NCBI GenBank assembly: GCA_030431255.1
Contig: JAUIJL010000009.1
Span: 124,001 to 188,000 of the forward strand
DNA: 64,000 nucleotides
Reading direction: 5' to 3'
DNA from: Thermoanaerobaculia bacterium
GTDB taxonomy: Bacteria > Acidobacteriota > Thermoanaerobaculia > Multivoradales > J023
Of this stretch, positions 1-64,000 are shown in pieces. The position numbers and the translations under genes are program-made. The notes beneath the pieces are model-generated. The model saw only the letters and a program-made list of their open reading frames with translations. It did not search any database and was not told the origin of the DNA. The first letter of the stretch is position 1. Every line of letters begins with the position of its first letter.

Positions 1-78
1 CGGCTGGAGATGTCCATTAGTTTTCTATTCGACGTGTTAAAGATTAACTTGGGTGTGGCCACCTGTCGGGAGAAAATC

Positions 79-675
79 ATGAGACTAGTCGAAAGTATGA
101 GGGCTCGGCTCTCTCAAGGGATGGAAGCTGACCAACTCTCCAAAGCGTTGAAGTCTGTTCCCTTTGAAGCATGGGCTATTCCGGTAGTTGCTGGAATAGT
201 TTGCTACAGCCTGTTGATGCTGGCCGCGGCGCTATTCTCCGGTGTGGCGGGTGGCTTGATCAAGTCTTCATCCAGATTTTGGACCATCCCAACATCCGAG
301 CAGACCGCAGTTGTCTTAGGTGGAGGGTGTGCGATCTTCGTCCTCTTCTTTATTGCAGTCATTGGGGTTGGTGTGCTTTTTGTGCGCTTAGCCGTAGGAG
401 CAGAATTACAAAGAGGACAGTTAATTGTCGGAAGCTCTTTGGCAGCCGTTTTTTCTTTCGTTCCGATAGGCCTGCTCTATGACTTAGTATCGAGTGCGCT
501 CCACTTTGAGCCAACGATCAGCAATATCTTGTTCAAGATCTTGAGTCTATTCATCAACATTGTCTGGGTATTTACGCTTGGGGCTTTCGGCGGGTTTCTC
601 GGCACTAAACTTCCAAGTCTCACGAACTACAGCAGCGGTATTTCAGGAGGTCGATTGGTAGACAACGATCATTGA
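79..675 (+). CDS. Polytopic membrane protein of unknown function
   Basis: About 198 residues with roughly four hydrophobic segments (near residues 32-55, 78-105, 116-136 and 155-180) and a Gly/Ser-rich C-terminal tail, so an inner-membrane protein is likely. I do not recognise a family. The ATG at 79 is chosen because GGGAG sits 6 bases upstream. The same frame is open to an ATG at position 10, which lacks a usable ribosome site, and the frame runs to the window edge, so a longer protein cannot be excluded. Its codon use is more AT-rich than that of the downstream genes. It stands alone, 256 bases before the next gene, and that gap shows nothing clear. Confidence 0.6.
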   Translation: MRLVESMRARLSQGMEADQLSKALKSVPFEAWAIPVVAGIVCYSLLMLAAALFSGVAGGLIKSSSRFWTIPTSEQTAVVLGGGCAIFVLFFIAVIGVGVLFVRLAVGAELQRGQLIVGSSLAAVFSFVPIGLLYDLVSSALHFEPTISNILFKILSLFINIVWVFTLGAFGGFLGTKLPSLTNYSSGISGGRLVDNDH

Positions 676-931
676 GGCTCCTTGGTTTATTGTTATTCTT
701 GTTCCCAATCCACTTTTTGGCAGAGGAGCCGGCGACACATCCCCAGGCTGTTTCGTCGGACACCATGGGCCCATGCGCCGAAGCCGGCAGGATGGGTCAA
801 AGATGACACCCCGCCCGGCTCACGTTGGCGCGAGGTGTCAAAGAGTTGGCGGCAGCCGTCAAGAATCTTCCCGCCGCTGTCGGTAGTTTTAGCTTGCAAC
901 CCAAACACTAGACTCAACAAGGGAGCAAGCT

Positions 932-1825
932 ATGACCCATCCTCAACAAAGCAGCCAAGAAAGCAGCCAAGACAACAGCCGACAGAACAACCAAGCCTCC
1001 ACCGGATTGACCCTCGTGCTCGGAGGCACCGGCAAGACCGGACGCCGTGTGGTCGCCGGCCTCAAGGCCAAGGGCGTGCCGGTTCGTGTGGGCTCTCGCT
1101 CCGCTTCTCCGGCTTTCAGCTGGGACCAAGAGTCGGGCTGGGACGCCTGCTTGGAGGGTGTTGAATCGGTTTACATCAGCTATGCCCCGGACCTCGCCGT
1201 GCCCGGCGCGACGGACTCTATCCAGGCTTTCACGGACCGGGCCAAACGCCACGGCGTGAAACGCCTGGTGCTGCTTTCCGGTCGCGGTGAGGCCGAGGCC
1301 CAGGCCTCGGAGCGGATCGTGCAGGACAGTGGCCTGAAATGGACGATCGTCCGTGCTTCTTGGTTTCACCAGAACTTTTCGGAAGGTGCCTTCATCGACA
1401 TGGTGCTCGCCGGGGTGATCACTCTTCCCGCAGGCCGGGTGAAGGAGCCGTTCGTCGATGTGGACGACATTGCGGAAGTGGCGATCACTGCGCTCACGGA
1501 GCCCGGCCACAATGGCGAGCTCTACGAGGTGACCGGGCCTCGTCTGATGACTTTTGACGACGCCGCCGCCGATCTAACCCGAGCCATCGGACGGAAGATC
1601 ACCTATCACCAGATTTCCCACGATGCCTTCGTGGACGGTGTCCGGGACTCCGGTGCACCGAAAGAGGTGGTCTGGATGATGGACTACCTCTTCTCCACCG
1701 TGCTCGACGGTCGCAACGCTCAGCTGTGTGACGGAGTCCAACGGGCCTTGGGCCGCCCACCCAAAGACTTTGCCGACTACGCTCGGGAAATCGCCGCCAC
1801 CGGACTGTGGAAAAAGGCGTCGTAA
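932..1825 (+). CDS. NmrA-like NAD(P)-binding oxidoreductase
   Basis: 297 residues. A Gln/Ser/Asn-rich start (residues 1-24) is followed by a Rossmann fold with the glycine motif GGTGKTG at residues 31-37. Later segments (KRLVLLSGRGEAE, WTIVRASWFHQNFSEG, PFVDVDDIAEVA) are typical of the NmrA/TMR subgroup of atypical short-chain dehydrogenases, which bind NAD(P)(H) and act as redox sensors or quinone/NAD(P)H reductases. The Tyr-x3-Lys pair of classical SDRs is absent, as usual in this subgroup. GGGAG precedes the ATG. The DUF1772 gene follows 68 bases later on the same strand, an arrangement that suggests co-expression. The substrate is unknown. Confidence 0.85.
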   Translation: MTHPQQSSQESSQDNSRQNNQASTGLTLVLGGTGKTGRRVVAGLKAKGVPVRVGSRSASPAFSWDQESGWDACLEGVESVYISYAPDLAVPGATDSIQAFTDRAKRHGVKRLVLLSGRGEAEAQASERIVQDSGLKWTIVRASWFHQNFSEGAFIDMVLAGVITLPAGRVKEPFVDVDDIAEVAITALTEPGHNGELYEVTGPRLMTFDDAAADLTRAIGRKITYHQISHDAFVDGVRDSGAPKEVVWMMDYLFSTVLDGRNAQLCDGVQRALGRPPKDFADYAREIAATGLWKKAS

Positions 1826-1893
1826 GGCGCGCCCAACTCTACAGCCCGTGAAACCATCAGCAGTAGTCCAACCTCTGAGACGGAGAAAAATCC

Positions 1894-2403
1894 ATGGGAT
1901 TGTTTTCGATGAGCTTGTTTCAGATAAACCTCGTGTCGGCGACCTTGCTCTGCTCGTGGGCAGCCGGCTTCCTCTTCGCGTTTGCGGTGGTCATCATGCC
2001 CGGCCTGAGCGCGCTGGGTGATCGCGAATTCATCCGCGCATTCCAGGTGATCGACGGAGTGATTCAAAACAACCAGCCCATCTTCATGCTGGTTTGGATC
2101 GGCTCCATCGTGACCCTCATCGCCTCCGCGGCCTTGGGTTTCCAGCAGCTCGGCGGTGCCGACCGTTTGTTGATGACCGGCGCCGTGGTGATCTACCTCT
2201 TCGGCGTCCAATTGCCGACGATTGTGGGCAACATCCCCCTGAACAACCAGCTCCAGGCCGTGGACGTGCAGCAGCTCGACGCCGACGGCCTGACGCAGGC
2301 CCGAAGCGGCTTCGAGCCCCGCTGGAATCGCTTGAATGTATTTAGGACCATGCTCGCGGTCCTGGTGTCGGGCATCTTGGTTCTTTTGGTGCTCAGGCTT
2401 TGA
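1894..2403 (+). CDS. DUF1772 (anthrone oxygenase-like) membrane protein
   Basis: 169 residues with four hydrophobic helices. Family landmarks are the segment VVIMPGLSAL after helix 1 and PLNNQLQAVD before helix 4, together with a conserved Arg/Trp stretch (FEPRWNRLNVFRT). DUF1772 includes fungal anthrone oxygenases and many bacterial membrane proteins of unknown activity. GGAGA lies upstream of ATG 1894; an internal ATG at 1909 is an alternative start. It follows the NmrA-like gene by 68 bases, so both may act in one small redox pathway (inference). It converges on the HupE gene. Confidence 0.8.
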   Translation: MGLFSMSLFQINLVSATLLCSWAAGFLFAFAVVIMPGLSALGDREFIRAFQVIDGVIQNNQPIFMLVWIGSIVTLIASAALGFQQLGGADRLLMTGAVVIYLFGVQLPTIVGNIPLNNQLQAVDVQQLDADGLTQARSGFEPRWNRLNVFRTMLAVLVSGILVLLVLRL

Positions 2404-2425
2404 ACGGGCCCCTGGAAGCTGCCGA

Positions 2426-2449
2426 CCGTGGCGGACGATGCCGCCACGG
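2426..2449. terminator. Hairpin between convergent genes
   Basis: CCGTGGCGG and CCGCCACGG pair perfectly around a 6-base loop, with GGGCCC blocks on both sides that extend the fold. There is no strong T-run, so intrinsic termination is only probable. Confidence 0.45.
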
Positions 2450-2466
2450 CCGGGCCCAGCCGTGAT

Positions 2467-3513
2467 TCAGCCTAAGACACGCTCGAAGGTCCAGAACGCG
2501 GCTAAGCATCCGATCAGGTAGGCGGGAGCCAGGACATGCGCCTGACGGATCCAAACCCATGAGGATGCGTCGGGCCGAAGCACGGCATGCTCGAAGCGGT
2601 GCAGGGCTTTTCCGAGAATCAGCACCGCGGCGATGAAGGCGAGCTGCCCGAGCTCGAGACCGAGATTGAAGGCAAAGAGCGCGGCGGGGATGTCTCCCTC
2701 GGGCAGACCGATTTCCGACAAAGCACCGGCAAAGCCCAGACCGTGCAGCAGACCGAATCCTGACGCCATCCGCCAGGGAGAACGGCTCAGCCAAGAGACC
2801 GATTCGCGATCCACGGCGCGTCGAGCCAGCTCCACGGCCAGGACGAAGATGCTGAAGGCGATCAACGCTTCGATCGGTGCCGACGGCAGGTGCACGAGCC
2901 CCAGGGCGGCCAACGCCAGGGTGACGCTGTGGCCGAGGGTGAAGGCGGTGACCGTGATCAGCAGCCGTCGCCCGCCTTGGACCAACATCACTAGGCCGAG
3001 CACGAAGAGCAGGTGATCGAAGCCGAAGAGAATGTGCTCCACTCCCAAGAGGCCGTAACCCCGGAAGACCTGCCAAGAGCTCTCCTCGGCGGGCACCACA
3101 AACGCCGGCGCCTCGGCGGTGAGCACGTGGCGCAGAGATCGCCCGTCCGACCATTGCAGCCGTACCAAGACATCGGCTTGGCTGTCGGCGATGCCTTGCA
3201 GGCCGATCGATTGGCCCACCAGACCGTCCGCGCAGCGAACGGACCACGTCGCCACCAGACCCGTGCCCTCGGGCTCGACTTGGGCCGGTCCCGCGGCCTC
3301 ACAAGACGTCGGCAGGATCGGCCTGAGCTCCGAGCCGGAGCGACGGACTGTCGGTTGCTTGAAACGCACCGCGAATTGATCGCCCTCCTGCTGATGCAGC
3401 TCGAGCAACGACGGGGCGAAGGCATGGGCCCGCGCCTCGGTGGGTTGGAGCAGAGTGGCCAGCAGCAGCACGAGCCAACACACAAGACCGGTGGCTTGAA
3501 GACGACTCTTCAT
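2467..3513 (-). CDS. HupE/UreJ family membrane protein
   Basis: 348 residues. The N-terminus is a signal peptide ending near ARAHA. A soluble domain of about 150 residues follows, then a C-terminal block of about six membrane helices carrying the HupE/UreJ signature (GVEHILFGFDHLLFVLGLV and TAFTLGHSVTLALAALG) with conserved His and Asp residues. HupE/UreJ proteins are linked to nickel/cobalt handling; in the long form with an N-terminal domain the substrate is unproven. The ATG overlaps the isomerase stop codon as ATGA, so translation is coupled. It is the last gene of the DUF3604-isomerase-HupE operon. Confidence 0.85.
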   Translation of the reverse strand: MKSRLQATGLVCWLVLLLATLLQPTEARAHAFAPSLLELHQQEGDQFAVRFKQPTVRRSGSELRPILPTSCEAAGPAQVEPEGTGLVATWSVRCADGLVGQSIGLQGIADSQADVLVRLQWSDGRSLRHVLTAEAPAFVVPAEESSWQVFRGYGLLGVEHILFGFDHLLFVLGLVMLVQGGRRLLITVTAFTLGHSVTLALAALGLVHLPSAPIEALIAFSIFVLAVELARRAVDRESVSWLSRSPWRMASGFGLLHGLGFAGALSEIGLPEGDIPAALFAFNLGLELGQLAFIAAVLILGKALHRFEHAVLRPDASSWVWIRQAHVLAPAYLIGCLAAFWTFERVLG

Positions 3514-4571
3514 GACGACACCTCCGAGCCCGACACCTCCGAGCCCAACAGAGTATGCATGGCCACCGCGTCCGGGCTCAGGCGCACGTCGAATTCGGCG
3601 CGCAAGCCCTGGAGCCGTTCCTGGAGCCAACGCTCCGCCAACTCGTGGCGCAGACGACCCCGAACCTGATCCTCCACGGTGGAAAGGGGCGGCAAGGCAC
3701 CGGGGCGACGCTCCTGGACTTTGACCAGGTGTAAGCCGTGGGCCGAACGCACCGGCCCGGACCATTCGCCCTCGGGCATCTCCGCCAAGGCGTCGACAAA
3801 TTGTGGACCGAATCGACGGATCAGATCCCGCTCGGTGAGCGCCGGCAAAACCGACGGCACCGACGGTGCGTCGCCCCAGCCCGCCAGAGCGTCGGCATGG
3901 ATCTCCTTTTCCGGCAGGGCCTCCGCGAGGCGTTCGAGCAGTGCTTGCGCTTCCGCCTTCTCGGCCGCCTCGCCCATGGAAGCCCGGCGAAGCTCCACAT
4001 GGGCCAACGCCAGACGAGAAGGGGTGCGGAAGAGGTCCGCGTGTTGCTCGAGGTATTGCCGCAACGCACCCTCTGTGGGCTCCCGCACGAGCACCGCCGC
4101 CCGGATCAGCCGCGACGCGCGATCGATCAAAATGTTGCGCACCACGCGATCGCTCATGTGCAGACCCAGCTCTCGAGCTCGATCCGCCAAGACGGCCTCG
4201 GAGGCTTGCGGATCGCGGGCTTCACCGTCCACGAATGCGGCGATTTGCGCCAGACGTCGCTCGACGGCGGGCTCCCGGTCGAGCCCCAGCTCGACGGCAT
4301 GGCGGATCAACACCTCACCGTCGATCCACGTGTCCACGGCCGCTTGCAGCTCCGCGGGGCTCGGCGCGCGGCCGAGCTCGAGGTGCAGGTCGGTCCTCAG
4401 CAGCGCCACCCGCTGGGCGGAAATCTCCAAAACTGCGCGATCCTCGGGCTGCGGCCCCGGAGAGCCGGAAAGCCCGTAGAGCAACGCGCCGACCACCGCG
4501 AAATGCACCGCGGGTGAGCGCGAGATCGCGCCCAGAGCCCCGCGGCGCCACCTTGGATGCCCCCAGCTCAC
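3510..4571 (-). CDS. Parvulin-type (PpiC) peptidylprolyl isomerase, membrane-anchored
   Basis: About 353 residues. One hydrophobic anchor lies near the N-terminus (SPAVHFAVVGALLYGL), then a long helical SurA/PpiD-like chaperone segment, then a PpiC rotamase domain (FVDALAEMPEGEWSGPVRSA, GLHLVKVQERRPG) in the second half. It should face the periplasm and help fold exported proteins. I choose the GTG at 4571 because it overlaps the upstream TGA as GTGA, the same coupling used at its 3' end; an ATG at 4631 inside the DUF3604 gene is the alternative. It probably serves the exported product of the upstream gene or the HupE protein (inference). Confidence 0.85.
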   Translation of the reverse strand: MSWGHPRWRRGALGAISRSPAVHFAVVGALLYGLSGSPGPQPEDRAVLEISAQRVALLRTDLHLELGRAPSPAELQAAVDTWIDGEVLIRHAVELGLDREPAVERRLAQIAAFVDGEARDPQASEAVLADRARELGLHMSDRVVRNILIDRASRLIRAAVLVREPTEGALRQYLEQHADLFRTPSRLALAHVELRRASMGEAAEKAEAQALLERLAEALPEKEIHADALAGWGDAPSVPSVLPALTERDLIRRFGPQFVDALAEMPEGEWSGPVRSAHGLHLVKVQERRPGALPPLSTVEDQVRGRLRHELAERWLQERLQGLRAEFDVRLSPDAVAMHTLLGSEVSGSEVSS

Positions 4572-6835
4572 GGAGCCGATCCTTTGTCCGCCGAGCCGGA
4601 GCCTTGACGGCGGGCTTTCGGCGTATACCAAATTGGCGAGGTCCAGGCCCGCTCTTGGATCACCGGCTGTAGGAAGACCTCAGACTCTTGGTTGTTGCAG
4701 CAGAAGGCTCCGATGTTGCCGCGCCTCTTTTTCTCCGGATCGTCGGAGTGCTGCCAGATCTTGAGATCTTTGGCGCAGGTGGGCGAGAGGGGATCGATGG
4801 TCTCCGAGCCGAGGCGCAGATTGTCCCGGCACCAGTGGGTGCTCCACCGGCACACCGGGTCCTCGAGCACGCGGGCGTAGTAGAAGGCCCGCTGATTGGG
4901 ATCGAAATCCGGATCTTTCCAAGCCGCGCACAGCTGATTCTTGCCCGGGGTCAAGGCTTGGCACGTCTCCGGGTCCACCAAGGGTTGGGCCAGGTGTTTA
5001 CCGGTTTCGGGATCCACTTCCCAACGCTGGGGATCGTGACCTGCCACGGTCAAGACCTGCTCTTGGGTATTGCCGTCGTCGTCGACCCAGCCCTTGATGA
5101 TTTGGATCTGCTGCAGGGGTGTGTTGATGAACGAATCCTTGAGCGCAGAGACGACGATCGTCGGTGCCTCGTCGGGTTGGCGATCCTTTGCAGATTTGGC
5201 GTCGAGCAGCTCACCGCCCATGGGCACGCCCTCTCGATAGCCCTTTTCTACCCGCTTCCGCGGCGCCATCTCGCAGAAGTCGTCGAGCCCCCAGCCTCCG
5301 AAGACGCGCACCACCGGACGGGTGCCGCTGGTGCCGTAGGTCTCTTTGCGCAAAAGGGCCTCAAAAACGGCGTCGCGGGAATTCTCTTCCGCCCACACCA
5401 CGCCGTAGCCGCCGGTGCCGTTTTGGATGTTGCTGCCGGTATTGATCGGAATGGCGTCCTCGATGCCCTCGTGACCCATGAAGGTGGCATTTTCCGGATG
5501 CCAACCCATGGTGCCGTTGTGGGAGTCGGAGGCGGACACCAGGCCGAATCGGAAGGGATTCACCCCACCGTATTGGTCTTGGAGGGTCAGGCCGTCCTTG
5601 AGCACGTTACGCACGAAAGCACGCTCGTTGAAAGCGCGGGGCGGCACCGCCGCCGACGCCGAGCCTCCGGTGCCGACCCCCGAGGCGGACATCAAGGTCA
5701 AGGAGTCGAGCAGCTCGAAATCGCAATGCTCGTCCACCGTGCCCACACCTTTTTGAAAGCGTGGATCCCAACGGCATTCGCTGCTGCCCTTATTTTGGTA
5801 AATCTCCACGACCCGCTCGTATTTGGCTTGGAACGCCGCGTCTTCCGTCGACTCGGGATCGAAGAGCATGGGGGGCACCACGTCGCCCACCCCGCCGCCG
5901 AGGTTGGAGTTGTGGGGAATGGTGATCACTTGGCAGTTGGGTTTGGCCGGGTTGGCGGCGCACTCCTTTTCGAGCTTCTTCCACAGGAGGTCGATCCGCA
6001 GCTGTTGTTTGTTGTAGGTCGGCTCCTGGAGATTCGGTCGGGCATTGGGGGTGGCCGCCAGATCGATCGCCGTCACCGGCCGGTCCACCACGTCGGCATT
6101 GCGGAAGATCACCGTGCGATGCCAATTGGTGCCCGAGGGAGCGGCGCTCATCTCATAACCCACGAAGCTGGTGAACTCACACGCGCTGGTGCGGTCGTAG
6201 GCCTCTTCGGCCGCGGTTTGCATCTCGCGCCAAACCCGCAGCTCGGAAGCGTCGCAATCGGCCTCGCCGTTGTTGCACATGGGCATGCGGGTATTGAGAC
6301 TCGACGGCCCCAGCCCGGGCGCCACCAAAATGCCGAAGGCGGCGCTGGCATTACCCCGTTGGACCGCCGGCGGCAAACCGGCCCCCGGCCGCCAATAGAA
6401 ACCGTTGATCAGCTGACAATCGAGGGAGAAACGGGCGGGATCGTCCTCGCTTTGGCAGATGCCCACCTCGCCGAAATGCTCGGAATGGTCGGTGACCGCC
6501 CCCCAGTCGAGAGGTCGATCGATCCAATACTCGCGGGTCACCCGGCCGGTGGGATCCACGCCCTTGATCGGCCCGTCACCCTTGGCAAAGGTGTAGGCGT
6601 CGCGTGGACCGGGGGGCACGAATCGGATGGCGGCGTCGAAGGAACGGCCCGTGTGCAGGTGGGTGGTGCCGAAGTAGGGTTGCTTGAGGGGATCGTAAGC
6701 ATCACAGGTCTCACGCTCCTCGGTGCGCTTGAAGGGCAGCTCTTCCGGCTCCTCAGCGTGGATTGACGCCACAGAGGTGAGCGCGAGCCAGATTCCTAAG
6801 GCAAGAGGACACAAAGGACGAAATAGGTCGGACAT
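4568..6835 (-). CDS. Secreted DUF3604 (PHP-like) protein
   Basis: 755 residues. The ATG at 6835 has AGGAG upstream and starts a clear signal peptide that ends near IHA. The mature protein carries the DUF3604 marks: YFGTTHLHTG (HxH, metal-binding in PHP-type hydrolases), AVTDHSEHFGEVG, VITIPHNSN, and SASDSHNGTMG. The fold is related to PHP metallo-hydrolases, but the physiological reaction is not established. It is the first gene of a three-gene operon, overlapping the isomerase by four bases. DUF3604, parvulin and HupE genes are neighbours in other Gram-negative genomes as well (from memory), which argues for a shared envelope function. Confidence 0.85.
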   Translation of the reverse strand: MSDLFRPLCPLALGIWLALTSVASIHAEEPEELPFKRTEERETCDAYDPLKQPYFGTTHLHTGRSFDAAIRFVPPGPRDAYTFAKGDGPIKGVDPTGRVTREYWIDRPLDWGAVTDHSEHFGEVGICQSEDDPARFSLDCQLINGFYWRPGAGLPPAVQRGNASAAFGILVAPGLGPSSLNTRMPMCNNGEADCDASELRVWREMQTAAEEAYDRTSACEFTSFVGYEMSAAPSGTNWHRTVIFRNADVVDRPVTAIDLAATPNARPNLQEPTYNKQQLRIDLLWKKLEKECAANPAKPNCQVITIPHNSNLGGGVGDVVPPMLFDPESTEDAAFQAKYERVVEIYQNKGSSECRWDPRFQKGVGTVDEHCDFELLDSLTLMSASGVGTGGSASAAVPPRAFNERAFVRNVLKDGLTLQDQYGGVNPFRFGLVSASDSHNGTMGWHPENATFMGHEGIEDAIPINTGSNIQNGTGGYGVVWAEENSRDAVFEALLRKETYGTSGTRPVVRVFGGWGLDDFCEMAPRKRVEKGYREGVPMGGELLDAKSAKDRQPDEAPTIVVSALKDSFINTPLQQIQIIKGWVDDDGNTQEQVLTVAGHDPQRWEVDPETGKHLAQPLVDPETCQALTPGKNQLCAAWKDPDFDPNQRAFYYARVLEDPVCRWSTHWCRDNLRLGSETIDPLSPTCAKDLKIWQHSDDPEKKRRGNIGAFCCNNQESEVFLQPVIQERAWTSPIWYTPKARRQGSGSADKGSAP

Positions 6836-6970
6836 AGCTGATCTCCTGGAAATGGGCGGCGAAATTAGGGAGCACATATCTACCAAAGCAAAGCTCATTC
6901 CAGGAGCCGAATCTCCGAGAAGCCCTTTAGAAGCGCCTTCTACACCTACCCTCTGGCCCCGATCTCTCTC

Positions 6971-6987
6971 CGACGCGGTACGCGTCG
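6971..6987. promoter_or_regulatory. Short palindrome in divergent intergenic region
   Basis: CGACGCG-GTA-CGCGTCG lies between the divergent DUF3604 operon (start 6835) and methyltransferase gene (start 7114). It has 7-base perfect arms and could be an operator. The rest of this 278-base gap shows no clear -35/-10 pair. Confidence 0.25.
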
Positions 6988-7113
6988 ACCATTCTCGAAT
7001 TCTTTCGAGGTTTTTCGAGCTTTCCGGCAAAGTGTTCTTGATACGGTATCGGGTTGCTGGTGAAATCCGCTGACAGCCACCGCGACTTATCCATTTGCCT
7101 GATTGGAGCTCCC

Positions 7114-7926
7114 ATGCCCCAAAGACGCCGGACGTTGAGCACCGCCCTCCACGGTATCGCCACCAAGCTGCGCAAGCGGCTTCGTCTCGGGCACTCGCTG
7201 TCGGAGCTCGAGCCCGATCTCAGAAACAAAGAGCTGATCTTCGAGGCGCCTCCCTTCGCGCCCGATCTGGTCGGTGCCATCAAGCTCATCTCCCCACAAT
7301 TCCACCTTTCGGCGAACGAGAAGTCCCGTCGCTTCTGGCAGCATAATCAGAACGGGTTGTCCTGGGGCGAGCACGAAGCACTGGCGCCGTTTTTGGAACG
7401 CGTTTCGACTCCCGAGAAAGTGCTCGACATCGGCCCGGGCATGGGTCGGTCCGTCGTCTTTTTCAAGAAAAAAATGCAGTGGCAGCAGGTGCCTTTCCAC
7501 CTCTACGAGAGCACCGGCGAGAGCACCCGCTACACCAAGGCCGGGCCTCGATTTAAGGATTCCTTTTGCGGCAACCTGGAGGCCCTGCAACGGGTGCTCG
7601 ACCACAACCGCATCGAGGAGGTGCAAATCTTCGATGCCGCCGACCTGGACGCCAAGCTGGGCCGTATGCCGGGCCCCTACGACTTCATCTACTCGTTCTT
7701 CGCCGTCGGATTCCATTGGTCGATCGAGCATTTTCTGCCGGACATCATGGACCTCATGCACGACCGCTCCCTCGGTGCCTTCACCCTGCACGATCGATTC
7801 GATCGCCTGCACGTCCTCGAAGACATCCCCCACCGGGTGGTGGAATTCCGCAAATCCTGGCCCAGGGATCGTTGGACGCGTTTGCTGATCTTGAGCCGAG
7901 ATCCCGAGCTGGTGCGCGCGCCCTGA
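7114..7926 (+). CDS. Class I SAM-dependent methyltransferase-like protein
   Basis: 270 residues. VLDIGPGMGRS at residues 103-113 matches motif I (the SAM-binding glycine loop); YDFIYSFFAVGFHWSIEHFL fits the region after motif II, and a GAFTLHDRFDR strand follows. The start at 7114 has GGAG 6 bases upstream; the frame is also open to ATG 7054 without a ribosome site. The N-terminal 90 residues are unique. The wording of the core (HWSIEHFLPDIM) resembles sugar- or lipid-modifying methyltransferases, but no substrate can be assigned. It is transcribed divergently from the DUF3604 operon. Confidence 0.7.
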   Translation: MPQRRRTLSTALHGIATKLRKRLRLGHSLSELEPDLRNKELIFEAPPFAPDLVGAIKLISPQFHLSANEKSRRFWQHNQNGLSWGEHEALAPFLERVSTPEKVLDIGPGMGRSVVFFKKKMQWQQVPFHLYESTGESTRYTKAGPRFKDSFCGNLEALQRVLDHNRIEEVQIFDAADLDAKLGRMPGPYDFIYSFFAVGFHWSIEHFLPDIMDLMHDRSLGAFTLHDRFDRLHVLEDIPHRVVEFRKSWPRDRWTRLLILSRDPELVRAP

Positions 7927-8128
7927 CGGCGTTTGGGCCGGCCCGGACGCGTCCGTCACGGCGAGAGCGGTGGGTGACCGGGCTTCAATGGCAAATCCGT
8001 GGGACCAGCTGTCCAAGAAAAGGGACGACTGGTGATTCGATTCAGCCCGCAAAATCGCACTACCCACTGTAGTCAACCGCTGTAGCTGAAACCCTCAGCA
8101 CCAACCCAAACCAAGGACGGAGGCTTTT

Positions 8129-9127
8129 ATGCCGAAAAGAGCATCGCTACCGAAGGCACCGCTCGCCAGAAAGATCACAGTGATCACAGCCATCGCAGTG
8201 ATCGCCCTCGCTTTCCTCTCCGCCTCAGCTCAGGCCGACGACACTGAAACCCTGATTCTCTTCGACCCCGCCGGGCCGGAAAATCCGGAAAGCATCGTTT
8301 TCGATCGTCACGACAATGCTTACATCACCCTCGCTCTGACCGGCGAGATTCGAAAAATCGATCGCCACGGTCAGATGAGCTCGCTCGCCTTCTTGCCGAT
8401 CGGCGCGCCGTGCCCGCCCCAGCCCACCGTGGCTTTGGGTCTGGCGCTCGATCGTCGGGATCGTCTTTATGTGGCGATCTCCGCCTGTGATCCGAGCAAT
8501 CAAGGGGTCTTCCGGGTCGACACCGAGACCGGCGACTATGAGCTCTTGGCCAATGCGCCGAGCACCACTGTGTGGAACGGCATCGACGTTCACCGAGGCT
8601 TCCTCTACGCCGCCGACACCTTCGATGGCCTGGTTTGGCGCATTCCCTTGAATGGTGGCATCGCGGAAATCTGGGCCGATGATCCCTTGCTCAAAAGGCC
8701 CCCGGGCGCCATGTTCCCTGGACCCAACGGTTTAAAGTTTTTCCGCGGTGAGATCTATGTCGCCAACTCGTCCACCGGAACCGTGGTGGCCATTCCAATC
8801 GAAGCGAACGGCGGTCCCGGCACTGCCAGGGTGGCGGTCACCCTGCCCTTTCCTCAAGGGTGCGATGAATTCGCCTTCGACGTCCACGGCAACATCTATT
8901 GCACCACCGACCCCTTCAATACCGTGCTGCGGTTGGGCCAAGACGGCTCGGTGGAAACCCTGCTCGATGCCTCCGACTTGCTCGACGGTCCCACGTCGTG
9001 CGCTTTTGGTCGGCGGGGTAAGAATCGTAAGAATCTCTACATCACCAACGCCGCCTTTCCCCAATTCACCACTCTCTTCCGCCCGAGCTTGATGCGAATC
9101 CGCAACCGCCTGCCCGGCGCTCCCTGA
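8129..9127 (+). CDS. Secreted SMP-30/gluconolactonase-like beta-propeller protein
   Basis: 332 residues with a signal peptide (about residues 1-36, cleavage near AQA-DD). The rest is a six-bladed propeller with repeated blade motifs such as PESIVFDRHDNAYITL, VALGLALDRRDRLYVA, NGIDVHRGFLYAAD and GPNGLKFFRGEIYVAN. The N(D)-G-I/L pattern belongs to SMP-30/LRE/strictosidine-synthase-type propellers, which hydrolyse lactones or bind small ligands with a central metal ion. GGAGG precedes the ATG. It is a single gene followed by a terminator-like hairpin. A lactonase role is inference. Confidence 0.75.
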   Translation: MPKRASLPKAPLARKITVITAIAVIALAFLSASAQADDTETLILFDPAGPENPESIVFDRHDNAYITLALTGEIRKIDRHGQMSSLAFLPIGAPCPPQPTVALGLALDRRDRLYVAISACDPSNQGVFRVDTETGDYELLANAPSTTVWNGIDVHRGFLYAADTFDGLVWRIPLNGGIAEIWADDPLLKRPPGAMFPGPNGLKFFRGEIYVANSSTGTVVAIPIEANGGPGTARVAVTLPFPQGCDEFAFDVHGNIYCTTDPFNTVLRLGQDGSVETLLDASDLLDGPTSCAFGRRGKNRKNLYITNAAFPQFTTLFRPSLMRIRNRLPGAP

Positions 9128-9154
9128 GCCAATGCCTAGATAAACGATAGACAG

Positions 9155-9183
9155 GGCCCGGTCGGTATTTCACCGATCGGGCC
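9155..9183 (+). terminator. Probable intrinsic terminator
   Basis: GGCCCGGTCGGT and ACCGATCGGGCC form a 12-bp stem (one G-T pair) with a 5-base loop, followed by TCTCTTC. It sits 28 bases after the propeller gene. Confidence 0.6.
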
Positions 9184-9237
9184 TCTCTTCGTGGGTGCTC
9201 TTTTCAGCCCTAGCCGGCCGGCGGGTAGAATCTCACC

Positions 9238-9858
9238 ATGAGATCCTCCAGCTTTCCCTCTCTCAAGCCCCGGCGCCTCAGCGTAAGTGTATGGCTCGGA
9301 ATCCCGATGCTCGCCCTGGGGATGTTGCCGTCCAGCGTCGCCGCTCAGCCGAGCCCCTCCGAAAGCACGCATATTAGGAATTCGCCCATGGAACGTGAAG
9401 AGTTGAAAACTGCGGATATGGAGACTGCTTGTCGGCAGGAAGTCTTGGATTTGCACCAATTTTTCCAAGATTGGTTTCGCGGCGAGCTGCCCCAAACCGA
9501 CGAAGCCTTCGATCGATTCTCCGGTGTGATGGACGACTCTTTTCACATCGTTTCGCCCGGCGGCAGAAAAACCGCCATCGAGCCGCTGCGCGCGGGTTTG
9601 AGGTCTGCCTTCGGCTCCTGGCGTCCGGCGTCCGTGGAATCGGAAGGGTCGCGGATCTGGATCGAGAACACTCAATTTCAAGCGCTCAACGAGGATCTCA
9701 GCCTGGTCACCTACGAAGAGTGGCAAAAAAACGAGGGACCCGCCAAAGGCCGATTGAGCACCGCCGTCTTCCGTCGGGACCCGGAGGCCCCCAATGGGGT
9801 ACGATGGTTACACGTCCACGAAACTTGGCTGCCCGCTGAATCAGGCGAGGGATCTTAG
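9238..9858 (+). CDS. Secreted SnoaL/DUF4440-like protein
   Basis: 206 residues. A signal peptide (residues 1-38, ending SVAAQ) is followed by an alpha+beta domain with the look of an NTF2-fold DUF4440 protein: FFQDWFRGELPQTDEAFDRF, DDSFHIVSPGG, LVTYEEWQK and a final WLHVHETWLP strand. Such domains are ligand-binding or enzymatic pockets; no catalytic residue can be assigned. The ribosome site is weak, so the start may be further in, but the signal peptide supports ATG 9238. The DJ-1/PfpI gene begins 57 bases later. Confidence 0.6.
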   Translation: MRSSSFPSLKPRRLSVSVWLGIPMLALGMLPSSVAAQPSPSESTHIRNSPMEREELKTADMETACRQEVLDLHQFFQDWFRGELPQTDEAFDRFSGVMDDSFHIVSPGGRKTAIEPLRAGLRSAFGSWRPASVESEGSRIWIENTQFQALNEDLSLVTYEEWQKNEGPAKGRLSTAVFRRDPEAPNGVRWLHVHETWLPAESGEGS

Positions 9859-9915
9859 CTCGGGCTCGCTCCGGCTCTCGTCGAGATCAGTCAGCTAGAA
9901 CATCAGGAGATTGCC

Positions 9916-10626
9916 ATGGCGCCCCAGAAGAAATACAACATTTTCTTTTTGTTGTTCGATTACGTCGAGGTGCTCGACTTCACCGGTTCCTTCGACGTCT
10001 TCTCCATGGCCAACATCCCTCTGAATCCTCCGGGCCACCCCCCGAATTACGACCAAGGACATGTGTTCAGGCTCTACACCGTGACGGAAAAGGGAGGTAG
10101 GGTCACAGCCCTACACGGGTTGAAAATCGAAACTGACTACAGCTTTGCGACCTGCCCCACAGACGACATCGACGTGCTGATCATTCCGGGCGCCTCCCCG
10201 GATATCATTAAACGTTTCATCGCGGAAAACCCATCGGTCATCGCATGGCTGGAGCAGCGTCTGAGCCACGTTCCAGTGGTGGCCTCGGTGTGTGTGGGTG
10301 CCCTGATCTTGGCCACTGCCGGAGGGTTCGACGGCCTGCAATGCACCACCCACCACGGCTCCCTGGGTGATCTGAAAGCCATCCTCGAAGCCCGCGACGC
10401 CAAAGCCACGGTCGTGCCCGGGGCCCGATACATCGACAACCCTTCATCGGAGAATCCTAGAATTCTCTCCTCCGCGGGCGTCTCCGCGGGCATCGACCAA
10501 GCCTTTCATATGCTGCGAGAGATCCTCGGCAACCCCACCCTCGCCGACAGCACCGCGACGATCATGGAATACAACGAAAGCCGCAATTGGGTGTACGGCA
10601 GAGTCGTGCCCCAACCCGTGGAATGA
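9916..10626 (+). CDS. DJ-1/PfpI family protein (isonitrile hydratase-like)
   Basis: 236 residues covering a complete DJ-1/PfpI (GATase1-like) domain. The nucleophile elbow VASVCVGALILATAGG places the reactive Cys at residue 126; the strand DVLIIPGASPD supplies the upstream acidic-loop region and GVSAGIDQAF follows. This arrangement without an AraC helix-turn-helix is that of isonitrile hydratase-like and stress-type DJ-1 proteins. AGGAGA precedes the ATG. A cytoplasmic hydratase, glyoxalase-like or stress role is possible; the substrate is not readable from sequence. Confidence 0.85.
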   Translation: MAPQKKYNIFFLLFDYVEVLDFTGSFDVFSMANIPLNPPGHPPNYDQGHVFRLYTVTEKGGRVTALHGLKIETDYSFATCPTDDIDVLIIPGASPDIIKRFIAENPSVIAWLEQRLSHVPVVASVCVGALILATAGGFDGLQCTTHHGSLGDLKAILEARDAKATVVPGARYIDNPSSENPRILSSAGVSAGIDQAFHMLREILGNPTLADSTATIMEYNESRNWVYGRVVPQPVE

Positions 10627-10675
10627 GGCCTCTCTCGACTAGCCGATCCGACTGGATCAGCGATATTCTCGGGCC

Positions 10676-11872
10676 ATGAGAATCGAAGCCCTGCATCTAA
10701 GGAACTTTCGAGCGTTTAGGGACGTCACGATCAGGGACATTCCCTCGTTTTGCGTGATCGTCGGCTCCAACGGGTCTGGAAAGAGCACGCTTTTCTCGTT
10801 GTTCTCATTCTTGCGTGACGCCATGGCCAACAACGTGACCGCAGCCCTGGGCCGGCTCGGCGGTAGCCGTGGCTTTCAAGAGGTCAGATCTAGAGGTAGC
10901 GACGGCCCCATCGCGATCGAGCTCAAGCTGCGAGCCGACCTCAGCACCGATCGACGCCGGCTCATTACCTACACGCTGGAAATCGACGAAGAAAAAGGGA
11001 GGCCGGTAGTCCTTCGGGAAGTGCTCAAATATCGCCGTGGAAGTGGCGGCCAGCCCTGGCATTTCTTGGATTTTTCCCGTGGAGAAGGGCAGGCCGTCAC
11101 CAACGAGTTGGAGTCGGTCGAGGATGAAACAGAGCTGAAACGCGAGCCGCAGACCCTGAAAGGCCAAGACATCCTGGCAATCAAGGGGCTAGCCCAATTC
11201 GAACGTTTCCCGGCCGCAGTGGCGCTCGGAAATTTGATCGAGAATTGGCATCTGTCCGACTTTCACATCAGCCGGGCAAGACCCGAGCAAGAAGCCGGTT
11301 ACGCCGAGCACCTTTCCAGCGAAGGTGAGAATCTCTCCTTGGTGGTGGAATTTCTCCACAATCAGCACCCATCCGTTTTCCGGGATGTTCTGGAACGCCT
11401 TGCCGGCAGCATCCCTGGAATCGAAAAGGTGGAGTCGAAGGTCACAGAAGAAGGACGAGTGCTTCTGAAATTTCAGGACGGTTCGTTTGAGGATCCTTTC
11501 CTCGCCCGCTTCGTTTCCGACGGCACCATCAAAATGCTCGCCTACTTGGTTATGCTCTATGACCCGGCTCCCCATCCCCTGCTTTGCGTGGAAGAGCCTG
11601 AAAACCAGCTCTACCACTCGCTTTTGTGGGATTTAGCCGAAGAGTTTCGCGCATATGCCGCCCGAGGCGGACAGGTTTTCGTGTCTACGCATTCTCCGGA
11701 CTTCCTGAACGCGGTCAAAACCGACGAGGTGCTTTGGCTGGTCAAAGAGAATGGTTTTTCTTCTGTTCGGCGAGCCTGGGACGACGAGCAGCTAAAGGCC
11801 TACGAAGCAGAAGGCGATCAGCTCGGTCATTTGTGGAAAGAGGGCTTTTTCGAGGGAGCTTCCCCTCGATGA
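10676..11872 (+). CDS. AAA family ATPase (ABC/OLD-like), putative defence ATPase
   Basis: 398 residues. Walker A GSNGSGKST at residues 30-38 follows the typical RNFRAFRD start of AAA_21/RecF-OLD-type ATPases. An ABC-like signature (VSDGTIKMLAYL), Walker B (LLCVEEPENQLY) and an H-loop (FVSTHSPDFL) follow in order, so the ATPase looks complete. It should dimerise as ABC-type ATPases do. The DUF4276 start overlaps its stop as ATGA, so the pair is one unit. Adjacent ATPase/TOPRIM partners are the plan of OLD-related anti-phage systems such as PARIS and AbiL (family knowledge); a defence role here is inference. Confidence 0.85.
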   Translation: MRIEALHLRNFRAFRDVTIRDIPSFCVIVGSNGSGKSTLFSLFSFLRDAMANNVTAALGRLGGSRGFQEVRSRGSDGPIAIELKLRADLSTDRRRLITYTLEIDEEKGRPVVLREVLKYRRGSGGQPWHFLDFSRGEGQAVTNELESVEDETELKREPQTLKGQDILAIKGLAQFERFPAAVALGNLIENWHLSDFHISRARPEQEAGYAEHLSSEGENLSLVVEFLHNQHPSVFRDVLERLAGSIPGIEKVESKVTEEGRVLLKFQDGSFEDPFLARFVSDGTIKMLAYLVMLYDPAPHPLLCVEEPENQLYHSLLWDLAEEFRAYAARGGQVFVSTHSPDFLNAVKTDEVLWLVKENGFSSVRRAWDDEQLKAYEAEGDQLGHLWKEGFFEGASPR

Positions 11873-12450
11873 CGACCCTCGTATTCCTCCTAGAGGAGCC
11901 TTCGGCAAAGGATCTTCTAGAAGGACTGCTACCGGCGCTCTTGCCGCTCGACGAGATCACAGTGAGATATCTGGTATTTGAAGGCAAGCGGGACCTCGAA
12001 TCCAAAATGGCCCGCCGACTGCGTAGCTGGCGCGCGCCCGACAGCCGTTTCGTAGTGCTCAGAGATCAAGATGCCGGCGACTGCAAACGCGTCAAAGCCA
12101 GGCTTCAGGAGCTTGCCGATCAAGGTGACCGACCCGAGGCATTGATCCGGGTCGCCTGCCGCGAGCTCGAGTCATGGATTCTCGGCGACTGGGAAGCAGT
12201 TGGCGAGGCCTACGACCGACCGAACCTACGTCGCCAGAAGGATAAGGCTCGATACCGAAATCCTGACGAGCTATCCAACCCAGCTCACGAGCTGCGAAAG
12301 TTCATACCGGACTATCGAAAACGCGACGGGGCACGGCGCCTCGGCAAGCTCTTGCACCCGGATCGAAACACGTCCCCCAGCTTCAAGGTGTTTTGCCAAG
12401 GCGTGCGGAGGGTCTGCGGGACGGAGGCCAACCGACCTGGGCAGGAATAG
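11869..12450 (+). CDS. DUF4276-like TOPRIM-type effector candidate
   Basis: 193 residues beginning at an ATG that overlaps the ATPase stop codon. TOPRIM-like landmarks are visible: an acidic residue after strand 1 (TLVFLLEEPSAKD, E9/E10) and a DxD after a later strand (FVVLRDQDAGD, D66 and D68). The segment RVACRELESWILGD matches the conserved Glu-Leu-Glu-x-Trp stretch I associate with DUF4276. The predicted activity is a metal-dependent nuclease or related effector controlled by the partner ATPase. No such activity is proven for this family as far as I know. Confidence 0.7.
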   Translation: MTTLVFLLEEPSAKDLLEGLLPALLPLDEITVRYLVFEGKRDLESKMARRLRSWRAPDSRFVVLRDQDAGDCKRVKARLQELADQGDRPEALIRVACRELESWILGDWEAVGEAYDRPNLRRQKDKARYRNPDELSNPAHELRKFIPDYRKRDGARRLGKLLHPDRNTSPSFKVFCQGVRRVCGTEANRPGQE

Positions 12451-12467
12451 TTCGACCGCGGAGCTGT

Positions 12468-12500
12468 CGCGGAGGTCGATCAGCGCAATCGACCTCCGCG
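12468..12500. terminator. Strong hairpin between convergent genes
   Basis: A 13-bp perfect stem (CGCGGAGGTCGAT / ATCGACCTCCGCG) with a 7-base loop directly abuts the stop codon of the lipoprotein gene and follows the DUF4276 gene. It lacks a T-run, so it may act on both strands as a barrier or mRNA end. Confidence 0.5.
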
Positions 12501-13544
12501 CTAGGTCGTGCCTGATGTCTTGGCCTCGCTTCTCAATGCCTCAAGCTCCACGACGTAAACTCCTGCACCGTAGAGGGCGATCCACAATCGACCTTGGTTG
12601 TCGACATGGAGCGAGCTGACCGAGTCGTCGGGAAGGCCTTGGGCGCTGCTGATATTCAACCACTGCCCTCCGTCTTCGAGCCACAAGCCGCTCTGCCAGC
12701 TGCCCACCACCCGGCCCGCCGGATGGTCCAGCATGGTGGTGATCCAGCGTCCTTCTAGCTCGCGTCCCGTCTCCGCCCCTGCGGCGTCCAGCAGGACGAA
12801 ACCGTTGTGGGTGCCGACCCACCATCCGTCGCCGTTCGCGCCGAGCCCCGTCACTCCCTTATCGCCTTCTCGGATCGACCACAGCGGTAGGGTCTCTCCA
12901 TCCCGGTAGATATCGACTCCATCGTAGGACCCGGCAGCGACGGTGCCGTCCGCGCCCATGGCAACCGCTTCAATTTGTTTCTCCAGCACGAAATCGAGGG
13001 TGTTGCCCTTTTTGACTGCCCGCCAGAGGGCGCTCCGGGCACCGAGCCACATCACACTGGAGCTGTCGTTGAGCACGACGCCTGAGATCGGACCGCCCAG
13101 CCCATGACTTTCGGGGATGAATCGACGCCACTTGCCCTTATGAAAGCTATAAACCTCGCCCTCCCACGTGCCGACCCACAAATAACCGTTGGCCGCTGCG
13201 AAACCCGAGGAGAAAGCGCCCATCGATTCTTTAAATCGTTTCTGAAAAATCTGGGGATCCAACAGCGTCTTTTGTTTCTCGAGATCACCCTGGGGAAATT
13301 TGATCACATCGTATTTGGTGATCGCCCAAACCGTGCCCTTGTTGCCGGCGAAAACCGCCATCGCCTCCGAGCCGACAGTGTCGATTTTGGTCAGCTCCAC
13401 CTCACCGACACGGACCGGCTTCGCGTTCTGAGTCGAGTGAATGGTCACCTCGCAACCCGCCCAGAACACCGCAGCCAACATCATAACCAACGTCCACCCG
13501 GCCTTCGACGTCGGCGACTTCGTGATGTATTTTTTGTCCAGCAT
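12501..13544 (-). CDS. Lipoprotein with two-component-regulator-type beta-propeller
   Basis: 347 residues from ATG 13544. A hydrophobic stretch ends in a lipobox-like WAGC, so it is probably a lipoprotein. Repeated blade motifs are seen: GTVWAITKYDVIKF, NGYLWVGTWEGEVYSF, SSVMWLGARSALWRA, DGWWVGTHNGFVLL and, near the end, SVSSLHVDNQGRLWIALYGAGVYV. The last is the classic blade of the reg_prop family, usually found in sensor histidine kinases, but here there is no kinase domain. The role is probably ligand or partner binding in the periplasm. It converges with the putative defence pair. Confidence 0.7.
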   Translation of the reverse strand: MLDKKYITKSPTSKAGWTLVMMLAAVFWAGCEVTIHSTQNAKPVRVGEVELTKIDTVGSEAMAVFAGNKGTVWAITKYDVIKFPQGDLEKQKTLLDPQIFQKRFKESMGAFSSGFAAANGYLWVGTWEGEVYSFHKGKWRRFIPESHGLGGPISGVVLNDSSSVMWLGARSALWRAVKKGNTLDFVLEKQIEAVAMGADGTVAAGSYDGVDIYRDGETLPLWSIREGDKGVTGLGANGDGWWVGTHNGFVLLDAAGAETGRELEGRWITTMLDHPAGRVVGSWQSGLWLEDGGQWLNISSAQGLPDDSVSSLHVDNQGRLWIALYGAGVYVVELEALRSEAKTSGTT

Positions 13545-13695
13545 GGGAACCTCTACGATCACGACTAGATTCCTATTTGTAGGATCCCTCCAACGGGTCC
13601 GACACCCCACCCGAAACGACGCCTACTAGCCGCCGGCCCAACGCTCGGCTTCTTCGATACCCCCGGAGAGACGCCGGCGCTCCCGTCAGCACGGC

Positions 13696-14499
13696 TCAAT
13701 CCCAATCGGTGAGCGGCCCCTCCAACGACCAACCCTTCTCCACCGCCAACCGACGCAGCCGTTCACTGCGATCCGCGGACGCCGGATGGGTCGCGAGGTA
13801 GGTCGCCAATCGATCGATCCTCGTGTCCTCGGCCCCCAATCGATCGAAGAATCTCCACGAGCCGTTGACGTGGCCGTACTCCGCTTGCACCAAAGACAGC
13901 CCAAAGCTGTCGGCTTGGATCTCCTGCTCCCGCCCAAAGCTATTTAGGGTCAGACTGCTGACGTAGTCGCCCAACGTCAACCCGCCGCCTTGCCCCAAGG
14001 TCACCGCCATCAACACTTGGAGCACCACCCCGCGCCCGAAGAGCCGGAGATGATCCCGCTGTTGGAAGTGGCCGATTTCGTGACCGAGCACCGCCGCCAG
14101 CTCGTTCTCGCTCTCGATCCCTTTGAGCAACGCCGTCGACACCAAAATCAGCCCGCCCGGCAGGGCCATGGCGTTCGGGTCGTCGCTCGGGAACACGCCG
14201 GTCCGAAATTGGTACGGGCAATCCGGCCAATGGGCGGCCAAACGTCGAGTCAAATCCTGCAGCGCTTCGGCTTCCTCCCCGGACTTGAGCTCCAATCCAT
14301 CCGGAATCCAGGAGCTCAAGGCCTTAGCCTCCGCCTCAGCCGGGATGAGGGGCACCGCCAAGTCGACGAAGAACACCACCACCACCGCCACCAAGGCGAA
14401 AGCTACCGCCAAGCCGACCACCAACACCGAGAATTCCTTCAGCGGATGCTCGTCGCTGACGTTGATGCCTTCCCGAGGAGCCCTGGGTTGAAATTTCAC
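13696..14499 (-). CDS. M48 family metalloprotease
   Basis: About 267 residues. An N-terminal membrane helix (SVLVVGLAVAFALVAVVVVF) anchors a periplasmic M48 peptidase domain with the zinc site HEIGH (about residues 140-144) and the downstream REQEIQADSFG motif giving the third zinc ligand. Family members (HtpX/BepA/LoiP-like) degrade or quality-control envelope proteins. The proposed GTG at 14499 is 5 bases after the stop of the upstream gene; a start slightly downstream is possible. It is last in an operon after two YbjQ-type genes. Confidence 0.85.
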   Translation of the reverse strand: MKFQPRAPREGINVSDEHPLKEFSVLVVGLAVAFALVAVVVVFFVDLAVPLIPAEAEAKALSSWIPDGLELKSGEEAEALQDLTRRLAAHWPDCPYQFRTGVFPSDDPNAMALPGGLILVSTALLKGIESENELAAVLGHEIGHFQQRDHLRLFGRGVVLQVLMAVTLGQGGGLTLGDYVSSLTLNSFGREQEIQADSFGLSLVQAEYGHVNGSWRFFDRLGAEDTRIDRLATYLATHPASADRSERLRRLAVEKGWSLEGPLTDWD

Positions 14500-14506
14500 G
14501 GAGCCG

Positions 14507-14998
14507 TCAACCCGCGTTGGGTTTGGCGAATCGAATACCGGTGCCGAACGCCAACATCTCGACTCCGGCAATGCCTTTGCCGTCGCGACGGGAGCTGGCT
14601 AAACGCGAGGTTTCCAGCCGTACGTTGATCACCGCATCGAAACCGGTCATCTTGGCCTCCTCGGTCATTCGCAGCACGGCCTCTCGCCGGGCGCGATCCA
14701 ACAACGGCTCGTAGGTCTTGATCCGTCCGCCCACCAAAGAGCGCAAGGCGGCCACGAAGCGCTTGAAGTAGTCCAGAGAGATCACCACGCTGCCGCTCAC
14801 CAAATCGCTCGAGGCCACGTGCCAAGTGTTGGGCAAGGTTTCGAAAGTCAGCACTGGGAACTTTCGCAGAGCGGCCTCACGCTCGCGAATGCTCGTAAAG
14901 TGTCGCCGTTCCAACCAAGAGCCGATGAAGTAGGTCACGAGCAGCAGGATGAAGGTCGAAAGCAACGGCATCAATAGACTTAATGTGTCTGATGACAT
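14507..14998 (-). CDS. Membrane-anchored YbjQ/UPF0145-like protein
   Basis: 163 residues. One N-terminal membrane helix (LLSTFILLLVTYFIGSWLE) is followed by a domain like the small YbjQ protein encoded just upstream: VVISLDYFKRFVAALRSLVGG, RREAVLRMTEEAKMTGFDAVINVRLET, EMLAFGTGIR. The two are paralogous halves of one operon with a gap of only 9 bases. YbjQ proteins form compact pentameric rings and are often labelled heavy-metal-binding, without proof. The sequence is clearly more divergent than the upstream copy. Confidence 0.75.
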   Translation of the reverse strand: MSSDTLSLLMPLLSTFILLLVTYFIGSWLERRHFTSIREREAALRKFPVLTFETLPNTWHVASSDLVSGSVVISLDYFKRFVAALRSLVGGRIKTYEPLLDRARREAVLRMTEEAKMTGFDAVINVRLETSRLASSRRDGKGIAGVEMLAFGTGIRFAKPNAG

Positions 14999-15007
14999 GG
15001 CCCCTCC

Positions 15008-15343
15008 TCACTCCACCCGAACAGCGGTTCCGTAGGCGAAGAGCTCGGCCGCGCCCTGGGCCACGGAGCTGGTGGCGAACCGAAGATTGACCACCGCGTT
15101 GGCTCCCATGGATTGGGCCTGCTCCACCAACCGATCCGTCGCCTCGCTGCGGGATTCTTGCAGCAGCTCGGTATATCCCTTGAGCTCTCCGCCGACAATA
15201 TTCTTCAGGCCGGCCATGAAATCTCGGCCGATGTGCTTGGCCCGCACCGTATTGCCGGAAACCACCCCGTAGAACTCCACGATGGTGCGGCCGGGCACGG
15301 TTTCGGTGTTGGTGAGGATGATGGAACGATTACCTAAACTCAT
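15008..15343 (-). CDS. YbjQ family (UPF0145) protein
   Basis: 111 residues, the normal length of the family. Conserved segments are present: TVPGRTIVEFYGVVSGNTVRA, GGELKGYTELLQESRSEA and MGANAVVNLRFATSS. The start at 15343 has GGAGG upstream, better than the ATG seven codons earlier. It is the first gene of the YbjQ, YbjQ-like, M48 operon; this combination suggests an envelope stress or quality-control role (inference). Function in other bacteria is not settled. Confidence 0.9.
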   Translation of the reverse strand: MSLGNRSIILTNTETVPGRTIVEFYGVVSGNTVRAKHIGRDFMAGLKNIVGGELKGYTELLQESRSEATDRLVEQAQSMGANAVVNLRFATSSVAQGAAELFAYGTAVRVE

Positions 15344-15730
15344 CAGCGAGCCTCCAGACGGCAAACCGTCGTCAATGTAGCCGAAGCATTCGGCCCCCGG
15401 GCCGATTTTCTCAGCCCGACGTATTTCGCCCTACAAATCGGAGCTCATGCTCCGGCCGGGCGAGGTTATTGAGGTATCTACGCCGATAGAATACTCCCAA
15501 TTCGCAAAATGTGGAAGAAATTGAGGATTGTTTTGCTTGCGAAGTGAGGTGAACCTTGACGTGAATCTGGGGCCCCAAGAGAAAGCACAGCAAAAAACAC
15601 GGACATTCGGCAAAGGATAGAATCTTTCTATGGATCCGTTCTCTCCAAGCTTCGATGACCGGCCGCCCGAAGACCGGAAGCCCTCAGTCCAGCTTGAGCA
15701 CACAAATCGTGGACGCCGGGTCAGCGAGCC
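15344..15730. other. Divergent intergenic region (387 bases)
   Basis: It separates the YbjQ operon from the ECF sigma/kinase genes. It is visibly AT-richer near 15480-15630. TAGAAT occurs at about 15485 and 15617 as possible -10 boxes, without convincing -35 partners. The last 100 bases hold a small open frame (15630-15734) that overlaps the sigma start. Confidence 0.4.
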
Positions 15731-15734
15731 ATGA
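15630..15734 (+). CDS. Possible 34-codon leader ORF upstream of the sigma gene
   Basis: ATG at 15630 opens a 34-residue frame beginning MDPFSPSFDDRPPEDRKP. Its TGA overlaps the sigma ATG as ATGA. AAAGGA lies about 13 bases upstream. The sigma gene has no good ribosome site of its own, so translational coupling from this leader is plausible. The peptide matches nothing I know and may be only a translated leader. Confidence 0.3.
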   Translation: MDPFSPSFDDRPPEDRKPSVQLEHTNRGRRVSEP

Positions 15735-16300
15735 AAGAGCCCTCCGAGGTCACTCGCCTTCTGATCGCTTGGCAAAGTGGCAGCACCGAAGCCGGAGAGC
15801 GGTTGATGCCGCTCATTTACGACGAGCTCCGGCGGTTGGCCCAGCATTACCTCGACGACGAGCGCGAAGGACATCCTCTTCAAGCCACCGCTCTAGTTCA
15901 TGAGGCGTATCTGAAAATGGTGGGGCTCGAGCTGGCTTGGCAAGGGCGGGGCCATTTTTTCGCCATGGCGGCCCGCTCCATGCGCCGCATCTTGATCGAC
16001 CACGGCCGAAAACGTCTTGCGGGGAAAAGGGGTGCCGGTGAGATGACCGTCTCTCTCGACCACGTCGACGCAGCTTTGGAGATATCCACAGACTTGCTCG
16101 ATCTCGACCTCGCCCTGCGAGAGCTTTCCGGTTTCGATCCCCGACGCGCCCGGATCTTAGAGCTGCGATTCTTTGGAGGATTGACCCTAAAAGAGGTCGC
16201 CGAGGTGCTGGACACTTCGTCGGCCACCGTAGAGCGCGAGCTCAAGCTCGCCAAAGCCTGGCTCAATCGAAAGCTCGTCCCGCAGAGATCCAAGCTATGA
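15731..16300 (+). CDS. ECF-type RNA polymerase sigma factor (TIGR02999-like)
   Basis: 189 residues. Region 2 is unusual in the way of the ECF-like subfamily common in Acidobacteriota and Planctomycetota: LMPLIYDELRRLAQHYL, ALVHEAYLKMV, GRGHFFAMAARSMRRILIDHGRKR. Region 4 (ARILELRFFGGLTLKEVAEVLDTSSATVERELKLAKAWL) is a standard helix-turn-helix. The kinase gene follows 19 bases downstream. No anti-sigma gene is next to it; in this subfamily a neighbouring Ser/Thr kinase is typical and may control the sigma factor by phosphorylation (inference). Confidence 0.9.
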   Translation: MKEPSEVTRLLIAWQSGSTEAGERLMPLIYDELRRLAQHYLDDEREGHPLQATALVHEAYLKMVGLELAWQGRGHFFAMAARSMRRILIDHGRKRLAGKRGAGEMTVSLDHVDAALEISTDLLDLDLALRELSGFDPRRARILELRFFGGLTLKEVAEVLDTSSATVERELKLAKAWLNRKLVPQRSKL

Positions 16301-16319
16301 GCCTGCCGCCGTCGACCCC

Positions 16320-18899
16320 ATGAATTCCGCACGTTGGCGACGGGTGGAAGAGCTCTTCTACGCTGCGCTGGAACAGCCGGCAGCAGATCGCGCGGTCTTT
16401 CTAGCCCGTGCTTGCGGCCGAGATTCCGAGCTATTGGACGAAGTGCGCGCCTTGCTCGCCGCCGGTGACGAAAGTGGGCTCATCGGCAAAGTGGTGGCCT
16501 CCGGTCTCGATCTGGAGATCGCTGAGCATCAAGGCGTCCCGGATCGCTTCGGCCCGTATAAGACCCTGGGGGAGATAGGTCGCGGCGGCCTCGGGACGGT
16601 GTATCTGGCGGAGCGGGACGACGAGCACTACAGCCAAAGGGTTGCTATCAAGCTGGTGCGACGCGGCTTAGATACCGACGATATCCTCGCCCGCCTGCGC
16701 CAGGAACGCCAAATCCTCGCCCGTCTGGAGCACCCTAATATCACCCGCCTGCTCGACGGCGGCAGCACAGCCGACGGCCAACCCTACTTGGTGATGGAAT
16801 ACGTGGAAGGCACAGCCCTCGACGTATTCGCCGACAAGCACCGGTTGTCGGTGGAAAGGCGAATTGAGCTGTTGCTCGAGGTCTGCTCGGCGGTGGCCTG
16901 GGCCCATCGGAACCTTGTGATTCATCGTGACCTCAAACCCGGCAATGTGTTGGTCACCGCGGAAAGCACCGTCAAGCTACTCGATTTCGGCATCGCCAAA
17001 TTGCTCGATCACGAGGCCGACATCGAGCCCACCGTGCCGGAACAACGCTTACTGACACCAGAATACGCCAGCCCCGAGCAGCTCGCCGGACATCCTCTTT
17101 CCACCGCCACCGACATCTACTCCTTGGGCGCCACCCTCTACCGCTTGCTGAGCGGAAAGTCTCCGAATAGCCGATCCTCAGAGGGCGTCAGGGCGCCTTC
17201 CGGGCCACCACGACCCCTGAGCCAAAGCCTCGAAAATTCGGATCTCCAGCGAGCGGCGACGCTCAGGAGCACGACACCTACCCGTTTGCGCCGACGCCTG
17301 CGCGGAGATCTCGACAACATTCTGCGCAAAGCCATGGCCATCGAGCCCAGGGAGCGCTACGGCTCCGTGACCGAGCTGGCGGACGACTTGCGTGCCTTCC
17401 TAGAGGGTCGACCGGTTCGAGCCCGTGCACCCGGCCTCGTCTTACGCACCTGGAAGCTCATGGGTCGACATCCCTGGGGCACGTTGGCCTTGGCGATCAT
17501 CGTCACCAGTGTCCTCCTAGGCCTGACGGCAACCACTTGGCAAAGCAGGAAGGCCAGACGAGCCCAGGCCGAGGCCGAGCGTATTTCCACTTTCCTCACC
17601 GAGCTGATCGAAACTTCGACTCCCGAGGTTTCGAAAGGTGAAACCGTGTCGGTGCGCTCGGTGCTCGACCGCGGCGCCGAACGCATCGACGAAGAGCTGG
17701 CGGACGATCCCGAGATTCAGAGCCGATTGATGACTACCATGGGCCGCGCCTTTTTTAGCCTTGGTGCCTACGATCGCGCCGCGGACCTACACCGCGAGGC
17801 TTTGGAGGTTCGTCGGCGTTGCTTCGGCAAGCGCCATCCGACGACAGCCGAAAGCGGCGCCCACCTTGCCGAGTCGTTGATCTACCTCGGTGAGCTCGAC
17901 GAAGCGGAGCGGCTGCTGAGCAGTGTGCTACCTGTCCAACGCGCGAGCCTCGGTCCGGACCATCCGGACGTGGCGGAAAGCCTCAGTCACCTAGGGGCGC
18001 TCTACCGACGGGCACACCGCTATGAAGAAGCCGAGCGAGTTTGGCTCGAAGCCCTGGAGATCACGCGTCGCCGGCTCGGCGATGCCCATACCCTCACCTC
18101 AGGTTTGATCAACAACCTAGGGGTCGTCTATCACTTGACCGGAAGATTCGACAAAGCAGAGCATCACTATCGGCAGGCTGTTTCTATCCGCCGCCCATTG
18201 CTCGGCGAAGACCACCCCGACTACCTCGCCAGCCTGGGCAACTTAGGCCGGATTCTGATTCAGCGAGGGCGTTTGGAGGAAGCGCGAGAGCATCTCGAGA
18301 CCGTGCTTTCGGGCAACCGAAGACTGCTCGGAGATCGTCATCGAGAGGTGGCGCTGACCCTCAACAGCTTGGGCAAAATTTCCGAGGTCCAAGACCAGCC
18401 TCAAAAGGCTGTGGAGCACTACCGAGAAGCGGCAGGGATCCTGGCGGAAGTAGTCGGTGAGCAACATCGAGAGGTGGCCACGATCACCACCAACCTGGGT
18501 GAGGCTTTGCTCGAAACCGGCTCGACCGCCGAAGCCGAGCGTTGCTTTGAACGCAGCCTCGCCGTACACGCAAAGCTGAACGAGCATCCGGAGCACGCCA
18601 GGGCCTTGATGGGCCTCGGGGACTTGCTGTGTCACACCCGAGATCCTTCGACAGGGGAGAAGCTACTGCGTCGAGCGCTGTCCATGCGCCACCGCTTGCA
18701 CGCTGAACGGGCCGACGATCATTGGCAAATCGCCGACGCCCAAGCCCGTTTAGCCGCATGCCTGCTGATCCGCGAGCGTCCCTTGGAGGCGAGCCCCCTG
18801 CTCACCGAGGCCCACGCTGAGATGTCTCGCCGTTTCGGTCCGCAAAACCCGCGCTCAAAGGCGGTCGAAGCGCTCCTGGCATCCGTCGACCCCGGCTAG
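16320..18899 (+). CDS. Membrane Ser/Thr protein kinase with TPR domain
   Basis: 859 residues. The kinase domain (about 75-360) has the Gly loop GEIGRGGLGTVYLA, Lys in VAIKLV, catalytic HRDLKPGN, DFG in LLDFGIAK and an APE-like PEYASPEQ, so it looks active. One membrane helix (about 386-406, TLALAIIVTSVLLGLTA) leads to about eight tetratricopeptide repeats of the kinesin-light-chain type (residues 470-840), probably periplasmic and ligand- or protein-binding. It lies 19 bases after the sigma gene with no obvious ribosome site, so coupling is likely. Such pairs transmit envelope signals to gene expression. Confidence 0.9.
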   Translation: MNSARWRRVEELFYAALEQPAADRAVFLARACGRDSELLDEVRALLAAGDESGLIGKVVASGLDLEIAEHQGVPDRFGPYKTLGEIGRGGLGTVYLAERDDEHYSQRVAIKLVRRGLDTDDILARLRQERQILARLEHPNITRLLDGGSTADGQPYLVMEYVEGTALDVFADKHRLSVERRIELLLEVCSAVAWAHRNLVIHRDLKPGNVLVTAESTVKLLDFGIAKLLDHEADIEPTVPEQRLLTPEYASPEQLAGHPLSTATDIYSLGATLYRLLSGKSPNSRSSEGVRAPSGPPRPLSQSLENSDLQRAATLRSTTPTRLRRRLRGDLDNILRKAMAIEPRERYGSVTELADDLRAFLEGRPVRARAPGLVLRTWKLMGRHPWGTLALAIIVTSVLLGLTATTWQSRKARRAQAEAERISTFLTELIETSTPEVSKGETVSVRSVLDRGAERIDEELADDPEIQSRLMTTMGRAFFSLGAYDRAADLHREALEVRRRCFGKRHPTTAESGAHLAESLIYLGELDEAERLLSSVLPVQRASLGPDHPDVAESLSHLGALYRRAHRYEEAERVWLEALEITRRRLGDAHTLTSGLINNLGVVYHLTGRFDKAEHHYRQAVSIRRPLLGEDHPDYLASLGNLGRILIQRGRLEEAREHLETVLSGNRRLLGDRHREVALTLNSLGKISEVQDQPQKAVEHYREAAGILAEVVGEQHREVATITTNLGEALLETGSTAEAERCFERSLAVHAKLNEHPEHARALMGLGDLLCHTRDPSTGEKLLRRALSMRHRLHAERADDHWQIADAQARLAACLLIRERPLEASPLLTEAHAEMSRRFGPQNPRSKAVEALLASVDPG

Positions 18900-19031
18900 C
18901 GCGGATTTCTCACCAACTTCGTTGCGAGACGCCGGAGACGCCTGGCTGGATATACAAGGAAGAAGACGTATTCTGCGACGCAGGCATACTTGCAGTATGT
19001 TGAGGAGCAGAATCGGCTTCTGACGCCGTAG
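18900..19031 (+). pseudogene. Coding-like relic after the kinase stop codon
   Basis: Directly after the kinase TAG the same frame stays open for 43 codons. It reads an Arg-rich stretch (FVARRRRRLAGYTRKK), then TYSATQAYLQYVEEQNRLL, and ends at TAG 19029-19031. The composition is protein-like and its codons are AT-richer than those of the kinase. There is no start codon. It may be the 3' end of a lost gene or part of a dispersed element; I do not recognise the family. Confidence 0.3.
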
Positions 19032-19079
19032 ATGCAGGTGGATACGGTGTCGCAGCAGAAGGCTGGTGAGAAATCCGAG

Positions 19080-20474
19080 CTAGTCCCCGTTTCCTCCGTC
19101 TCCGCTGCAAGACACGATGTCACCTCCGTCCACGAAGGTGTCCGTGCCGCTGCCCGGTGCCCGAATCTCAATATAAAAATTCGAATACCACGCTTCGATG
19201 GCTCCAGCTCCTTCGACTCGCCCGCGGAGCTGCGGAACGGGCGAAGAGCTGGACGGTAGGAGGTCGACTTGGCCGTTCGCCGAGAGGCTCGCGCGGTCGG
19301 CTCCCAAGATACCGCTGTCCATGTACAGGGTGTCGAATTCGGAGGCCTGGGGATCCGACGAGCTGCGAACGGCGGCCGCTGAGCCGCTCATGAAAAGCTG
19401 GCCGCCGAAGGCAAAACCGACCGCCAGCGAAGCCTGGGCAAAATGGCCTAGGTCGCCGCCGGCTTGCACCTCACCGTCGAAAGTCAGTCGAAAGCCCGAG
19501 ACCACCGGCCCTGGCGTGTTCGTCCCAGATCCCGAGCAAGCGTCGAAAGCGGGAATGGTGACGACTTGCCCGGCAGGCAGAAAGAGTGTGCTGCCTTGAC
19601 CGGAGCCGAGGGAATAGCAGCGATTCACGGTTCTCACAGACAACGTTCCATCTACCTGTGCACTGAGCGTTTCCGGACAAATTCTCGCCGACAGCACCGG
19701 TCCGTCGACACCCCCCATGGCCGGAGGCCTCTCTACCAGACCGGTCCACAGGCAATGGCACCCACCCGTCCAACCGTTCCCTTGGGTCGCTAGAAGTCGG
19801 TCCAAACGCAGGGCGTGGCTGAGCATCTCATCCCGCAGCTGGGGCGATTGACTGCTCACCATTCCAACCAGATCTCCGCCACCAGCCGCGCCGGCCAAAG
19901 CCTGATCGAGCTGAGGGGATGCTACAAGAGCACCCTGAGCATCCGCCCAGGAGCTGACGGTCAAGTTGCATTGCAACGATGCATTGCAGGTCACACCCAA
20001 GAGAAAAGGAAGATCCTCGCCCACCGGCCCTGAGCTGCCTTCTAGTGTGACTCGATAGGAGGTGCCGCACGAAAGCACATCATCGAGGACACCAACGGCC
20101 AACGCCACCACTACCTCGGAGCTACCGGAGGTCGAGGAGGGAACCCGAGCAATTTCGCCACAGCCCGCCCCCGTGACCACCACATCCAAGCTGCCGGCAC
20201 CGGGCGCCGGCGAGCCCCGAAAAAAGCTGACCTTCAAGTCGGCGCCTTGGGCCTCAACCTCCAGCAACCGAGGCACCTCAGCACCGGATTGAGCATAGAG
20301 GGAACCCGCGGACGCTGCCACGAGAAGGCTCCACATCACTGGAACAGCAAATACAGGAAGAGCGAATACAGGAATAGAAAATACAGGAATAGAAAACACA
20401 GGAATAGAAATCGTAGCCATCGACACTGATGAAACAGCCGTTGTGCCGCGAGTCCGACACATCTGAATTCTCAT
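19080..20474 (-). CDS. Secreted protein of unknown function with repeat-built signal peptide
   Basis: 464 residues from ATG 20474, which has AGGAG upstream. The hydrophobic core of the signal peptide consists of repeated (S/A)(I/L/V)PVF units encoded by a 15-bp tandem repeat; a second hydrophobic stretch (WSLLVAASAGSLYAQ) carries the likely cleavage site. The mature part is Ser/Gly/Val-rich with about 12 Cys and beta-strand-like segments (VPRLLEVEAQGADLKVSFF, SGFRLTFDGEVQAGGD). No enzyme motif is visible. It is divergent from another secreted protein (20640) across a 165-base region with a long inverted repeat. Confidence 0.65.
   Translation of the reverse strand: MRIQMCRTRGTTAVSSVSMATISIPVFSIPVFSIPVFALPVFAVPVMWSLLVAASAGSLYAQSGAEVPRLLEVEAQGADLKVSFFRGSPAPGAGSLDVVVTGAGCGEIARVPSSTSGSSEVVVALAVGVLDDVLSCGTSYRVTLEGSSGPVGEDLPFLLGVTCNASLQCNLTVSSWADAQGALVASPQLDQALAGAAGGGDLVGMVSSQSPQLRDEMLSHALRLDRLLATQGNGWTGGCHCLWTGLVERPPAMGGVDGPVLSARICPETLSAQVDGTLSVRTVNRCYSLGSGQGSTLFLPAGQVVTIPAFDACSGSGTNTPGPVVSGFRLTFDGEVQAGGDLGHFAQASLAVGFAFGGQLFMSGSAAAVRSSSDPQASEFDTLYMDSGILGADRASLSANGQVDLLPSSSSPVPQLRGRVEGAGAIEAWYSNFYIEIRAPGSGTDTFVDGGDIVSCSGDGGNGD
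20350..20409. repeat. 15-bp minisatellite inside a signal peptide
   Basis: Four tandem 15-bp units, two of them identical (AATACAGGAATAGAA) and two with one to four changes. On the minus strand they encode SIPVF, SIPVF, SIPVF and ALPVF. The unit length preserves the reading frame whatever the copy number. Confidence 0.9.
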
Positions 20475-20527
20475 GATAGATCTCCTGGATTGGTCATTCA
20501 TTCAATAGGCGTAGGATCCATTCGAAG

Positions 20528-20583
20528 TGCCTCAAAAAGATCCACGCGCCGATGCCTGCAGATTCCAGAAATTTTTTGAGGCA
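20528..20583. promoter_or_regulatory. 11-bp inverted repeat in a divergent promoter region
   Basis: TGCCTCAAAAA (20528-20538) and TTTTTGAGGCA (20573-20583) are perfect inverted copies 34 bases apart, between the divergent genes starting at 20474 and 20640. They could be half-sites for a regulator of both genes or fold into a stem in the leader RNA. Confidence 0.5.
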
Positions 20584-20639
20584 ATCCGGCAAGCCTCCGC
20601 GCCCATTGGCTAAATCCACCCCATTCAGGAGGCCATACC

Positions 20640-21803
20640 GTGAAAGAGAAATTGGAAGAAAGATACCCCTCTACATCCTCAACTCGCCGATCCAGCTGGT
20701 GGTCCGTGCTCTGCATGGCAGCGGCCGGATGTCTATTGAGCGTGTCCAACGCCTCGTCTCAGCTGACGATTTCAATCGCTTATCACGGGCCGTCGGCGCC
20801 CACGAACGGGGGCTCCATCGACCCGGGAGGGGCGTATATCGTCAATCCAGGGGGATCGGGCCCCTACCCTTTTTGGACCTCCGCAAGTCTCGGGCTCATT
20901 CCAGCCGCCTACAACTCCGCCGAGGTCGACGCTCTATCGTGGGGGCAAGATGCCCTGCTCACTCGATCCGGATCTTATTGGGGCAGTCAATATCGTTTCC
21001 TCTTCTCCACGGATGAATTTGCCTCCGGCAACTCCGCACCTCTACCGTCGGTCGTTAGCGAAGGGGTCGTGGGTAATAGCGAAGCCTCCGCAGATGTCCA
21101 GCTCACCTCCTTCTTTCCGAGCCTGCCGATCCCTCCTTGGGGCTCTTATTGCCACGCCTCGGTTTTCGACGGCAACGGAACCGGCCCCTTCGGGGGCCCC
21201 GGCCTCGGCTTGATGGAACCTAATACCGCCTCGCCGGGCCCGGACCCCGGTGACACCCTGGACGCCCTCGACATGTGGGCTCAATCGTCGGCCATGAGGC
21301 TTTATTTCTCCCTCGACGCCGATTGGATCGATCCTCTCGAAGGGTTCTATGCCAATGCGGGCACCGCTCAGGCCAATGGAGTGAATCCCGGGGACATATT
21401 GTGCTCGAACGGATCCGGCGGGTTCATCGTCTGGGCGTCCGCCCTGACCCTCGGACTCGACCTCAATGACGATCTCGACGCCTTGATCCTGCGCGAAAAC
21501 GGGGACAGTGTCTTCACCCCTTCCGCCCAGCCGTTCGATTGGATGGGTGGCACCACCGACATGCTCTTGTTCTCCGTGCGTCGGGGCTCACCGGTGATCG
21601 GCATGCCCGACTCCCAATTCGGATTGCCGATCGAGGAAGGTGATGTGCTCACCACTCCTTGCAATATCGCTCCGTGCGTGGGTGGTCCGTACCCCGCAAT
21701 TTTCATTCAGGCGGAAAGCCTGTGTCTCGGCACGGTCCGCAGCGGCACCGACGCCCCGTTCGTGGGCTACGGCGACGAGCTAGACGCCATGATGGTGCGC
21801 TGA
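20640..21803 (+). CDS. Secreted protein of unknown function
   Basis: 387 residues starting at GTG 20640, fixed by AGGAGG seven bases upstream. A signal peptide covers about residues 20-40 (SVLCMAAAGCLLSVSNASS). The mature protein is Gly/Pro/Asp-rich with repeated short strands (AEVDALSWGQDALL, DTLDALDMWAQSSAMRLYFSLDADW, DDLDALILRENGD, DELDAMMV). The recurring D-x-LDAL/LDAM pattern suggests repeated beta units with acidic, possibly calcium-binding turns. I know no family. A terminator-like hairpin follows. Confidence 0.7.
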   Translation: MKEKLEERYPSTSSTRRSSWWSVLCMAAAGCLLSVSNASSQLTISIAYHGPSAPTNGGSIDPGGAYIVNPGGSGPYPFWTSASLGLIPAAYNSAEVDALSWGQDALLTRSGSYWGSQYRFLFSTDEFASGNSAPLPSVVSEGVVGNSEASADVQLTSFFPSLPIPPWGSYCHASVFDGNGTGPFGGPGLGLMEPNTASPGPDPGDTLDALDMWAQSSAMRLYFSLDADWIDPLEGFYANAGTAQANGVNPGDILCSNGSGGFIVWASALTLGLDLNDDLDALILRENGDSVFTPSAQPFDWMGGTTDMLLFSVRRGSPVIGMPDSQFGLPIEEGDVLTTPCNIAPCVGGPYPAIFIQAESLCLGTVRSGTDAPFVGYGDELDAMMVR

Positions 21804-21836
21804 TTCCGCTCCCGACAAGATCAGGCCTCGTTGAAA

Positions 21837-21865
21837 AGCCCGGTCGGCGATCCGCCGACTGGGCT
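21837..21865. terminator. Hairpin between convergent genes
   Basis: AGCCCGGTCGGCG and CGCCGACTGGGCT form a 13-bp stem (one G-T) with a very short loop, preceded by AAAA on the plus strand, so minus-strand transcripts gain a T-run. Confidence 0.55.
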
Positions 21866-21889
21866 GATGAGCACACTTCCTCAAAAGCA

Positions 21890-22927
21890 TTATCCGCAGA
21901 ATCGGCCCAGCCAATCGACCACGGCTCGGGCCAGCGCAATCCTCTTGTCGGAGAAGGCGTGATCGGCGTCCAATATCTCGGTGTCGACGTGCTCAGCTCC
22001 GGCTTTGTCTAAAGCCGCCACCAAAGGCTGGTGATGGGCTTCCAAGGGCACGACGCCATCCCGCTGCCCGCCGATCAACAAAAGTCGGTTGTTCTTGAGC
22101 GCCGTCGCTAGGGTCGGCAGATGGAAGGTGTCGGCATGGGTTACCAGCTCGTCGCGCAGAGCCACGCCGCTGGTGCCGTGGAGCGGTCCGGTAGCGCCGT
22201 CCAAGGCGGACGCCACCCCGTCGGCGGCTGCCGGGTCGGATTTGGCAGAGAAGCCCCAAAGCCCCAGGTTCGCCCCGGCGATCGACACCGTGCACCGCAT
22301 GGACGGATCTAAGGCCGTGGCATGCAGGGCCATGAAACCTCCCATGCTGTGCCCCACCACACTGATTCGATGGGTATTAATCCGATAGCGAGCCGCGTTC
22401 TCAGGGTTCTTCAGAAAGTCCTTGACCGCTTTTACATCCTCGAGAGCAGCGCTGAAGGAAAAGCTGCCTTCGCTTCCCCAGGACCCTCGGTAGTGAAAGA
22501 AGGCGACGTTGAAGCCGGCCCGTCGCACGGCCTGAGCGAGATCGAGATTTTTTTCGTTGCCGGGAAAGCCGTGCAATAAGACGACCGTCGGATGCGGTCC
22601 TTTGCCCGAGGCCAGGTAAATGATGCCGTTCAGCCTCGATCCGTGACTTTGAATCGCCACCTCGGCCATGGCAGCCGGGAAGTCCGGATCGACGGTCTGT
22701 GGGTCTTGGGTGGTCGGATCGCCGGCCCTGTCGCCGGTGCCGGGCACTTGTGAGTCGGTGCCAGGCACTTGCGACTCGGGCTCTTGCGACTCGGGCGCTT
22801 GTGACTCGGCTCCGGCGCCGCCGGCTTGAAGATCGCCGCACCCCAGAGTGAGCAAGAAAACCAGGATCAACGGGACGAAGGTCTTCCGATCCGAAACATC
22901 TGACTCGTGGCTCATCTGAAGCTCCAT
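21890..22927 (-). CDS. Alpha/beta-hydrolase lipoprotein
   Basis: 345 residues. A lipobox (LLTLGC) after a short hydrophobic stretch makes it a likely lipoprotein. A repetitive Pro/Glu/Ser linker (about residues 38-80, with SQVPGT twice) precedes the hydrolase domain. Catalytic landmarks are LLHGFPGNEKN (oxyanion loop), GHSMGGF (nucleophile Ser), GGQRDGVVP (acid) and DADHAF (His). It resembles dienelactone hydrolase/acyl-peptidase-type esterases; the substrate is unknown. ATG 22927 and the ATG 12 bases in are both possible starts. The linker codes for a repeat related to the REP-like motif found elsewhere in the window. Confidence 0.8.
   Translation of the reverse strand: MELQMSHESDVSDRKTFVPLILVFLLTLGCGDLQAGGAGAESQAPESQEPESQVPGTDSQVPGTGDRAGDPTTQDPQTVDPDFPAAMAEVAIQSHGSRLNGIIYLASGKGPHPTVVLLHGFPGNEKNLDLAQAVRRAGFNVAFFHYRGSWGSEGSFSFSAALEDVKAVKDFLKNPENAARYRINTHRISVVGHSMGGFMALHATALDPSMRCTVSIAGANLGLWGFSAKSDPAAADGVASALDGATGPLHGTSGVALRDELVTHADTFHLPTLATALKNNRLLLIGGQRDGVVPLEAHHQPLVAALDKAGAEHVDTEILDADHAFSDKRIALARAVVDWLGRFCG
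22736..22771. repeat. REP-like core repeated in lipoprotein linker
   Basis: GGTGCCGGGCACTTG (22736) and GGTGCCAGGCACTTG (22757) are 21 bases apart and in frame. On the coding strand they give QVPGT. The core TGCC(A/G)GGCA is palindromic and shares GGTGCCAGG with the motif in the copper operon. Confidence 0.6.
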
Positions 22928-22973
22928 GGGAAGTCCTGAGGGATCACCTTATGTCTTCTAGCTCGACATCGTT

Positions 22974-23023
22974 TGCTGGGTGAACCTTGTCTGCCGGGTG
23001 AACCTTGTCTGCTAGGTAAGCCG
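22974..23023. repeat. 18-bp tandem repeat at a gene end
   Basis: Two near-identical 18-bp units (TGCTGGGTGAACCTTGTC, TGCCGGGTGAACCTTGTC) and a decayed third unit. The stop codon of the membrane protein gene (23012) lies inside the third unit. Confidence 0.7.
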
Positions 23024-24007
23024 TTGCTCGATCTCGGAAACCAAGCTGCGGGGCTCGTCGACGTACAACAGGATCTCGGTGCATCTTCGGGTGATGCCGT
23101 AGGGACCGTCGGCGACCGCCGGCTCACGCAACGTCAAGCGGACATTGGCACCGGCGCCGAGGGGCACCATTTCCAAGGGTTTCTCGGCTTCTGGCTTCAC
23201 ACCTAGGCCCGTCTCCACTCGCTCGACAGCCGACCACGGCACGTCCAGGCTCCAACGCAAACCAAAACGCAATCTCAGCGCCTCCCCGTCCAGACGGATC
23301 GGACGGCGGAAGATGGCCCGGGTATCTCCTATCAGCCACACGGCGCTGTAGATCGAAAGGAGGGTCAAGATCCAAGCGGCGATTTCAGACCACCGCACCA
23401 ACAGCAAATGAAGGGCGACCGTCTCCACGGCGATGACCATCATCAACACCCAGATATAAGCCGTGAGCGGGGTCTTCCGGTAAGCGCTGAATTCGCCGGG
23501 AGACAAGGGGCCGACCTTTTGGCGGGTGAACGCGTAGCGAAAGAGCCCCAGCTCAAACGCCAGTATCTTGGCCGCCACCGAGTTTCCGGTCCAACGCTCG
23601 ACGGTCGCGCGGGCGGTGTCGAGCCAATCCTTGGTGCCCCCGGCCGCCAAAGCCCGACGCACCGCGACCACCAGGGCGATACCCAAGCCGAGCTCGGCGA
23701 TCGGCAAAACGGCGTGTAGCCCGTTGAGCAGGGCGTGGTGCTCTGCGGGCACGATCCGGGAAGCGGCAAACAAACAAATGAAAAAGACCGGCAGGAGGGT
23801 CAGAGCCGGCCATCCGCATTTGCGTACCGCCAGGAAGTAGTACAAGGTAGGCACCAAAAGCACCAGGTCGAGGGTCACTCCGGTCGCCACCAAGGCGTCG
23901 TCCGCGGTGCCGGAAAGCTGGGTCGCGCAAATCCATATGGCGGCGCAAAAGACCACCGCCGCCGCGGCAAAAAACTCAAAGGGAATGCGTCGTTGTGCAA
24001 GAACCAT
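23012..24007 (-). CDS. Membrane protein with C-terminal PH-like domain
   Basis: 331 residues, with AGGAGG before the ATG. About six to seven hydrophobic helices in two groups (residues 10-120 and 185-230) surround a cytoplasmic loop containing KDWLDTARATVERW. The C-terminal 90 residues (DGEALRLRFGLRWSLDVPWSAVERVETG) look like a bacterial PH-type domain of the kind seen in membrane proteins with DUF-type names. No catalytic motif is seen. It lies upstream of the lipoprotein hydrolase gene on the same strand, 84 bases apart, and may be co-transcribed with it. Confidence 0.65.
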   Translation of the reverse strand: MVLAQRRIPFEFFAAAAVVFCAAIWICATQLSGTADDALVATGVTLDLVLLVPTLYYFLAVRKCGWPALTLLPVFFICLFAASRIVPAEHHALLNGLHAVLPIAELGLGIALVVAVRRALAAGGTKDWLDTARATVERWTGNSVAAKILAFELGLFRYAFTRQKVGPLSPGEFSAYRKTPLTAYIWVLMMVIAVETVALHLLLVRWSEIAAWILTLLSIYSAVWLIGDTRAIFRRPIRLDGEALRLRFGLRWSLDVPWSAVERVETGLGVKPEAEKPLEMVPLGAGANVRLTLREPAVADGPYGITRRCTEILLYVDEPRSLVSEIEQRLT

Positions 24008-24167
24008 GGAACCTCCTGAGGGCCGAGCTGCTACGCCGACGCCAAGATGGAAGCCGGCAGACTCTCTCCAGGTCGATCTTATCGGCTCGTAAGCGCCAAT
24101 GACCCATGGATGACCTCTATTTGACCTCCAAGACGTTTAAGGCCGGCCCGCCGCCAAAGGATCGACC

Positions 24168-24728
24168 GTGACCAAATCCGTCGAGCGCCTGCTCTCTGCC
24201 GTCATCTCTGCCGTTATCACCCTGGTCTCCGTCCCACTGGTGGTGATGATGTGGTTGATTTCGCCCGTCGTGTTGGCGGTGTTCGTCCTGCTCAATCGCT
24301 TGGGTCTATTGCGTTCATGGCAATCCGTGGATTTGCTCGGCCGTGAGCTGAGCTTCCATTGGTCCCGCAGCAATCCGGACGAAACCAAGGAATCCCTGTC
24401 GTCCGCGGTTTCGCTTTTGGTGACCATGCTTCCACGCACTCCCTTCGCGGAGCCGGTCACTTCCATGCGTTTCATCAACCCCGAATCCGGGATGGTCCTC
24501 AGAGAGAGCTGTCTCTCTCCCTTCACCCAAGACTTCGGCCCCCATGCCGCGAGCCTGTTGATCGGCGAATGTGTGGAGGCCGGGCGTCTCGAGCTGAACC
24601 GCCGCATCTTTTCCGAGCATCTCAACATCGATGCCCGCTCGACCCTGTCCGGCCATTTCTGCGTCGAGCTGCCCTTCGACCTCGACCCGGAGCTTCTCGA
24701 GGAGCTCGAGGACGGATTTCAGCTCTGA
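24168..24728 (+). CDS. Small membrane-anchored protein of unknown function
   Basis: 186 residues starting at GTG 24168, with AAGGA upstream. Two hydrophobic stretches at residues 8-45 anchor a soluble domain with strands such as LSSAVSLLVTMLPRTPFAEPVTSMRF and an acidic C-terminus (DLDPELLEELEDGF). No family is recognised. It is divergent from the PH-like membrane protein (160-base gap). Confidence 0.55.
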   Translation: MTKSVERLLSAVISAVITLVSVPLVVMMWLISPVVLAVFVLLNRLGLLRSWQSVDLLGRELSFHWSRSNPDETKESLSSAVSLLVTMLPRTPFAEPVTSMRFINPESGMVLRESCLSPFTQDFGPHAASLLIGECVEAGRLELNRRIFSEHLNIDARSTLSGHFCVELPFDLDPELLEELEDGFQL

Positions 24729-24743
24729 CCGATCACCGCCATT

Positions 24744-24778
24744 GAAAAACCCAGGACGTCAATCGTCCTGAGTTTTTC
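24744..24778. terminator. Bidirectional intrinsic terminator
   Basis: GAAAAAC-C-CAGGACG and CGTCCTG-A-GTTTTTC form a 14-bp stem with one mismatch and A/T runs on both outer sides. It separates two convergent genes. Confidence 0.8.
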
Positions 24779-24815
24779 ACGATCAGCGATATCCGAACCC
24801 TCAGGATCCGGACCT

Positions 24816-25619
24816 TCAGTCCGCCGGACGAGCCTCCTTGCGCGCGTTTTTCGGCGCCTGGAAGGCATCGCTTGCCGGCTCGACGAATTCGAGGTTCTTT
24901 AGGACGACCCCACCGATCGGCTCGCCGACCACGCCGTCCTTCTCGTTCCAATTCCAAAACGTCCAGCGGGTGGCAAGCTGCACACCGTTGACGTCTTGGT
25001 AGTCGTGGTAGGTGATGGCGTGGGGCTCTTTCTCGGCTTCCTCGGCAGATTTGCCGAAAGTCACGATATACGCCATGCCCGCCAGCCGACCCTTGTCGTC
25101 ACGATAGACCACATACCAATCCTCGGGGCTGTCTCCGACCCCCGAGCCGAAGGTCAGTCGGGCGGCGTCGAGGGATTTGCCGTCACGGAAGGGGCGCTTT
25201 CCGAGATGCTCCAGGTGGGCTCCGGGATCATCGAGCTTCATCGGCGCGGCCAGGAAGTAGGGCCAGGTGAGGACGTGGAAGCGGGTGCCTTGGAACTTCG
25301 AATCCGCGGGAGCGGTGAAGGCGTCTTGGCCATTGAAAACTAAGACGGTGCCGTCCGCCAGCTCGAAGCGAGTCTGACCCACGGGCGTGTCGCTGATCAT
25401 GTGACCATCGATCATCAAGTTGCCACCGAATTCCACACGGATATCGGCGGCGACGGCGCGACGGGCGTCCCAAGACGCGCCACCGTGGGCGCCTTCTACC
25501 ATCGCGGAGAAGTCCTCGGCGGTAGCGGGAAGCACAAAGCTCGATGAAACCACGGCGATCAAGGCGAGTCGCAGGATGAAAGTGAATGTTCTGGGAGCGG
25601 ACCGACTATGGGAAAGCAT
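24816..25619 (-). CDS. Secreted LolA/DUF6503-like protein
   Basis: 267 residues with a signal peptide ending near ATA-ED (residue 35). The mature domain has the half-barrel strand pattern of LolA-like periplasmic proteins: AVAADIRVEFGGN, QTRFELADGTVLVFNGQDAF, DWYVVYRDDKGRLAGMAYIVTFG, ITYHDYQDVNGVQLATRWTFWN. The last motif is typical of DUF6503-type proteins known mostly from Bacteroidota (from memory). It probably binds a lipid or other hydrophobic ligand. It is single, divergent from the large Ig-domain protein. Confidence 0.6.
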   Translation of the reverse strand: MLSHSRSAPRTFTFILRLALIAVVSSSFVLPATAEDFSAMVEGAHGGASWDARRAVAADIRVEFGGNLMIDGHMISDTPVGQTRFELADGTVLVFNGQDAFTAPADSKFQGTRFHVLTWPYFLAAPMKLDDPGAHLEHLGKRPFRDGKSLDAARLTFGSGVGDSPEDWYVVYRDDKGRLAGMAYIVTFGKSAEEAEKEPHAITYHDYQDVNGVQLATRWTFWNWNEKDGVVGEPIGGVVLKNLEFVEPASDAFQAPKNARKEARPAD

Positions 25620-25640
25620 GATGTGTCCTCTTGAGTGATT

Positions 25641-25657
25641 GGTGATGGATCATCACC
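25641..25657. promoter_or_regulatory. Perfect palindrome near a start codon
   Basis: GGTGATG-GAT-CATCACC, two 7-base arms, placed in the leader of the gene starting at 25619; possible operator or RNA hairpin. Confidence 0.4.
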
Positions 25658-25819
25658 GGGTAGATCGATTCTGAAATGCCCGTCACCCCCGCGGGGTTAC
25701 TATCCGGCAAACATTCCGCGTCAAGAATTTTTCGATGTCTGTGGCGGGTTGCTCCCGACCCCGCCGTAGTACGGTGCAAGGAAGGCGGCAAGGTCGCAAC
25801 CATACGGCGAGCCCCCCGC

Positions 25820-25872
25820 GTTTCCACCCTGTTTCCAGACTGTTCCAACCTGTTTACACCACGTTTCAACCC
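25820..25872. repeat. Five phased GTTTCCA-type repeats
   Basis: Five consecutive units of 10-11 bp start with GTT(T)CCA or close variants: GTTTCCACCCT, GTTTCCAGACT, GTTCCAACCT, GTTTACACCAC, GTTTCAACCC. The period equals one DNA turn. The array lies about 130 bases upstream of the gene at 26001. Confidence 0.65.
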
Positions 25873-26000
25873 ATAACCCCGCTGTTCATCAACACGCAGA
25901 GCTGAGTCACAGACAACCCACAGTCCATGACTTGCAACGATTCCCGAGACCGTCGGGCTGTGGCGAAGCTCTGTCCAAAATACGAAATTGGAGATCGATC

Positions 26001-28145
26001 ATGAAACTCGATAAATGGATTCACCTCGCCCTGGCTGTATCGGTTTTTTTCCTCACCATCACCACATCCGCCTCCGCGGAAACCGTCGATTTCGAGGTCT
26101 TCACCTCGGGGACCATGCTCTACAGCCAAGTGCCGGGCGTCCTCTTCTACGGTAAGCCCCTTGTAGAGACCTACGCCAACGCTTCATCCGGCAGCCAAGT
26201 CCTTCACACTTACCGGTCGGGCCAAGAATTCCACAGCGGTCCCATGGTCATCACCTTCACCGCGGCCCAAGACTACGTCGCGCTCAACGCCGGATTGATC
26301 CGCTTCAGCTCGACCAGCTCTTCGGCTACCCTTCGGGCCTACAATGCCGCGGGTTTGTTGGTCAGCACCGACTCGGGAACGATTCCCGTCGGGCCGAGCG
26401 ACTTCAACCAACAGCTGGTGGTGACCACACCCACTCCGCAGATCACCCGGATCGAGCTGCAATACAACGGCTCCCTCTTTGAGGCCATCGACGATTTGGT
26501 GATCAGCAACCAAGGACCCCCGGCGCCTGAGGACAACGTTGCGCCCCAGGTCACCATTACCGATCCCGTCAACGGCGCGGTCGTCACCACCGAGGACTTC
26601 ATCTTCCAGGCGGATATCTTCGAGGAGAATCTCGACTACGCCGAGCTGACCATCGAGCACGCCGGCAATTCCTCGACCTTCCGGGTATCCGCCTCCGGTC
26701 CGGCGCCTAACTATCAGGTGGGCCCCTTCTGGACCGGTGATCTCGGGATCGGCACCAACACCGTCACCCTGACCGCGGTGGATCTCTCCGGCAATACCGC
26801 CAGCGCTGTGGTTCAGGTGGAGCGCGCCGCGGTAGAGGCGGAGCTGATCGTCGACACCACCATTCCGTGGGTCGTTCCCCGCACCCCGGGCACCCCCGAG
26901 CCGCTACGGGTGGAAGTCGCCGAGACGTTCCCGGGCAGCTTGGACGGCAGCGCCGGCATCACCATCGAAGCGGTGGCACCGTCCATGGTCTACGGCACCA
27001 CCTCCATCCAGAGCCCCAGCGATCCCGGCGCCTTCGCCGATCTCGAGCTGCGCGCTACCTTCCAGGCCCCGCTCGGATCCACAACGGTGACCCTGCAGGC
27101 GGTCGAAAACGCCACCGGCGTGGTGCTCGACACCGTCGAGCTGCGAGCCAGCCTCATTCCGTCGAGCCGACCGGCATGTGATGACGCCTCTCGCATCTCC
27201 TACTATCAATTGGTCGATCGTCAGGAGCTAGAGGACGAGCTCAACGCCACCGTCGATTTCAAGCTCACGGGCCTGGGGGTTGCGGTGAAAGACGGTGGCA
27301 CCGTCAATCCGACCATCCCCGCGGATTCCGATTCCGGCATGATCCTGACCGAATTCACCTCCCGGGAGGCGTTCGTGGATCTCGACGGCGACGGCGCCTA
27401 CTCGGTCTTCGAGCCGATCTATGCCGACACCGACGGCTCGGGCACGGTGAACAACCCGGACCAGCGCTTGAAGCATGCCCCCACCAGCACGGTCGGCTCC
27501 TTCGTGGTCAACGGTGATGTGGACGACGGCGACCTCTTGACCCCGTTCACCAGCCTCCACCGCTATGTCGACCTGAACAACAACGGCCTGCTCGACGCGA
27601 CTCTCGAGGAACCCATCTACGAGGATTCCGCGATTCCCGCCGGCGTCGTCTCCCACGGTGACGTGCGGATGGCGGATCCCCTCGTGGCCCCGCCCCTGAA
27701 GAAGAAAACCGATATGACCGTGCACTACATGGACTATGCATTCACCAACGACGGCCTGCTGCGGGTCTCCCAGGAATTCTGGGCGGTGGACGGCGATTCC
27801 CAAGCGGATGTGGTCTTCATCGGTGATCTGCAGATCTCGGTCGCATCGAGAAGCATCGTCTTCGCCTACAACTACAAGCTCATCGCGATCACCGGTTGGT
27901 TCTTGGGACTGCCCGTGGGTGATTGGCACGGCAGCGTGCAGGATGCGGAGGAGAAATTCGACAACGACTTCGCCATCGTATTGCGAGATGAGCTCGGCAT
28001 CACCATGGTCGACCGAGTCAACGAAAAGCAGCCCAACGCCGCCACGTTCCTCAGCGACGGATATTTCACCGATACGGAATTCGGCCTCGGCTTCTGCTTG
28101 CCGGTCGATGCATTCCCCGCCGACGACATCCCCGCCGACAGCTGA
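26001..28145 (+). CDS. Large secreted protein with Ig-like and Ca-loop segments
   Basis: 714 residues from ATG 26001, with GGAG upstream. The signal peptide ends near ASAE (residue 30). Residues 30-170 form a beta-rich N-terminal domain, followed by a cadherin/Ig-like unit starting PQVTITDPVNGAVV and a second beta domain. Two acidic loops of the calcium-binding kind follow (DLDGDGAYSVFEP with DTDGSGTVNNPD; DLNNNGLLDATLEEP). The C-terminal 170 residues include YMDYAFTNDGLLRVSQEFWAVDGDSQ. It is likely cell-surface or secreted and calcium-stabilised. No sorting signal or enzyme motif is evident. Confidence 0.7.
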   Translation: MKLDKWIHLALAVSVFFLTITTSASAETVDFEVFTSGTMLYSQVPGVLFYGKPLVETYANASSGSQVLHTYRSGQEFHSGPMVITFTAAQDYVALNAGLIRFSSTSSSATLRAYNAAGLLVSTDSGTIPVGPSDFNQQLVVTTPTPQITRIELQYNGSLFEAIDDLVISNQGPPAPEDNVAPQVTITDPVNGAVVTTEDFIFQADIFEENLDYAELTIEHAGNSSTFRVSASGPAPNYQVGPFWTGDLGIGTNTVTLTAVDLSGNTASAVVQVERAAVEAELIVDTTIPWVVPRTPGTPEPLRVEVAETFPGSLDGSAGITIEAVAPSMVYGTTSIQSPSDPGAFADLELRATFQAPLGSTTVTLQAVENATGVVLDTVELRASLIPSSRPACDDASRISYYQLVDRQELEDELNATVDFKLTGLGVAVKDGGTVNPTIPADSDSGMILTEFTSREAFVDLDGDGAYSVFEPIYADTDGSGTVNNPDQRLKHAPTSTVGSFVVNGDVDDGDLLTPFTSLHRYVDLNNNGLLDATLEEPIYEDSAIPAGVVSHGDVRMADPLVAPPLKKKTDMTVHYMDYAFTNDGLLRVSQEFWAVDGDSQADVVFIGDLQISVASRSIVFAYNYKLIAITGWFLGLPVGDWHGSVQDAEEKFDNDFAIVLRDELGITMVDRVNEKQPNAATFLSDGYFTDTEFGLGFCLPVDAFPADDIPADS

Positions 28146-28176
28146 TAGTCACCCGAGATTTAGATCTAGAATCGTG

Positions 28177-28203
28177 AAGGCCGCCGGCGTGTCCGGCGGC
28201 CTT
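28177..28203 (+). terminator. Intrinsic terminator
   Basis: AAGGCCGCCGG and CCGGCGGCCTT form an 11-bp perfect stem with loop CGTGT, 31 bases after the preceding stop. Confidence 0.75.
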
Positions 28204-28299
28204 CTGCTATCTTGGGTCGATCCACCCCGATCCGAGGTCGACCGGCTCGACCTCAAAGCACACATCTCCCTTCGGGCTGAGCCCAGGTAGGATCTCTCC

Positions 28300-29478
28300 T
28301 TGAGCACATCTTCACCAGAGCAGCAGATGACCTCACTCCCCAAACGGTGGCCCCGACGGATGGGCCTTTCCTTGCTGGTGAGCCTCGGCGTCCTGCTCAT
28401 GGTGCTCCGATTCAAGATCCTGCCGGACTTCGACGCCAAATCCAATCGATCTTTGAGCTCCGGTCCCTCTGAAGTCTCCAAGACCATCCAGAGCCTTCAC
28501 GACTCGGCATTCGTCGCCGATCTGCACGCCGACCCCCTACTGTGGAAACGCGATCTTCGGAAACGCATCCGTCACGGGCATGTCGACCTTCCGCGTTTGC
28601 AGCAGGGAGGTGTAGATCTGCAAGTCTTTGGAGTCGTCACCCGGGTCCCCAAGGGCACCAACTATCGATCCAACACCGATACAGACCGCTTGGGCCTGCT
28701 CTTTCTCGCGTCCTGGCGTTTTCCGACAACTTGGTGGAGCGCCAAGGCCCGGGCCGTGGCCCAGGCTCGGGAGCTCCGCGGCTTGGGCCGAGGATCAGAC
28801 TTGTCGCTGGTTCTCAGCCGCAACGATCTCGAGAAAGACGGGCTGAAGGGCCTGCTGGCCCTCGAAGGCATGCACGCGTTGGAAGGCAGTGCTTCCGCCC
28901 TCCACACCCTTCACCGCGCCGGCTTCCGGATGATGGGTTTGGCCCACTTTGCCGACAACGCCGTCGCCGGTTCTGCCCACGGCTTGAAGAAACACGGCTT
29001 GACGGACTTGGGCAAGAGCTTGATTCCACGCATGGAATCCTTGGGCATCACCATCGACCTCGCCCATGCCTCCCCTGCCGCCTTCCAAGACACCCTCAAG
29101 CTCGCGGGTCGTCCCGTGGTGGTCTCCCACGGTGGCGTCCAAGGCACTTGCCCCGGCCCCCGAAACCTCAGCGACTCTCAGTTGCGGCAGCTGGCGGCCA
29201 ACGGAGGAGTCGTAGGAATCGGATTCTGGCGCGGAGCGATCTGCGAGGTCACCGTGGACGCCATCGTCCGAGCTATCCGTCACGCCGTGGCTGTGGCCGG
29301 GGTGGACCATGTCGGCCTAGGCTCCGACTTCGACGGCAATACCACCACCCCAATCGACGCCGCGGGTCTGCCCTTGCTCACCCGCTCACTCCGTGCTTCG
29401 GGTTTTTCCGAGGCGGATGTGCGAAAAATCATGGGCGGCAACGTCCGCCGGATTCTGTCCGCTAACCTGCCTGAATAG
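28300..29478 (+). CDS. Membrane dipeptidase (peptidase M19)
   Basis: About 392 residues if TTG 28300 is the start; ATG 28327 is the alternative. An N-terminal hydrophobic anchor (LSLLVSLGVLLMVL) is followed by a full M19 domain: FVADLHADPLLW (HxD zinc ligands), LLALEGMHALEG (bridging Glu), LAHFADNAVAG, DLAHASP (zinc His), VVSHGG (second His) and GLGSDFDG (catalytic Asp). It should cleave dipeptides, including D-amino-acid dipeptides, in the periplasm. The final IMGGNVRRIL is the family's C-terminal signature. Confidence 0.93.
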   Translation: MSTSSPEQQMTSLPKRWPRRMGLSLLVSLGVLLMVLRFKILPDFDAKSNRSLSSGPSEVSKTIQSLHDSAFVADLHADPLLWKRDLRKRIRHGHVDLPRLQQGGVDLQVFGVVTRVPKGTNYRSNTDTDRLGLLFLASWRFPTTWWSAKARAVAQARELRGLGRGSDLSLVLSRNDLEKDGLKGLLALEGMHALEGSASALHTLHRAGFRMMGLAHFADNAVAGSAHGLKKHGLTDLGKSLIPRMESLGITIDLAHASPAAFQDTLKLAGRPVVVSHGGVQGTCPGPRNLSDSQLRQLAANGGVVGIGFWRGAICEVTVDAIVRAIRHAVAVAGVDHVGLGSDFDGNTTTPIDAAGLPLLTRSLRASGFSEADVRKIMGGNVRRILSANLPE

Positions 29479-29540
29479 TTACACTTAAGGGCTCGGCACC
29501 CGACCTGATACCGGTCTCACGGAAGCGCCGACGGGAATGT

Positions 29541-29569
29541 TTCTCAAAAAAATTCTCACCCGGTGAGAA
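29541..29569. promoter_or_regulatory. 17-bp palindrome behind an A-tract
   Basis: TTCTC plus a seven-A run leads into the perfect palindrome TTCTCACC-C-GGTGAGAA (29553-29569). It lies about 105 bases upstream of the secreted-protein gene at 29676. The same layout (TTCTC, A-tract, TCTC, GTGAGA) recurs at 43584-43611 before the SCO1 gene. Confidence 0.5.
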
Positions 29570-29675
29570 ATCCGCAAAGCCGTTCCGTTCATCCATCAGT
29601 TTGAACACGACGGGCAACTCTCACCCCGAGCTGCCCGCCGAAAGAACCCCCCATTTTACTTCGATGGAGAACACC

Positions 29676-30638
29676 ATGAATCGCACCTTAAGAACCCTGT
29701 CCTTGACGACGTTGCTCGCCATGACCTTCCACGCCGGCTCGAGCGAGCCGGCCACTGCTCAAAGCAAAGAGCTGGGCGTTCTGCCCATGAACGTGGTAGC
29801 CGAGGTCGAGCTCGACCACGGCAAGGTTTCGTTTGTCGACGAAACCGTGGAAGGCATCTTCGGTTTCGGCATTCTCGAGCAAGGCAAGGTCAATCTGACG
29901 CCGTTCTATGAGCAAGGCGCGTCGGCCCTGGAGATCTATCTCGCCCTCGCCGGCTCCAACGCGGAGGTCCATCCGTCTCTTTATCGCGCCCATGAGCTGG
30001 CACGGCAGCTCGACCCGTCCGTGCCCTCCGAGCCGCGCAATCTGAGCGCCGGTTGGTGGGCTTTGCAGAAGAGCATTTCCTACTACGGCTTCGACCAGGA
30101 CACCGACAATTGCTGGGGCTGGGGCGGTGTGGCCGACTACAACGACAACATCGGTAACGAGCCGGGCACTTGGAACGGCCACGACAGCGGCGATGCGCAC
30201 GACGAATTCGTCACTTGGAGCACCATTCCCGGCGGCACGATCAACACCAGCAACGCGATCTACCTCGAGGAAGACGCCGAGAACAACGATCAAACCTACC
30301 CGACCCCGTACGGCCATGAGCGAGCGGTCTCCATGTGCGTAACCCACGCGCTCGTGCAGCCCGGCGAAAGCGCGCGCGACTGTGTTGAGCGCACCAGCGC
30401 CTACTACAACGACGTCGACTATCGGGTACGTCTGCGTGGCCAGCAGGGCAGCAGCACCTGGACCTCACAGAATGAATACCTCACCGCTTACGGCGAAGGG
30501 GTCCGCTATCGCTCCAGCTCCTCCGCGGCGCGGAAATACACCCTCGAGGTCTTCGACACCAGCACGGAATCCATCATCTGCAAGGAGAAATACGAGGTCT
30601 TCTTGCGCTCCCGTTGGAGCCCGCCCTTGGGCTCGTGA
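29676..30638 (+). CDS. Secreted protein of unknown function
   Basis: 320 residues from ATG 29676, chosen because GGAG lies 6 bases upstream; two in-frame ATGs are further 5'. The signal peptide runs to about residue 26. The N-terminal third has strands (MNVVAEVELDHGKVSFVDE) and a helix with EIYLALAG. The C-terminal part is Trp/Asn/Asp-rich (DTDNCWGWGG, GTWNGHDSGDAHDEF) and then Ser/Tyr-rich. Four Cys could form disulfides. No known family. The upstream palindrome suggests regulation shared with the copper operon. Confidence 0.65.
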   Translation: MNRTLRTLSLTTLLAMTFHAGSSEPATAQSKELGVLPMNVVAEVELDHGKVSFVDETVEGIFGFGILEQGKVNLTPFYEQGASALEIYLALAGSNAEVHPSLYRAHELARQLDPSVPSEPRNLSAGWWALQKSISYYGFDQDTDNCWGWGGVADYNDNIGNEPGTWNGHDSGDAHDEFVTWSTIPGGTINTSNAIYLEEDAENNDQTYPTPYGHERAVSMCVTHALVQPGESARDCVERTSAYYNDVDYRVRLRGQQGSSTWTSQNEYLTAYGEGVRYRSSSSAARKYTLEVFDTSTESIICKEKYEVFLRSRWSPPLGS

Positions 30639-30675
30639 TCGACGGATCGGCCGGCTCAAAGCCGTCGCCATTTGG

Positions 30676-30710
30676 AAAGCGCGCGGATCTATTCGATCCG
30701 CGCGCTTTTT
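30676..30710. terminator. Strong bidirectional intrinsic terminator
   Basis: AAAGCGCGCGGATC-TATTC-GATCCGCGCGCTTT is a 14-bp perfect stem followed by T5. It separates the secreted-protein gene from the convergent enoyl-CoA hydratase gene. Confidence 0.9.
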
Positions 30711-30747
30711 CGTGTCTCGCAACGCCCCGTGGAGCCTGCATGTCGGC

Positions 30748-31515
30748 TTATTGTTTGTGGATCTTCTTTTTGAGCGCCGCCAATCGCTCGGCGAAAAACG
30801 GCTGCTCCACGGACCAGACTTGGGGATCCAGCTCCCGGTCCACGGCGTCTGCGTGGTGGTGAATCGACCCCATGTCGCGCAGGGTGTCCTTCACCTGCTT
30901 CACCAACGGCTCCGGCGCCGACGCCGCCCGCGCCGCCACCGCTTTGGCGCGATCCAGCAGCTCGTCGTCGGGCACGGATTCCCACACCAAGCCGTGGTCC
31001 TGGGCAGCCCGGCCGTCGAGGGCTTGGCCGAAGAGCACCATGGCCGTCACCAGCTGCGAGCCGCCGAGCTGACGCAACATCCAGGTATGACCGCCGCCCG
31101 GGTGCAACCCGAGGTCCAAGAAGCGACAATCGAATTTCGCCCCGTGGGCGGCGAGACGCAGGTCGCAGACCAACGCCAGATTCATGCCCGCGCCCACGGC
31201 GGCACCGTTGACCGCCGCAACCGTCGGCAGCGTCGACCGACCAACCCGCAGGAAACCCTCGTAGATGCGACGCAAGCCCTCGCGAGCGGCACCCTGAAGA
31301 TGGGATAGATCGGCTCCGGCACAAAAAGCGGGAGCCGCGCCGGTGACCACCACCGCACCCACCTCGTCGGAGGCCTCCAGCTGATCGAACACCACACCTA
31401 TCTCTTCCACCATCGGCAGGGTGATGGCGTTGCGACGGCGGGCATCGTCAAGGGTCAGAACCGCAACGCGGTCTTCGATGTCGAGCTGAAGGGTCTTGAA
31501 TGTCGGGGAGGTCAT
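30748..31515 (-). CDS. Enoyl-CoA hydratase/isomerase family protein
   Basis: 255 residues, the usual crotonase length, from ATG 31515. Crotonase marks are VAVLTLDDARRRNAI, GAAPAFCAGADLS (first oxyanion strand), AAVNGAAVGAGMNLALVCDLRLA (second) and FLDLGLHPGGGHTWML, where the usual catalytic Glu region reads GLHPGGG. The second Glu of true hydratases is not obvious, so isomerase, hydrolase or decarboxylase chemistry on acyl-CoA is equally possible. A single gene. Confidence 0.88.
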   Translation of the reverse strand: MTSPTFKTLQLDIEDRVAVLTLDDARRRNAITLPMVEEIGVVFDQLEASDEVGAVVVTGAAPAFCAGADLSHLQGAAREGLRRIYEGFLRVGRSTLPTVAAVNGAAVGAGMNLALVCDLRLAAHGAKFDCRFLDLGLHPGGGHTWMLRQLGGSQLVTAMVLFGQALDGRAAQDHGLVWESVPDDELLDRAKAVAARAASAPEPLVKQVKDTLRDMGSIHHHADAVDRELDPQVWSVEQPFFAERLAALKKKIHKQ

Positions 31516-31731
31516 CGCGATCGGGGTCTCCGTCAAGTGAGTGGATACGAGTGGGCACAAGCCGCTGCTCCGGTCGCGCCGGCATCGCCGGCGTGTCGTA
31601 GATTCTAGCCCGATCACAAGAATCCATTTTAGCCGGCGGGTTTCCCAGCAGCCCTCCGTAGTCCCAAGTGAACCGACAAATTCCTACGACCCCTAGTCGC
31701 CACTTCAACGGGACCACAAAGAGAGAGCACC

Positions 31732-34473
31732 ATGAGCCAACAACTTGCTTCCATCGCCATCGGCCGACATCACCGGCTCCTTCGTTTCCGCGGCGTGCGC
31801 CTCGGAACCGCCCAGGGCGGCATCATCGATGCCGGTCACGGCGGTTTTTACCAAGTCTTCCAATCCGGTCGCATCTACTGGCACCGCTCCACCGGCGCCC
31901 ATGAGGTCCACGGCGGCATTCTGCGCAAATACCTCGACTTGGGCGGCCACGACCGCAACCCGGCCACCGGCAAGCGGGAGCTGGGCTTCCCCACCACCGA
32001 CGAGCGGCCCACCCGCGACGGTCGCCGCCGGGTCAGCGAGATGGAGTGGGGAGCCGTTTATTGGATCCACGGCGGCGTGGCCGTGCACGGCAGGATCTGG
32101 CAGAGCTATAAAGCCAAGCGCGAGCTCGGGGTGTTGGGTTATCCCGTCGCCCAAGCCCAACGCTTCGGGACCTCCGAATCGCAGCTTTTCGAGAGCGGTT
32201 GCATGATCGACCGAGCCGAGCTGGACGCCCCCTTGCTGGGGCGGCTGAGAGCGCCCATGCTGGGTCGCCCCGGAGTCGTGCAGCCCGACTCCACCGAGTT
32301 GCCGATTGCCGTCAATTTCAGCCTCACCCGCGAGCAATGGGCCACCCTCAACGAGGACCCGAGCTCGTTGATGACCCCGTGGCGACAGCGCCTTCGCTTG
32401 CGTCCGGTGGGTGGACACACGGTGGGGTCAGAGATCGTGCTCGAAGCTGAGGTTAAAGCGGTGCTCGACCAAATCCCCGATGGTCTCGGCGTCAAAGCCC
32501 TCGACGAAGAGAAAGCCGACAAGGGCCACACCGCGGACCCACGTCTGAAGCAACGGCGTCAAGACGACGTTGGAAACGACCCAAATCTACCGGATCCCGA
32601 AGATGTCCCGGTCCGGGTCTCCATCGGTTTCAAGCTGCCGGCGGGCACCGAGCTGGCGGATCGCACCCTCTACGACCTGGTGATTCGCACCCAGGAACGT
32701 CGCACGGTGGTGGTCCGCGCCCATTCCCTCTACGCCAAAAGCTCTTGGGCAAACTTCGGCTATCTTCACGCCACCGACCTCCACGTCAGCCGGCGTCTGG
32801 ACAAATTCGCCGCCCGCCTGCGCCGCGCGGGAAGGGCAGTGAGCGCCGAGGAATTCTCCAATTGCAACAACAACTTCCGCGACCTGATCCGCAAGGCCAA
32901 CGCCCTACACGCCCAGGGCAAGATCGACATGGTGGTGGCCACCGGTGACTTGGTCGACTACATCTTCGAGAAGGGCGATCACGAACGTGGCGGCGGAAAT
33001 TTCGCTCTCTTCGAAGATCTCGTGCGAGGTCAGTCGGCCTACCCCGACGCGCGGCCGTCCCGCCACGAAGCTCTCAAGGTGCCGATCTTCACCTCCCTCG
33101 GCAACCACGACTACCGCGGCTACCCGTACGAGCTGCACTTTGAGCTCGACATTCCCGGGCCCAACCGCATGCAAAGCCACTACGGACCGTTCAATCTCAC
33201 CGAGGAGGATGCGATCGCCGTCCAAGGCGGCCGGGTGCCCAAGCTGGATCCCGATCAGGCTTTGCCGTCGGTGGTGCCGATCTATCCCGAATACTATGTG
33301 CGCAAGCTCAACGACAGCCCGTCCTACGTGGTAGATCTCGGACCCCATCGCCTGGTGATGATCGACACCGGCCCCGACGCCAACATCCTGTCTGGCATCG
33401 GAGACGCTCTCGAGCACTTGGCGGGTCTTTCCGACGAGGACGAAGAGAGCTTCGCCGACGGCAGCCCCAACAGCGAGGGTGTCCGCTCCCACGACATCAT
33501 CAACCTACGCCGTGCCCTCCAGGACGCGGACGAAGACGGCTTGGTGATCGTCGGCATGCACGCACCACCCCTGAACGTCAAAAAGAGCGAGACTCCCCAT
33601 TACTTCCGCGAGACGGAGCATCGCCAATCGGATGAAAAGGAAACCGTCGAGTTCCTGGCTCGCCATGACGGTAGGGTCGCCGCGGGAGTGGTCGATGCCG
33701 CTAAGAAAGAGCTGGCCAAGCGCCTGCATCCCACCTGGCCGCTCACCGGCACTGGTCATTTCAAGAGTGGAAGCACCGGAGACCTGCTGGACTCCGGCGT
33801 GTCCCGTGGCGAGATCGAGCAATTCATGCAGCTCTGCCTAGGCCGGGGCACCGGAATTTCCAGGCCCGTGGATTTGGTGCTCTTCGGCCACATCCACCGG
33901 CACGTGGAATTCCGCACGGAGTGGTCCGACGCGGCCGATCAGATCCGCTACTTCTTCGACTTCTACATGGAGAATCCGCGACGTTATTACGCTTCCAAAA
34001 AGAAGGGCTTCAACGCGCCCGTTCACGTGGAGATCTCCGATCGGGCGAGACCCGGTGGCGTTCCTTCGCGAGTCCGAGATCGACGCCCCGGAGCGATCTG
34101 GCACGAGTGGCAAAACCTGCGGGTGCCGTCGAATCGAAGGACCCTCGACCGCGCGCCGTCGAAACGCGACTGGTGGCAAGCCAACCGTCCGCTCTTCGTG
34201 CAATCCGCGCCCCTCGGTCCGATCGACAAAAACCAACGCAAGGACCTGGGCAAGAACAAATACAAGCCCAGCCCAGCGTTCCAAGGTAGTCGACTGATCA
34301 CCGTGCGCAACAACGCCATGACCGAGGTCACCCTGCTGCCGACGAACGAGATCGCGCCGGCGAGCTCACCGCGGCCGCGACCCAGGCCCCAAACCGGAAC
34401 CGGTGTGCCCCGTCCGCGCACCCGAGCGGCGTCGGTCGTGGTGCAAGAAGAGCCGGAGCTGGTGGAGGCTTAG
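31732..34473 (+). CDS. LGFP-repeat calcineurin-like phosphoesterase
   Basis: 913 residues. Residues 25-165 contain LGFP-type repeats (GGFYQVFQSGRIYWHRSTGAH, KRELGFPTTDE, GVAVHGRIWQSYKAKRELG, VLGYPVAQ), which bind cell-wall polymers in other bacteria. The metallophosphoesterase core (about 340-760) has all five blocks: HATDLHVS, ATGDLVDY, SLGNHDYRGYP, IVGMHAPP and LFGHIHRHVEF. No N-terminal signal peptide is visible, which is odd for a wall-binding module. The C-terminus is a basic, Arg/Pro-rich tail. A role against a polymer- or lipid-linked phosphodiester is inference. Confidence 0.8.
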   Translation: MSQQLASIAIGRHHRLLRFRGVRLGTAQGGIIDAGHGGFYQVFQSGRIYWHRSTGAHEVHGGILRKYLDLGGHDRNPATGKRELGFPTTDERPTRDGRRRVSEMEWGAVYWIHGGVAVHGRIWQSYKAKRELGVLGYPVAQAQRFGTSESQLFESGCMIDRAELDAPLLGRLRAPMLGRPGVVQPDSTELPIAVNFSLTREQWATLNEDPSSLMTPWRQRLRLRPVGGHTVGSEIVLEAEVKAVLDQIPDGLGVKALDEEKADKGHTADPRLKQRRQDDVGNDPNLPDPEDVPVRVSIGFKLPAGTELADRTLYDLVIRTQERRTVVVRAHSLYAKSSWANFGYLHATDLHVSRRLDKFAARLRRAGRAVSAEEFSNCNNNFRDLIRKANALHAQGKIDMVVATGDLVDYIFEKGDHERGGGNFALFEDLVRGQSAYPDARPSRHEALKVPIFTSLGNHDYRGYPYELHFELDIPGPNRMQSHYGPFNLTEEDAIAVQGGRVPKLDPDQALPSVVPIYPEYYVRKLNDSPSYVVDLGPHRLVMIDTGPDANILSGIGDALEHLAGLSDEDEESFADGSPNSEGVRSHDIINLRRALQDADEDGLVIVGMHAPPLNVKKSETPHYFRETEHRQSDEKETVEFLARHDGRVAAGVVDAAKKELAKRLHPTWPLTGTGHFKSGSTGDLLDSGVSRGEIEQFMQLCLGRGTGISRPVDLVLFGHIHRHVEFRTEWSDAADQIRYFFDFYMENPRRYYASKKKGFNAPVHVEISDRARPGGVPSRVRDRRPGAIWHEWQNLRVPSNRRTLDRAPSKRDWWQANRPLFVQSAPLGPIDKNQRKDLGKNKYKPSPAFQGSRLITVRNNAMTEVTLLPTNEIAPASSPRPRPRPQTGTGVPRPRTRAASVVVQEEPELVEA

Positions 34474-34488
34474 GCGAGGCCGACCGAG

Positions 34489-34526
34489 AAACCTTGGCGA
34501 CTTCTTTGCAGATGAGCCAAGGTTTT
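34489..34526 (+). terminator. Intrinsic terminator
   Basis: AAACCTTGGC and GCCAAGGTTTT form a 10-bp stem with a 17-base loop and a T-run, 16 bases after the phosphoesterase stop. Confidence 0.7.
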
Positions 34527-34557
34527 CGATGATCTCATTCCGCCTCGGGAGGTCTGG

Positions 34558-34588
34558 CGTAGGGGTGGGGCTTGCCCCGCCCCTACGT
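34558..34588. repeat. Palindromic CGTAGGGG repeat
   Basis: CGTAGGGG-T-GGGGC and GCCCC-G-CCCCTACG form a near-perfect hairpin. It looks like a dispersed intergenic palindrome of the GTAGGGG/CCCCTAC type common in high-GC genomes. Confidence 0.55.
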
Positions 34589-34641
34589 CCGAAAGACTCG
34601 CGAGCCTGCCCTCAGTTGATACACCGTGGGCGTTGTGGACC

Positions 34642-34674
34642 AAGGCCCAGGGTTGCCCAGCTACCCTGGGCTTT
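34642..34674. repeat. CCCAGGGT/ACCCTGGG hairpin repeat
   Basis: AAGGCCCAGGGT and ACCCTGGGCTTT pair around a 9-base loop. The flank GATACACCGTGGGCGTTGTGG and this hairpin together resemble a dispersed repeat that yields spurious small frames (AQGSWATLGL on the minus strand). Confidence 0.45.
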
Positions 34675-34736
34675 CTTACCGCGAGAGACAGCGAGAAGCC
34701 ACCCACCCATCAGCTCGACTAGGCTGAGCACACATA

Positions 34737-34770
34737 GAAAACGAGCCGGAGGTGACTCCGGCTCGTTTTC
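34737..34770. terminator. Strong bidirectional terminator
   Basis: GAAAACGAGCCGGAG-GTGA-CTCCGGCTCGTTTTC is a perfect 15-bp stem with A/T runs at its outer ends, suited to stop transcripts from both convergent genes. Confidence 0.85.
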
Positions 34771-34774
34771 TCAT

Positions 34775-34853
34775 GCGGCTTCAGCCGCCTATTAACCAGG
34801 CGCGGCTTCAGCCGCCTATCCGATCGGGAGCGGCTTCAGCCGCCCCCGATCGG
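34775..34853. repeat. Three copies of GCGGCTTCAGCCGC
   Basis: The 14-bp palindrome occurs at 34775, 34802 and 34830 (spacing 27 and 28 bases). The third copy is nested in the outer arms CCGATCGGG/CCCGATCGG. The whole 34474-34866 gap (393 bases) holds only hairpins and repeats, no gene. Confidence 0.85.
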
Positions 34854-34866
34854 CCCTTCACCCGTC

Positions 34867-37638
34867 TCAGTGGCAGGCGGGATCGTTGTTGTAGGCGTCC
34901 AAGATGTCCTTCAAGGCATTGGCGGTGCCACGGGCCTTGCCGCGCGGGTTGCTGCCCGGCGGATAGGTGACCAAGAAGGCGTCGGCCGCGTCGACCGTGG
35001 GTTGGATGGAGTCATCCGAGCCCATGGCCAGGTTCAACATGGTGGTCGCCAGATGCTTGGCCAGTCGGGTCGCAGCATCCGGACCGCCGTAGTTGAGCAG
35101 AGCCAGGATTCCGGCCTCGTCGTAGGTGATACCGCCGATGGTCAGCTCGGTAACCGGCCAGACCTCGGTGTGGTTCTTCCAATAACCCGGGGTCCGCGGG
35201 CACCACGGATCGCCGGTATCGACGAATTGATAGCCGAAGTCGACCGTGTCGATCACCTGGTCGTCCAGGAGCGTGACCGTGGCCACATTGAGGGTAGCGA
35301 TGCCGTCCAGGTCGTAAGTGGCTTCGTAGCCGTCCGGTAGGGTCGAGGCATCGATCACCACCGTGTAGGTGCCCGCGGGCACGTCGGCGAAGTAGTAGCC
35401 GCCGTTGGCGTCGGTCACCTGGGTGGCCACCACTTGATTGTTCTCGTCCACCAGAGTGACGGTCACACCGGCCAAACCGACCTCGTCCGCATCTTGGATA
35501 CCGTCGCCGTTGGCGTCGTCCCAGACGTAGTCGCCGATGTCACCGCCGCAATCGAGACCATCGACGATCGCTCCGAGACCTTCCACCAAGGTGATCGAGT
35601 CCTGCACGCTCAGCACCTCGGCCGACGTGTACCAAGCGGCGTAGTCGAGCAGATCTTCTTTGAAGATGCTGTCGCTTTGGATCGCCACACCATAGATCAG
35701 GGCATCGGCCACCGTATTTTTCAAAGTCTCGATCTCGACCATGGTGTTGGCGAAGACCTCACCGTCATACGTGTCGATGGCGGGGTTGTAATTGCCCATC
35801 CAGGCCACTTGACCCCAAGGCATGAAGTTGCCGCCACCGTCATAGAGGGTGAGGGCACGCATCTCGTTGTTGGTGTAGAAGAGGGCGTCCCAACCCTGGG
35901 TGTCGACGTTGGGGAATCCGTCGGTCCACAGCACCACTACCGGCAGGCTGTTCAAATCGCCCAAATTCACCAACATGTCGGTGGTGGCTTGGAGCGCGAA
36001 CGGCAAGGGAGTGGTGGAATCGGGATGGATCATGCCCTGGTCGATCGCTGCCGCAGCGGCGTCCACGGAATCGAGATCCGAGGTCAAGCTCGACAGCACG
36101 TGCACCGAGGAGGTCAGATTGTAATTGCGATCGTTGAACCGGCCGGAATAGGCGATCAGCGCGGAGCGGCTGCCGGGCAGATTCAACTCCAGGAGATCGT
36201 GCATGGCGGCCATGGCGTTGCGCACCGCGTCGAGCTTGGTCTCACCCGGGCCGAACGGCGCCGTCATGGAGCCGGAGGCATCGACCACGTGGATCAAATC
36301 GATCGGAATACCCGGCTCACAAACGACGCCCGGGGGCGGCTCGGGCAACGGGATCTTGTTGGGCTCACAGAGACGGAAATTGTCGTAAGACGCCGTCATG
36401 GTGGTGTTGGCGTTGTAGGAGGCGGTCATCATACCGACCTGCACGGTGTCGCCCATGTCGATATCGATGCTGCCGCCCGCGCCGCCGGCCGGTTTGATCC
36501 AGCTGGTGCCACCGTTGGTCGAGTAGTAGACGGAGAAAGTATCGCCACGACGATCGACCGCCAAACGCAGCGGCAGGCTAAGACCCATGGGCGTGGAGCC
36601 GAGCTCCGCCGCGACACCGTCAGTGCCACGGTAATCGAATTGCAAGGAGCTGGTGCCAGTCAGGGGATTGTTCGGCACGTATTGGATGAACACCCGGGGC
36701 GCCAGGGGATCGTTGGAAGCTCGGACCATCACACCGGTTTTGCGGAAGCCACCGCCGGCATTGACCGGGATGTCGACCAGATCGACTTCCATGCGGAAGC
36801 CGCCGGACCGCTCTTGGAAGAAGAAGCCACCGTTGTCGGTGCCGTGGTAGAGGCTGGTACCGTCGCCGGTAAGGTTGAGCACACCGCCCGAAACCGCGGC
36901 GGCCGCCTGATCCGCGTCGCCGATATTCGCCAGCTGCCACTCCGCGCCCAAAGCGTCGAAGCCGTCACTAGCGCAGGTCAAGGTCGAGTTACCGGCCTTC
37001 GCCAGAAGCGCCGGGCCACCGAGGGACGCTTCGATCGAGGTGCTCATCAATTCCACCGCCGAGATCGGCCCGAGCGAGGACTCGCCGGACGGAGAGTCCA
37101 TCAAGCCCCGCACGCGCGCGGCGGGCTCCATCTCGATCTCAAAACGGGCTACCTCGTCACAGGCGAATCGATGTTGGAGGCGGGAGGTGAACGACGCCGT
37201 CGCACCGGAGGCGCTGACCGGCAGATCGAACGAAAACTGTAGGCGCTGCTGAGCGCCGCTGCGCACCAACATGACGAACGTCTCGGCGTCACCTTGGAAG
37301 GCCTTGGCCGCTTGCGCCTCGCCGTCGGCCAAGTAGGCCACCAACGACGCGGAGGACACGGCCACCGGTTGTCCGGCACGGTCCACCACCGCCACCTCGG
37401 CCAAGCCGGCACATTCCTCGGATTGGGCGAAGCGATACACCGCGTCGCCGCCGTAGGAAATCCTCAAGCCGTCTTGCTCGGCGGCCAGGGCTTTGCCTTC
37501 TTCAGCGAGGACCGCCAGAAGGTCTGCATGGGTATTCGTGAAATCGCCGTCCGCCCAAGCAAAGGGCGCGGCCGACAAAGCGGCGACCACTATCGTCATC
37601 GCCAGGATGATCGGAAGTCTCATTTTTTGCTCTCTCAT
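34867..37638 (-). CDS. Secreted VWA and SdrD B-like domain protein
   Basis: About 923 residues from ATG 37638 (AGGAG 10 bases upstream; ATG 37623 is an alternative). The signal peptide ends near AWA. Residues 30-440 are beta-rich, including a lectin-like segment (FFFQERSGGFRMEVDLVDIPV). A von Willebrand A domain follows at about 445-650 with an intact MIDAS motif (DASGS). An SdrD B/Cna-B domain lies at about 699-805 (IGDYVWDDANGDGIQDADE), and the C-terminal domain begins with CPRTPGYWKNHTEVWP. The PGYWKNH domain is common in large surface proteins of environmental bacteria. It is likely an adhesin or matrix protein. Confidence 0.8.
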   Translation of the reverse strand: MREQKMRLPIILAMTIVVAALSAAPFAWADGDFTNTHADLLAVLAEEGKALAAEQDGLRISYGGDAVYRFAQSEECAGLAEVAVVDRAGQPVAVSSASLVAYLADGEAQAAKAFQGDAETFVMLVRSGAQQRLQFSFDLPVSASGATASFTSRLQHRFACDEVARFEIEMEPAARVRGLMDSPSGESSLGPISAVELMSTSIEASLGGPALLAKAGNSTLTCASDGFDALGAEWQLANIGDADQAAAAVSGGVLNLTGDGTSLYHGTDNGGFFFQERSGGFRMEVDLVDIPVNAGGGFRKTGVMVRASNDPLAPRVFIQYVPNNPLTGTSSLQFDYRGTDGVAAELGSTPMGLSLPLRLAVDRRGDTFSVYYSTNGGTSWIKPAGGAGGSIDIDMGDTVQVGMMTASYNANTTMTASYDNFRLCEPNKIPLPEPPPGVVCEPGIPIDLIHVVDASGSMTAPFGPGETKLDAVRNAMAAMHDLLELNLPGSRSALIAYSGRFNDRNYNLTSSVHVLSSLTSDLDSVDAAAAAIDQGMIHPDSTTPLPFALQATTDMLVNLGDLNSLPVVVLWTDGFPNVDTQGWDALFYTNNEMRALTLYDGGGNFMPWGQVAWMGNYNPAIDTYDGEVFANTMVEIETLKNTVADALIYGVAIQSDSIFKEDLLDYAAWYTSAEVLSVQDSITLVEGLGAIVDGLDCGGDIGDYVWDDANGDGIQDADEVGLAGVTVTLVDENNQVVATQVTDANGGYYFADVPAGTYTVVIDASTLPDGYEATYDLDGIATLNVATVTLLDDQVIDTVDFGYQFVDTGDPWCPRTPGYWKNHTEVWPVTELTIGGITYDEAGILALLNYGGPDAATRLAKHLATTMLNLAMGSDDSIQPTVDAADAFLVTYPPGSNPRGKARGTANALKDILDAYNNDPACH

Positions 37639-37837
37639 CTGCTCAAAACTCCTTCGCCCACAATCGCGGCTAGGCTTTGGCCTCAGCCGGCTGGTCATGA
37701 GCAAGATTGGGGAACTACATCAAATCGAACATTATCGAGGGGGTATACAAAATCTACCAGAAGATTCATTACGTCTTACATTACATTCTGGAATTTCACC
37801 ATTTGAGGTGTCTGCAGCTGCTACCATTGACCAAGAA

Positions 37838-38440
37838 ATGAGTCTTAATTCCTCGACGGCGGCCCAGTTGGTCGCTCGGATTCAAAGCGGTGACGCGCAA
37901 GCCGAGCACGAGCTCGTCGAGCGCTATCGGCGACCCATTGGAGCAATGCTGCGACAACGGCTGAGCCAACATGCCGACGTGGAGGACTTTGTTCAGGACA
38001 CCTTGAGCTTGGCCCTCGGCAAGATCCGCGACGGTCAAGTCCGAGAGCCGGACAAGCTGGGATCGTTTTTGATGTCCATGGCGCGCAATCTGGTGACCGA
38101 GCACTTTCGACGGCTCCAACGTCGCCGTACCGAGGCCGATTCGGATCGAGTGGCCGAGCAAGCCGCTCCGGGCTCCGAGCGTCACGCGGGGTCCGAAGCC
38201 CGCCTGCTGGCCGAGGAGCGCGCCCAGCTCGTCCGACGCATGTTGCTCGAATTGGACACGGGACGAGATCGCGACATTCTCACCCGCTTCTATTTGCAGG
38301 AGGAGGAGAAGGCCTCGATTTGTGACGATCTCGGGCTTTCCTCCCTTCACTTCAATCGCGTGCTGCATCGAGCGCGTCAGCGCTACAAGAAAGCATTCGA
38401 AGACCATCACCAACGCCCTTGGACTGGTCCTTCCGGATAG
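37838..38440 (+). CDS. ECF RNA polymerase sigma factor
   Basis: 200 residues from ATG 37838; the frame is open further upstream (ATG 37697). Region 2 reads DVEDFVQDTLSLALGKIR and LGSFLMSMARNLVTEHFRR, and region 4 reads DILTRFYLQEEEKASICDDLGLSSLHFNRVLHRARQRYKK. It heads a locus with an anti-sigma gene and a TPR-CHAT protease gene and is divergent from the VWA protein gene (199-base gap with no clear promoter). It is the natural candidate to read the conserved motif at 38480, 42664 and 43607 (inference). Confidence 0.88.
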   Translation: MSLNSSTAAQLVARIQSGDAQAEHELVERYRRPIGAMLRQRLSQHADVEDFVQDTLSLALGKIRDGQVREPDKLGSFLMSMARNLVTEHFRRLQRRRTEADSDRVAEQAAPGSERHAGSEARLLAEERAQLVRRMLLELDTGRDRDILTRFYLQEEEKASICDDLGLSSLHFNRVLHRARQRYKKAFEDHHQRPWTGPSG

Positions 38441-38479
38441 CCGCCAACACGAACGACGCGGCTTTAGACCGCAAATACC

Positions 38480-38507
38480 TGAGATGATTTACTTTCTCAT
38501 CCCACTT
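38480..38507 (+). promoter_or_regulatory. Conserved 28-bp motif, copy 1
   Basis: TGAGAT-N10-CTCATCCCACTT, 59 bases upstream of the anti-sigma start codon. Two more copies with the same 10-base spacer precede the genes at 42749 and 43678. Confidence 0.75.
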
Positions 38508-38566
38508 ACCTTCTTGAAGCCGGCGCCGAAAGAGCTTAGACAGCCGCCCTTAGCCGGAAACCTGCC

Positions 38567-39400
38567 ATGACCTACCTAGACACCCCAGATCCCCACGAGA
38601 TCATCGACGCCGAAAACGTCATCGAGCGCTACGTGCTCGGCAAGCTCGACGAGCGGCAGCAAATCGAGCTCGAGGACCACTTCGCGGATTGTGCCCGCTG
38701 CCTCGAAGCTGTGGAGCTGGCCCAAGAGCTGCGGCAAGGCCTCGCCGACGACCGGGCCCGACTGGGCAGCGATTCCGCCGGCACCAGCGAGCCCGCCGGC
38801 GACCTGATCGCCTTTCCCTCTCCCTCGAGCCCCTGGCGATCCCCGGCGGCATGGCTGCCGGCCGCGGCCGTTCTGCTGATCAGCCTGCTACCTTCGGTCT
38901 TCCTTTTCCACAGCCGCAACCGGCTTCAACAACAAGTCGAGCAGCTGCAACAGCCTTGGGTGAGCGTTCCGGACGCGGTGCTCGAGATCCAGCGGCAAGC
39001 GACCACGGAGCCGTCGAGCACGGAGCCGTCGACCACGGCCACTCTCGCGTTCCGTCCCGGCTCATCCTGGATCACGGTGGCCCTGGAGCTCGGACCGGCG
39101 ACCCTGCAGACCGACGCCCGAGCCGGCATGTGGTTGGATCTCAAGCTCTCGGCTCAAGGTGAGCAGATTTGGACGCGAACGGGTGTGAGCCCACCGGACC
39201 AGGGGCGATTGTTGCTCAGCCTGCCCGGCTCCCTGATCGTCGAAGGTGACCCCTTCCAGATCGACGCCTCTTACCGCTTTTCCGAACGGCCCGAAGCTTG
39301 CCGTGCGCCCTGCGAGGGTGATCGCATCGAGCCGATCGGTAGCTTTCGCTTTGCGGTGAGCAAGACCCGACGGGCCGAGACCGAGCCGCCGCCCAAGTGA
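38567..39400 (+). CDS. ZAS-type anti-sigma factor
   Basis: 277 residues. A zinc-binding anti-sigma motif HxxxCxxC is present (H38, C42, C45 in HFADCARC), preceded by a helix (IERYVLGKLDERQQIELE). One membrane helix at about 93-113 (AAWLPAAAVLLISLLPSVFLF) leads to a periplasmic domain with CRAPCEG. The region near 150 has a short repeat (TTEPSSTEPSTTA). It should hold the upstream ECF sigma factor inactive until an envelope signal arrives. The CHAT protease gene overlaps its stop codon (GTGA), so the protease is made in step with it. Confidence 0.85.
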   Translation: MTYLDTPDPHEIIDAENVIERYVLGKLDERQQIELEDHFADCARCLEAVELAQELRQGLADDRARLGSDSAGTSEPAGDLIAFPSPSSPWRSPAAWLPAAAVLLISLLPSVFLFHSRNRLQQQVEQLQQPWVSVPDAVLEIQRQATTEPSSTEPSTTATLAFRPGSSWITVALELGPATLQTDARAGMWLDLKLSAQGEQIWTRTGVSPPDQGRLLLSLPGSLIVEGDPFQIDASYRFSERPEACRAPCEGDRIEPIGSFRFAVSKTRRAETEPPPK

Positions 39401-42400
39401 GTCGCTCCGCGATGCTCGGCGTCGCCCTGCTGCTCGGCGCGCAGGGCCTGAGCGCGGCAGAACCGTCGCGAAAACCCATCCGACTGAGCGATGGTGTGGA
39501 GCTCAGCCGGGTCATCGAGCGACAAAGGCTCGGGCCCGAGCTGACTTTTTCGGAAACCTTCCAATTCCACGTGCCCAAGGGTCGACGCGGTTTGATCCTC
39601 GCCGAGCAGCACACCGCGGATGTGGTGATGACCGCCTGGGGATCGACGATCGTTGGGCCTTGGCGGATCGACTCCCCCTTGGACTTCGACGGCACCGAGG
39701 TTTTGTTGTTGCCGGCCTGGGCTCGCGGACATGTCGAGGTGGAGGTCCAAGCGCGCTTGCCGGGTGGCATCCACGCCAATCTCGAGGGCGAGGGAGAGGA
39801 CGATTCCGCCTCAGCGACGGCTCAGAGCAGTCGGTTCACCCTGAAATTCGAGACCATCCCCCAGACCCATGCCCATCGTGCCCGTCTCGACCTGCTGGGG
39901 AATCTCACCGCCGCGGGCCGGGCCTGGGCCCAAGGCGACGGCGACAGCCGACAGCGCGCCCTCGACTTTTACAGCCGAGCGGCCGAGGTCTCCACGAACA
40001 AGCTCTCCACGACCCAGCCCTCCACGGACATGGACGAGCCGTCCGGACGGCTCATCACCCAAGCGGCCTACGCCCAGGCGGTGCTCTTACGCCTTCTGGG
40101 CCGCCACCAAGACGCCCGCGACCACGCCCAGAAGGTGCTCGACGCTTGGCAACGGCTCGGAGATCGCAAGCGCTCAGCGGATACCTGGAACGAGATCGGC
40201 TTGGTATCCGGCCCGGCGGGCCGCACCGACGAGGCGCGTCGGGCCTTCGAACACGCCATCGAGCTCGCCGAGCAGCTCGACGATCCCTTTCGCCTGGCTT
40301 TCCTCCGGGGCAACCTCTGCCTCGTCGACCTGATGGAAAATCAGTTGCGCCGAGGCGTGAGTTGCTACGCCGAAGCCTTGCCCACGGTGCGAAAGATCGG
40401 CGACCGCGAAACCGAATCCGCCTATTTGCTCAACATGGCCCAAGCCCAACGGCGGCTCGGCGAGCTCGACGGCGCCCAGGAGCTCTATGCCCGTGCTCTT
40501 GAGATCCAATCCGACGCCGGCTTGAAGAAGCTCGAAGCCAAGACTCTCAACAACTTGGCGGGCCTGCATTTGGATCGCGGCGATCTCGAAGCGGCTCTCG
40601 GCGCCTTTCAACGGGCCGCGACCGCCTTCGAGCAGCTCGGCGATCAGCGATGGTTGGGCCGCAGTCTGCACAATTTGGCCACCACCTATTCCATGCTAGG
40701 CGACCTACCGTCCGCCCGCGAATACCTGGAACGGGCTCTTGAAGTCCATCGCGAAGTCGGGAATCTCTCCGGGGAAGCCAGCGCGCTCAAGGTGCTCGGC
40801 CACCTAGAATTCCTGGGGCAAGATCTGGCTTCGGCCCTACGCGCCTATGAGGGCTCGCACCTCCTAGAGGAGCAAACTCACGACGAAGTCGGCAAAGCGA
40901 TGGTTGATGTGTACATCGCCAGGGCCCTGCTCGACACCGGTGAGCCTCGCGAAGCTCTGACAAGGCTGGAAACATCCATCCAAATCTTACGGCGGGCAGG
41001 TTGGAACGCAAGATCGGCAAGGGTGCTGGTGGATCTGGGCCGAGCCTTGGCTCAGTTGGACCGGACGGACGAGGCGCGAGAGACTCTCGACGAAGCCTTG
41101 AGAATCTTCCAGGGGCTCGATGACTCCAGAGGTCGTGGAATCACGTTGTACCAGCTGGCCCAGCTGGCAGAATCTCGCTGGACGGCGTCCATCGACTTGA
41201 AGTCGGCCGCCCGCCATCGCGCCGAGGCGCTCGATTTACTACAACGAGCTTCGCAATCATTCGACGCCGTCACCCTCAACCTTGACGATCCAGATTACCG
41301 CGCGTTCTTCGCCGGCTCCCAACGGCAGGTCCGCGAGCGCTACATCACCCACCTCATCGAGCTCGGGCGACCGACCGAGGCTCTCCAAGTCAGCGAGGCC
41401 GCTCGCGCTTGGGGATTGCGCTCCATTCTCGCCACCTCCGGCACGCCAACCCGTGTGGGTCAAAAGCATGAGGACTCGCTGGTCGGTCTCTCCGCGCCCC
41501 ATTTGAAGCAGATTCGCGCTGAGCTCGACAGCGACACCGTCTTGTTGCACTATCTCGTCGGAGAGCGCTCATCCCATCTCTTCGTGGTGGGACGCACCCT
41601 CTTCCAGACTTTCGAGCTTCCCTCGCGGGAGATCCTGGAGAAAGCGGTCCGAAAGAAACGAATAGGCCTCACCTCCACGAGCTCCGGTGCTACCGATTTG
41701 GCGCCGTTGAGCCGGATGTTGCTGGAACCCGCCTGGAGACTTCTCGATCAACCCGAGATCCGACGCCTGGTGCTGGCCCTAGACGGTCCGCTGCACTACC
41801 TACCTTTTGCCGCCCTTCCTATTCCCGGCACCGACCCGCCACCTGCCGGCAGCGGAAATCCGCAGCTGATCCATCGTTTCGAGCTGGCTCGCATCCCGTC
41901 CATGGCCGTCCTCACTTTGGAGCGTCGGCGCCGATCACAGCGGCCGCCGGCCGAAGCTTTTGCCGCGGTCTTCGCGGATCCCATTTTTGCCGCCCACGAC
42001 CTCCGGCTGCCGAAAGCCACCCGATCACAGATCCTGGTTCCAGAGACGGATCCACTCTTCCGTCTCCGCTGGAGCCATCGCGAGGCCGAGGCTGTTGTAA
42101 AGGCCTCGCACGGAAAGCCGATCCTGGTCGCCCAGGGCGCCGACGCCCACCGCGACCTCCTGCTCGGTGCGCCGCTCGACCGGTACAAGATCCTGCACTT
42201 GGCCACCCACGCCCGGGTCGACGCCACCGTCGCCTCCCGCTCAGGCCTGGAGCTTTCGGCGTTCGATGCCCAGGGCTCGCCACGAAAGGCTTTTGTCTCC
42301 TTACCAGCCCTCAGACGATTGAACCTACAGGCAGACCTCGTGGTTCTCTCCGCCTGTCGAACGGCCCTCGGGCCCGAAATCCGTGGCGAAGGATTGGTGG

Positions 42401-42630
42401 GTTTGGTTCAGACTTTCTTAGAAGCCGGGGCCAGCCGAGTGATCGCCAGCCTGTGGTCGGTGCCCGACCGCTCCACCGCCGAGCTGATGGAGCATTTCTA
42501 CACAGCCTTAGCCCAAGGAGCCGGCCCTTCCGCGGCCTTGCGCCGAGCCCAGCTGCAAATTTTGGCTGAGCATCCCGACCGCCATCCATCCGCATGGGCC
42601 GGTTTCGTGTTGGTCGGAGATTGGCGTTGA
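39397..42630 (+). CDS. TPR-CHAT domain protease
   Basis: 1077 residues from a GTG overlapping the anti-sigma stop. The N-terminus has a short signal-like hydrophobic stretch (SAMLGVALLLGAQGLSA), then a beta domain, about 10 TPR units (residues 140-640) and a C-terminal CHAT caspase-like domain (about 700-1077). The catalytic dyad is intact: His 938 in LHLATHAR and Cys 987 in LSACRTALG. A signal-like N-terminus suggests a periplasmic or membrane-bound protease. TPR-CHAT proteins cut specific partners on signal; here the anti-sigma factor or the downstream 243-residue protein are candidates (inference). Confidence 0.88.
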   Translation: MSRSAMLGVALLLGAQGLSAAEPSRKPIRLSDGVELSRVIERQRLGPELTFSETFQFHVPKGRRGLILAEQHTADVVMTAWGSTIVGPWRIDSPLDFDGTEVLLLPAWARGHVEVEVQARLPGGIHANLEGEGEDDSASATAQSSRFTLKFETIPQTHAHRARLDLLGNLTAAGRAWAQGDGDSRQRALDFYSRAAEVSTNKLSTTQPSTDMDEPSGRLITQAAYAQAVLLRLLGRHQDARDHAQKVLDAWQRLGDRKRSADTWNEIGLVSGPAGRTDEARRAFEHAIELAEQLDDPFRLAFLRGNLCLVDLMENQLRRGVSCYAEALPTVRKIGDRETESAYLLNMAQAQRRLGELDGAQELYARALEIQSDAGLKKLEAKTLNNLAGLHLDRGDLEAALGAFQRAATAFEQLGDQRWLGRSLHNLATTYSMLGDLPSAREYLERALEVHREVGNLSGEASALKVLGHLEFLGQDLASALRAYEGSHLLEEQTHDEVGKAMVDVYIARALLDTGEPREALTRLETSIQILRRAGWNARSARVLVDLGRALAQLDRTDEARETLDEALRIFQGLDDSRGRGITLYQLAQLAESRWTASIDLKSAARHRAEALDLLQRASQSFDAVTLNLDDPDYRAFFAGSQRQVRERYITHLIELGRPTEALQVSEAARAWGLRSILATSGTPTRVGQKHEDSLVGLSAPHLKQIRAELDSDTVLLHYLVGERSSHLFVVGRTLFQTFELPSREILEKAVRKKRIGLTSTSSGATDLAPLSRMLLEPAWRLLDQPEIRRLVLALDGPLHYLPFAALPIPGTDPPPAGSGNPQLIHRFELARIPSMAVLTLERRRRSQRPPAEAFAAVFADPIFAAHDLRLPKATRSQILVPETDPLFRLRWSHREAEAVVKASHGKPILVAQGADAHRDLLLGAPLDRYKILHLATHARVDATVASRSGLELSAFDAQGSPRKAFVSLPALRRLNLQADLVVLSACRTALGPEIRGEGLVGLVQTFLEAGASRVIASLWSVPDRSTAELMEHFYTALAQGAGPSAALRRAQLQILAEHPDRHPSAWAGFVLVGDWR

Positions 42631-42663
42631 TTTCGCGGAGAAAGGGGCCCGAAAGTGAGAGCC

Positions 42664-42691
42664 TGAGATAACCCACGTCCTCATCCCACTA
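42664..42691 (+). promoter_or_regulatory. Conserved 28-bp motif, copy 2
   Basis: TGAGAT-N10-CTCATCCCACTA, 57 bases upstream of the ATG at 42749 and 33 bases after the CHAT gene stop; one base differs from the other copies. Confidence 0.75.
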
Positions 42692-42748
42692 AACGTATGA
42701 ACGCCTTGATGGATGTTTTTCGGGACCACAGAGCTAAAGGAGAAGACC

Positions 42749-43480
42749 ATGCCCCAAGAAGACTTTATCGGCCTCTGGACCGTCAGCCGCACTTCCGGTA
42801 CTCCCTTCGGAATAGGCGCAGAATTTAATATCGAAGAAGCAGACGACACTTTGACGGCGGGTTTGAACGGACAAGCCCTAACCATCACCTACGATGCGGT
42901 CACTAATGTGGTGACCCTCGACGGTATTGAGGGTATGGAAACCCTGAAGCTGGCGGTGTACAAGGATCCGTCGACCGGCTATCGGGCCATTTATGGCGGC
43001 GGAGTCAGCATCACCAAAAACGAGCAGGAACGCTTGGTGACCTGCGCGGCCGAAACTGATCCCATCTCACTGCCTCCCGAAGAATTCCAAGCAGATTCCG
43101 AGGTGACCTCGCAGTGGTTCAAGGTCAGCACCACCAGCGGTACTCAATTCGGAGTCGGCTCAACCGTTGAGCTGAAACCCAATGATCCAAGCAACCCCAA
43201 CGGCCTATTGCTCATCAAAAACGTGCTCGGGCAACCGGCATTGGAGCTCGAAATACAACCCGTCGCCCTCGCTGAAACCACCTTCAAGGGAACCCATCCC
43301 GACGCCGTCGTGGAAGGGGGATCCAAAACTGTGAGCCTTTCCGTGCAATTCTCATTGATTCAACTGGACAAAGACGGCCCGACTCGTATCTTCGGCATAC
43401 AGGTGGTGGACGATCCGGAGAACTCAGGGGTCTGGGGTGGTGATGAGGAAGATCCACCGAGCGGCCTATCCTATTCCTGA
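42749..43480 (+). CDS. Two-repeat beta protein of unknown function
   Basis: 243 residues from ATG 42749, with AAGGAG upstream. Two homologous halves are visible: GLWTVSRTSGTPFGIGAEF near residue 8 and QWFKVSTTSGTQFGVGSTV near residue 119, each followed by a repeat of strand-forming segments. There is no signal peptide or membrane helix. The acidic C-terminus (WGGDEEDPPSGLSYS) is flexible. No family is recognised. It lies directly after the CHAT protease gene under its own copy of the conserved motif, so it may be a partner or target of the protease (inference). Confidence 0.7.
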   Translation: MPQEDFIGLWTVSRTSGTPFGIGAEFNIEEADDTLTAGLNGQALTITYDAVTNVVTLDGIEGMETLKLAVYKDPSTGYRAIYGGGVSITKNEQERLVTCAAETDPISLPPEEFQADSEVTSQWFKVSTTSGTQFGVGSTVELKPNDPSNPNGLLLIKNVLGQPALELEIQPVALAETTFKGTHPDAVVEGGSKTVSLSVQFSLIQLDKDGPTRIFGIQVVDDPENSGVWGGDEEDPPSGLSYS

Positions 43481-43526
43481 GCTTCGGGCCGCGGAATCGG
43501 TCGACACGGTCGAATGCGGTGCAATC

Positions 43527-43553
43527 AAGGGCGGGCCCCAAGGGGTCCGCCTT
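43527..43553 (+). terminator. Probable intrinsic terminator
   Basis: AAGGGCGGGCCCC and GGGGTCCGCCTT pair with one bulge and a 2-base loop, followed by CTTCTT. It closes the transcript of the preceding gene. Confidence 0.6.
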
Positions 43554-43606
43554 CTTCGTGTCGCGGCAGCCCGGCGGACAGGGTTCTCGAAAAAATCTCC
43601 CACAAG

Positions 43607-43634
43607 TGAGATAGCCGTCCACCTCATCCCACTT
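43607..43634 (+). promoter_or_regulatory. Conserved 28-bp motif, copy 3
   Basis: TGAGAT-N10-CTCATCCCACTT, 43 bases upstream of the SCO1 start. The bases just before it (43584-43611: TTCTC, A-tract, TCTC, GTGAGA) match the palindromic site at 29541-29569. Confidence 0.8.
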
Positions 43635-43677
43635 CCTCCCCGACAACCGATTCAACCCATCGGCCCGGAGGAAGAAG

Positions 43678-45189
43678 ATGACCTGCGAACGCGCCCTATC
43701 CTTTCCCCTGCTCGCCCTATTCTGGGGCGGGCTCCTGCTCGGAATCCCCTACGCTGCCCAGGCCTCGGCCCAGGGAAGCGAGAAACCCGCCGACCACGAC
43801 CACGGCAATGGTCACAGCGGAGGCAGCCACGCCGTCCACGGACACGGCGGACACGCAAGCCACGGACATGGCGGCCACGGCAACGCCTCGCCGGAGACGA
43901 CCGGCGGCGATCCGACCGCCCCGGCCCCACTGCGCCTCGTGCGGCTTCCGGACGCGGAGCTGATAGACCAAGAAGGACGACAGGTCAGCCTAACTGAGCT
44001 GGTGGCGGGTCGACGAGCCGCCATCAACTTCATTTTCACCTCCTGCACCACGGTCTGCCCACCCATGGGCGCGCTTTTCGCGCGTTTACAGCGGGATTTG
44101 GAAGCTCGCGGAGACGACGATATCGCCTTCATCTCCATCAGCATCGACCCATCGGTGGATTCGCCGCGGCGTTTGAAGACATGGTCCGAGCGTTTCGACG
44201 GCAGCGACGAATGGCGTCTGCTCACCGGACCGAAGCTGATCGTCGACGATTTGCTCAAGGACCTCGGCGTGTTCACCGCCCTCAAGGAGCAGCACGCTCC
44301 GCTGATCTTGCTCGGCGATCCGAGCACCCAAACCTGGATCCGCGCCCACGGCCTCGCCCCGCCCAAGGACTTGACCGCCGTGCTCGACGGTCTACCCAAC
44401 GCGGAGCTGATTAGCACCGCTGAGTTGGCCCCCAGGAAACTACCTGGCACCTCTGAATTGACTCCCAGGAAACTACCTGGCACCGCCTCCAGGAAACTAC
44501 CTGGCACCTCTGAATCGCCCTCCGCGAAACTACCTGGCACCGTCGACAGCGCCGGCACCGTCGACAGCACCGTCGGCAATGACGCGGCCCGGGAATATTT
44601 CACCGACACGGTGCTTCTGGATCAACACGGCGAGTCGCGACGTTTTTACAGCGACTTGATCGCCGGACGCACCGTGGTCATCAACCCATTCTTCGCCACC
44701 TGCTCCGGCAGCTGCCCGGTGATGCACCGGGCCTTGCGACAGGCCCAATCGACCCTCGCCGATCGGCTGGGACGCGACGTTTTCTTTCTTTCGATCACCG
44801 TCGATCCGGAAGGCGATACCCCCGAGCGGCTGAAGGCCTATGCCGACGCATTCGACGCCGGACCCGGCTGGAGCTTCCTCACCGGCTCTCCCGACGATGT
44901 CGACCGGGTGCTGGCCAAGCTCGGCCAACAGGTTTCTCGAAAGGAGGCCCACCAAGCCATTTTCCTGGTGGGCAATGAGCGAACCGGTCTGTGGCAGAAG
45001 GTCTTTGGCCTCGGGCCGCCCGAGGACTTGCTAGCCGCCGTGAAGGCCGCAGCCGACGATGCACCACAGCCGGCTTCGCCACCTCGTACTTCGGCAACTC
45101 AGGCCGAAGTCTCGCTCACCTCCAACGCCCAGCCTTCCTCAGCATCCACATCCGCCTCGACGACCTCAGCCCAAGGAGATCTACGATGA
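43678..45189 (+). CDS. Two-domain SCO1/SenC copper protein with His-rich N-terminus
   Basis: 503 residues. A signal peptide (residues 1-32) is followed by a His/Gly-rich stretch (about 39-72, with runs such as HGHGGHASHGHGGHG). Then come two SCO1/SenC thioredoxin-fold domains, each with copper ligands intact: C123xxxC127 with H206, and C342xxxC346 with H425. SCO proteins deliver copper to or maintain thiols of copper oxidases. The linker (residues 254-288) has four KLPGT repeats encoded by a 16-bp REP-like motif. The oxidase gene overlaps its stop as ATGA, so it probably metallates the giant oxidase. Tandem SCO domains are unusual. Confidence 0.88.
   Translation: MTCERALSFPLLALFWGGLLLGIPYAAQASAQGSEKPADHDHGNGHSGGSHAVHGHGGHASHGHGGHGNASPETTGGDPTAPAPLRLVRLPDAELIDQEGRQVSLTELVAGRRAAINFIFTSCTTVCPPMGALFARLQRDLEARGDDDIAFISISIDPSVDSPRRLKTWSERFDGSDEWRLLTGPKLIVDDLLKDLGVFTALKEQHAPLILLGDPSTQTWIRAHGLAPPKDLTAVLDGLPNAELISTAELAPRKLPGTSELTPRKLPGTASRKLPGTSESPSAKLPGTVDSAGTVDSTVGNDAAREYFTDTVLLDQHGESRRFYSDLIAGRTVVINPFFATCSGSCPVMHRALRQAQSTLADRLGRDVFFLSITVDPEGDTPERLKAYADAFDAGPGWSFLTGSPDDVDRVLAKLGQQVSRKEAHQAIFLVGNERTGLWQKVFGLGPPEDLLAAVKAAADDAPQPASPPRTSATQAEVSLTSNAQPSSASTSASTTSAQGDLR
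44436..44541 (+). repeat. Four in-frame direct copies of a REP-like motif
   Basis: GAAACTACCTGGCACC is present exactly at 44436, 44469, 44493 and 44526, spaced 33, 24 and 33 bases, all multiples of three. Each encodes KLPGT. It lies in the linker between the two SCO1 domains. Confidence 0.9.
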
Positions 45190-48100
45190 GCCGACATCCG
45201 AGCCTTTCCGAACGCTTCTCCCTTCCTCGATCTTGGTCCTGGTTTGGGTCTCGGGCCCTCGTGCCATGGATCGTGGTGATGCTCGCTCCGACGACGGTCT
45301 TTGCCGACGGGCGATCCTGCCCGCAAATCGAGCCCATCGACGCTTGCCCCAGGATTGTCACCGCCGACGTGGTGGCCCTCGATCAACCCTATTTCTTCAA
45401 CCGTCTCGGAGCCAGCCAGCCCAATGGTCAGATCTTTGCCCTGCGCTCCGATGTGGTGTGCATGCAGGGCACGAGCTGCACGGAGGACGACATGACCCCC
45501 GGCCACGTGATGCTCGATCCGGAAAAACGACCTCGCCCCATGGTCTTGCGGGTGCCCCAGGGGGAATGTCTGCGCATCGACTTCGAGAATTTGCTCACGC
45601 CCCACGAGGTGAGCGGGAGCAGCATCGAATTCAAAGAAGAATACGGCATCGACTCCAAGATTCCGGGCACGGTCACCCGCCAAGCCGGCGTCCATGTGAT
45701 GGGTCTGTCTTTGGTCGCCGCCTGTGACGAAGATCAGAGCGCTCCCGCCATCGATGCCGACGCGTCGTTTGCCGGCGCCAATGAAAGCAGCTTGGTCGGC
45801 CCCGGCGAACGTCGCACGTACATCTACAAGGCGGACCAAGAAGGTGCCTATTTGATGCAAAGCACCGGCGCAATGGCCGGTCTTTTGGACGGCAACGGCC
45901 AGACAGCCCTCGGCATGCACGGCATGGTCAATGTGCAGCCACCGGGCGCGGTCTTCTTCCGCAGCCAGGTGACCCGCGAGGATCTGCTGGCCGCCAACCG
46001 ACGTGACGACTGCCCGTATCCCCTCACCCCCACCGAAGACGGCGACCTTTGTCTGACCCCGCGGGGTCAGCCGTTGATCGACTATTGGGCCGAGGACGAA
46101 AACGGTCGTCCGATTCTCGCCCTGATCGATCCGGATCCCGACTCCGACCCCAACACCCACGACGCCGAGCTGGTGGGCAGCGATTTGACCGCCATCATCG
46201 CCTATCAAGCGAAGGATCGATCCCAACCCGGCGAATTCCCCTTCGACCCCGAGGATCCCTTGTGCTTCCCGGTGCCCGCGGCCACCGGCGATGCGCCCCT
46301 CGACAGCCGCTGCAAACGGCCTTTCCGGGAAATCACCACCATTTACCAGGAGCCTTTGGCCTCCACCGCCCAATCCCTGCCGTGTCTGACCTCCGGTGCC
46401 CAAAACGCCGTGGGCGAGCCCGGCGATTGGCAGACCGCATCAGGCATCACCACCATCACCCTACCCGAGAGCGACGGCTCGAACGGCTCGGTGACCGCCA
46501 GCCAAACCCCTTGCCCCACCTCCTGGAATGTGACGCCGTATTTGACCGACATCTTTTCCGCCAACGGCTCCCTCGACAGCTTCAGCATCAACTTCGGCAT
46601 GGATGCCATCGGCCCGCGGGTGCTCGCCAATCGGGTGCGCATCGGCCCCCAAGGCGATTGTGTGGGCTGCAAATATGAGGAGTTCTTCCTCAGCTCCTGG
46701 CCCAACGGTGACCCCGCCCAGGTCTCGACCCAGCCTCCGGGTCTTTCCGACGGCACGGACGATTCGGACGGCGACGGCTCCACCGACACGGACGGTGAGG
46801 CGATCCGTTTTCCCGACGACCCCTCGAATGTGTACCACTCCTATTTGGGGGATCCGGTCAAATATCGCATCGCCTCCGCCGGCGGCGCCGCGGCCCACGT
46901 CCACCATCAACACGCCCACCAATGGCTGCATACTCCGAACGCCTCCGCCGGCCACTATTTGGACAGCCAAACTTTGACCCCGGGCTCCACCTACACCCTG
47001 GAAATGGTCTACAGCGGCTCGGGCAATCGCAACGAAACCGCCGGCGATTCCATCTTTCACTGCCACTTCTATCCCCACTTTGCCTCAGGCATGTGGGCCC
47101 TGTGGCGGGTGCACGACGTATTTGAGGAGGGCACCCGCATGGACCCGGAGACCGGCCGACCCGCCGACGCCTGGCAATGCGAGCTGGATGGCGAGATCCA
47201 CGATGGCGCCGCCTGTCGTCGAGCGCAGCAGAACGGACAAACCGTGCGCTGGCAGCTTGCCGAGCCCAATCGAGCCCTGCCGGATCCGACCATCGCCGAG
47301 GGCACCCCGATTCCGGCGGTGGTCCCCCTTCCGAGCCTAGCCATGCCGCCCATGCCCGCGCCGGTGGCCGTGTCGCCGGACGGCAAACGCGGGCTCACCC
47401 TGGTCCGCCAATCCCCCGACGGCTGGGGCGTGTTGGGCAGTGATCACGAGATCACCGCCGAGCTGGCGGAGAAAATCGGCAATCCGGGTTTTCCCTTTTT
47501 CATTCCGGGTTTGGCCGGCCAGCGGGCCGTTCGGCCGCCCCTGGACGTGCCGCGCATCGAGCACGAAGGTGAGGAGCTGGCCCTCGATGGCGGCCTGCCC
47601 CGCCACCGCATCGGCGCCTCGCCGGCGCCCGCGGAGCTCACCGATTCCACCGCAGCCGACGGTTGCACCCCCGCCGCCGCCGGCAACCCCTTCCGGGAAT
47701 GCCATACCCGACACGATTTCTCGAAGATTCTGCTCGACGTCAACGCCGAGCAGCTCGACGCCGACGGCGAGCCGGCCGAGCGGTTGGCCATGTGGTGGCA
47801 CGGCGATCTCTTCCCCGGTGGACGGATCCCCAGCTGCGGCACCGACGGCGTTTGCGATTCGAAAACATCGTTCCGTCTGAACGGCAGCCGACCCGCCGCC
47901 GGCGCCCCCTACGCCGACCCCTGTGCCCTCGAGGACCGTTGGAACGGCGAAACCCGTCACTACAAGGCCGCGGCCATCCAAACCGACGTGGTGTTCACCA
48001 AGGAAGGTTGGCACTTCCCCCAACAGCGCATGCTGAGCCTGTGGGAGGACGTGCAACCCACCCTGGATGGGCAGCGCACCCCGGAGCCCCTCTTTTTCCG

Positions 48101-51100
48101 CGCCGCTTCCGGCGAGTGCATAGACTTCTGGCACGCCAACTTGGTGCCGAGCGAATACAGCCTCGACGACTACCAGGTGCGGACCCCCACGGACATCATC
48201 GGCCAGCACATTCACCTGGTGAAATTCGACGTCACCTCGTCCGACGGTGCCGCCAACGGCTTCAACTACGAAGACGCCACCTTCAGCCCCGACGAGGTGC
48301 GCGAGCGCATCAACGCGATCAACGCCGGCGGTGGCCTGAGAGTCCGTCCGGGCGAGGTCTGCCCGGACGGCTCGGCTCCCGGCCCCCTGGGTCGCTGCTT
48401 GCTCGAAGCCCGGGAGCTGCCGTTCTTCGGCGCCGGTCCCGGAGGTCGTTGGATCGGCGCTATGGCCACGGTGCAACGTTGGATGGCCGATCCCCTGGAA
48501 GACGTCTACGGCAACGACCGCACCCTGCGCACGGTCTTCACCCACGACCACATGTCGCCGTCGACCCACCAACAAACCGGTCTCTACGCCGGCCTGCTGG
48601 TGGAGCCGGCGTGCTCCCAATGGGTCGATTCGTGGACTGGCGAGGTCATGGGCGGCAGCTTCGACCCCTTGGGTGAAGATTGCCGGAGCGCCTACGCCGC
48701 GCGACCGTCCGACGGTGGTCCCACCAGCTGGCGGGCGAATATCCTCTATCGCGAAGACGACGAAGCTTCACCTTCCTACGAGACCGGCAAACCCACGCCG
48801 CGCCTGACCGGTGTGCGCGAATTCGCCCTCGAATTCCAGGACATCGCCTTGACCTACCCGCGGCAGATTCAGCATCCGCCGAGCACCTTGGCCCTCGAGC
48901 AAATCTGCCCGAGCTGTCCTGGACCGTCCCAAGGGGCCGGCATCGGCCCGAGCTCGGTGGCCAATAAATTCAACTATGGGGTCGACTTCCCGCGCGTGGT
49001 CAACAGCCCGGGCATCACCGCCCCCACGGGTCCGTGGCCCCAAGCGGTGACCTTCGGCGCCATGCTCGGCATCTACTCCATCAACTACCGCAGCGAGCCC
49101 CTGGCTCCCCGGGTCACCGGCGCCGACGGAGCCCCGCCACCGGCCACCGGCGAGCGTTTGCCGGCCCAGGACTACGCCCAGGTCTATCGCTCCATCGAAC
49201 GGTTGAACCCGGCCCTCAACAAACAGCCCGATTGGTATCCGCCGCTCACCGGCGGTGTCCAAGGCACGGATCCCATCACGCCGCTTTTGGAGGCATACGC
49301 CGGCGACCCGATCCAGATCCGCACCTTGACCGGTGCCCACTTCCTCAACCATCAGCTCAGCCTGCGCGGCCTGCCGTGGCTCTTCGAGCCTTCCCTGGCT
49401 AATTCCGGCTATCGTGCCGCCCAGTCGACCTCGTTGTCCGAGCATTTCGAGCTCAATATTCGATTGCCTCGCGAGATTGGAGGCCCACAGGTGGACTACC
49501 TCTACCAAACGGACCTCTCCGACCAAGGCCAAGCCAAAGGCGCCTGGGGCCTGCTGAGGTCCTACGCCCAGCGTCAAGATTTCCTCGAGCCCCTACCGAA
49601 CAACGTCCCGTCCCAGAAACTACCTGGCACCGCCAAGAAACTACCTGGCACCGCCAGAACCGAGGTGCCAGCAGAGGTGCCAGGTAGTTTCAGAACTGCT
49701 GCCGAGATGCCGGCTGCCGAGGTACCAGGTAGTTTCCGAGCCGACGGCAGCTGGGTCTGTAGCCCGGATTCGTTGGCGGGAAGCAACGGCTTCCAAACCC
49801 GACGTTACCGGGTGCTCGCCCTGAGCGCCGCCGACTTCGCGCCGGACGTGCCCCTGCCCTATCGCAGCCCCATGGACTTGGTCTTACAAACCACCGACGA
49901 AGACGGCAACACGACCACCTCCCCGTGGCCTACGGCGATCGAAAGCCCCGAAGCGGTGATCTACGCCCTGGCCGAGGATCTCGTGGCCACGGACGAAGGC
50001 TGGCGTTGGGCGGATCGGCGCCTAGCGGAGCCTTTGGTGTTGCGGGCCGCCGCCGGCGATTGCCTGGAGGTGACCCTGGAGAATCACCTCGACCCCACGG
50101 CCACACCCTTCGTGACCGACAATCCCACCCGCATGGCCCTGGAAGCGCCCTTGACCGGTAGCGCGGATTGCACCGACGCCGTCTATTCGCAACGCCTGGC
50201 CCAAGTCCGAGACGGATCCGACCCCAGCGCTCTCGACGGATACGCCGAGCTGTGCGCGGGCAGCTTCGCCGCTTCCACCCGGGTGGGGCTCGCGCCCCAA
50301 TTGGTGACTTACGATCCCTTGCACGGCGCCGGCTACGACGCGGGTTTCAACCCCGTGCAAACCGTGCCGTCCAAATCTTCCAAAGACCTGTCGTCGAAGA
50401 ACCCGGACGCACCGGCGCCTTCGCGCACCTATTTCTGGTACGCCGGCCATGTGCAAACCGACGACGACGGTCGACACGACTACACCCCCGTGGAATTCGG
50501 CGCCGCCAATCTCCTGCCCGCCGATCCGCTCTTCCAAGCCACCAAGGGTCTCTTCGGTGCCTTGATCATCGAGCCCCTGGGCGCTCGCTGGGTGGAAGAC
50601 GCCCGCACTCGCCTCCAAGCCGAGATCTACCCGGCGAAAGGAGAGCCTTTCCGGGAAGGAGTGCTCTTCCTACAAGACGACCTGGAGCTCTATTTCCGCG
50701 ACCAAGATGGTGATTATCAAGCGCTGAACGTTCAGAACGTGGCCAATTTCTCGGGTCAGCTGAGCGCCGTGGGTTATGGCACGGAAACGCCCCTCATGCG
50801 CATGACACCGCCCGCATCCCACGATGTCGCGGTCAATGGCGATCAGCAGAATCCAGAGGATCCACAGCCCTACGGCTCCTTCCAAATTTCCGACTTCGTC
50901 GACCAAAGCTGCTGGCTGTCGAGCGCTCAGGCGGGCAGGGATCCGGCGACCACGATGCTCGTGGCCCACGCCGGCACGCCCTATCGAATCCGTCTGGTCC
51001 ACACCCTCGGCAACTTCACGCCCCAGACTTTCGAGCTGCACGGCCACGGCTGGCAAGAGGAGCCGTACACGCCCCTCGACGGCCACGCCAACGTCGGCGG

Positions 51101-51773
51101 ATTTGCCGGACCGGGTCCTGTGCCCCAAACCCTCGGTGACAACCCTTACTCCCAATGGATGGGCTCCCAGGGCGGCATCGGTGCCGGCCAACACTTCGAC
51201 GTGGTGCTGGCGCCGGTCGGCGAAGGCACATCCCAAGCTCGACACAACGGAGCTGGAGGGCAACTGAAAAAAACCGGCGATTACCTCTACCGCACCTGGC
51301 AGAGCAACGGCTTCATCGGCGGCACTTGGGGCCTTTTCCGTGTCGGGCCCGAGATTCCCGCCGGGGAAAAGCGCGACATCGTCGCCCTCTTGCGGGTCGT
51401 ACAGACCGAGTCCGGCGACACCTCCGTGATCGGCAGCAATTCCTCGATTCTCGGCTCTGTCCCCGGCGAGGCGCGATTCTCCCGACGGCTGTGGATCCAC
51501 GCCGAGCAAGCCGATGATCCGCAACACGGTCCTTGCGCCGGTGAGCCCATCGGCATCGTCGAGCCTTCCGACCCCGTGGGCCCGACACAGACCTGGACCT
51601 GGACCGGCGACGTGGGCCGTGCCGATCGCCTATGTGTGAGGTCCGAGGCCGGCGGTCAGGATCGTTCGGTCATCGCCGAGGATCTGCCCTGTCCGGATGC
51701 TGCCGAGCAAGGCAACCCGCCATCAGAAACCGCTAGCACCAAGCCCATCCGTCGTATGGGAGGGCAAGGCTGA
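45186..51773 (+). CDS. Giant multicopper oxidase (MofA/McoA-like)
   Basis: 2195 residues, about four times a normal three-domain oxidase, from ATG 45186 with AAGGAG upstream. The signal peptide ends near VFADG. A full type-1/type-3 copper site lies early: HVHHQHAH (571-578) and HCHFYPHFASGM (625-636, Met as axial ligand). Further His clusters are IGQHIHLVKFD (H1008, H1010), THDHMSPSTHQQ (1120-1128) and ELHGHGW (H1952, H1954); the last domain has no HCH motif. Very long oxidases with several cupredoxin units include the Mn(II) oxidases MofA and McoA. It is co-operonic with SCO1 and cytochrome genes. A REP-like linker is at residues 1478-1518. Mn(II) oxidation is inference. Confidence 0.85.
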   Translation: MSRHPSLSERFSLPRSWSWFGSRALVPWIVVMLAPTTVFADGRSCPQIEPIDACPRIVTADVVALDQPYFFNRLGASQPNGQIFALRSDVVCMQGTSCTEDDMTPGHVMLDPEKRPRPMVLRVPQGECLRIDFENLLTPHEVSGSSIEFKEEYGIDSKIPGTVTRQAGVHVMGLSLVAACDEDQSAPAIDADASFAGANESSLVGPGERRTYIYKADQEGAYLMQSTGAMAGLLDGNGQTALGMHGMVNVQPPGAVFFRSQVTREDLLAANRRDDCPYPLTPTEDGDLCLTPRGQPLIDYWAEDENGRPILALIDPDPDSDPNTHDAELVGSDLTAIIAYQAKDRSQPGEFPFDPEDPLCFPVPAATGDAPLDSRCKRPFREITTIYQEPLASTAQSLPCLTSGAQNAVGEPGDWQTASGITTITLPESDGSNGSVTASQTPCPTSWNVTPYLTDIFSANGSLDSFSINFGMDAIGPRVLANRVRIGPQGDCVGCKYEEFFLSSWPNGDPAQVSTQPPGLSDGTDDSDGDGSTDTDGEAIRFPDDPSNVYHSYLGDPVKYRIASAGGAAAHVHHQHAHQWLHTPNASAGHYLDSQTLTPGSTYTLEMVYSGSGNRNETAGDSIFHCHFYPHFASGMWALWRVHDVFEEGTRMDPETGRPADAWQCELDGEIHDGAACRRAQQNGQTVRWQLAEPNRALPDPTIAEGTPIPAVVPLPSLAMPPMPAPVAVSPDGKRGLTLVRQSPDGWGVLGSDHEITAELAEKIGNPGFPFFIPGLAGQRAVRPPLDVPRIEHEGEELALDGGLPRHRIGASPAPAELTDSTAADGCTPAAAGNPFRECHTRHDFSKILLDVNAEQLDADGEPAERLAMWWHGDLFPGGRIPSCGTDGVCDSKTSFRLNGSRPAAGAPYADPCALEDRWNGETRHYKAAAIQTDVVFTKEGWHFPQQRMLSLWEDVQPTLDGQRTPEPLFFRAASGECIDFWHANLVPSEYSLDDYQVRTPTDIIGQHIHLVKFDVTSSDGAANGFNYEDATFSPDEVRERINAINAGGGLRVRPGEVCPDGSAPGPLGRCLLEARELPFFGAGPGGRWIGAMATVQRWMADPLEDVYGNDRTLRTVFTHDHMSPSTHQQTGLYAGLLVEPACSQWVDSWTGEVMGGSFDPLGEDCRSAYAARPSDGGPTSWRANILYREDDEASPSYETGKPTPRLTGVREFALEFQDIALTYPRQIQHPPSTLALEQICPSCPGPSQGAGIGPSSVANKFNYGVDFPRVVNSPGITAPTGPWPQAVTFGAMLGIYSINYRSEPLAPRVTGADGAPPPATGERLPAQDYAQVYRSIERLNPALNKQPDWYPPLTGGVQGTDPITPLLEAYAGDPIQIRTLTGAHFLNHQLSLRGLPWLFEPSLANSGYRAAQSTSLSEHFELNIRLPREIGGPQVDYLYQTDLSDQGQAKGAWGLLRSYAQRQDFLEPLPNNVPSQKLPGTAKKLPGTARTEVPAEVPGSFRTAAEMPAAEVPGSFRADGSWVCSPDSLAGSNGFQTRRYRVLALSAADFAPDVPLPYRSPMDLVLQTTDEDGNTTTSPWPTAIESPEAVIYALAEDLVATDEGWRWADRRLAEPLVLRAAAGDCLEVTLENHLDPTATPFVTDNPTRMALEAPLTGSADCTDAVYSQRLAQVRDGSDPSALDGYAELCAGSFAASTRVGLAPQLVTYDPLHGAGYDAGFNPVQTVPSKSSKDLSSKNPDAPAPSRTYFWYAGHVQTDDDGRHDYTPVEFGAANLLPADPLFQATKGLFGALIIEPLGARWVEDARTRLQAEIYPAKGEPFREGVLFLQDDLELYFRDQDGDYQALNVQNVANFSGQLSAVGYGTETPLMRMTPPASHDVAVNGDQQNPEDPQPYGSFQISDFVDQSCWLSSAQAGRDPATTMLVAHAGTPYRIRLVHTLGNFTPQTFELHGHGWQEEPYTPLDGHANVGGFAGPGPVPQTLGDNPYSQWMGSQGGIGAGQHFDVVLAPVGEGTSQARHNGAGGQLKKTGDYLYRTWQSNGFIGGTWGLFRVGPEIPAGEKRDIVALLRVVQTESGDTSVIGSNSSILGSVPGEARFSRRLWIHAEQADDPQHGPCAGEPIGIVEPSDPVGPTQTWTWTGDVGRADRLCVRSEAGGQDRSVIAEDLPCPDAAEQGNPPSETASTKPIRRMGGQG
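49616..49736. repeat. Inverted REP-like cluster inside the oxidase gene
   Basis: GAAACTACCTGGCACC occurs at 49616 and 49637 and its reverse complement at 49676 (exact) and 49721 (GGTACC variant), with partial copies between. The reading frame continues through all of them, giving KLPGT then EVPGSF units. The arms can form long hairpins. Confidence 0.9.
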
Positions 51774-53761
51774 TGAGCACCCATCGACAGCACTGCGAGC
51801 TCCGAGATCTCTCACGGCCATTGGCCCTGGTCCTGGTCCTGGTCCTGGGGCTTGCCCTAGCGACCTCGGCCTCGGCCTCCCCAGCCCTCATCCACGAGAC
51901 CGCCATCGACGGCATTGCTTTGGGGGTGGAGCTGGCGGCGGTCGACTCGATCGGCCCGGTCACCGACGGCTCATTGGTAGCCGGGGGAACCGTACGCCTG
52001 CGGCTGGATCTCCGGGACACGGCCTCGGGAACCCCCTTGGGCGGGGCCGAGCCGGCCGCTTGGATGAGCCGACGTCGGGGCGAGGCCCCGGTCTGCGGCG
52101 AGCGGGTGGCCCGCTATCTCACCGGTGATCTTTTCTCCCGGGCCGACGTGGACTTCAACGTCTACTACATCCTCAGCCTCAATCACGACGCCACCCTCAG
52201 CGTGGTCGATCCGCTCTTCGGCTTCGGCGGCAGCAAGATCTTGACCATGGTGCTGCTGGAAAGCCCGGGCGCGGATTGGACGCTGATCGACGGTGTCGAC
52301 GGCGGACGGCTGCTCGTCAGCCAGCCCGTGGCCGGTAAGGTGGCGAGCATCACCGCCGATACGTGGCAGCTCGAGCAGCAGATCGAGGTCGCACCCGGAG
52401 TGACCCGGATGTGGCCGTCGGCCGACGGCACCCTGGTGTGGGCCCTCGACCCAGGGGGTTTGAGCGCCATCGACCCCAGCACCGGCGAGCTCACCGAACG
52501 CCTAAGGCTCTCTGCCGGCGCCAAGGACTTCGTTCTCAGCGAGCAACACGCCTATGTGTTGCTCACCGAGGCCGGTGCCGTGGAAGTGATCGATTTACAA
52601 AACCGGAAGCGCCTCGGCACGGTGACGACCGGCTCATCTCCCAGCTCCATCGCTTGGTCCCACCGCGCGGAGTCCGCCTGGATCGGGCACTCGGACGGAC
52701 GGCTGACCGAGGTGGATCTCAACCCGGCCGACCAGAAACCCCGCGTCCGACATCGATTGGAAACCGGCGCGCCCCTCGAGCAGCTGGACTTCGCGCCGGA
52801 CGGTCGCCTGGGTTTCGCCGTCTCACCCGCCACCAACCAGCTCTTTGTGGTCGACGCCGCCCGGGCGCGGGTGATCAAAAGCGGTCCCATGGCCGGCGGT
52901 CCCGAGCAAGTGGTCTTCTCCGATCACCTGGCCTACGTCCGCCATCGCCACAGCGAGCAGGTGTTGATGGTGCCCCTCGACACCGCCGGCGTGGAAGGCG
53001 AGCCCATCCAGGCCGCCGATTTTCCCGGTGGCCGAAATCCGCTCGGCCAACGCCCCGAGGATCCGAAAGTGCTCGCACCGTCGTTTGATCGCGCTCCCGG
53101 ATCCAGCGCCATGATTTTGGCCAATGCCGAGGATCAAGCGATCTACTTCTACATGGAAGGCATGGCCGCGCCCATGGGCCACTTCACCGTGCAAGGACGG
53201 CGACCCCTGGCGGTCAAAGTGGTCGACCGCAGTCTTCAGGCCCGGGGCTCCGGCGTTTACGAAACCTTCGCCCGATTGGCCGAGCCCGGTACCTATGACC
53301 TGGCGGTCTTTCTCGATGCGCCGCGACTCATCCATTGTTTCAGCGTGGAGGTTGCCGCTCCGGGCCCCACGGCCCCGGCCGAGGCTCCCATCCGCCTGGT
53401 GCAGGAGCGGCTCCGATTTCTGCCCGGCGGCGGTGTGGAGCTCTGGCTGGAGCGGCCGAGCACGGTCACCGCGATGGAACCCGCCAGTGACGTCCCACCC
53501 CAAGGAGCCCACGACGAGGAGATCACCCTCTACGTCGGTCGGACCGCCGGTGGCTGGCATCACCGGGTCGTTGCGCAGGCTCTGCCCAGTAACGTCCCCG
53601 GCGCGGCGCGGCAATACCGGGCCCGAGTGTTTCCGGGGCGATCCGGTGACTACCTGGTGTGGGCCGAGGAAGGCGATGAAGGCCTGGCCGGTCGAGCTCC
53701 GCTGGCACGCCTTCGGGTGCCCGCCCAGCCACGCAATGCTCACGGGACGGATGCACCATGA
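51773..53761 (+). CDS. Secreted YncE-like beta-propeller protein
   Basis: 662 residues; the ATG overlaps the oxidase stop as TGATG. The signal peptide has a repetitive core (LALVLVLVLGLALA) made by a hexanucleotide repeat. A seven-bladed propeller follows (about residues 130-420), with blades such as VTRMWPSADGTLVWALDPGG, KDFVLSEQHAYVLL and EQLDFAPDGRLGFAVSPATNQ. C-terminal beta domains follow, with IHCFSVEV. Similar propellers accompany periplasmic metal enzymes and cytochromes. It may bind metal or serve as electron-transfer scaffold for the oxidase (inference). Confidence 0.75.
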   Translation: MSTHRQHCELRDLSRPLALVLVLVLGLALATSASASPALIHETAIDGIALGVELAAVDSIGPVTDGSLVAGGTVRLRLDLRDTASGTPLGGAEPAAWMSRRRGEAPVCGERVARYLTGDLFSRADVDFNVYYILSLNHDATLSVVDPLFGFGGSKILTMVLLESPGADWTLIDGVDGGRLLVSQPVAGKVASITADTWQLEQQIEVAPGVTRMWPSADGTLVWALDPGGLSAIDPSTGELTERLRLSAGAKDFVLSEQHAYVLLTEAGAVEVIDLQNRKRLGTVTTGSSPSSIAWSHRAESAWIGHSDGRLTEVDLNPADQKPRVRHRLETGAPLEQLDFAPDGRLGFAVSPATNQLFVVDAARARVIKSGPMAGGPEQVVFSDHLAYVRHRHSEQVLMVPLDTAGVEGEPIQAADFPGGRNPLGQRPEDPKVLAPSFDRAPGSSAMILANAEDQAIYFYMEGMAAPMGHFTVQGRRPLAVKVVDRSLQARGSGVYETFARLAEPGTYDLAVFLDAPRLIHCFSVEVAAPGPTAPAEAPIRLVQERLRFLPGGGVELWLERPSTVTAMEPASDVPPQGAHDEEITLYVGRTAGGWHHRVVAQALPSNVPGAARQYRARVFPGRSGDYLVWAEEGDEGLAGRAPLARLRVPAQPRNAHGTDAP

Positions 53762-54822
53762 GCAACCGGTCATCCCTAACGCTCGCCTTGGGCGGGTGGC
53801 TCCTGGGCACCACGGTCGTCGCCGTCGGCTGCCTGGCTCAGGCATCACGTCCCGACCACGAGCTCGGTCGTCGCTTCTACGAGCAAGGCATCGGGGTCGA
53901 CGGAGAGCCCGTCGTGGCGGTGATCGAAGCCCCGAGCCCCGGCATGCCGGGAGTGGAGCTCTCGGCCACCGCCCTGCCTTGCGGCAGCTGTCATGGCGCC
54001 GACGGCAGAGGCCGGGCCGAAGGCGGCGTCGAGCCCACGGATCTTCGACCGTCATCCCTGACCCGTTCGCGGCAGGCGGTTACTCCCAGCGGACGTCGGC
54101 ATCCGCCCTACGACGCGCGTCGTTTGATCCGCGCCGTCACCCTGGGTTTCGATCCAGCCGGCAACCGGCTCGAAACCGGCATGCCGCGATATCGGCTCAG
54201 CCAACGAGATGCCGAAGCGCTGGTCGCTTTCTGGAAAACCCTGGATGTCACGCCGAGCCCGGGGGCCGACGACCAAAAGATCGATATCGGTGTCTTGCTG
54301 CCCCCGAGCCCCGCCCCCCAAGACCAAGCCCGCCTCGGAGTGCTGCGGGCGTGGCGGGATCAAATCTCGACGGCCGGCGGCATCTACGGTCGCAAGATCG
54401 AGCTGCGGGAAACGACGCGTCCCGAGTCGACGAATCCGGCCACGGCGTGGGTCGTTTTGGCGAGGGACACGAGCCACCTCGATGCCTCCGACATCCCAGC
54501 GCTGTGGCTCGGCGACGATTCTCGAAGGTGCTCCGACGCGAGTGAGCGGCCTTGTTTCACCATCACACTGCCCAAACGGCCCTCCTTGTCCCGGCGATGG
54601 CAATCGCTGGCCATGACCTACAGCCTGCCTCGCGAGCACGTCGCGGCCCAGCTCCAAGCCTTGGCCGCGACCGAAATTCTCACTTCCGCCCTGGAGCAAG
54701 CGGGTCGTCGGCTCGACACCGAGTCCCTGGTGCGCGCCTTGCGAGATCGCCACGGTTTCTTCACATCCATCGGCCGCATTCGCCTCGCTTCGAGTCACTC
54801 ACCCAACACAAACCAACCATAG
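53758..54822 (+). CDS. Cytochrome c lipoprotein fused to periplasmic-binding-type domain
   Basis: 354 residues; the ATG overlaps the propeller stop as ATGA. A lipobox-like VAVGC (C25) suggests membrane attachment. The class I cytochrome c domain has the haem site CGSCH (75-79) and a possible axial Met in ETGMPRY. A later segment (IDIGVLLPPSP, GIYGRKIELRETT) looks like the start of a type I periplasmic-binding domain, but it is much shorter than usual (about 180 residues). It is the natural electron acceptor or donor for the copper oxidase. A Mn-oxidase MofC-type cytochrome is the closest functional analogy. Confidence 0.75.
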   Translation: MSNRSSLTLALGGWLLGTTVVAVGCLAQASRPDHELGRRFYEQGIGVDGEPVVAVIEAPSPGMPGVELSATALPCGSCHGADGRGRAEGGVEPTDLRPSSLTRSRQAVTPSGRRHPPYDARRLIRAVTLGFDPAGNRLETGMPRYRLSQRDAEALVAFWKTLDVTPSPGADDQKIDIGVLLPPSPAPQDQARLGVLRAWRDQISTAGGIYGRKIELRETTRPESTNPATAWVVLARDTSHLDASDIPALWLGDDSRRCSDASERPCFTITLPKRPSLSRRWQSLAMTYSLPREHVAAQLQALAATEILTSALEQAGRRLDTESLVRALRDRHGFFTSIGRIRLASSHSPNTNQP

Positions 54823-54834
54823 GACCAAAAAATC

Positions 54835-56460
54835 ATGACCACTTGGGGACCGTTCGATCGCAAGCCCAACCTATTGATCATCTGCACCGACCAACAACGG
54901 AGCCTGCAACACTTCCCGCCGGAATGGGCCGAAAAGAATCTGCCCTGGTTAACCCACCTGCAATCCACGGGTGTCACCTTCAATCGAGGCATGTGCAGCT
55001 CCACTGCGTGCTCGCCCAGCCGGTCGGCGCTGTTCACCAGCACCTACCCGACGATCAACGGCGTGCTGAAGGTCAACGATACTCTGAGCATGAGTAGGAC
55101 CTTGCCCATGGGCGGTTCCCTGACCACCCTCGGCGAGGTATTGTCGAATGCTGGCTATCAGCTCGCCTACAAGGGGAAATGGCATCTCGACGGCTCTTTC
55201 GCCTCATTCAGCCAAATGCGTCCCGCGGATCTGGATCGCATGATGGTCGAAGACGACGCCATGGAGAACCATTACTCTTTCCCCGAATGGACCTCTCCGG
55301 ATCAGGGCACCGCGGAGGCCAACACAAAGGCCGAAACCGGAGATGTCTCACCGTTGAATACCCTGGGAGGTGGCACCGTCGACAACGACTCCCGGATCGT
55401 CAACGGTCCCCTATACGACCCCAGACAGAAGTCCGCCGGCCAATTTCTGCGCGAATACGATCCGAGCCGTGAGCCGCCCTTCTGCCTCATCGTTTCCATG
55501 GCCAACCCCCACGACGTTTGGATCTACCCTGAAAGCTGGGAGCAAGCCGGCTATTCGGAGCAGGCGTGGATGGCGCCGGAATACGACGATTTCGCCCTGC
55601 CACCAAGCTATGGCTCGGGGTTGGACAACAAACCCAAGGCACAACAAGACTTTCTCGCCCACTTCCAAGGCGGCCCCCTCTCGAGCGAGCACGCCGAATC
55701 CTACGTAAGATTCTATGCCTATCTGCAAACCCTAGTGGACGCTCTGACCGGCGATCTCATTCAAGCCCTGCGGGAAAACCAACACGTCGGCGCGGCCCTG
55801 GAGCTGGATACTTTGGTGGTACGCATCTCAGATCACGGCGAAATGGCCATGGCTCAAGGAGGTCTGCGGCAAAAAGAAAATAATTGCTATCACGAAGCCA
55901 TCCGCGTGCCGATTATTTTTTCGAATCCTCAACTGCCCCAGGGCGAGAGCTCCGACTCCTTGGTGGGCCTCCTTGACATGATGCCCACCTTGGCTGAGAT
56001 CACCGGTACCGAAATCGACCCGGGATTCGCGATCCAAGGCCAGAGCTTTGCCGGCTCAATCCTCGATCCACGCAGTCCTGGACGACAACAATTCCTTTTT
56101 GCCACCGACGACTGCAATTTGACCCAATACACCTCGATCCGCACCCTTGTTCGAGACGATTGTAAATACGCCGTTTATTACAAAGCCGACTACAGCTCGT
56201 CTGAAAACCCGATCGTCAATTACAACGGCGAGGTGGATACGGACACCGCAGTGGAATACGAGCTCTACGACTATTCCACCGCCGGCGGGCTCGAGGAAAC
56301 CGACAATTTGCTGAGCGATCCAGCTGCCGCCGACCATCAGCTCCTGGAGCGCTGGCAAGAGCTGCACGATGCGTTGACAAGTCTGGTCACTGAAAGCTTC
56401 ACCTGCCCAAACAACTGGTCGGCCACCGGGCCGAGAAATTCGGAGGAAACCGAGTCATAA
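54835..56460 (+). CDS. Type I sulfatase
   Basis: 541 residues. The formylglycine signature CSPSR is present (C59-x-P-x-R), to be matured by an FGE-type enzyme. Metal ligands are in NLLIICTDQQ (D19, Q20) and RISDHGEMAM; KGKWHLDG is the family's Lys/His motif. There is no clear signal peptide, so it may be cytoplasmic, like choline sulfatase-type enzymes. AGGA lies upstream and only 12 bases separate it from the cytochrome gene, so it may share the copper operon's transcript. The substrate is unknown. Confidence 0.9.
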   Translation: MTTWGPFDRKPNLLIICTDQQRSLQHFPPEWAEKNLPWLTHLQSTGVTFNRGMCSSTACSPSRSALFTSTYPTINGVLKVNDTLSMSRTLPMGGSLTTLGEVLSNAGYQLAYKGKWHLDGSFASFSQMRPADLDRMMVEDDAMENHYSFPEWTSPDQGTAEANTKAETGDVSPLNTLGGGTVDNDSRIVNGPLYDPRQKSAGQFLREYDPSREPPFCLIVSMANPHDVWIYPESWEQAGYSEQAWMAPEYDDFALPPSYGSGLDNKPKAQQDFLAHFQGGPLSSEHAESYVRFYAYLQTLVDALTGDLIQALRENQHVGAALELDTLVVRISDHGEMAMAQGGLRQKENNCYHEAIRVPIIFSNPQLPQGESSDSLVGLLDMMPTLAEITGTEIDPGFAIQGQSFAGSILDPRSPGRQQFLFATDDCNLTQYTSIRTLVRDDCKYAVYYKADYSSSENPIVNYNGEVDTDTAVEYELYDYSTAGGLEETDNLLSDPAAADHQLLERWQELHDALTSLVTESFTCPNNWSATGPRNSEETES

Positions 56461-56586
56461 TTTACCGACAACGTGCCGCTCTAATTTTCGTGGGTCACCA
56501 CATTGATCTGGGCCTGCGGCGATGGTCAGCGGGGCGATACGGTCGCTGATGGGCGGAGGACGTGGCTACCGCGAGGAAGGCAAGCG

Positions 56587-57933
56587 ATGAAGGTTTCTGT
56601 GTTCAAGCATTGGGATCGAATCCGATCGAGCTTCTGGTTCCTGCCCACGGTGCTCGCCGGCAGCGCCGTCGTCTTGGCAGGAGTGTCGCGCCGCCTGGAC
56701 ACCTGGGTGACCGCTCAGCTCGAAAACCTGCTCGGCTGGACCTTCACGGGGGGTGCCGAAGGAGCCACCGCGGTGTTGAGCACCATCGCCGGCTCCATGA
56801 TTACCATCGCGGGCGTGGTGTTCTCCATGACCTTGGTCGCCCTGACCCTCACCTCTTCCCAGCTAGGCCCACGCATGTTGCGCAATTTCATGCGCGACAC
56901 CGCGACCCAAGTCGTGCTCGGGACCTTTGTGGCCACGTTTCTCTACTGTCTATTGGTCCTGCGCTCGATCCGCTACGACAAGCAAGATCCTTTTGTGCCC
57001 CATGCTTCGATTTCCCTCGCGCTGCTCTTCGCGGTGCTGAGCATCGGCGTGCTGATCTATTTCATCCATCACGTTTCTCTTTCCATTCAGGCCAACCAAA
57101 TCGTGGCTCGCGTCGGGTTCGAGCTGATGGAAAGCATCGACCGAGTCTTCCCGTCATCCGCTGACGAAGGAGACGACGACTTCTCAGCCGAGGTGGGAGC
57201 TTCCGAGCCGCCGACGTCACCGGAGCAAGAAAGCTATGCGATCTCCGCCAAATCCGACGGATATCTTCAATTCGTCGAGGTCGGAGCCCTGGTCGCGATT
57301 GCGGATGAGCACGACCTGACGATTCGTTTGCAACGACGTCCCGGACAATTCGTGGTCGCCGGCCAAACCCTGGCGCTGGTTTCACCCGAGCATGCGGTCG
57401 ACAAAGAGCTTGCGGAACATCTCGCCGGCACGCTCACCATCGGCCTGGAGCGCACACCGGGGCAAGACGTAGAGCACAGCGTCCACAAATTGGTCGAAAT
57501 CGCGGTCCGCGCCCTGTCTCCCGGGTTGAACGACCCGTTTACGGCCATCGCCTGCATCGACCGACTCCGCGCCGCCCTATGTCGATTGGTCGGACGGGAG
57601 CTGCCGGCGGCCTGGCATCGAGGGTCGGGAGCGTCGGGGGACGCAACCTGCCGGCTGATGATCCCGGTGATCGGGCTGCCGGCGATCATCGATGCATCAT
57701 TCGATCAAATACGGCACTACGGCCGCTCCACCCCCTCGGTGGCGCTGCGGCTCTTGGAAGCCATCGGCACCGTGGCGGAATTTGCCCAGCGCCCCGAGGA
57801 CCTCGACGCGCTCCGACGCCAAGCGGACATCATCGCCCGGGGAGCCCGGCAGGCCATCACCGAGAGCGAGGATCGCCTGGTGATCGAAGAGACCTACCGA
57901 GAGGCCAAGGAGGCCTTGCAAGGCGCAGCCTGA
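56587..57933 (+). CDS. DUF2254 family membrane protein
   Basis: 448 residues from ATG 56587, with AGGAAGG upstream. Four membrane helices lie in the first 190 residues, including the conserved stretch STIAGSMITIAGVVFSMTLVALTLTSSQLGPRMLRNF. The cytoplasmic C-terminal half has a conserved segment (ALSPGLNDPFTAIACIDRL) near the middle. The family is common and of unknown role; ion transport has been suggested. It stands alone with a 126-base upstream gap. Confidence 0.88.
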   Translation: MKVSVFKHWDRIRSSFWFLPTVLAGSAVVLAGVSRRLDTWVTAQLENLLGWTFTGGAEGATAVLSTIAGSMITIAGVVFSMTLVALTLTSSQLGPRMLRNFMRDTATQVVLGTFVATFLYCLLVLRSIRYDKQDPFVPHASISLALLFAVLSIGVLIYFIHHVSLSIQANQIVARVGFELMESIDRVFPSSADEGDDDFSAEVGASEPPTSPEQESYAISAKSDGYLQFVEVGALVAIADEHDLTIRLQRRPGQFVVAGQTLALVSPEHAVDKELAEHLAGTLTIGLERTPGQDVEHSVHKLVEIAVRALSPGLNDPFTAIACIDRLRAALCRLVGRELPAAWHRGSGASGDATCRLMIPVIGLPAIIDASFDQIRHYGRSTPSVALRLLEAIGTVAEFAQRPEDLDALRRQADIIARGARQAITESEDRLVIEETYREAKEALQGAA

Positions 57934-58052
57934 TCCCGCGACGTGATGGCCCGCGATACTCAAGCCGTCAAACGTCAGATCGCGAGCCGTCAACACGGAT
58001 CGGCACATGGCACCTGGAAGGCCGCCGGCAAACCCGCTAAGCTAGCGCGCCC

Positions 58053-59621
58053 ATGGCGGATATCACTCCAGAAATCGACAAGACCGAGCCCTCATCGACT
58101 GTGGAGCGCCTTCGCTCGGCGATGGAAACCCTGGAATCCATCGTCGAGGACCGGGCTCTGCTCGTGGAGCTGTCCGAGGACGAGCAACGGCGCTTGCTCG
58201 AAGCGGCCGGTTTGGTGTGGTGCCCCGACACCAAGGCCCGTCGTCGGCTGGTCAAAGCCCTCGCCGCCAAACGCCGGGCTGAGCGCATCGAACGTGAAGA
58301 AAACGTCTTGCATGAGACGGGCATCCGCGAGCTGCGCCGAAAGCCGGTGTTTACCACGCCGAATGTATTCCCCCCACCCGAGGAGCAAGCGCCCCGCGAG
58401 GTCACCCCCTTGGAAGACGGTCAAGAGCGGCATTGCTACGTCTGCAAGCGGGACTACTCGGCGGTCCACCACTTCTACGACCAGATGTGCCCGGATTGCG
58501 CCGAGCTCAACTACCGCAAACGCACCGAGCTGGCGGATCTCGGCGGTCGGGTGGCGCTGCTGACCGGCGGACGGGTCAAAATCGGCTACCAAGCCGGTCT
58601 CAAATTGCTGCGCTGCGGGGCGCGCCTCATCGTCACCACACGCTTCCCGCGGGACGCGGCGAAACGTTACGCCCAAGAGCCCGACTTCGAAGAATGGGGC
58701 GATCGCCTCGAAATCTTCGGCCTGGATCTCCGGCATACCCCGAGCGTGGAGGAATTCTGCGGTGAGCTGATGAAGTCCCGGGATCGCCTCGACTTCATCG
58801 TCAACAACGCCTGCCAAACCGTTCGCCGTCCCCCAGCGTTCTACGAGCACATGATGGAAGGGGAAACCGCGGCCGCGAGCACCCTGTCGAGCCACGAACG
58901 GCGGTTGCTTGGGAATTACGAAGGTCTGCGGGGTTATCGCCTGCTGCCGGAAGCCGGAGCGACGGGCCGCAGCTCCGGGGGAAGCCTAGGCCCAGGGGAA
59001 AGTCCTGCTCCCGGCTTGACCCACGCCGCCGAGCTGTCTCAGGTACCTTTATTGCCCGACGAGCTGGAAGCCCAGCAGGCCCTCTTTCCCGTCGGACGGC
59101 TGGATCAGGATCTCCAACAAATCGATCTCCGGGAGACCAATTCCTGGCGCATGCTGATGGCCGACGTGCCATCGGTGGAGCTGCTGGAGGTGCACCTGGT
59201 AAACGCGGTAGCACCGTTCCTGATCAACGCGCGCCTCAAACCCCTGATGCTGCGCACCCCCGAGCGCGACAAACACATTGTGAACGTGTCCGCGGTCGAG
59301 GGTCAGTTCTATCGCAACGCCAAAACCACCCGTCATCCCCACACCAATATGGCCAAGGCGGCGCTCAACATGATGACGCGCACCTCAGCGGCGGATTACT
59401 TCAACGACGGCATCCACATGAATAGCGTCGACACCGGTTGGATCACCGACGAGGACCCCGCAGCGATCGCCGCCCGCAAGGTCATCGAGCAGCGCTTCCA
59501 CCCGCCCTTGGACATCGTCGACGGCGCCGCCCGCATTGTCGATCCGATCATCGACGGCATGAATTCGGGCGTCCACATTTGGGGTAAATTCCTGAAGGAC
59601 TACAAAACCACGGACTGGTAG
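58053..59621 (+). CDS. Short-chain dehydrogenase with N-terminal zinc ribbon
   Basis: 522 residues. A 130-residue N-terminal part ends in a four-Cys zinc ribbon (CYVCKRDY and CPDCAEL). The SDR domain begins LGGRVALLTGGRVKIGYQAG with the Gly-rich cofactor loop; NNACQTV is the NNAG-like motif. The catalytic Tyr/Lys region is hard to place because an insertion of about 90 residues (about 260-350) separates it; PHTNMAKAALNMMTR fits the Lys helix. The last part (IHMNSVDTGWITDE) is typical. No ribosome site is seen before ATG 58053. The substrate is unknown. Confidence 0.8.
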   Translation: MADITPEIDKTEPSSTVERLRSAMETLESIVEDRALLVELSEDEQRRLLEAAGLVWCPDTKARRRLVKALAAKRRAERIEREENVLHETGIRELRRKPVFTTPNVFPPPEEQAPREVTPLEDGQERHCYVCKRDYSAVHHFYDQMCPDCAELNYRKRTELADLGGRVALLTGGRVKIGYQAGLKLLRCGARLIVTTRFPRDAAKRYAQEPDFEEWGDRLEIFGLDLRHTPSVEEFCGELMKSRDRLDFIVNNACQTVRRPPAFYEHMMEGETAAASTLSSHERRLLGNYEGLRGYRLLPEAGATGRSSGGSLGPGESPAPGLTHAAELSQVPLLPDELEAQQALFPVGRLDQDLQQIDLRETNSWRMLMADVPSVELLEVHLVNAVAPFLINARLKPLMLRTPERDKHIVNVSAVEGQFYRNAKTTRHPHTNMAKAALNMMTRTSAADYFNDGIHMNSVDTGWITDEDPAAIAARKVIEQRFHPPLDIVDGAARIVDPIIDGMNSGVHIWGKFLKDYKTTDW

Positions 59622-59634
59622 CAGCCTAGAAACA

Positions 59635-59650
59635 GGTACCACGTAAATTC
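59635..59650 (+). repeat. Intergenic REP-like motif copy
   Basis: GGTACCACGTAAATTC matches the GGTGCCACGTAGTTTC element with three changes. It sits in the 44-base gap before the UPF0178 gene. Confidence 0.45.
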
Positions 59651-59665
59651 TCAGGAGCGCTGCCT

Positions 59666-60130
59666 ATGCTGAAAATCTGGGTCGACGCGGACGCTTGTCC
59701 GGTCAAAGCGGAAATCTACAAAGTCGCCAACCGCTACGGCCTGCAGGTCACTTTGGTCGCCAACTCGTGGATGCGGATTCCAGACCGCTCGAACCTGTCG
59801 CTGAAGGTGGTGGGCGGCGGCATGGACGAAGCCGATCGCTGGATCGCGGAGCACGTCCAAGCCCAGGATATCGTGATCACCGCCGACATTCCCCTAGCGG
59901 ATCAATGCGTGAAGGCCGGCGCCCAAGTCTTGGGGCCGACGGGCAAACCCTTCACCGAGGACAACATCGGCGATGCCTTAGCCACCCGGGATCTGCTCGA
60001 GGATTTACGTGGCACCGGCGAGATCACCGGCGGGCCTCCGCCCATGGGTAAACGGGAGCGCTCCCGTTTCCTACAGAAGCTCGACGAAATCGTGCAGGCC
60101 GTCCGCCGCGCCCAAGAGACGGGCGCTTAG
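59666..60130 (+). CDS. yaiI: UPF0178 (DUF188, YaiI/YqxD) family protein
   Basis: 154 residues, normal for the family. It has the N-terminal IWVDADACPVK motif, VANSWMRIP, DIVITADIPLADQC and the C-terminal GPPPMGKRERSRFLQKLD. The acidic cluster resembles PIN-like nucleases, but activity is unproven. AGGAG precedes the ATG. A hairpin follows 8 bases after the stop. Confidence 0.93.
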   Translation: MLKIWVDADACPVKAEIYKVANRYGLQVTLVANSWMRIPDRSNLSLKVVGGGMDEADRWIAEHVQAQDIVITADIPLADQCVKAGAQVLGPTGKPFTEDNIGDALATRDLLEDLRGTGEITGGPPPMGKRERSRFLQKLDEIVQAVRRAQETGA

Positions 60131-60137
60131 CCCTTTA

Positions 60138-60166
60138 AGTGAAGGGGCCCCGAGGGCCCCCTCACT
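60138..60166. terminator. Hairpin between convergent genes
   Basis: AGTGA-A-GGGGCCC and GGGCCCC-C-TCACT pair around CGA. There is no T-run, so termination is uncertain. Confidence 0.5.
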
Positions 60167-60213
60167 ACCGTCGCAGGCTTGGAGTCAGCGGCGGGCTTTG
60201 CCGCTCTCGACCA

Positions 60214-61677
60214 TCAATGACCCTCGACGAAACGAACGATGTCGGCCAGCTCAAAGCTCGGAGCGTTGGGCGCGATGCACGGATCGAGCTCGAAGCTCTC
60301 TTCGTCCAAATACGAAGTCTTGCAATGGACCAAGATGCCGAGGAAGACCTCGAGCAAGATCGCCGAGCCCACCGGCCCCAACTGCTCGCCGTCCGAAGCC
60401 AGATCCGCTTCGCGCAGGATGTAGAAGAAGAGCGGAGTCGATTCTTCGATACGCTCGCGGCCTTTTCCATTGTCCCCGAATCGGGCATCGAGCTCGTTCC
60501 AACCCTCGATGTCGGCGAATTTCAGATCGAAGTTGGCCAGGATCGGATAACCCGCGGCATTCAAAGCTCCGGCCACACTTTGGCCGTCGGGAAGCCCGAG
60601 AACATGTCCACGCCGCAGATTCCGGAAAGCCAGGGAACGCTCGTCGGCATCGGCCCGGCGACCCACCACGGGATTCGGCAAGCGGATCAGCTCGTCTGCC
60701 AATTGCGCGTCGAAACGCTTTGACGACAGCGGATGGAAGCAATCGTCCACCGGCAGCAGGAACCGCCAATCCACCGTCAGCTCGGGCGGAACTGCCGAGA
60801 ATCCAAGGGTCCCGAAGCTCTCTTCGAAAAGATCGATGTCCGGATATTTGCCGTTGGCGGCATACCGCGAGCGCACCAAGGTGTGACCAAAGCGGTAGGC
60901 TGCAACGCTGAATTCCACGGGCATCGGAAGGTTGTGGTGGGCGTCGGGCTCGTAGATCAGGGGGAAGGTGCCCTTGGCCAGCTTCTTGAGGGCGAATTCA
61001 TAGATTTTAGGGTGGCAGACCCGGCGCAGGAAGTCATGGACCACGAGGTATTGATAGTGGTGACGCACCTTGGTTTGCGCCTCCTCAAAATGCTCCTCGA
61101 TGTCTTCATCACCCAAGCTGCTGTCCAGCACTCGGTTGTGAAAACGATGGAAAAGCAACTGCAGCTGAGAAACGAAAAGATTTTCGTCGTTGCGAGGATC
61201 CCCAATCTGTGCGCGCCCTTCCTCGTTGCGTGCCAGATCGTTCTTGTTGACCGAATTTCCTTCCATCAATCGACCGGCGGCGCTCGGCTCGTAGATATGA
61301 GGGTTGGCCTCGGGACCGAAGCCGTAAACACAGTCGAGATCGAGGGACGGGGACCGTAGGTTCGGCAGCTCGCTGACGTTGGGCTCCGGGCTGCCTTTCA
61401 GATCCGTGGCCGTATCGAGGGTGATGTCATGATCGATGAATTGAGCCAAAAAGGTATAACCCGCGGGCAGACCGGAATCCCCTGAGCTGAAATCAGCGTC
61501 GTGCATTGGGCTGCCGACACCTCCGAGAGCCCGCGCTTCGAGTGTCGCCTCATCGTCGGTGAGCTGACGCGGCGAGAGCTTCGGAAAAAGCTTTCCAAAA
61601 TTGCCCAGGCGCAGATGCGGACAACCCTTTGCTTTTGCCGTTCCATGATGCTGTAAATTCTTTTTTTTCGGTTCCAT
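60214..61677 (-). CDS. Animal-type haem peroxidase
   Basis: 487 residues from ATG 61677, chosen because GGAGG lies 7 bases upstream. The distal site AQFIDHDITLD gives H83 with its preceding Gln. The structural block GDPRNDENLFVSQLQLLFHRFHN (about 159-181) is diagnostic of the peroxidase-cyclooxygenase superfamily, and VAAYRFGHTLVRSRY gives the proximal H265. There is no signal peptide. Bacterial members oxidise halides or small organics with peroxide; the true substrate is unknown. It has an isolated transcription unit with a perfect TATAAT box 92 bases upstream. Confidence 0.92.
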   Translation of the reverse strand: MEPKKKNLQHHGTAKAKGCPHLRLGNFGKLFPKLSPRQLTDDEATLEARALGGVGSPMHDADFSSGDSGLPAGYTFLAQFIDHDITLDTATDLKGSPEPNVSELPNLRSPSLDLDCVYGFGPEANPHIYEPSAAGRLMEGNSVNKNDLARNEEGRAQIGDPRNDENLFVSQLQLLFHRFHNRVLDSSLGDEDIEEHFEEAQTKVRHHYQYLVVHDFLRRVCHPKIYEFALKKLAKGTFPLIYEPDAHHNLPMPVEFSVAAYRFGHTLVRSRYAANGKYPDIDLFEESFGTLGFSAVPPELTVDWRFLLPVDDCFHPLSSKRFDAQLADELIRLPNPVVGRRADADERSLAFRNLRRGHVLGLPDGQSVAGALNAAGYPILANFDLKFADIEGWNELDARFGDNGKGRERIEESTPLFFYILREADLASDGEQLGPVGSAILLEVFLGILVHCKTSYLDEESFELDPCIAPNAPSFELADIVRFVEGH

Positions 61678-61768
61678 AAACATTCCTCCAAATAAGTAAG
61701 GCTCAACCGCGGCCGAAGCGCGGCTCAGGCGATGGATCGGGCACACGATTTCCGTAAGTTTCCCGCGC

Positions 61769-61774
61769 ATTATA
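61769..61774 (-). promoter_or_regulatory. Consensus -10 box for the peroxidase gene
   Basis: TATAAT on the minus strand at 61774-61769, 92 bases before the start. No good -35 hexamer is found at 16-18 bases, so an activator may be needed. Confidence 0.45.
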
Positions 61775-61844
61775 CAGCGTAAAACGCTTCGGATCTCCCC
61801 CATATGCCTCGAATTCTCCTATAGAATCCCACCCCTACCCATTA

Positions 61845-61863
61845 AGTACCACGTAGATTTTGG
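61845..61863 (+). repeat. Intergenic REP-like motif copy
   Basis: AGTACCACGTAGATTTTGG resembles the element ends at 63151 and 63285 (GGTGCCACGTAGTTTCTGG). It lies 146 bases beyond the 3' end of the transposase gene, on the side opposite the duplicated unit. Confidence 0.55.
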
Positions 61864-62008
61864 AAGTCTCTCGAATCAGATACCGCTTTCAAACCTTAGA
61901 CCCCGTGCGACTTCCAGTCTCAAAAAAGAGGGCATACCTCCCCCTACCCAGAATCTGGTCGCGAGCATTCCGATCTGTGAGGCCACCAAAGAAGAGACGA
62001 AAGAAGCG

Positions 62009-63004
62009 TCACCCGGGTTGGAGAAGCTCCGGAGCAGGAGTCTTCAAGGAAGACCCGACCACCGACAAAATCGGTTCCATGAAGGACCGTGCAGGTGGAA
62101 AGGTGTTCTCTGGGAAATCGACCGTAAAATCACCGATCTTCAGGCGCTCAGCCGCGCCGCGGTACGCCGCGAGGATGAAAGACAGGGCCTCGTGCATCTC
62201 GTGCCATGCTCTTTGGGTGAATGCATGGAAGAGGGGCTTGGGCGTCGATTCTGGCTTCGAAGCTTGTGCTTCCTCAGGCCGATCATGAGGATTCGCGTTG
62301 AGGACCGCGTCCACGCCGAGGGGAGCCGTTCCCTCTGCCCGATGCCTCGCCGCGGTGTCCTCTTCGATCTTTCTCACCAACTCCAACGCCATCGACCGCC
62401 GCTGATCACGACCCAGGTGCTGATGGCAAGGCAGGGGTTTGAGCTCGAGGCTCAAATGCTCCGTGAAGTCGTCCAGAGTGACGTCCTCCCCGCGAACCAG
62501 GGCTCGGCAGTAGGCGGTGCGATCGATCCAAATACCTTGCAAGGGCTCGCCGGTGATCAAGGCTTCGGAGAAAGGCACGCCCGGCCAGTCGAGCGGCGAG
62601 TCCACGAGATTTTCCTTGGCTCCGTGGCTCAAACAGTACGCGAGCCGAGCGGCCTGAGCCTCGGCTTCGTCGGAGAGCTGGGTGCAACGGTAGCGTTTGG
62701 GGAAAGTCGGATCCTCCCAATCGTAGAGCTTACCGCTCTCGATGGACAGCTTGCGGGTGAAGTCCCGCATGAATCCGGCCTGGTCCCTGACCGTCTGGCA
62801 GCTGAGCAGGAGGTGAAAGTGTCCGCTCATGCAAGCGCCGCCGTGAATGTCGACGGCGTGGCGTTGTTGGGCTTTGGCCAGGGCGCCGATGATGAGGGCG
62901 TTCATTCTCGGCCCGGGTTTGATCAAGTAGCGCCTCTGGAAGGTTCGATTGACGACTTCGACCAAGGCACCGGGTCGCGTGTGGATGCGAGGTATTCTCG
63001 GCAT
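62009..63004 (-). CDS. REP-associated (Y1/HUH-type) transposase
   Basis: 331 residues from ATG 63004, with AAAGGAG upstream. The HUH motif is present as GHFHLLLS (H62, H64). Downstream, MRDFTRKLSIESGKLYDW and RLAYCLSHGAKENLVDSPLDWPGV match the large RAYT-like family found in many environmental Gram-negatives. At the place where classic RAYTs have the catalytic Tyr I read Phe (DFTRK), so the nucleophile is uncertain. The C-terminal 100 residues are extra. Flanking repeats suggest it mobilises or once mobilised the REP-like motif. Confidence 0.8.
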   Translation of the reverse strand: MPRIPRIHTRPGALVEVVNRTFQRRYLIKPGPRMNALIIGALAKAQQRHAVDIHGGACMSGHFHLLLSCQTVRDQAGFMRDFTRKLSIESGKLYDWEDPTFPKRYRCTQLSDEAEAQAARLAYCLSHGAKENLVDSPLDWPGVPFSEALITGEPLQGIWIDRTAYCRALVRGEDVTLDDFTEHLSLELKPLPCHQHLGRDQRRSMALELVRKIEEDTAARHRAEGTAPLGVDAVLNANPHDRPEEAQASKPESTPKPLFHAFTQRAWHEMHEALSFILAAYRGAAERLKIGDFTVDFPENTFPPARSFMEPILSVVGSSLKTPAPELLQPG

Positions 63005-63034
63005 ATCAAGCTCTCCTTTATTGATTTGTGCGCA

Positions 63035-63303
63035 GCGCACAGATGTGCGCAGCGCTCTCAATAGAGCTTGGACGTAAAAACTCCCTCGAATTCTGCTCAG
63101 ATTCAAAAATTGCTAAAAATATGGCCCCACCGAGGTGCTAACGCGAAAAAGGTGCCACTTAGTTCTGGTGGCGGTTCTGGTGGCGGCGCACAGGTGTGCG
63201 AGCGCTCTAATAGAGCTTGGACGGAATAATGACCTTGAATTCTGCTCGAATCCGAGTATTTTTAAAAAAACTCACCGTGAAAAAGGTGCCACGTAGTTTC
63301 TGG
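63035..63303. repeat. Duplicated 118-134-bp repeat units
   Basis: Unit A (63035-63168) and unit B (63186-63303) share GCGCACAG-TGTGCG palindromes, AGCGCTCT-AATAGAGCTTGGACG, GAATTCTGCTC, and the end GAAAAAGGTGCCAC(T/G)TAGTT. The interval from the transposase to the cytochrome gene (310 bases) consists almost wholly of them. Confidence 0.85.
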
Positions 63304-63314
63304 TGCCGGGTTCC

Positions 63315-64000
63315 TTATAGGGATTTTAAGTATTCCACCAGATCCCAACGCTCCTCATCGGAAAGCCGCGTCCCGAATTCGTGCCCGGCATTCGAGCTAC
63401 CTTCGGCGGAGGTATCGAAGACGAAAATTGGATCCTCCACCTTGGAGGAATAACCCACCCGTTCGGGATCATAGTCCCGATGCCCGACGGGAAAGCTCTC
63501 GGGACGCTCCTCAGCGGGCAGCAAAAGATCGTAGAGCGTGGGCACAGACCCGTTGTGCAGGTAGGGCGCGGTGGCCCACACGCCGTCCAGCCGCCGAGCG
63601 ATGTACCTACCCGTGCCCCGCCATTCCGGCGGATGGGCGCGCTCGTGACTCCGGGCTTCCTCTGGGGAAATGTCGGCCATTTGATAGGCCGCTACCTCGA
63701 TCTTTCTCACGGTCTCTGAAATGGCTTGGGGAAACGGCTGTCCGCCCTCGGGGCGTAGGAAATTCTCCGCTCGATTCGGATCCGTGCCGACGACGGAAAG
63801 CTTGATCAGCCGACCGTCCCAGGCCTGATGGCAGTCGGCGCAGCTGAACACGCCACCGCCGGGTGCCTCCAATTTACGATGGAAAATCTCCGAGCCCCGT
63901 TGCACCTTTTCAGGGTTCAGCTCCGGGAAAATCGCCGGCCAACCCGGGGTCTCCAACTCATCCAAGATCGCTTCCAACGCCCAAACGTTGCGAGGCTTCA
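63315..64000 (-). CDS. Cytochrome c peroxidase-like protein, partial (5' end beyond window)
   Basis: 228 residues are visible; the frame is open through the window edge, so the N-terminus is missing. One haem site CADCH is visible, then a C-terminal domain with WATAPYLHNGSVPTLYDLL and HEFGTRLSDEERWDLVEYLKSL, typical of the second haem domain of di-haem cytochrome c peroxidase/MauG-like proteins. The N-terminal haem should lie upstream. It should act in the periplasm with peroxide or as an electron carrier. Confidence 0.82.
   Translation of the reverse strand, partial: KPRNVWALEAILDELETPGWPAIFPELNPEKVQRGSEIFHRKLEAPGGGVFSCADCHQAWDGRLIKLSVVGTDPNRAENFLRPEGGQPFPQAISETVRKIEVAAYQMADISPEEARSHERAHPPEWRGTGRYIARRLDGVWATAPYLHNGSVPTLYDLLLPAEERPESFPVGHRDYDPERVGYSSKVEDPIFVFDTSAEGSSNAGHEFGTRLSDEERWDLVEYLKSL

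Follow-up and report, generated by a model that had tools for sequence, protein, structure and literature searches.

Gene content of the locus

The window, by which we mean the whole 64,000-nt stretch of Thermoanaerobaculia DNA analysed here, carries an ECF sigma factor gene followed by the genes of a membrane anti-sigma factor, a caspase-like TPR-CHAT protease and a small protein, and then by an operon that begins with SCO1 and an MnxG-like multicopper oxidase (Table 1). The gene names anti-sigma and SCO1 of the original prediction hold, the former with matches to Pfam zf-HC2 (2.3e-4, just below the gathering score) and to an NCBIfam anti-sigma model (1.7e-6, below the cut-off), and its two-repeat protein is seen in the two similar halves of the small protein. 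The label of a copper operon needs refining, as the gene that follows SCO1 encodes a multicopper oxidase of the manganese-oxidase type (962 bits against a curated NF041487 cut-off of 3100). The genes of the beta-propeller-like protein and the cytochrome c probably belong to the same operon as this oxidase, and a sulfatase gene lies behind them (54835-56460; Pfam Sulfatase 1.9e-30). A GC-rich inverted repeat between the small-protein and SCO1 genes is possibly the end of the small-protein transcript.

Judged by eye, the N-terminus of the TPR-CHAT protein resembles a signal peptide, and a simple pattern found the His and Cys motifs of its CHAT domain in 22 of 26 further CHAT fragments besides that of the window. 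Gene groups of ECF, anti-sigma and TPR-CHAT recur in this order of Acidobacteriota, and in one genome from another family of the order (G020) the gene order from the ECF to the cytochrome c is kept, with the first five genes matched by BLAST and the last three by eye in the translations.

The SCO1 and MnxG-like genes also contain a 15-base repeat, GAAACTACCTGGCAC, with four in-frame copies in the former (44436-44540) and four in the latter (49616-49736; both strands, in frame), one of the eight having 1 mismatch (chance 0.00). One further window copy with 1 mismatch lies at 63286-63300, and the 20 exact copies in the genome are confined to contigs C4, C8 and C27. The repeat appears to be a small interspersed element that has entered coding sequence. 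An open reading frame at 62009-63106 on the minus strand seems IS200-type transposase-like by eye and has no Pfam match.

Table 1. Genes and sequence features of the locus, numbered from the first base of the window
Feature	Position	Strand	Details
ECF sigma factor, proposed to read the motif	37838-38440	+	Sigma70_r2 5.7e-10; sigma70-ECF 2.4e-15; clade tracks motif
Motif copy 1	38480-38507	+	exact; after ECF gene, before anti-sigma/CHAT operon
Blocks of copy 1	38480-38485; 38496-38506	+	proposed -35 TGAGAT; spacer 10; proposed -10 CTCATCCCACT
Membrane anti-sigma factor, zf-HC2 type	38567-39400	+	HxxxCxxC-type zinc finger; one hydrophobic segment from residue 96
TPR-CHAT caspase-like protease	39397-42630	+	CHAT 1.2e-60; His (LHLATHA) and Cys (LSACRT) motifs
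Motif copy 2	42664-42691	+	blocks 42664-42669 and 42680-42690; between CHAT and small-protein genes
Small protein, two similar halves	42749-43480	+	C-terminal tail DPENSGVWGG
GC-rich inverted repeat	43531-43550	+	read by eye; absent from the terminator scan's list
Motif copy 3	43607-43634	+	exact; blocks 43607-43612 and 43623-43633; before SCO1
Protein with two SCO1/SenC domains	43678-45189	+	Pfam SCO1-SenC, two stretches
MnxG-like multicopper oxidase	45186-51773	+	NF041487 6.2e-289; PDB 9bxa MnxG 1.7e-75
Beta-propeller-like protein	51773-53761	+	weak Pfam matches (PQQ_2 0.002)
Cytochrome c protein	53758-54822	+	Cytochrom_C 6.1e-5, above gathering score

A rigidly spaced motif upstream of three genes

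All three window copies of the motif TGAGAT-N10-CTCATCCCACT(T/A) lie on the plus strand, the second with a single mismatch (A instead of T at the last base), and end 59, 57 and 43 nt upstream of the start codons at 38567, 42749 and 43678. Their 10-nt spacers are mutually unrelated in sequence. With up to three mismatches, the window holds no matches beyond these three copies (expectation 0.03; 0 of 100 shuffles gave three), and the right block CTCRTCCCACT searched alone hit the same three places only (0.07 expected). The original prediction had claimed three copies of equal spacing, situated 43 to 59 nt in front of the genes for the anti-sigma factor, the small protein and SCO1, and both points are borne out, as is its remark that the motif does not match a GGAAC-type ECF promoter, given a left block that reads TGNGAY. 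No motif site was detected by matrix scan in the window's own region upstream of the ECF gene, and a sigma-70 scan of 37600-45300 returned two sites against 1.2 expected, both intragenic.

Occurrence in the same genome

The genome-wide search that had been proposed as a check gave 8 matches at up to three mismatches, against 1 for the backwards pattern; a 27-base version of the motif at up to two mismatches gave 7 (control, 1). Five of these seven are clearly upstream of a gene, namely the three in the window, one before an avidin-like gene on contig C7 and one on C5 before a gene whose product looks secreted. The similarity to avidin is weak (Pfam E 0.0022, under the gathering score), with no PDB chain at 0.01; the product of the C5 gene belongs to no Pfam family and gives the impression of being beta-helix-like. 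The match on C29 lies within an open frame and is not followed by a start, and that on C25 is ambiguous because a start follows it, yet it lies inside a 945-nt opposite-strand open frame. At this C25 site (257390-257418; loci L112 and L170) the motif is matched on both strands within 1 mismatch, making it a near palindrome. Further three-mismatch matches are on C45, C48 and C51. Since a looser pattern with one mismatch found 8 matches in this genome against 4 controls, we trust only strong sites; isolated weak matrix scores likewise mean little, because the reversed matrix reached 12.1 in locus L156 and, at one position of the 64-kb window, 15.3.

Distribution and orientation across the order

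Exact matches to TGNGAY-N10-CTCRTCNCACT number 24 in 8 of 72 genomes of the same order (control, 1). For 19 of them a script found a start with Shine-Dalgarno sequence in the same direction within 130 nt (distances of 18 to 124 nt), as compared to 869 of 6000 random positions in the same loci (14.5%) and to 4 of the 24 sites when the opposite direction was examined. Another three, window copy 1 and sites on G006 C410 and G003 C24, are upstream of a gene by eye with starts that the script did not accept, which brings the sites upstream of and oriented with a gene to 22 of 24; the remaining two (L119, L128) are within long open frames on the other strand. Thus, in the genomes holding the ECF, the copies are not scattered inside genes at random, the outcome that would have spoken against a regulatory role in the original prediction. 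Several sites have a start codon only 18 to 50 nt downstream, and we infer that a complete additional promoter would not fit into so short a distance. The spacing is similarly rigid: in loci selected for an ECF, and with the right block slightly relaxed, this block stands 10 nt from TGNGAY in 16 cases, 4 to 9 or 11 to 17 nt from it in none and 18 nt from it in one.

Genes behind the motif in these relatives encode proteins with Pfam matches to PI-PLC-C1, Vps62, an alkyl-sulfatase-like metallo-beta-lactamase fold and GMC oxidoreductase as well as SdiA-regulated/phytase-like proteins and a DNA-binding kinase, and several have no Pfam family. A plain search of the relatives with up to three mismatches was uninformative, as it matched 43 of 59 genomes and its reversed control matched many as well. 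A variant promoter derived from paralogue loci, TGNGAT-N12-GGCGACAGTA, is unsupported (9 matches in 72 genomes versus 11 for the control). Beyond the order, the motif was matched 8 times in 7 of 373 genomes (control, 1), and the four of these matches that were looked at are in long opposite-strand open frames with no start behind.

Link to the ECF sigma factor

Relatives of the window's ECF at E<=1e-20 are found in 17 of 59 genomes, and all eight genomes with exact motif matches carry such relatives; the ECF search covered these 59 genomes, and the 13 others of the 72 have no exact motif match. A genus-mate (G001) has no ECF match and a one-mismatch motif copy inside a long open frame, which fits the model, yet the regulon is not conserved within the genus. 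Among named relatives of the ECF, 17 of 21 loci, from metagenome-assembled genomes, are labelled Acidobacteria, Acidobacteriota or a genus or class thereof, three of them Thermoanaerobaculia or Thermoanaerobaculum.

A matrix built from 16 training sites, none from a sigma/anti-sigma gap, was scanned over 41 ECF loci (40 plus the window, one of them without sequence after the ECF). In the stretch of 220 nt that follows the ECF match, 8 of 41 loci score at least 14 (27.5 in the window, 16.4 to 29.3 in the others), and the reversed matrix reaches at most 4.7 in this gap over 40 loci. Upstream of the ECF, over 900 nt, 7 of the 40 loci reach scores of at least 14 (reversed maximum 8.5). A site next to the sigma/anti-sigma genes is present in a minority of all ECF relatives and in the majority of the window's clade. 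In a tree of the 41 ECFs, a motif, defined as a score of at least 14 in either stretch plus a site 196 nt after the ECF on G031 C572, marks 11 of 15 members of that clade versus 2 of the 26 others, with 6 label changes versus 11.3 when shuffled (0 of 500 shuffles as low). Support is 88/78 for the clade and 97/98 for an inner clade of ten. Four of the 15 members lack a site of at least 14. One of these ends with its contig, and the closest relative (G020, with an ECF 62% identical and the same gene order) is also among the four, its best gap score being 11.4, which is no strong site.

The window's own genome has three further ECF relatives at E<=1e-20. On its contig C42 (153223-155383; L084, L168), two tandem ECF/anti-sigma pairs stand with CHAT genes nearby, and the anti-sigma gap of one pair has a motif scoring 16.7. 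Across seven more distant ECF loci, three (L149, L155, L160) contain TGNGATA close to the ECF, at scores of only 10.6 to 14.2, and their right blocks differ from that of the motif while retaining CAC(T/C)T; the L160 site is on the strand opposite to the ECF. The other four have no site (the reversed matrix gives 12.1 in one). At most, this hints at left and right blocks that change separately.

Small proteins encoded behind CHAT genes

At the thresholds used, searches of Pfam, NCBIfam and PADLOC placed the window's small protein in no family. Its tail, generalised as DPxxx(G/A)V(W/M/F)G, occurs in 12 loci, and in nine of them (window, L087, L089, L090, L092, L094, L097, L098, L101) the tail-bearing gene lies 3' of a CHAT gene or CHAT-like C-terminus. 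A motif site scoring at least 16 separates the two genes in 8 of the 9, all except L087, with some of these intergenic sites being members of the matrix training set. As far as Pfam shows for three members scanned, the small proteins with this tail form an undescribed family. At one locus (L116; G002 C18), a DPDNVGVMGG tail appears in two reading frames within 3 kb, which may be the small-protein gene in tandem copies. AlphaFold2 modelled the window protein with a mean pLDDT of 35.6 and a relative of 151 aa with one of 52.7, and we claim no fold for either; Foldseek at E<=0.001, a profile search of the PDB at E<0.2 and a search of the contigs of named genomes gave no match or relative of the small protein.

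A candidate promoter and its rivals

With a probability of about 0.8, judging from sequence comparison, the motif is the core promoter recognised by the window's ECF, with TGNGAY as the -35 element, a 10-nt spacer and CTCRTCCCACT as the -10 region. The sigma-promoter reading of the original prediction is supported by comparison: the sites have one orientation and a rigid spacing, they occupy the sigma/anti-sigma gap, and they cluster on one ECF clade. This co-distribution, together with the geometry of the sites, suggests that this sigma factor physically uses them.

The arms of the motif (TGNGAY-N13-RTCNCA) form a near inverted repeat, so the same bases could be read as a dyad operator for some dimeric regulator of the same genes, a reading that agrees with the matching of the ambiguous positions of the two arms in the matrix and with the two-strand match on C25. 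We consider such an operator unlikely, as the arms are unequal in length and conservation (11 bases on the right against 5 to 6 on the left), 22 of 24 sites face their gene in one direction, start codons that can be only 18 nt away do not allow for a separate downstream promoter, and the distribution follows one ECF clade; the evidence gathered on the motif and the ECF contains no recurrent regulator gene. Less probable still is that a different sigma factor encoded in this genome uses the motif as its promoter and that the neighbouring ECF is linked to the motif by chance or inheritance. The three further ECF relatives in the genome, one with a gap site, would lend themselves to this, but the site is found in the gap of this very ECF and of its clade, and the paralogues outside the clade are mostly without one. 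Chance or a mobile or duplicated repeat, which three copies within 5.2 kb might bring to mind, can practically be dismissed given the expectation of 0.03, the unrelated spacers and flanks and the unlinked copies upstream of genes in eight genomes.

Proposed circuit

As a promoter for one dedicated, stress-type sigma factor, the motif very probably ties the CHAT locus, the metal-oxidase operon and scattered genes of a soil-type bacterium into one programme, as far as can be told from genome comparison. The anti-sigma factor would keep the ECF at the membrane until a signal leads the CHAT protease, through its TPR part, to cleave the anti-sigma and thereby release the sigma factor. We base this putative protease step on the gene neighbourhood, the His and Cys motifs and the parallels to ECF54 (PMC8999054) and CASP (PMC10028731) in the sections of these papers cited here. 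The freed ECF would then transcribe its own anti-sigma/TPR-CHAT operon in a feedback loop as well as the small-protein gene, the SCO1/MnxG-like oxidase operon and scattered unlinked genes, which in the window's own genome would be the avidin-like and secreted-protein genes.

More tentatively, and with the odds somewhat against the full combination, these elements might form a CRISPR-free circuit. In it, an exported TPR-CHAT protein would sense a signal from the envelope or outside and cleave the membrane anti-sigma, setting free a dedicated ECF that amplifies the circuit and switches on a dispersed set of proteins with binding, lipid-acting and redox roles. The small proteins ending in DPxxxGV(W/M)G, whose genes stand directly behind CHAT with a copy of the putative promoter to themselves, could be partners or substrates of the protease, with the tail as recognition site. 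The portions of the open-access PMC literature that were searched contain no description of this promoter or of a CHAT/zinc-finger anti-sigma/ECF circuit, and the control targets of ECF/anti-sigma/TPR-CHAT groups are undescribed there. A defined promoter would make the regulon readable from sequence, allow a direct test of caspase-like proteases steering transcription outside CRISPR and predict the switch-on of the MnxG-like oxidase operon.

Comparison with known systems

In the cited sections of PMC10028731, the CASP/Craspase system of type III-E CRISPR comprises the TPR-CHAT protein Csx29, Csx30 and CASP-sigma, and thus shares with the present locus a TPR-CHAT protease, an ECF sigma factor and a sigma inhibitor encoded together. 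Both have sigma sites inside the locus, candidate ones in the present case, plus matches elsewhere in the genome (PMC10028731), and these internal sites suggest feedback in each. The inhibitor is a zinc-finger membrane anti-sigma here and Csx30 in CASP/Craspase, and unlike in the parts of that system described there, the CHAT protein here is apparently exported and there are several unlinked candidate targets. A PADLOC search of ten window proteins, with a library that may omit Cas7-11 and Csx30, returned just a TPR model and no CRISPR protein.

For the ECF54 group, the cited part of PMC8999054 reports CHAT proteins in a conserved gene context and proposes proteolytic control; by gene context, the window and its relatives likewise have a CHAT protein. 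ECF54 is listed there without an anti-sigma, whereas here an anti-sigma gene follows the ECF (PMC8999054). Classical pairs of ECFs and zinc-finger anti-sigma factors of the RpoE/RseA type, freed by regulated proteolysis according to the cited sections of PMC10028731, share with this locus the order of an ECF and a one-span membrane anti-sigma as well as a feedback promoter. In place of their DegS-type protease, an operon-encoded caspase-like CHAT protein would act here, and the promoter is not of the GGAAC type.

The gene cuoB encodes a multicopper oxidase. It is among the copper genes controlled by CorE, an ECF of Myxococcus (PMC3107203), and the present ECF would likewise control an operon with SCO1 and a multicopper oxidase. 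CorE has a Cys-rich domain and, in the cited sections of PMC3107203, no linked anti-sigma was found, whereas the ECF described here is linked to both an anti-sigma factor and a CHAT protease.
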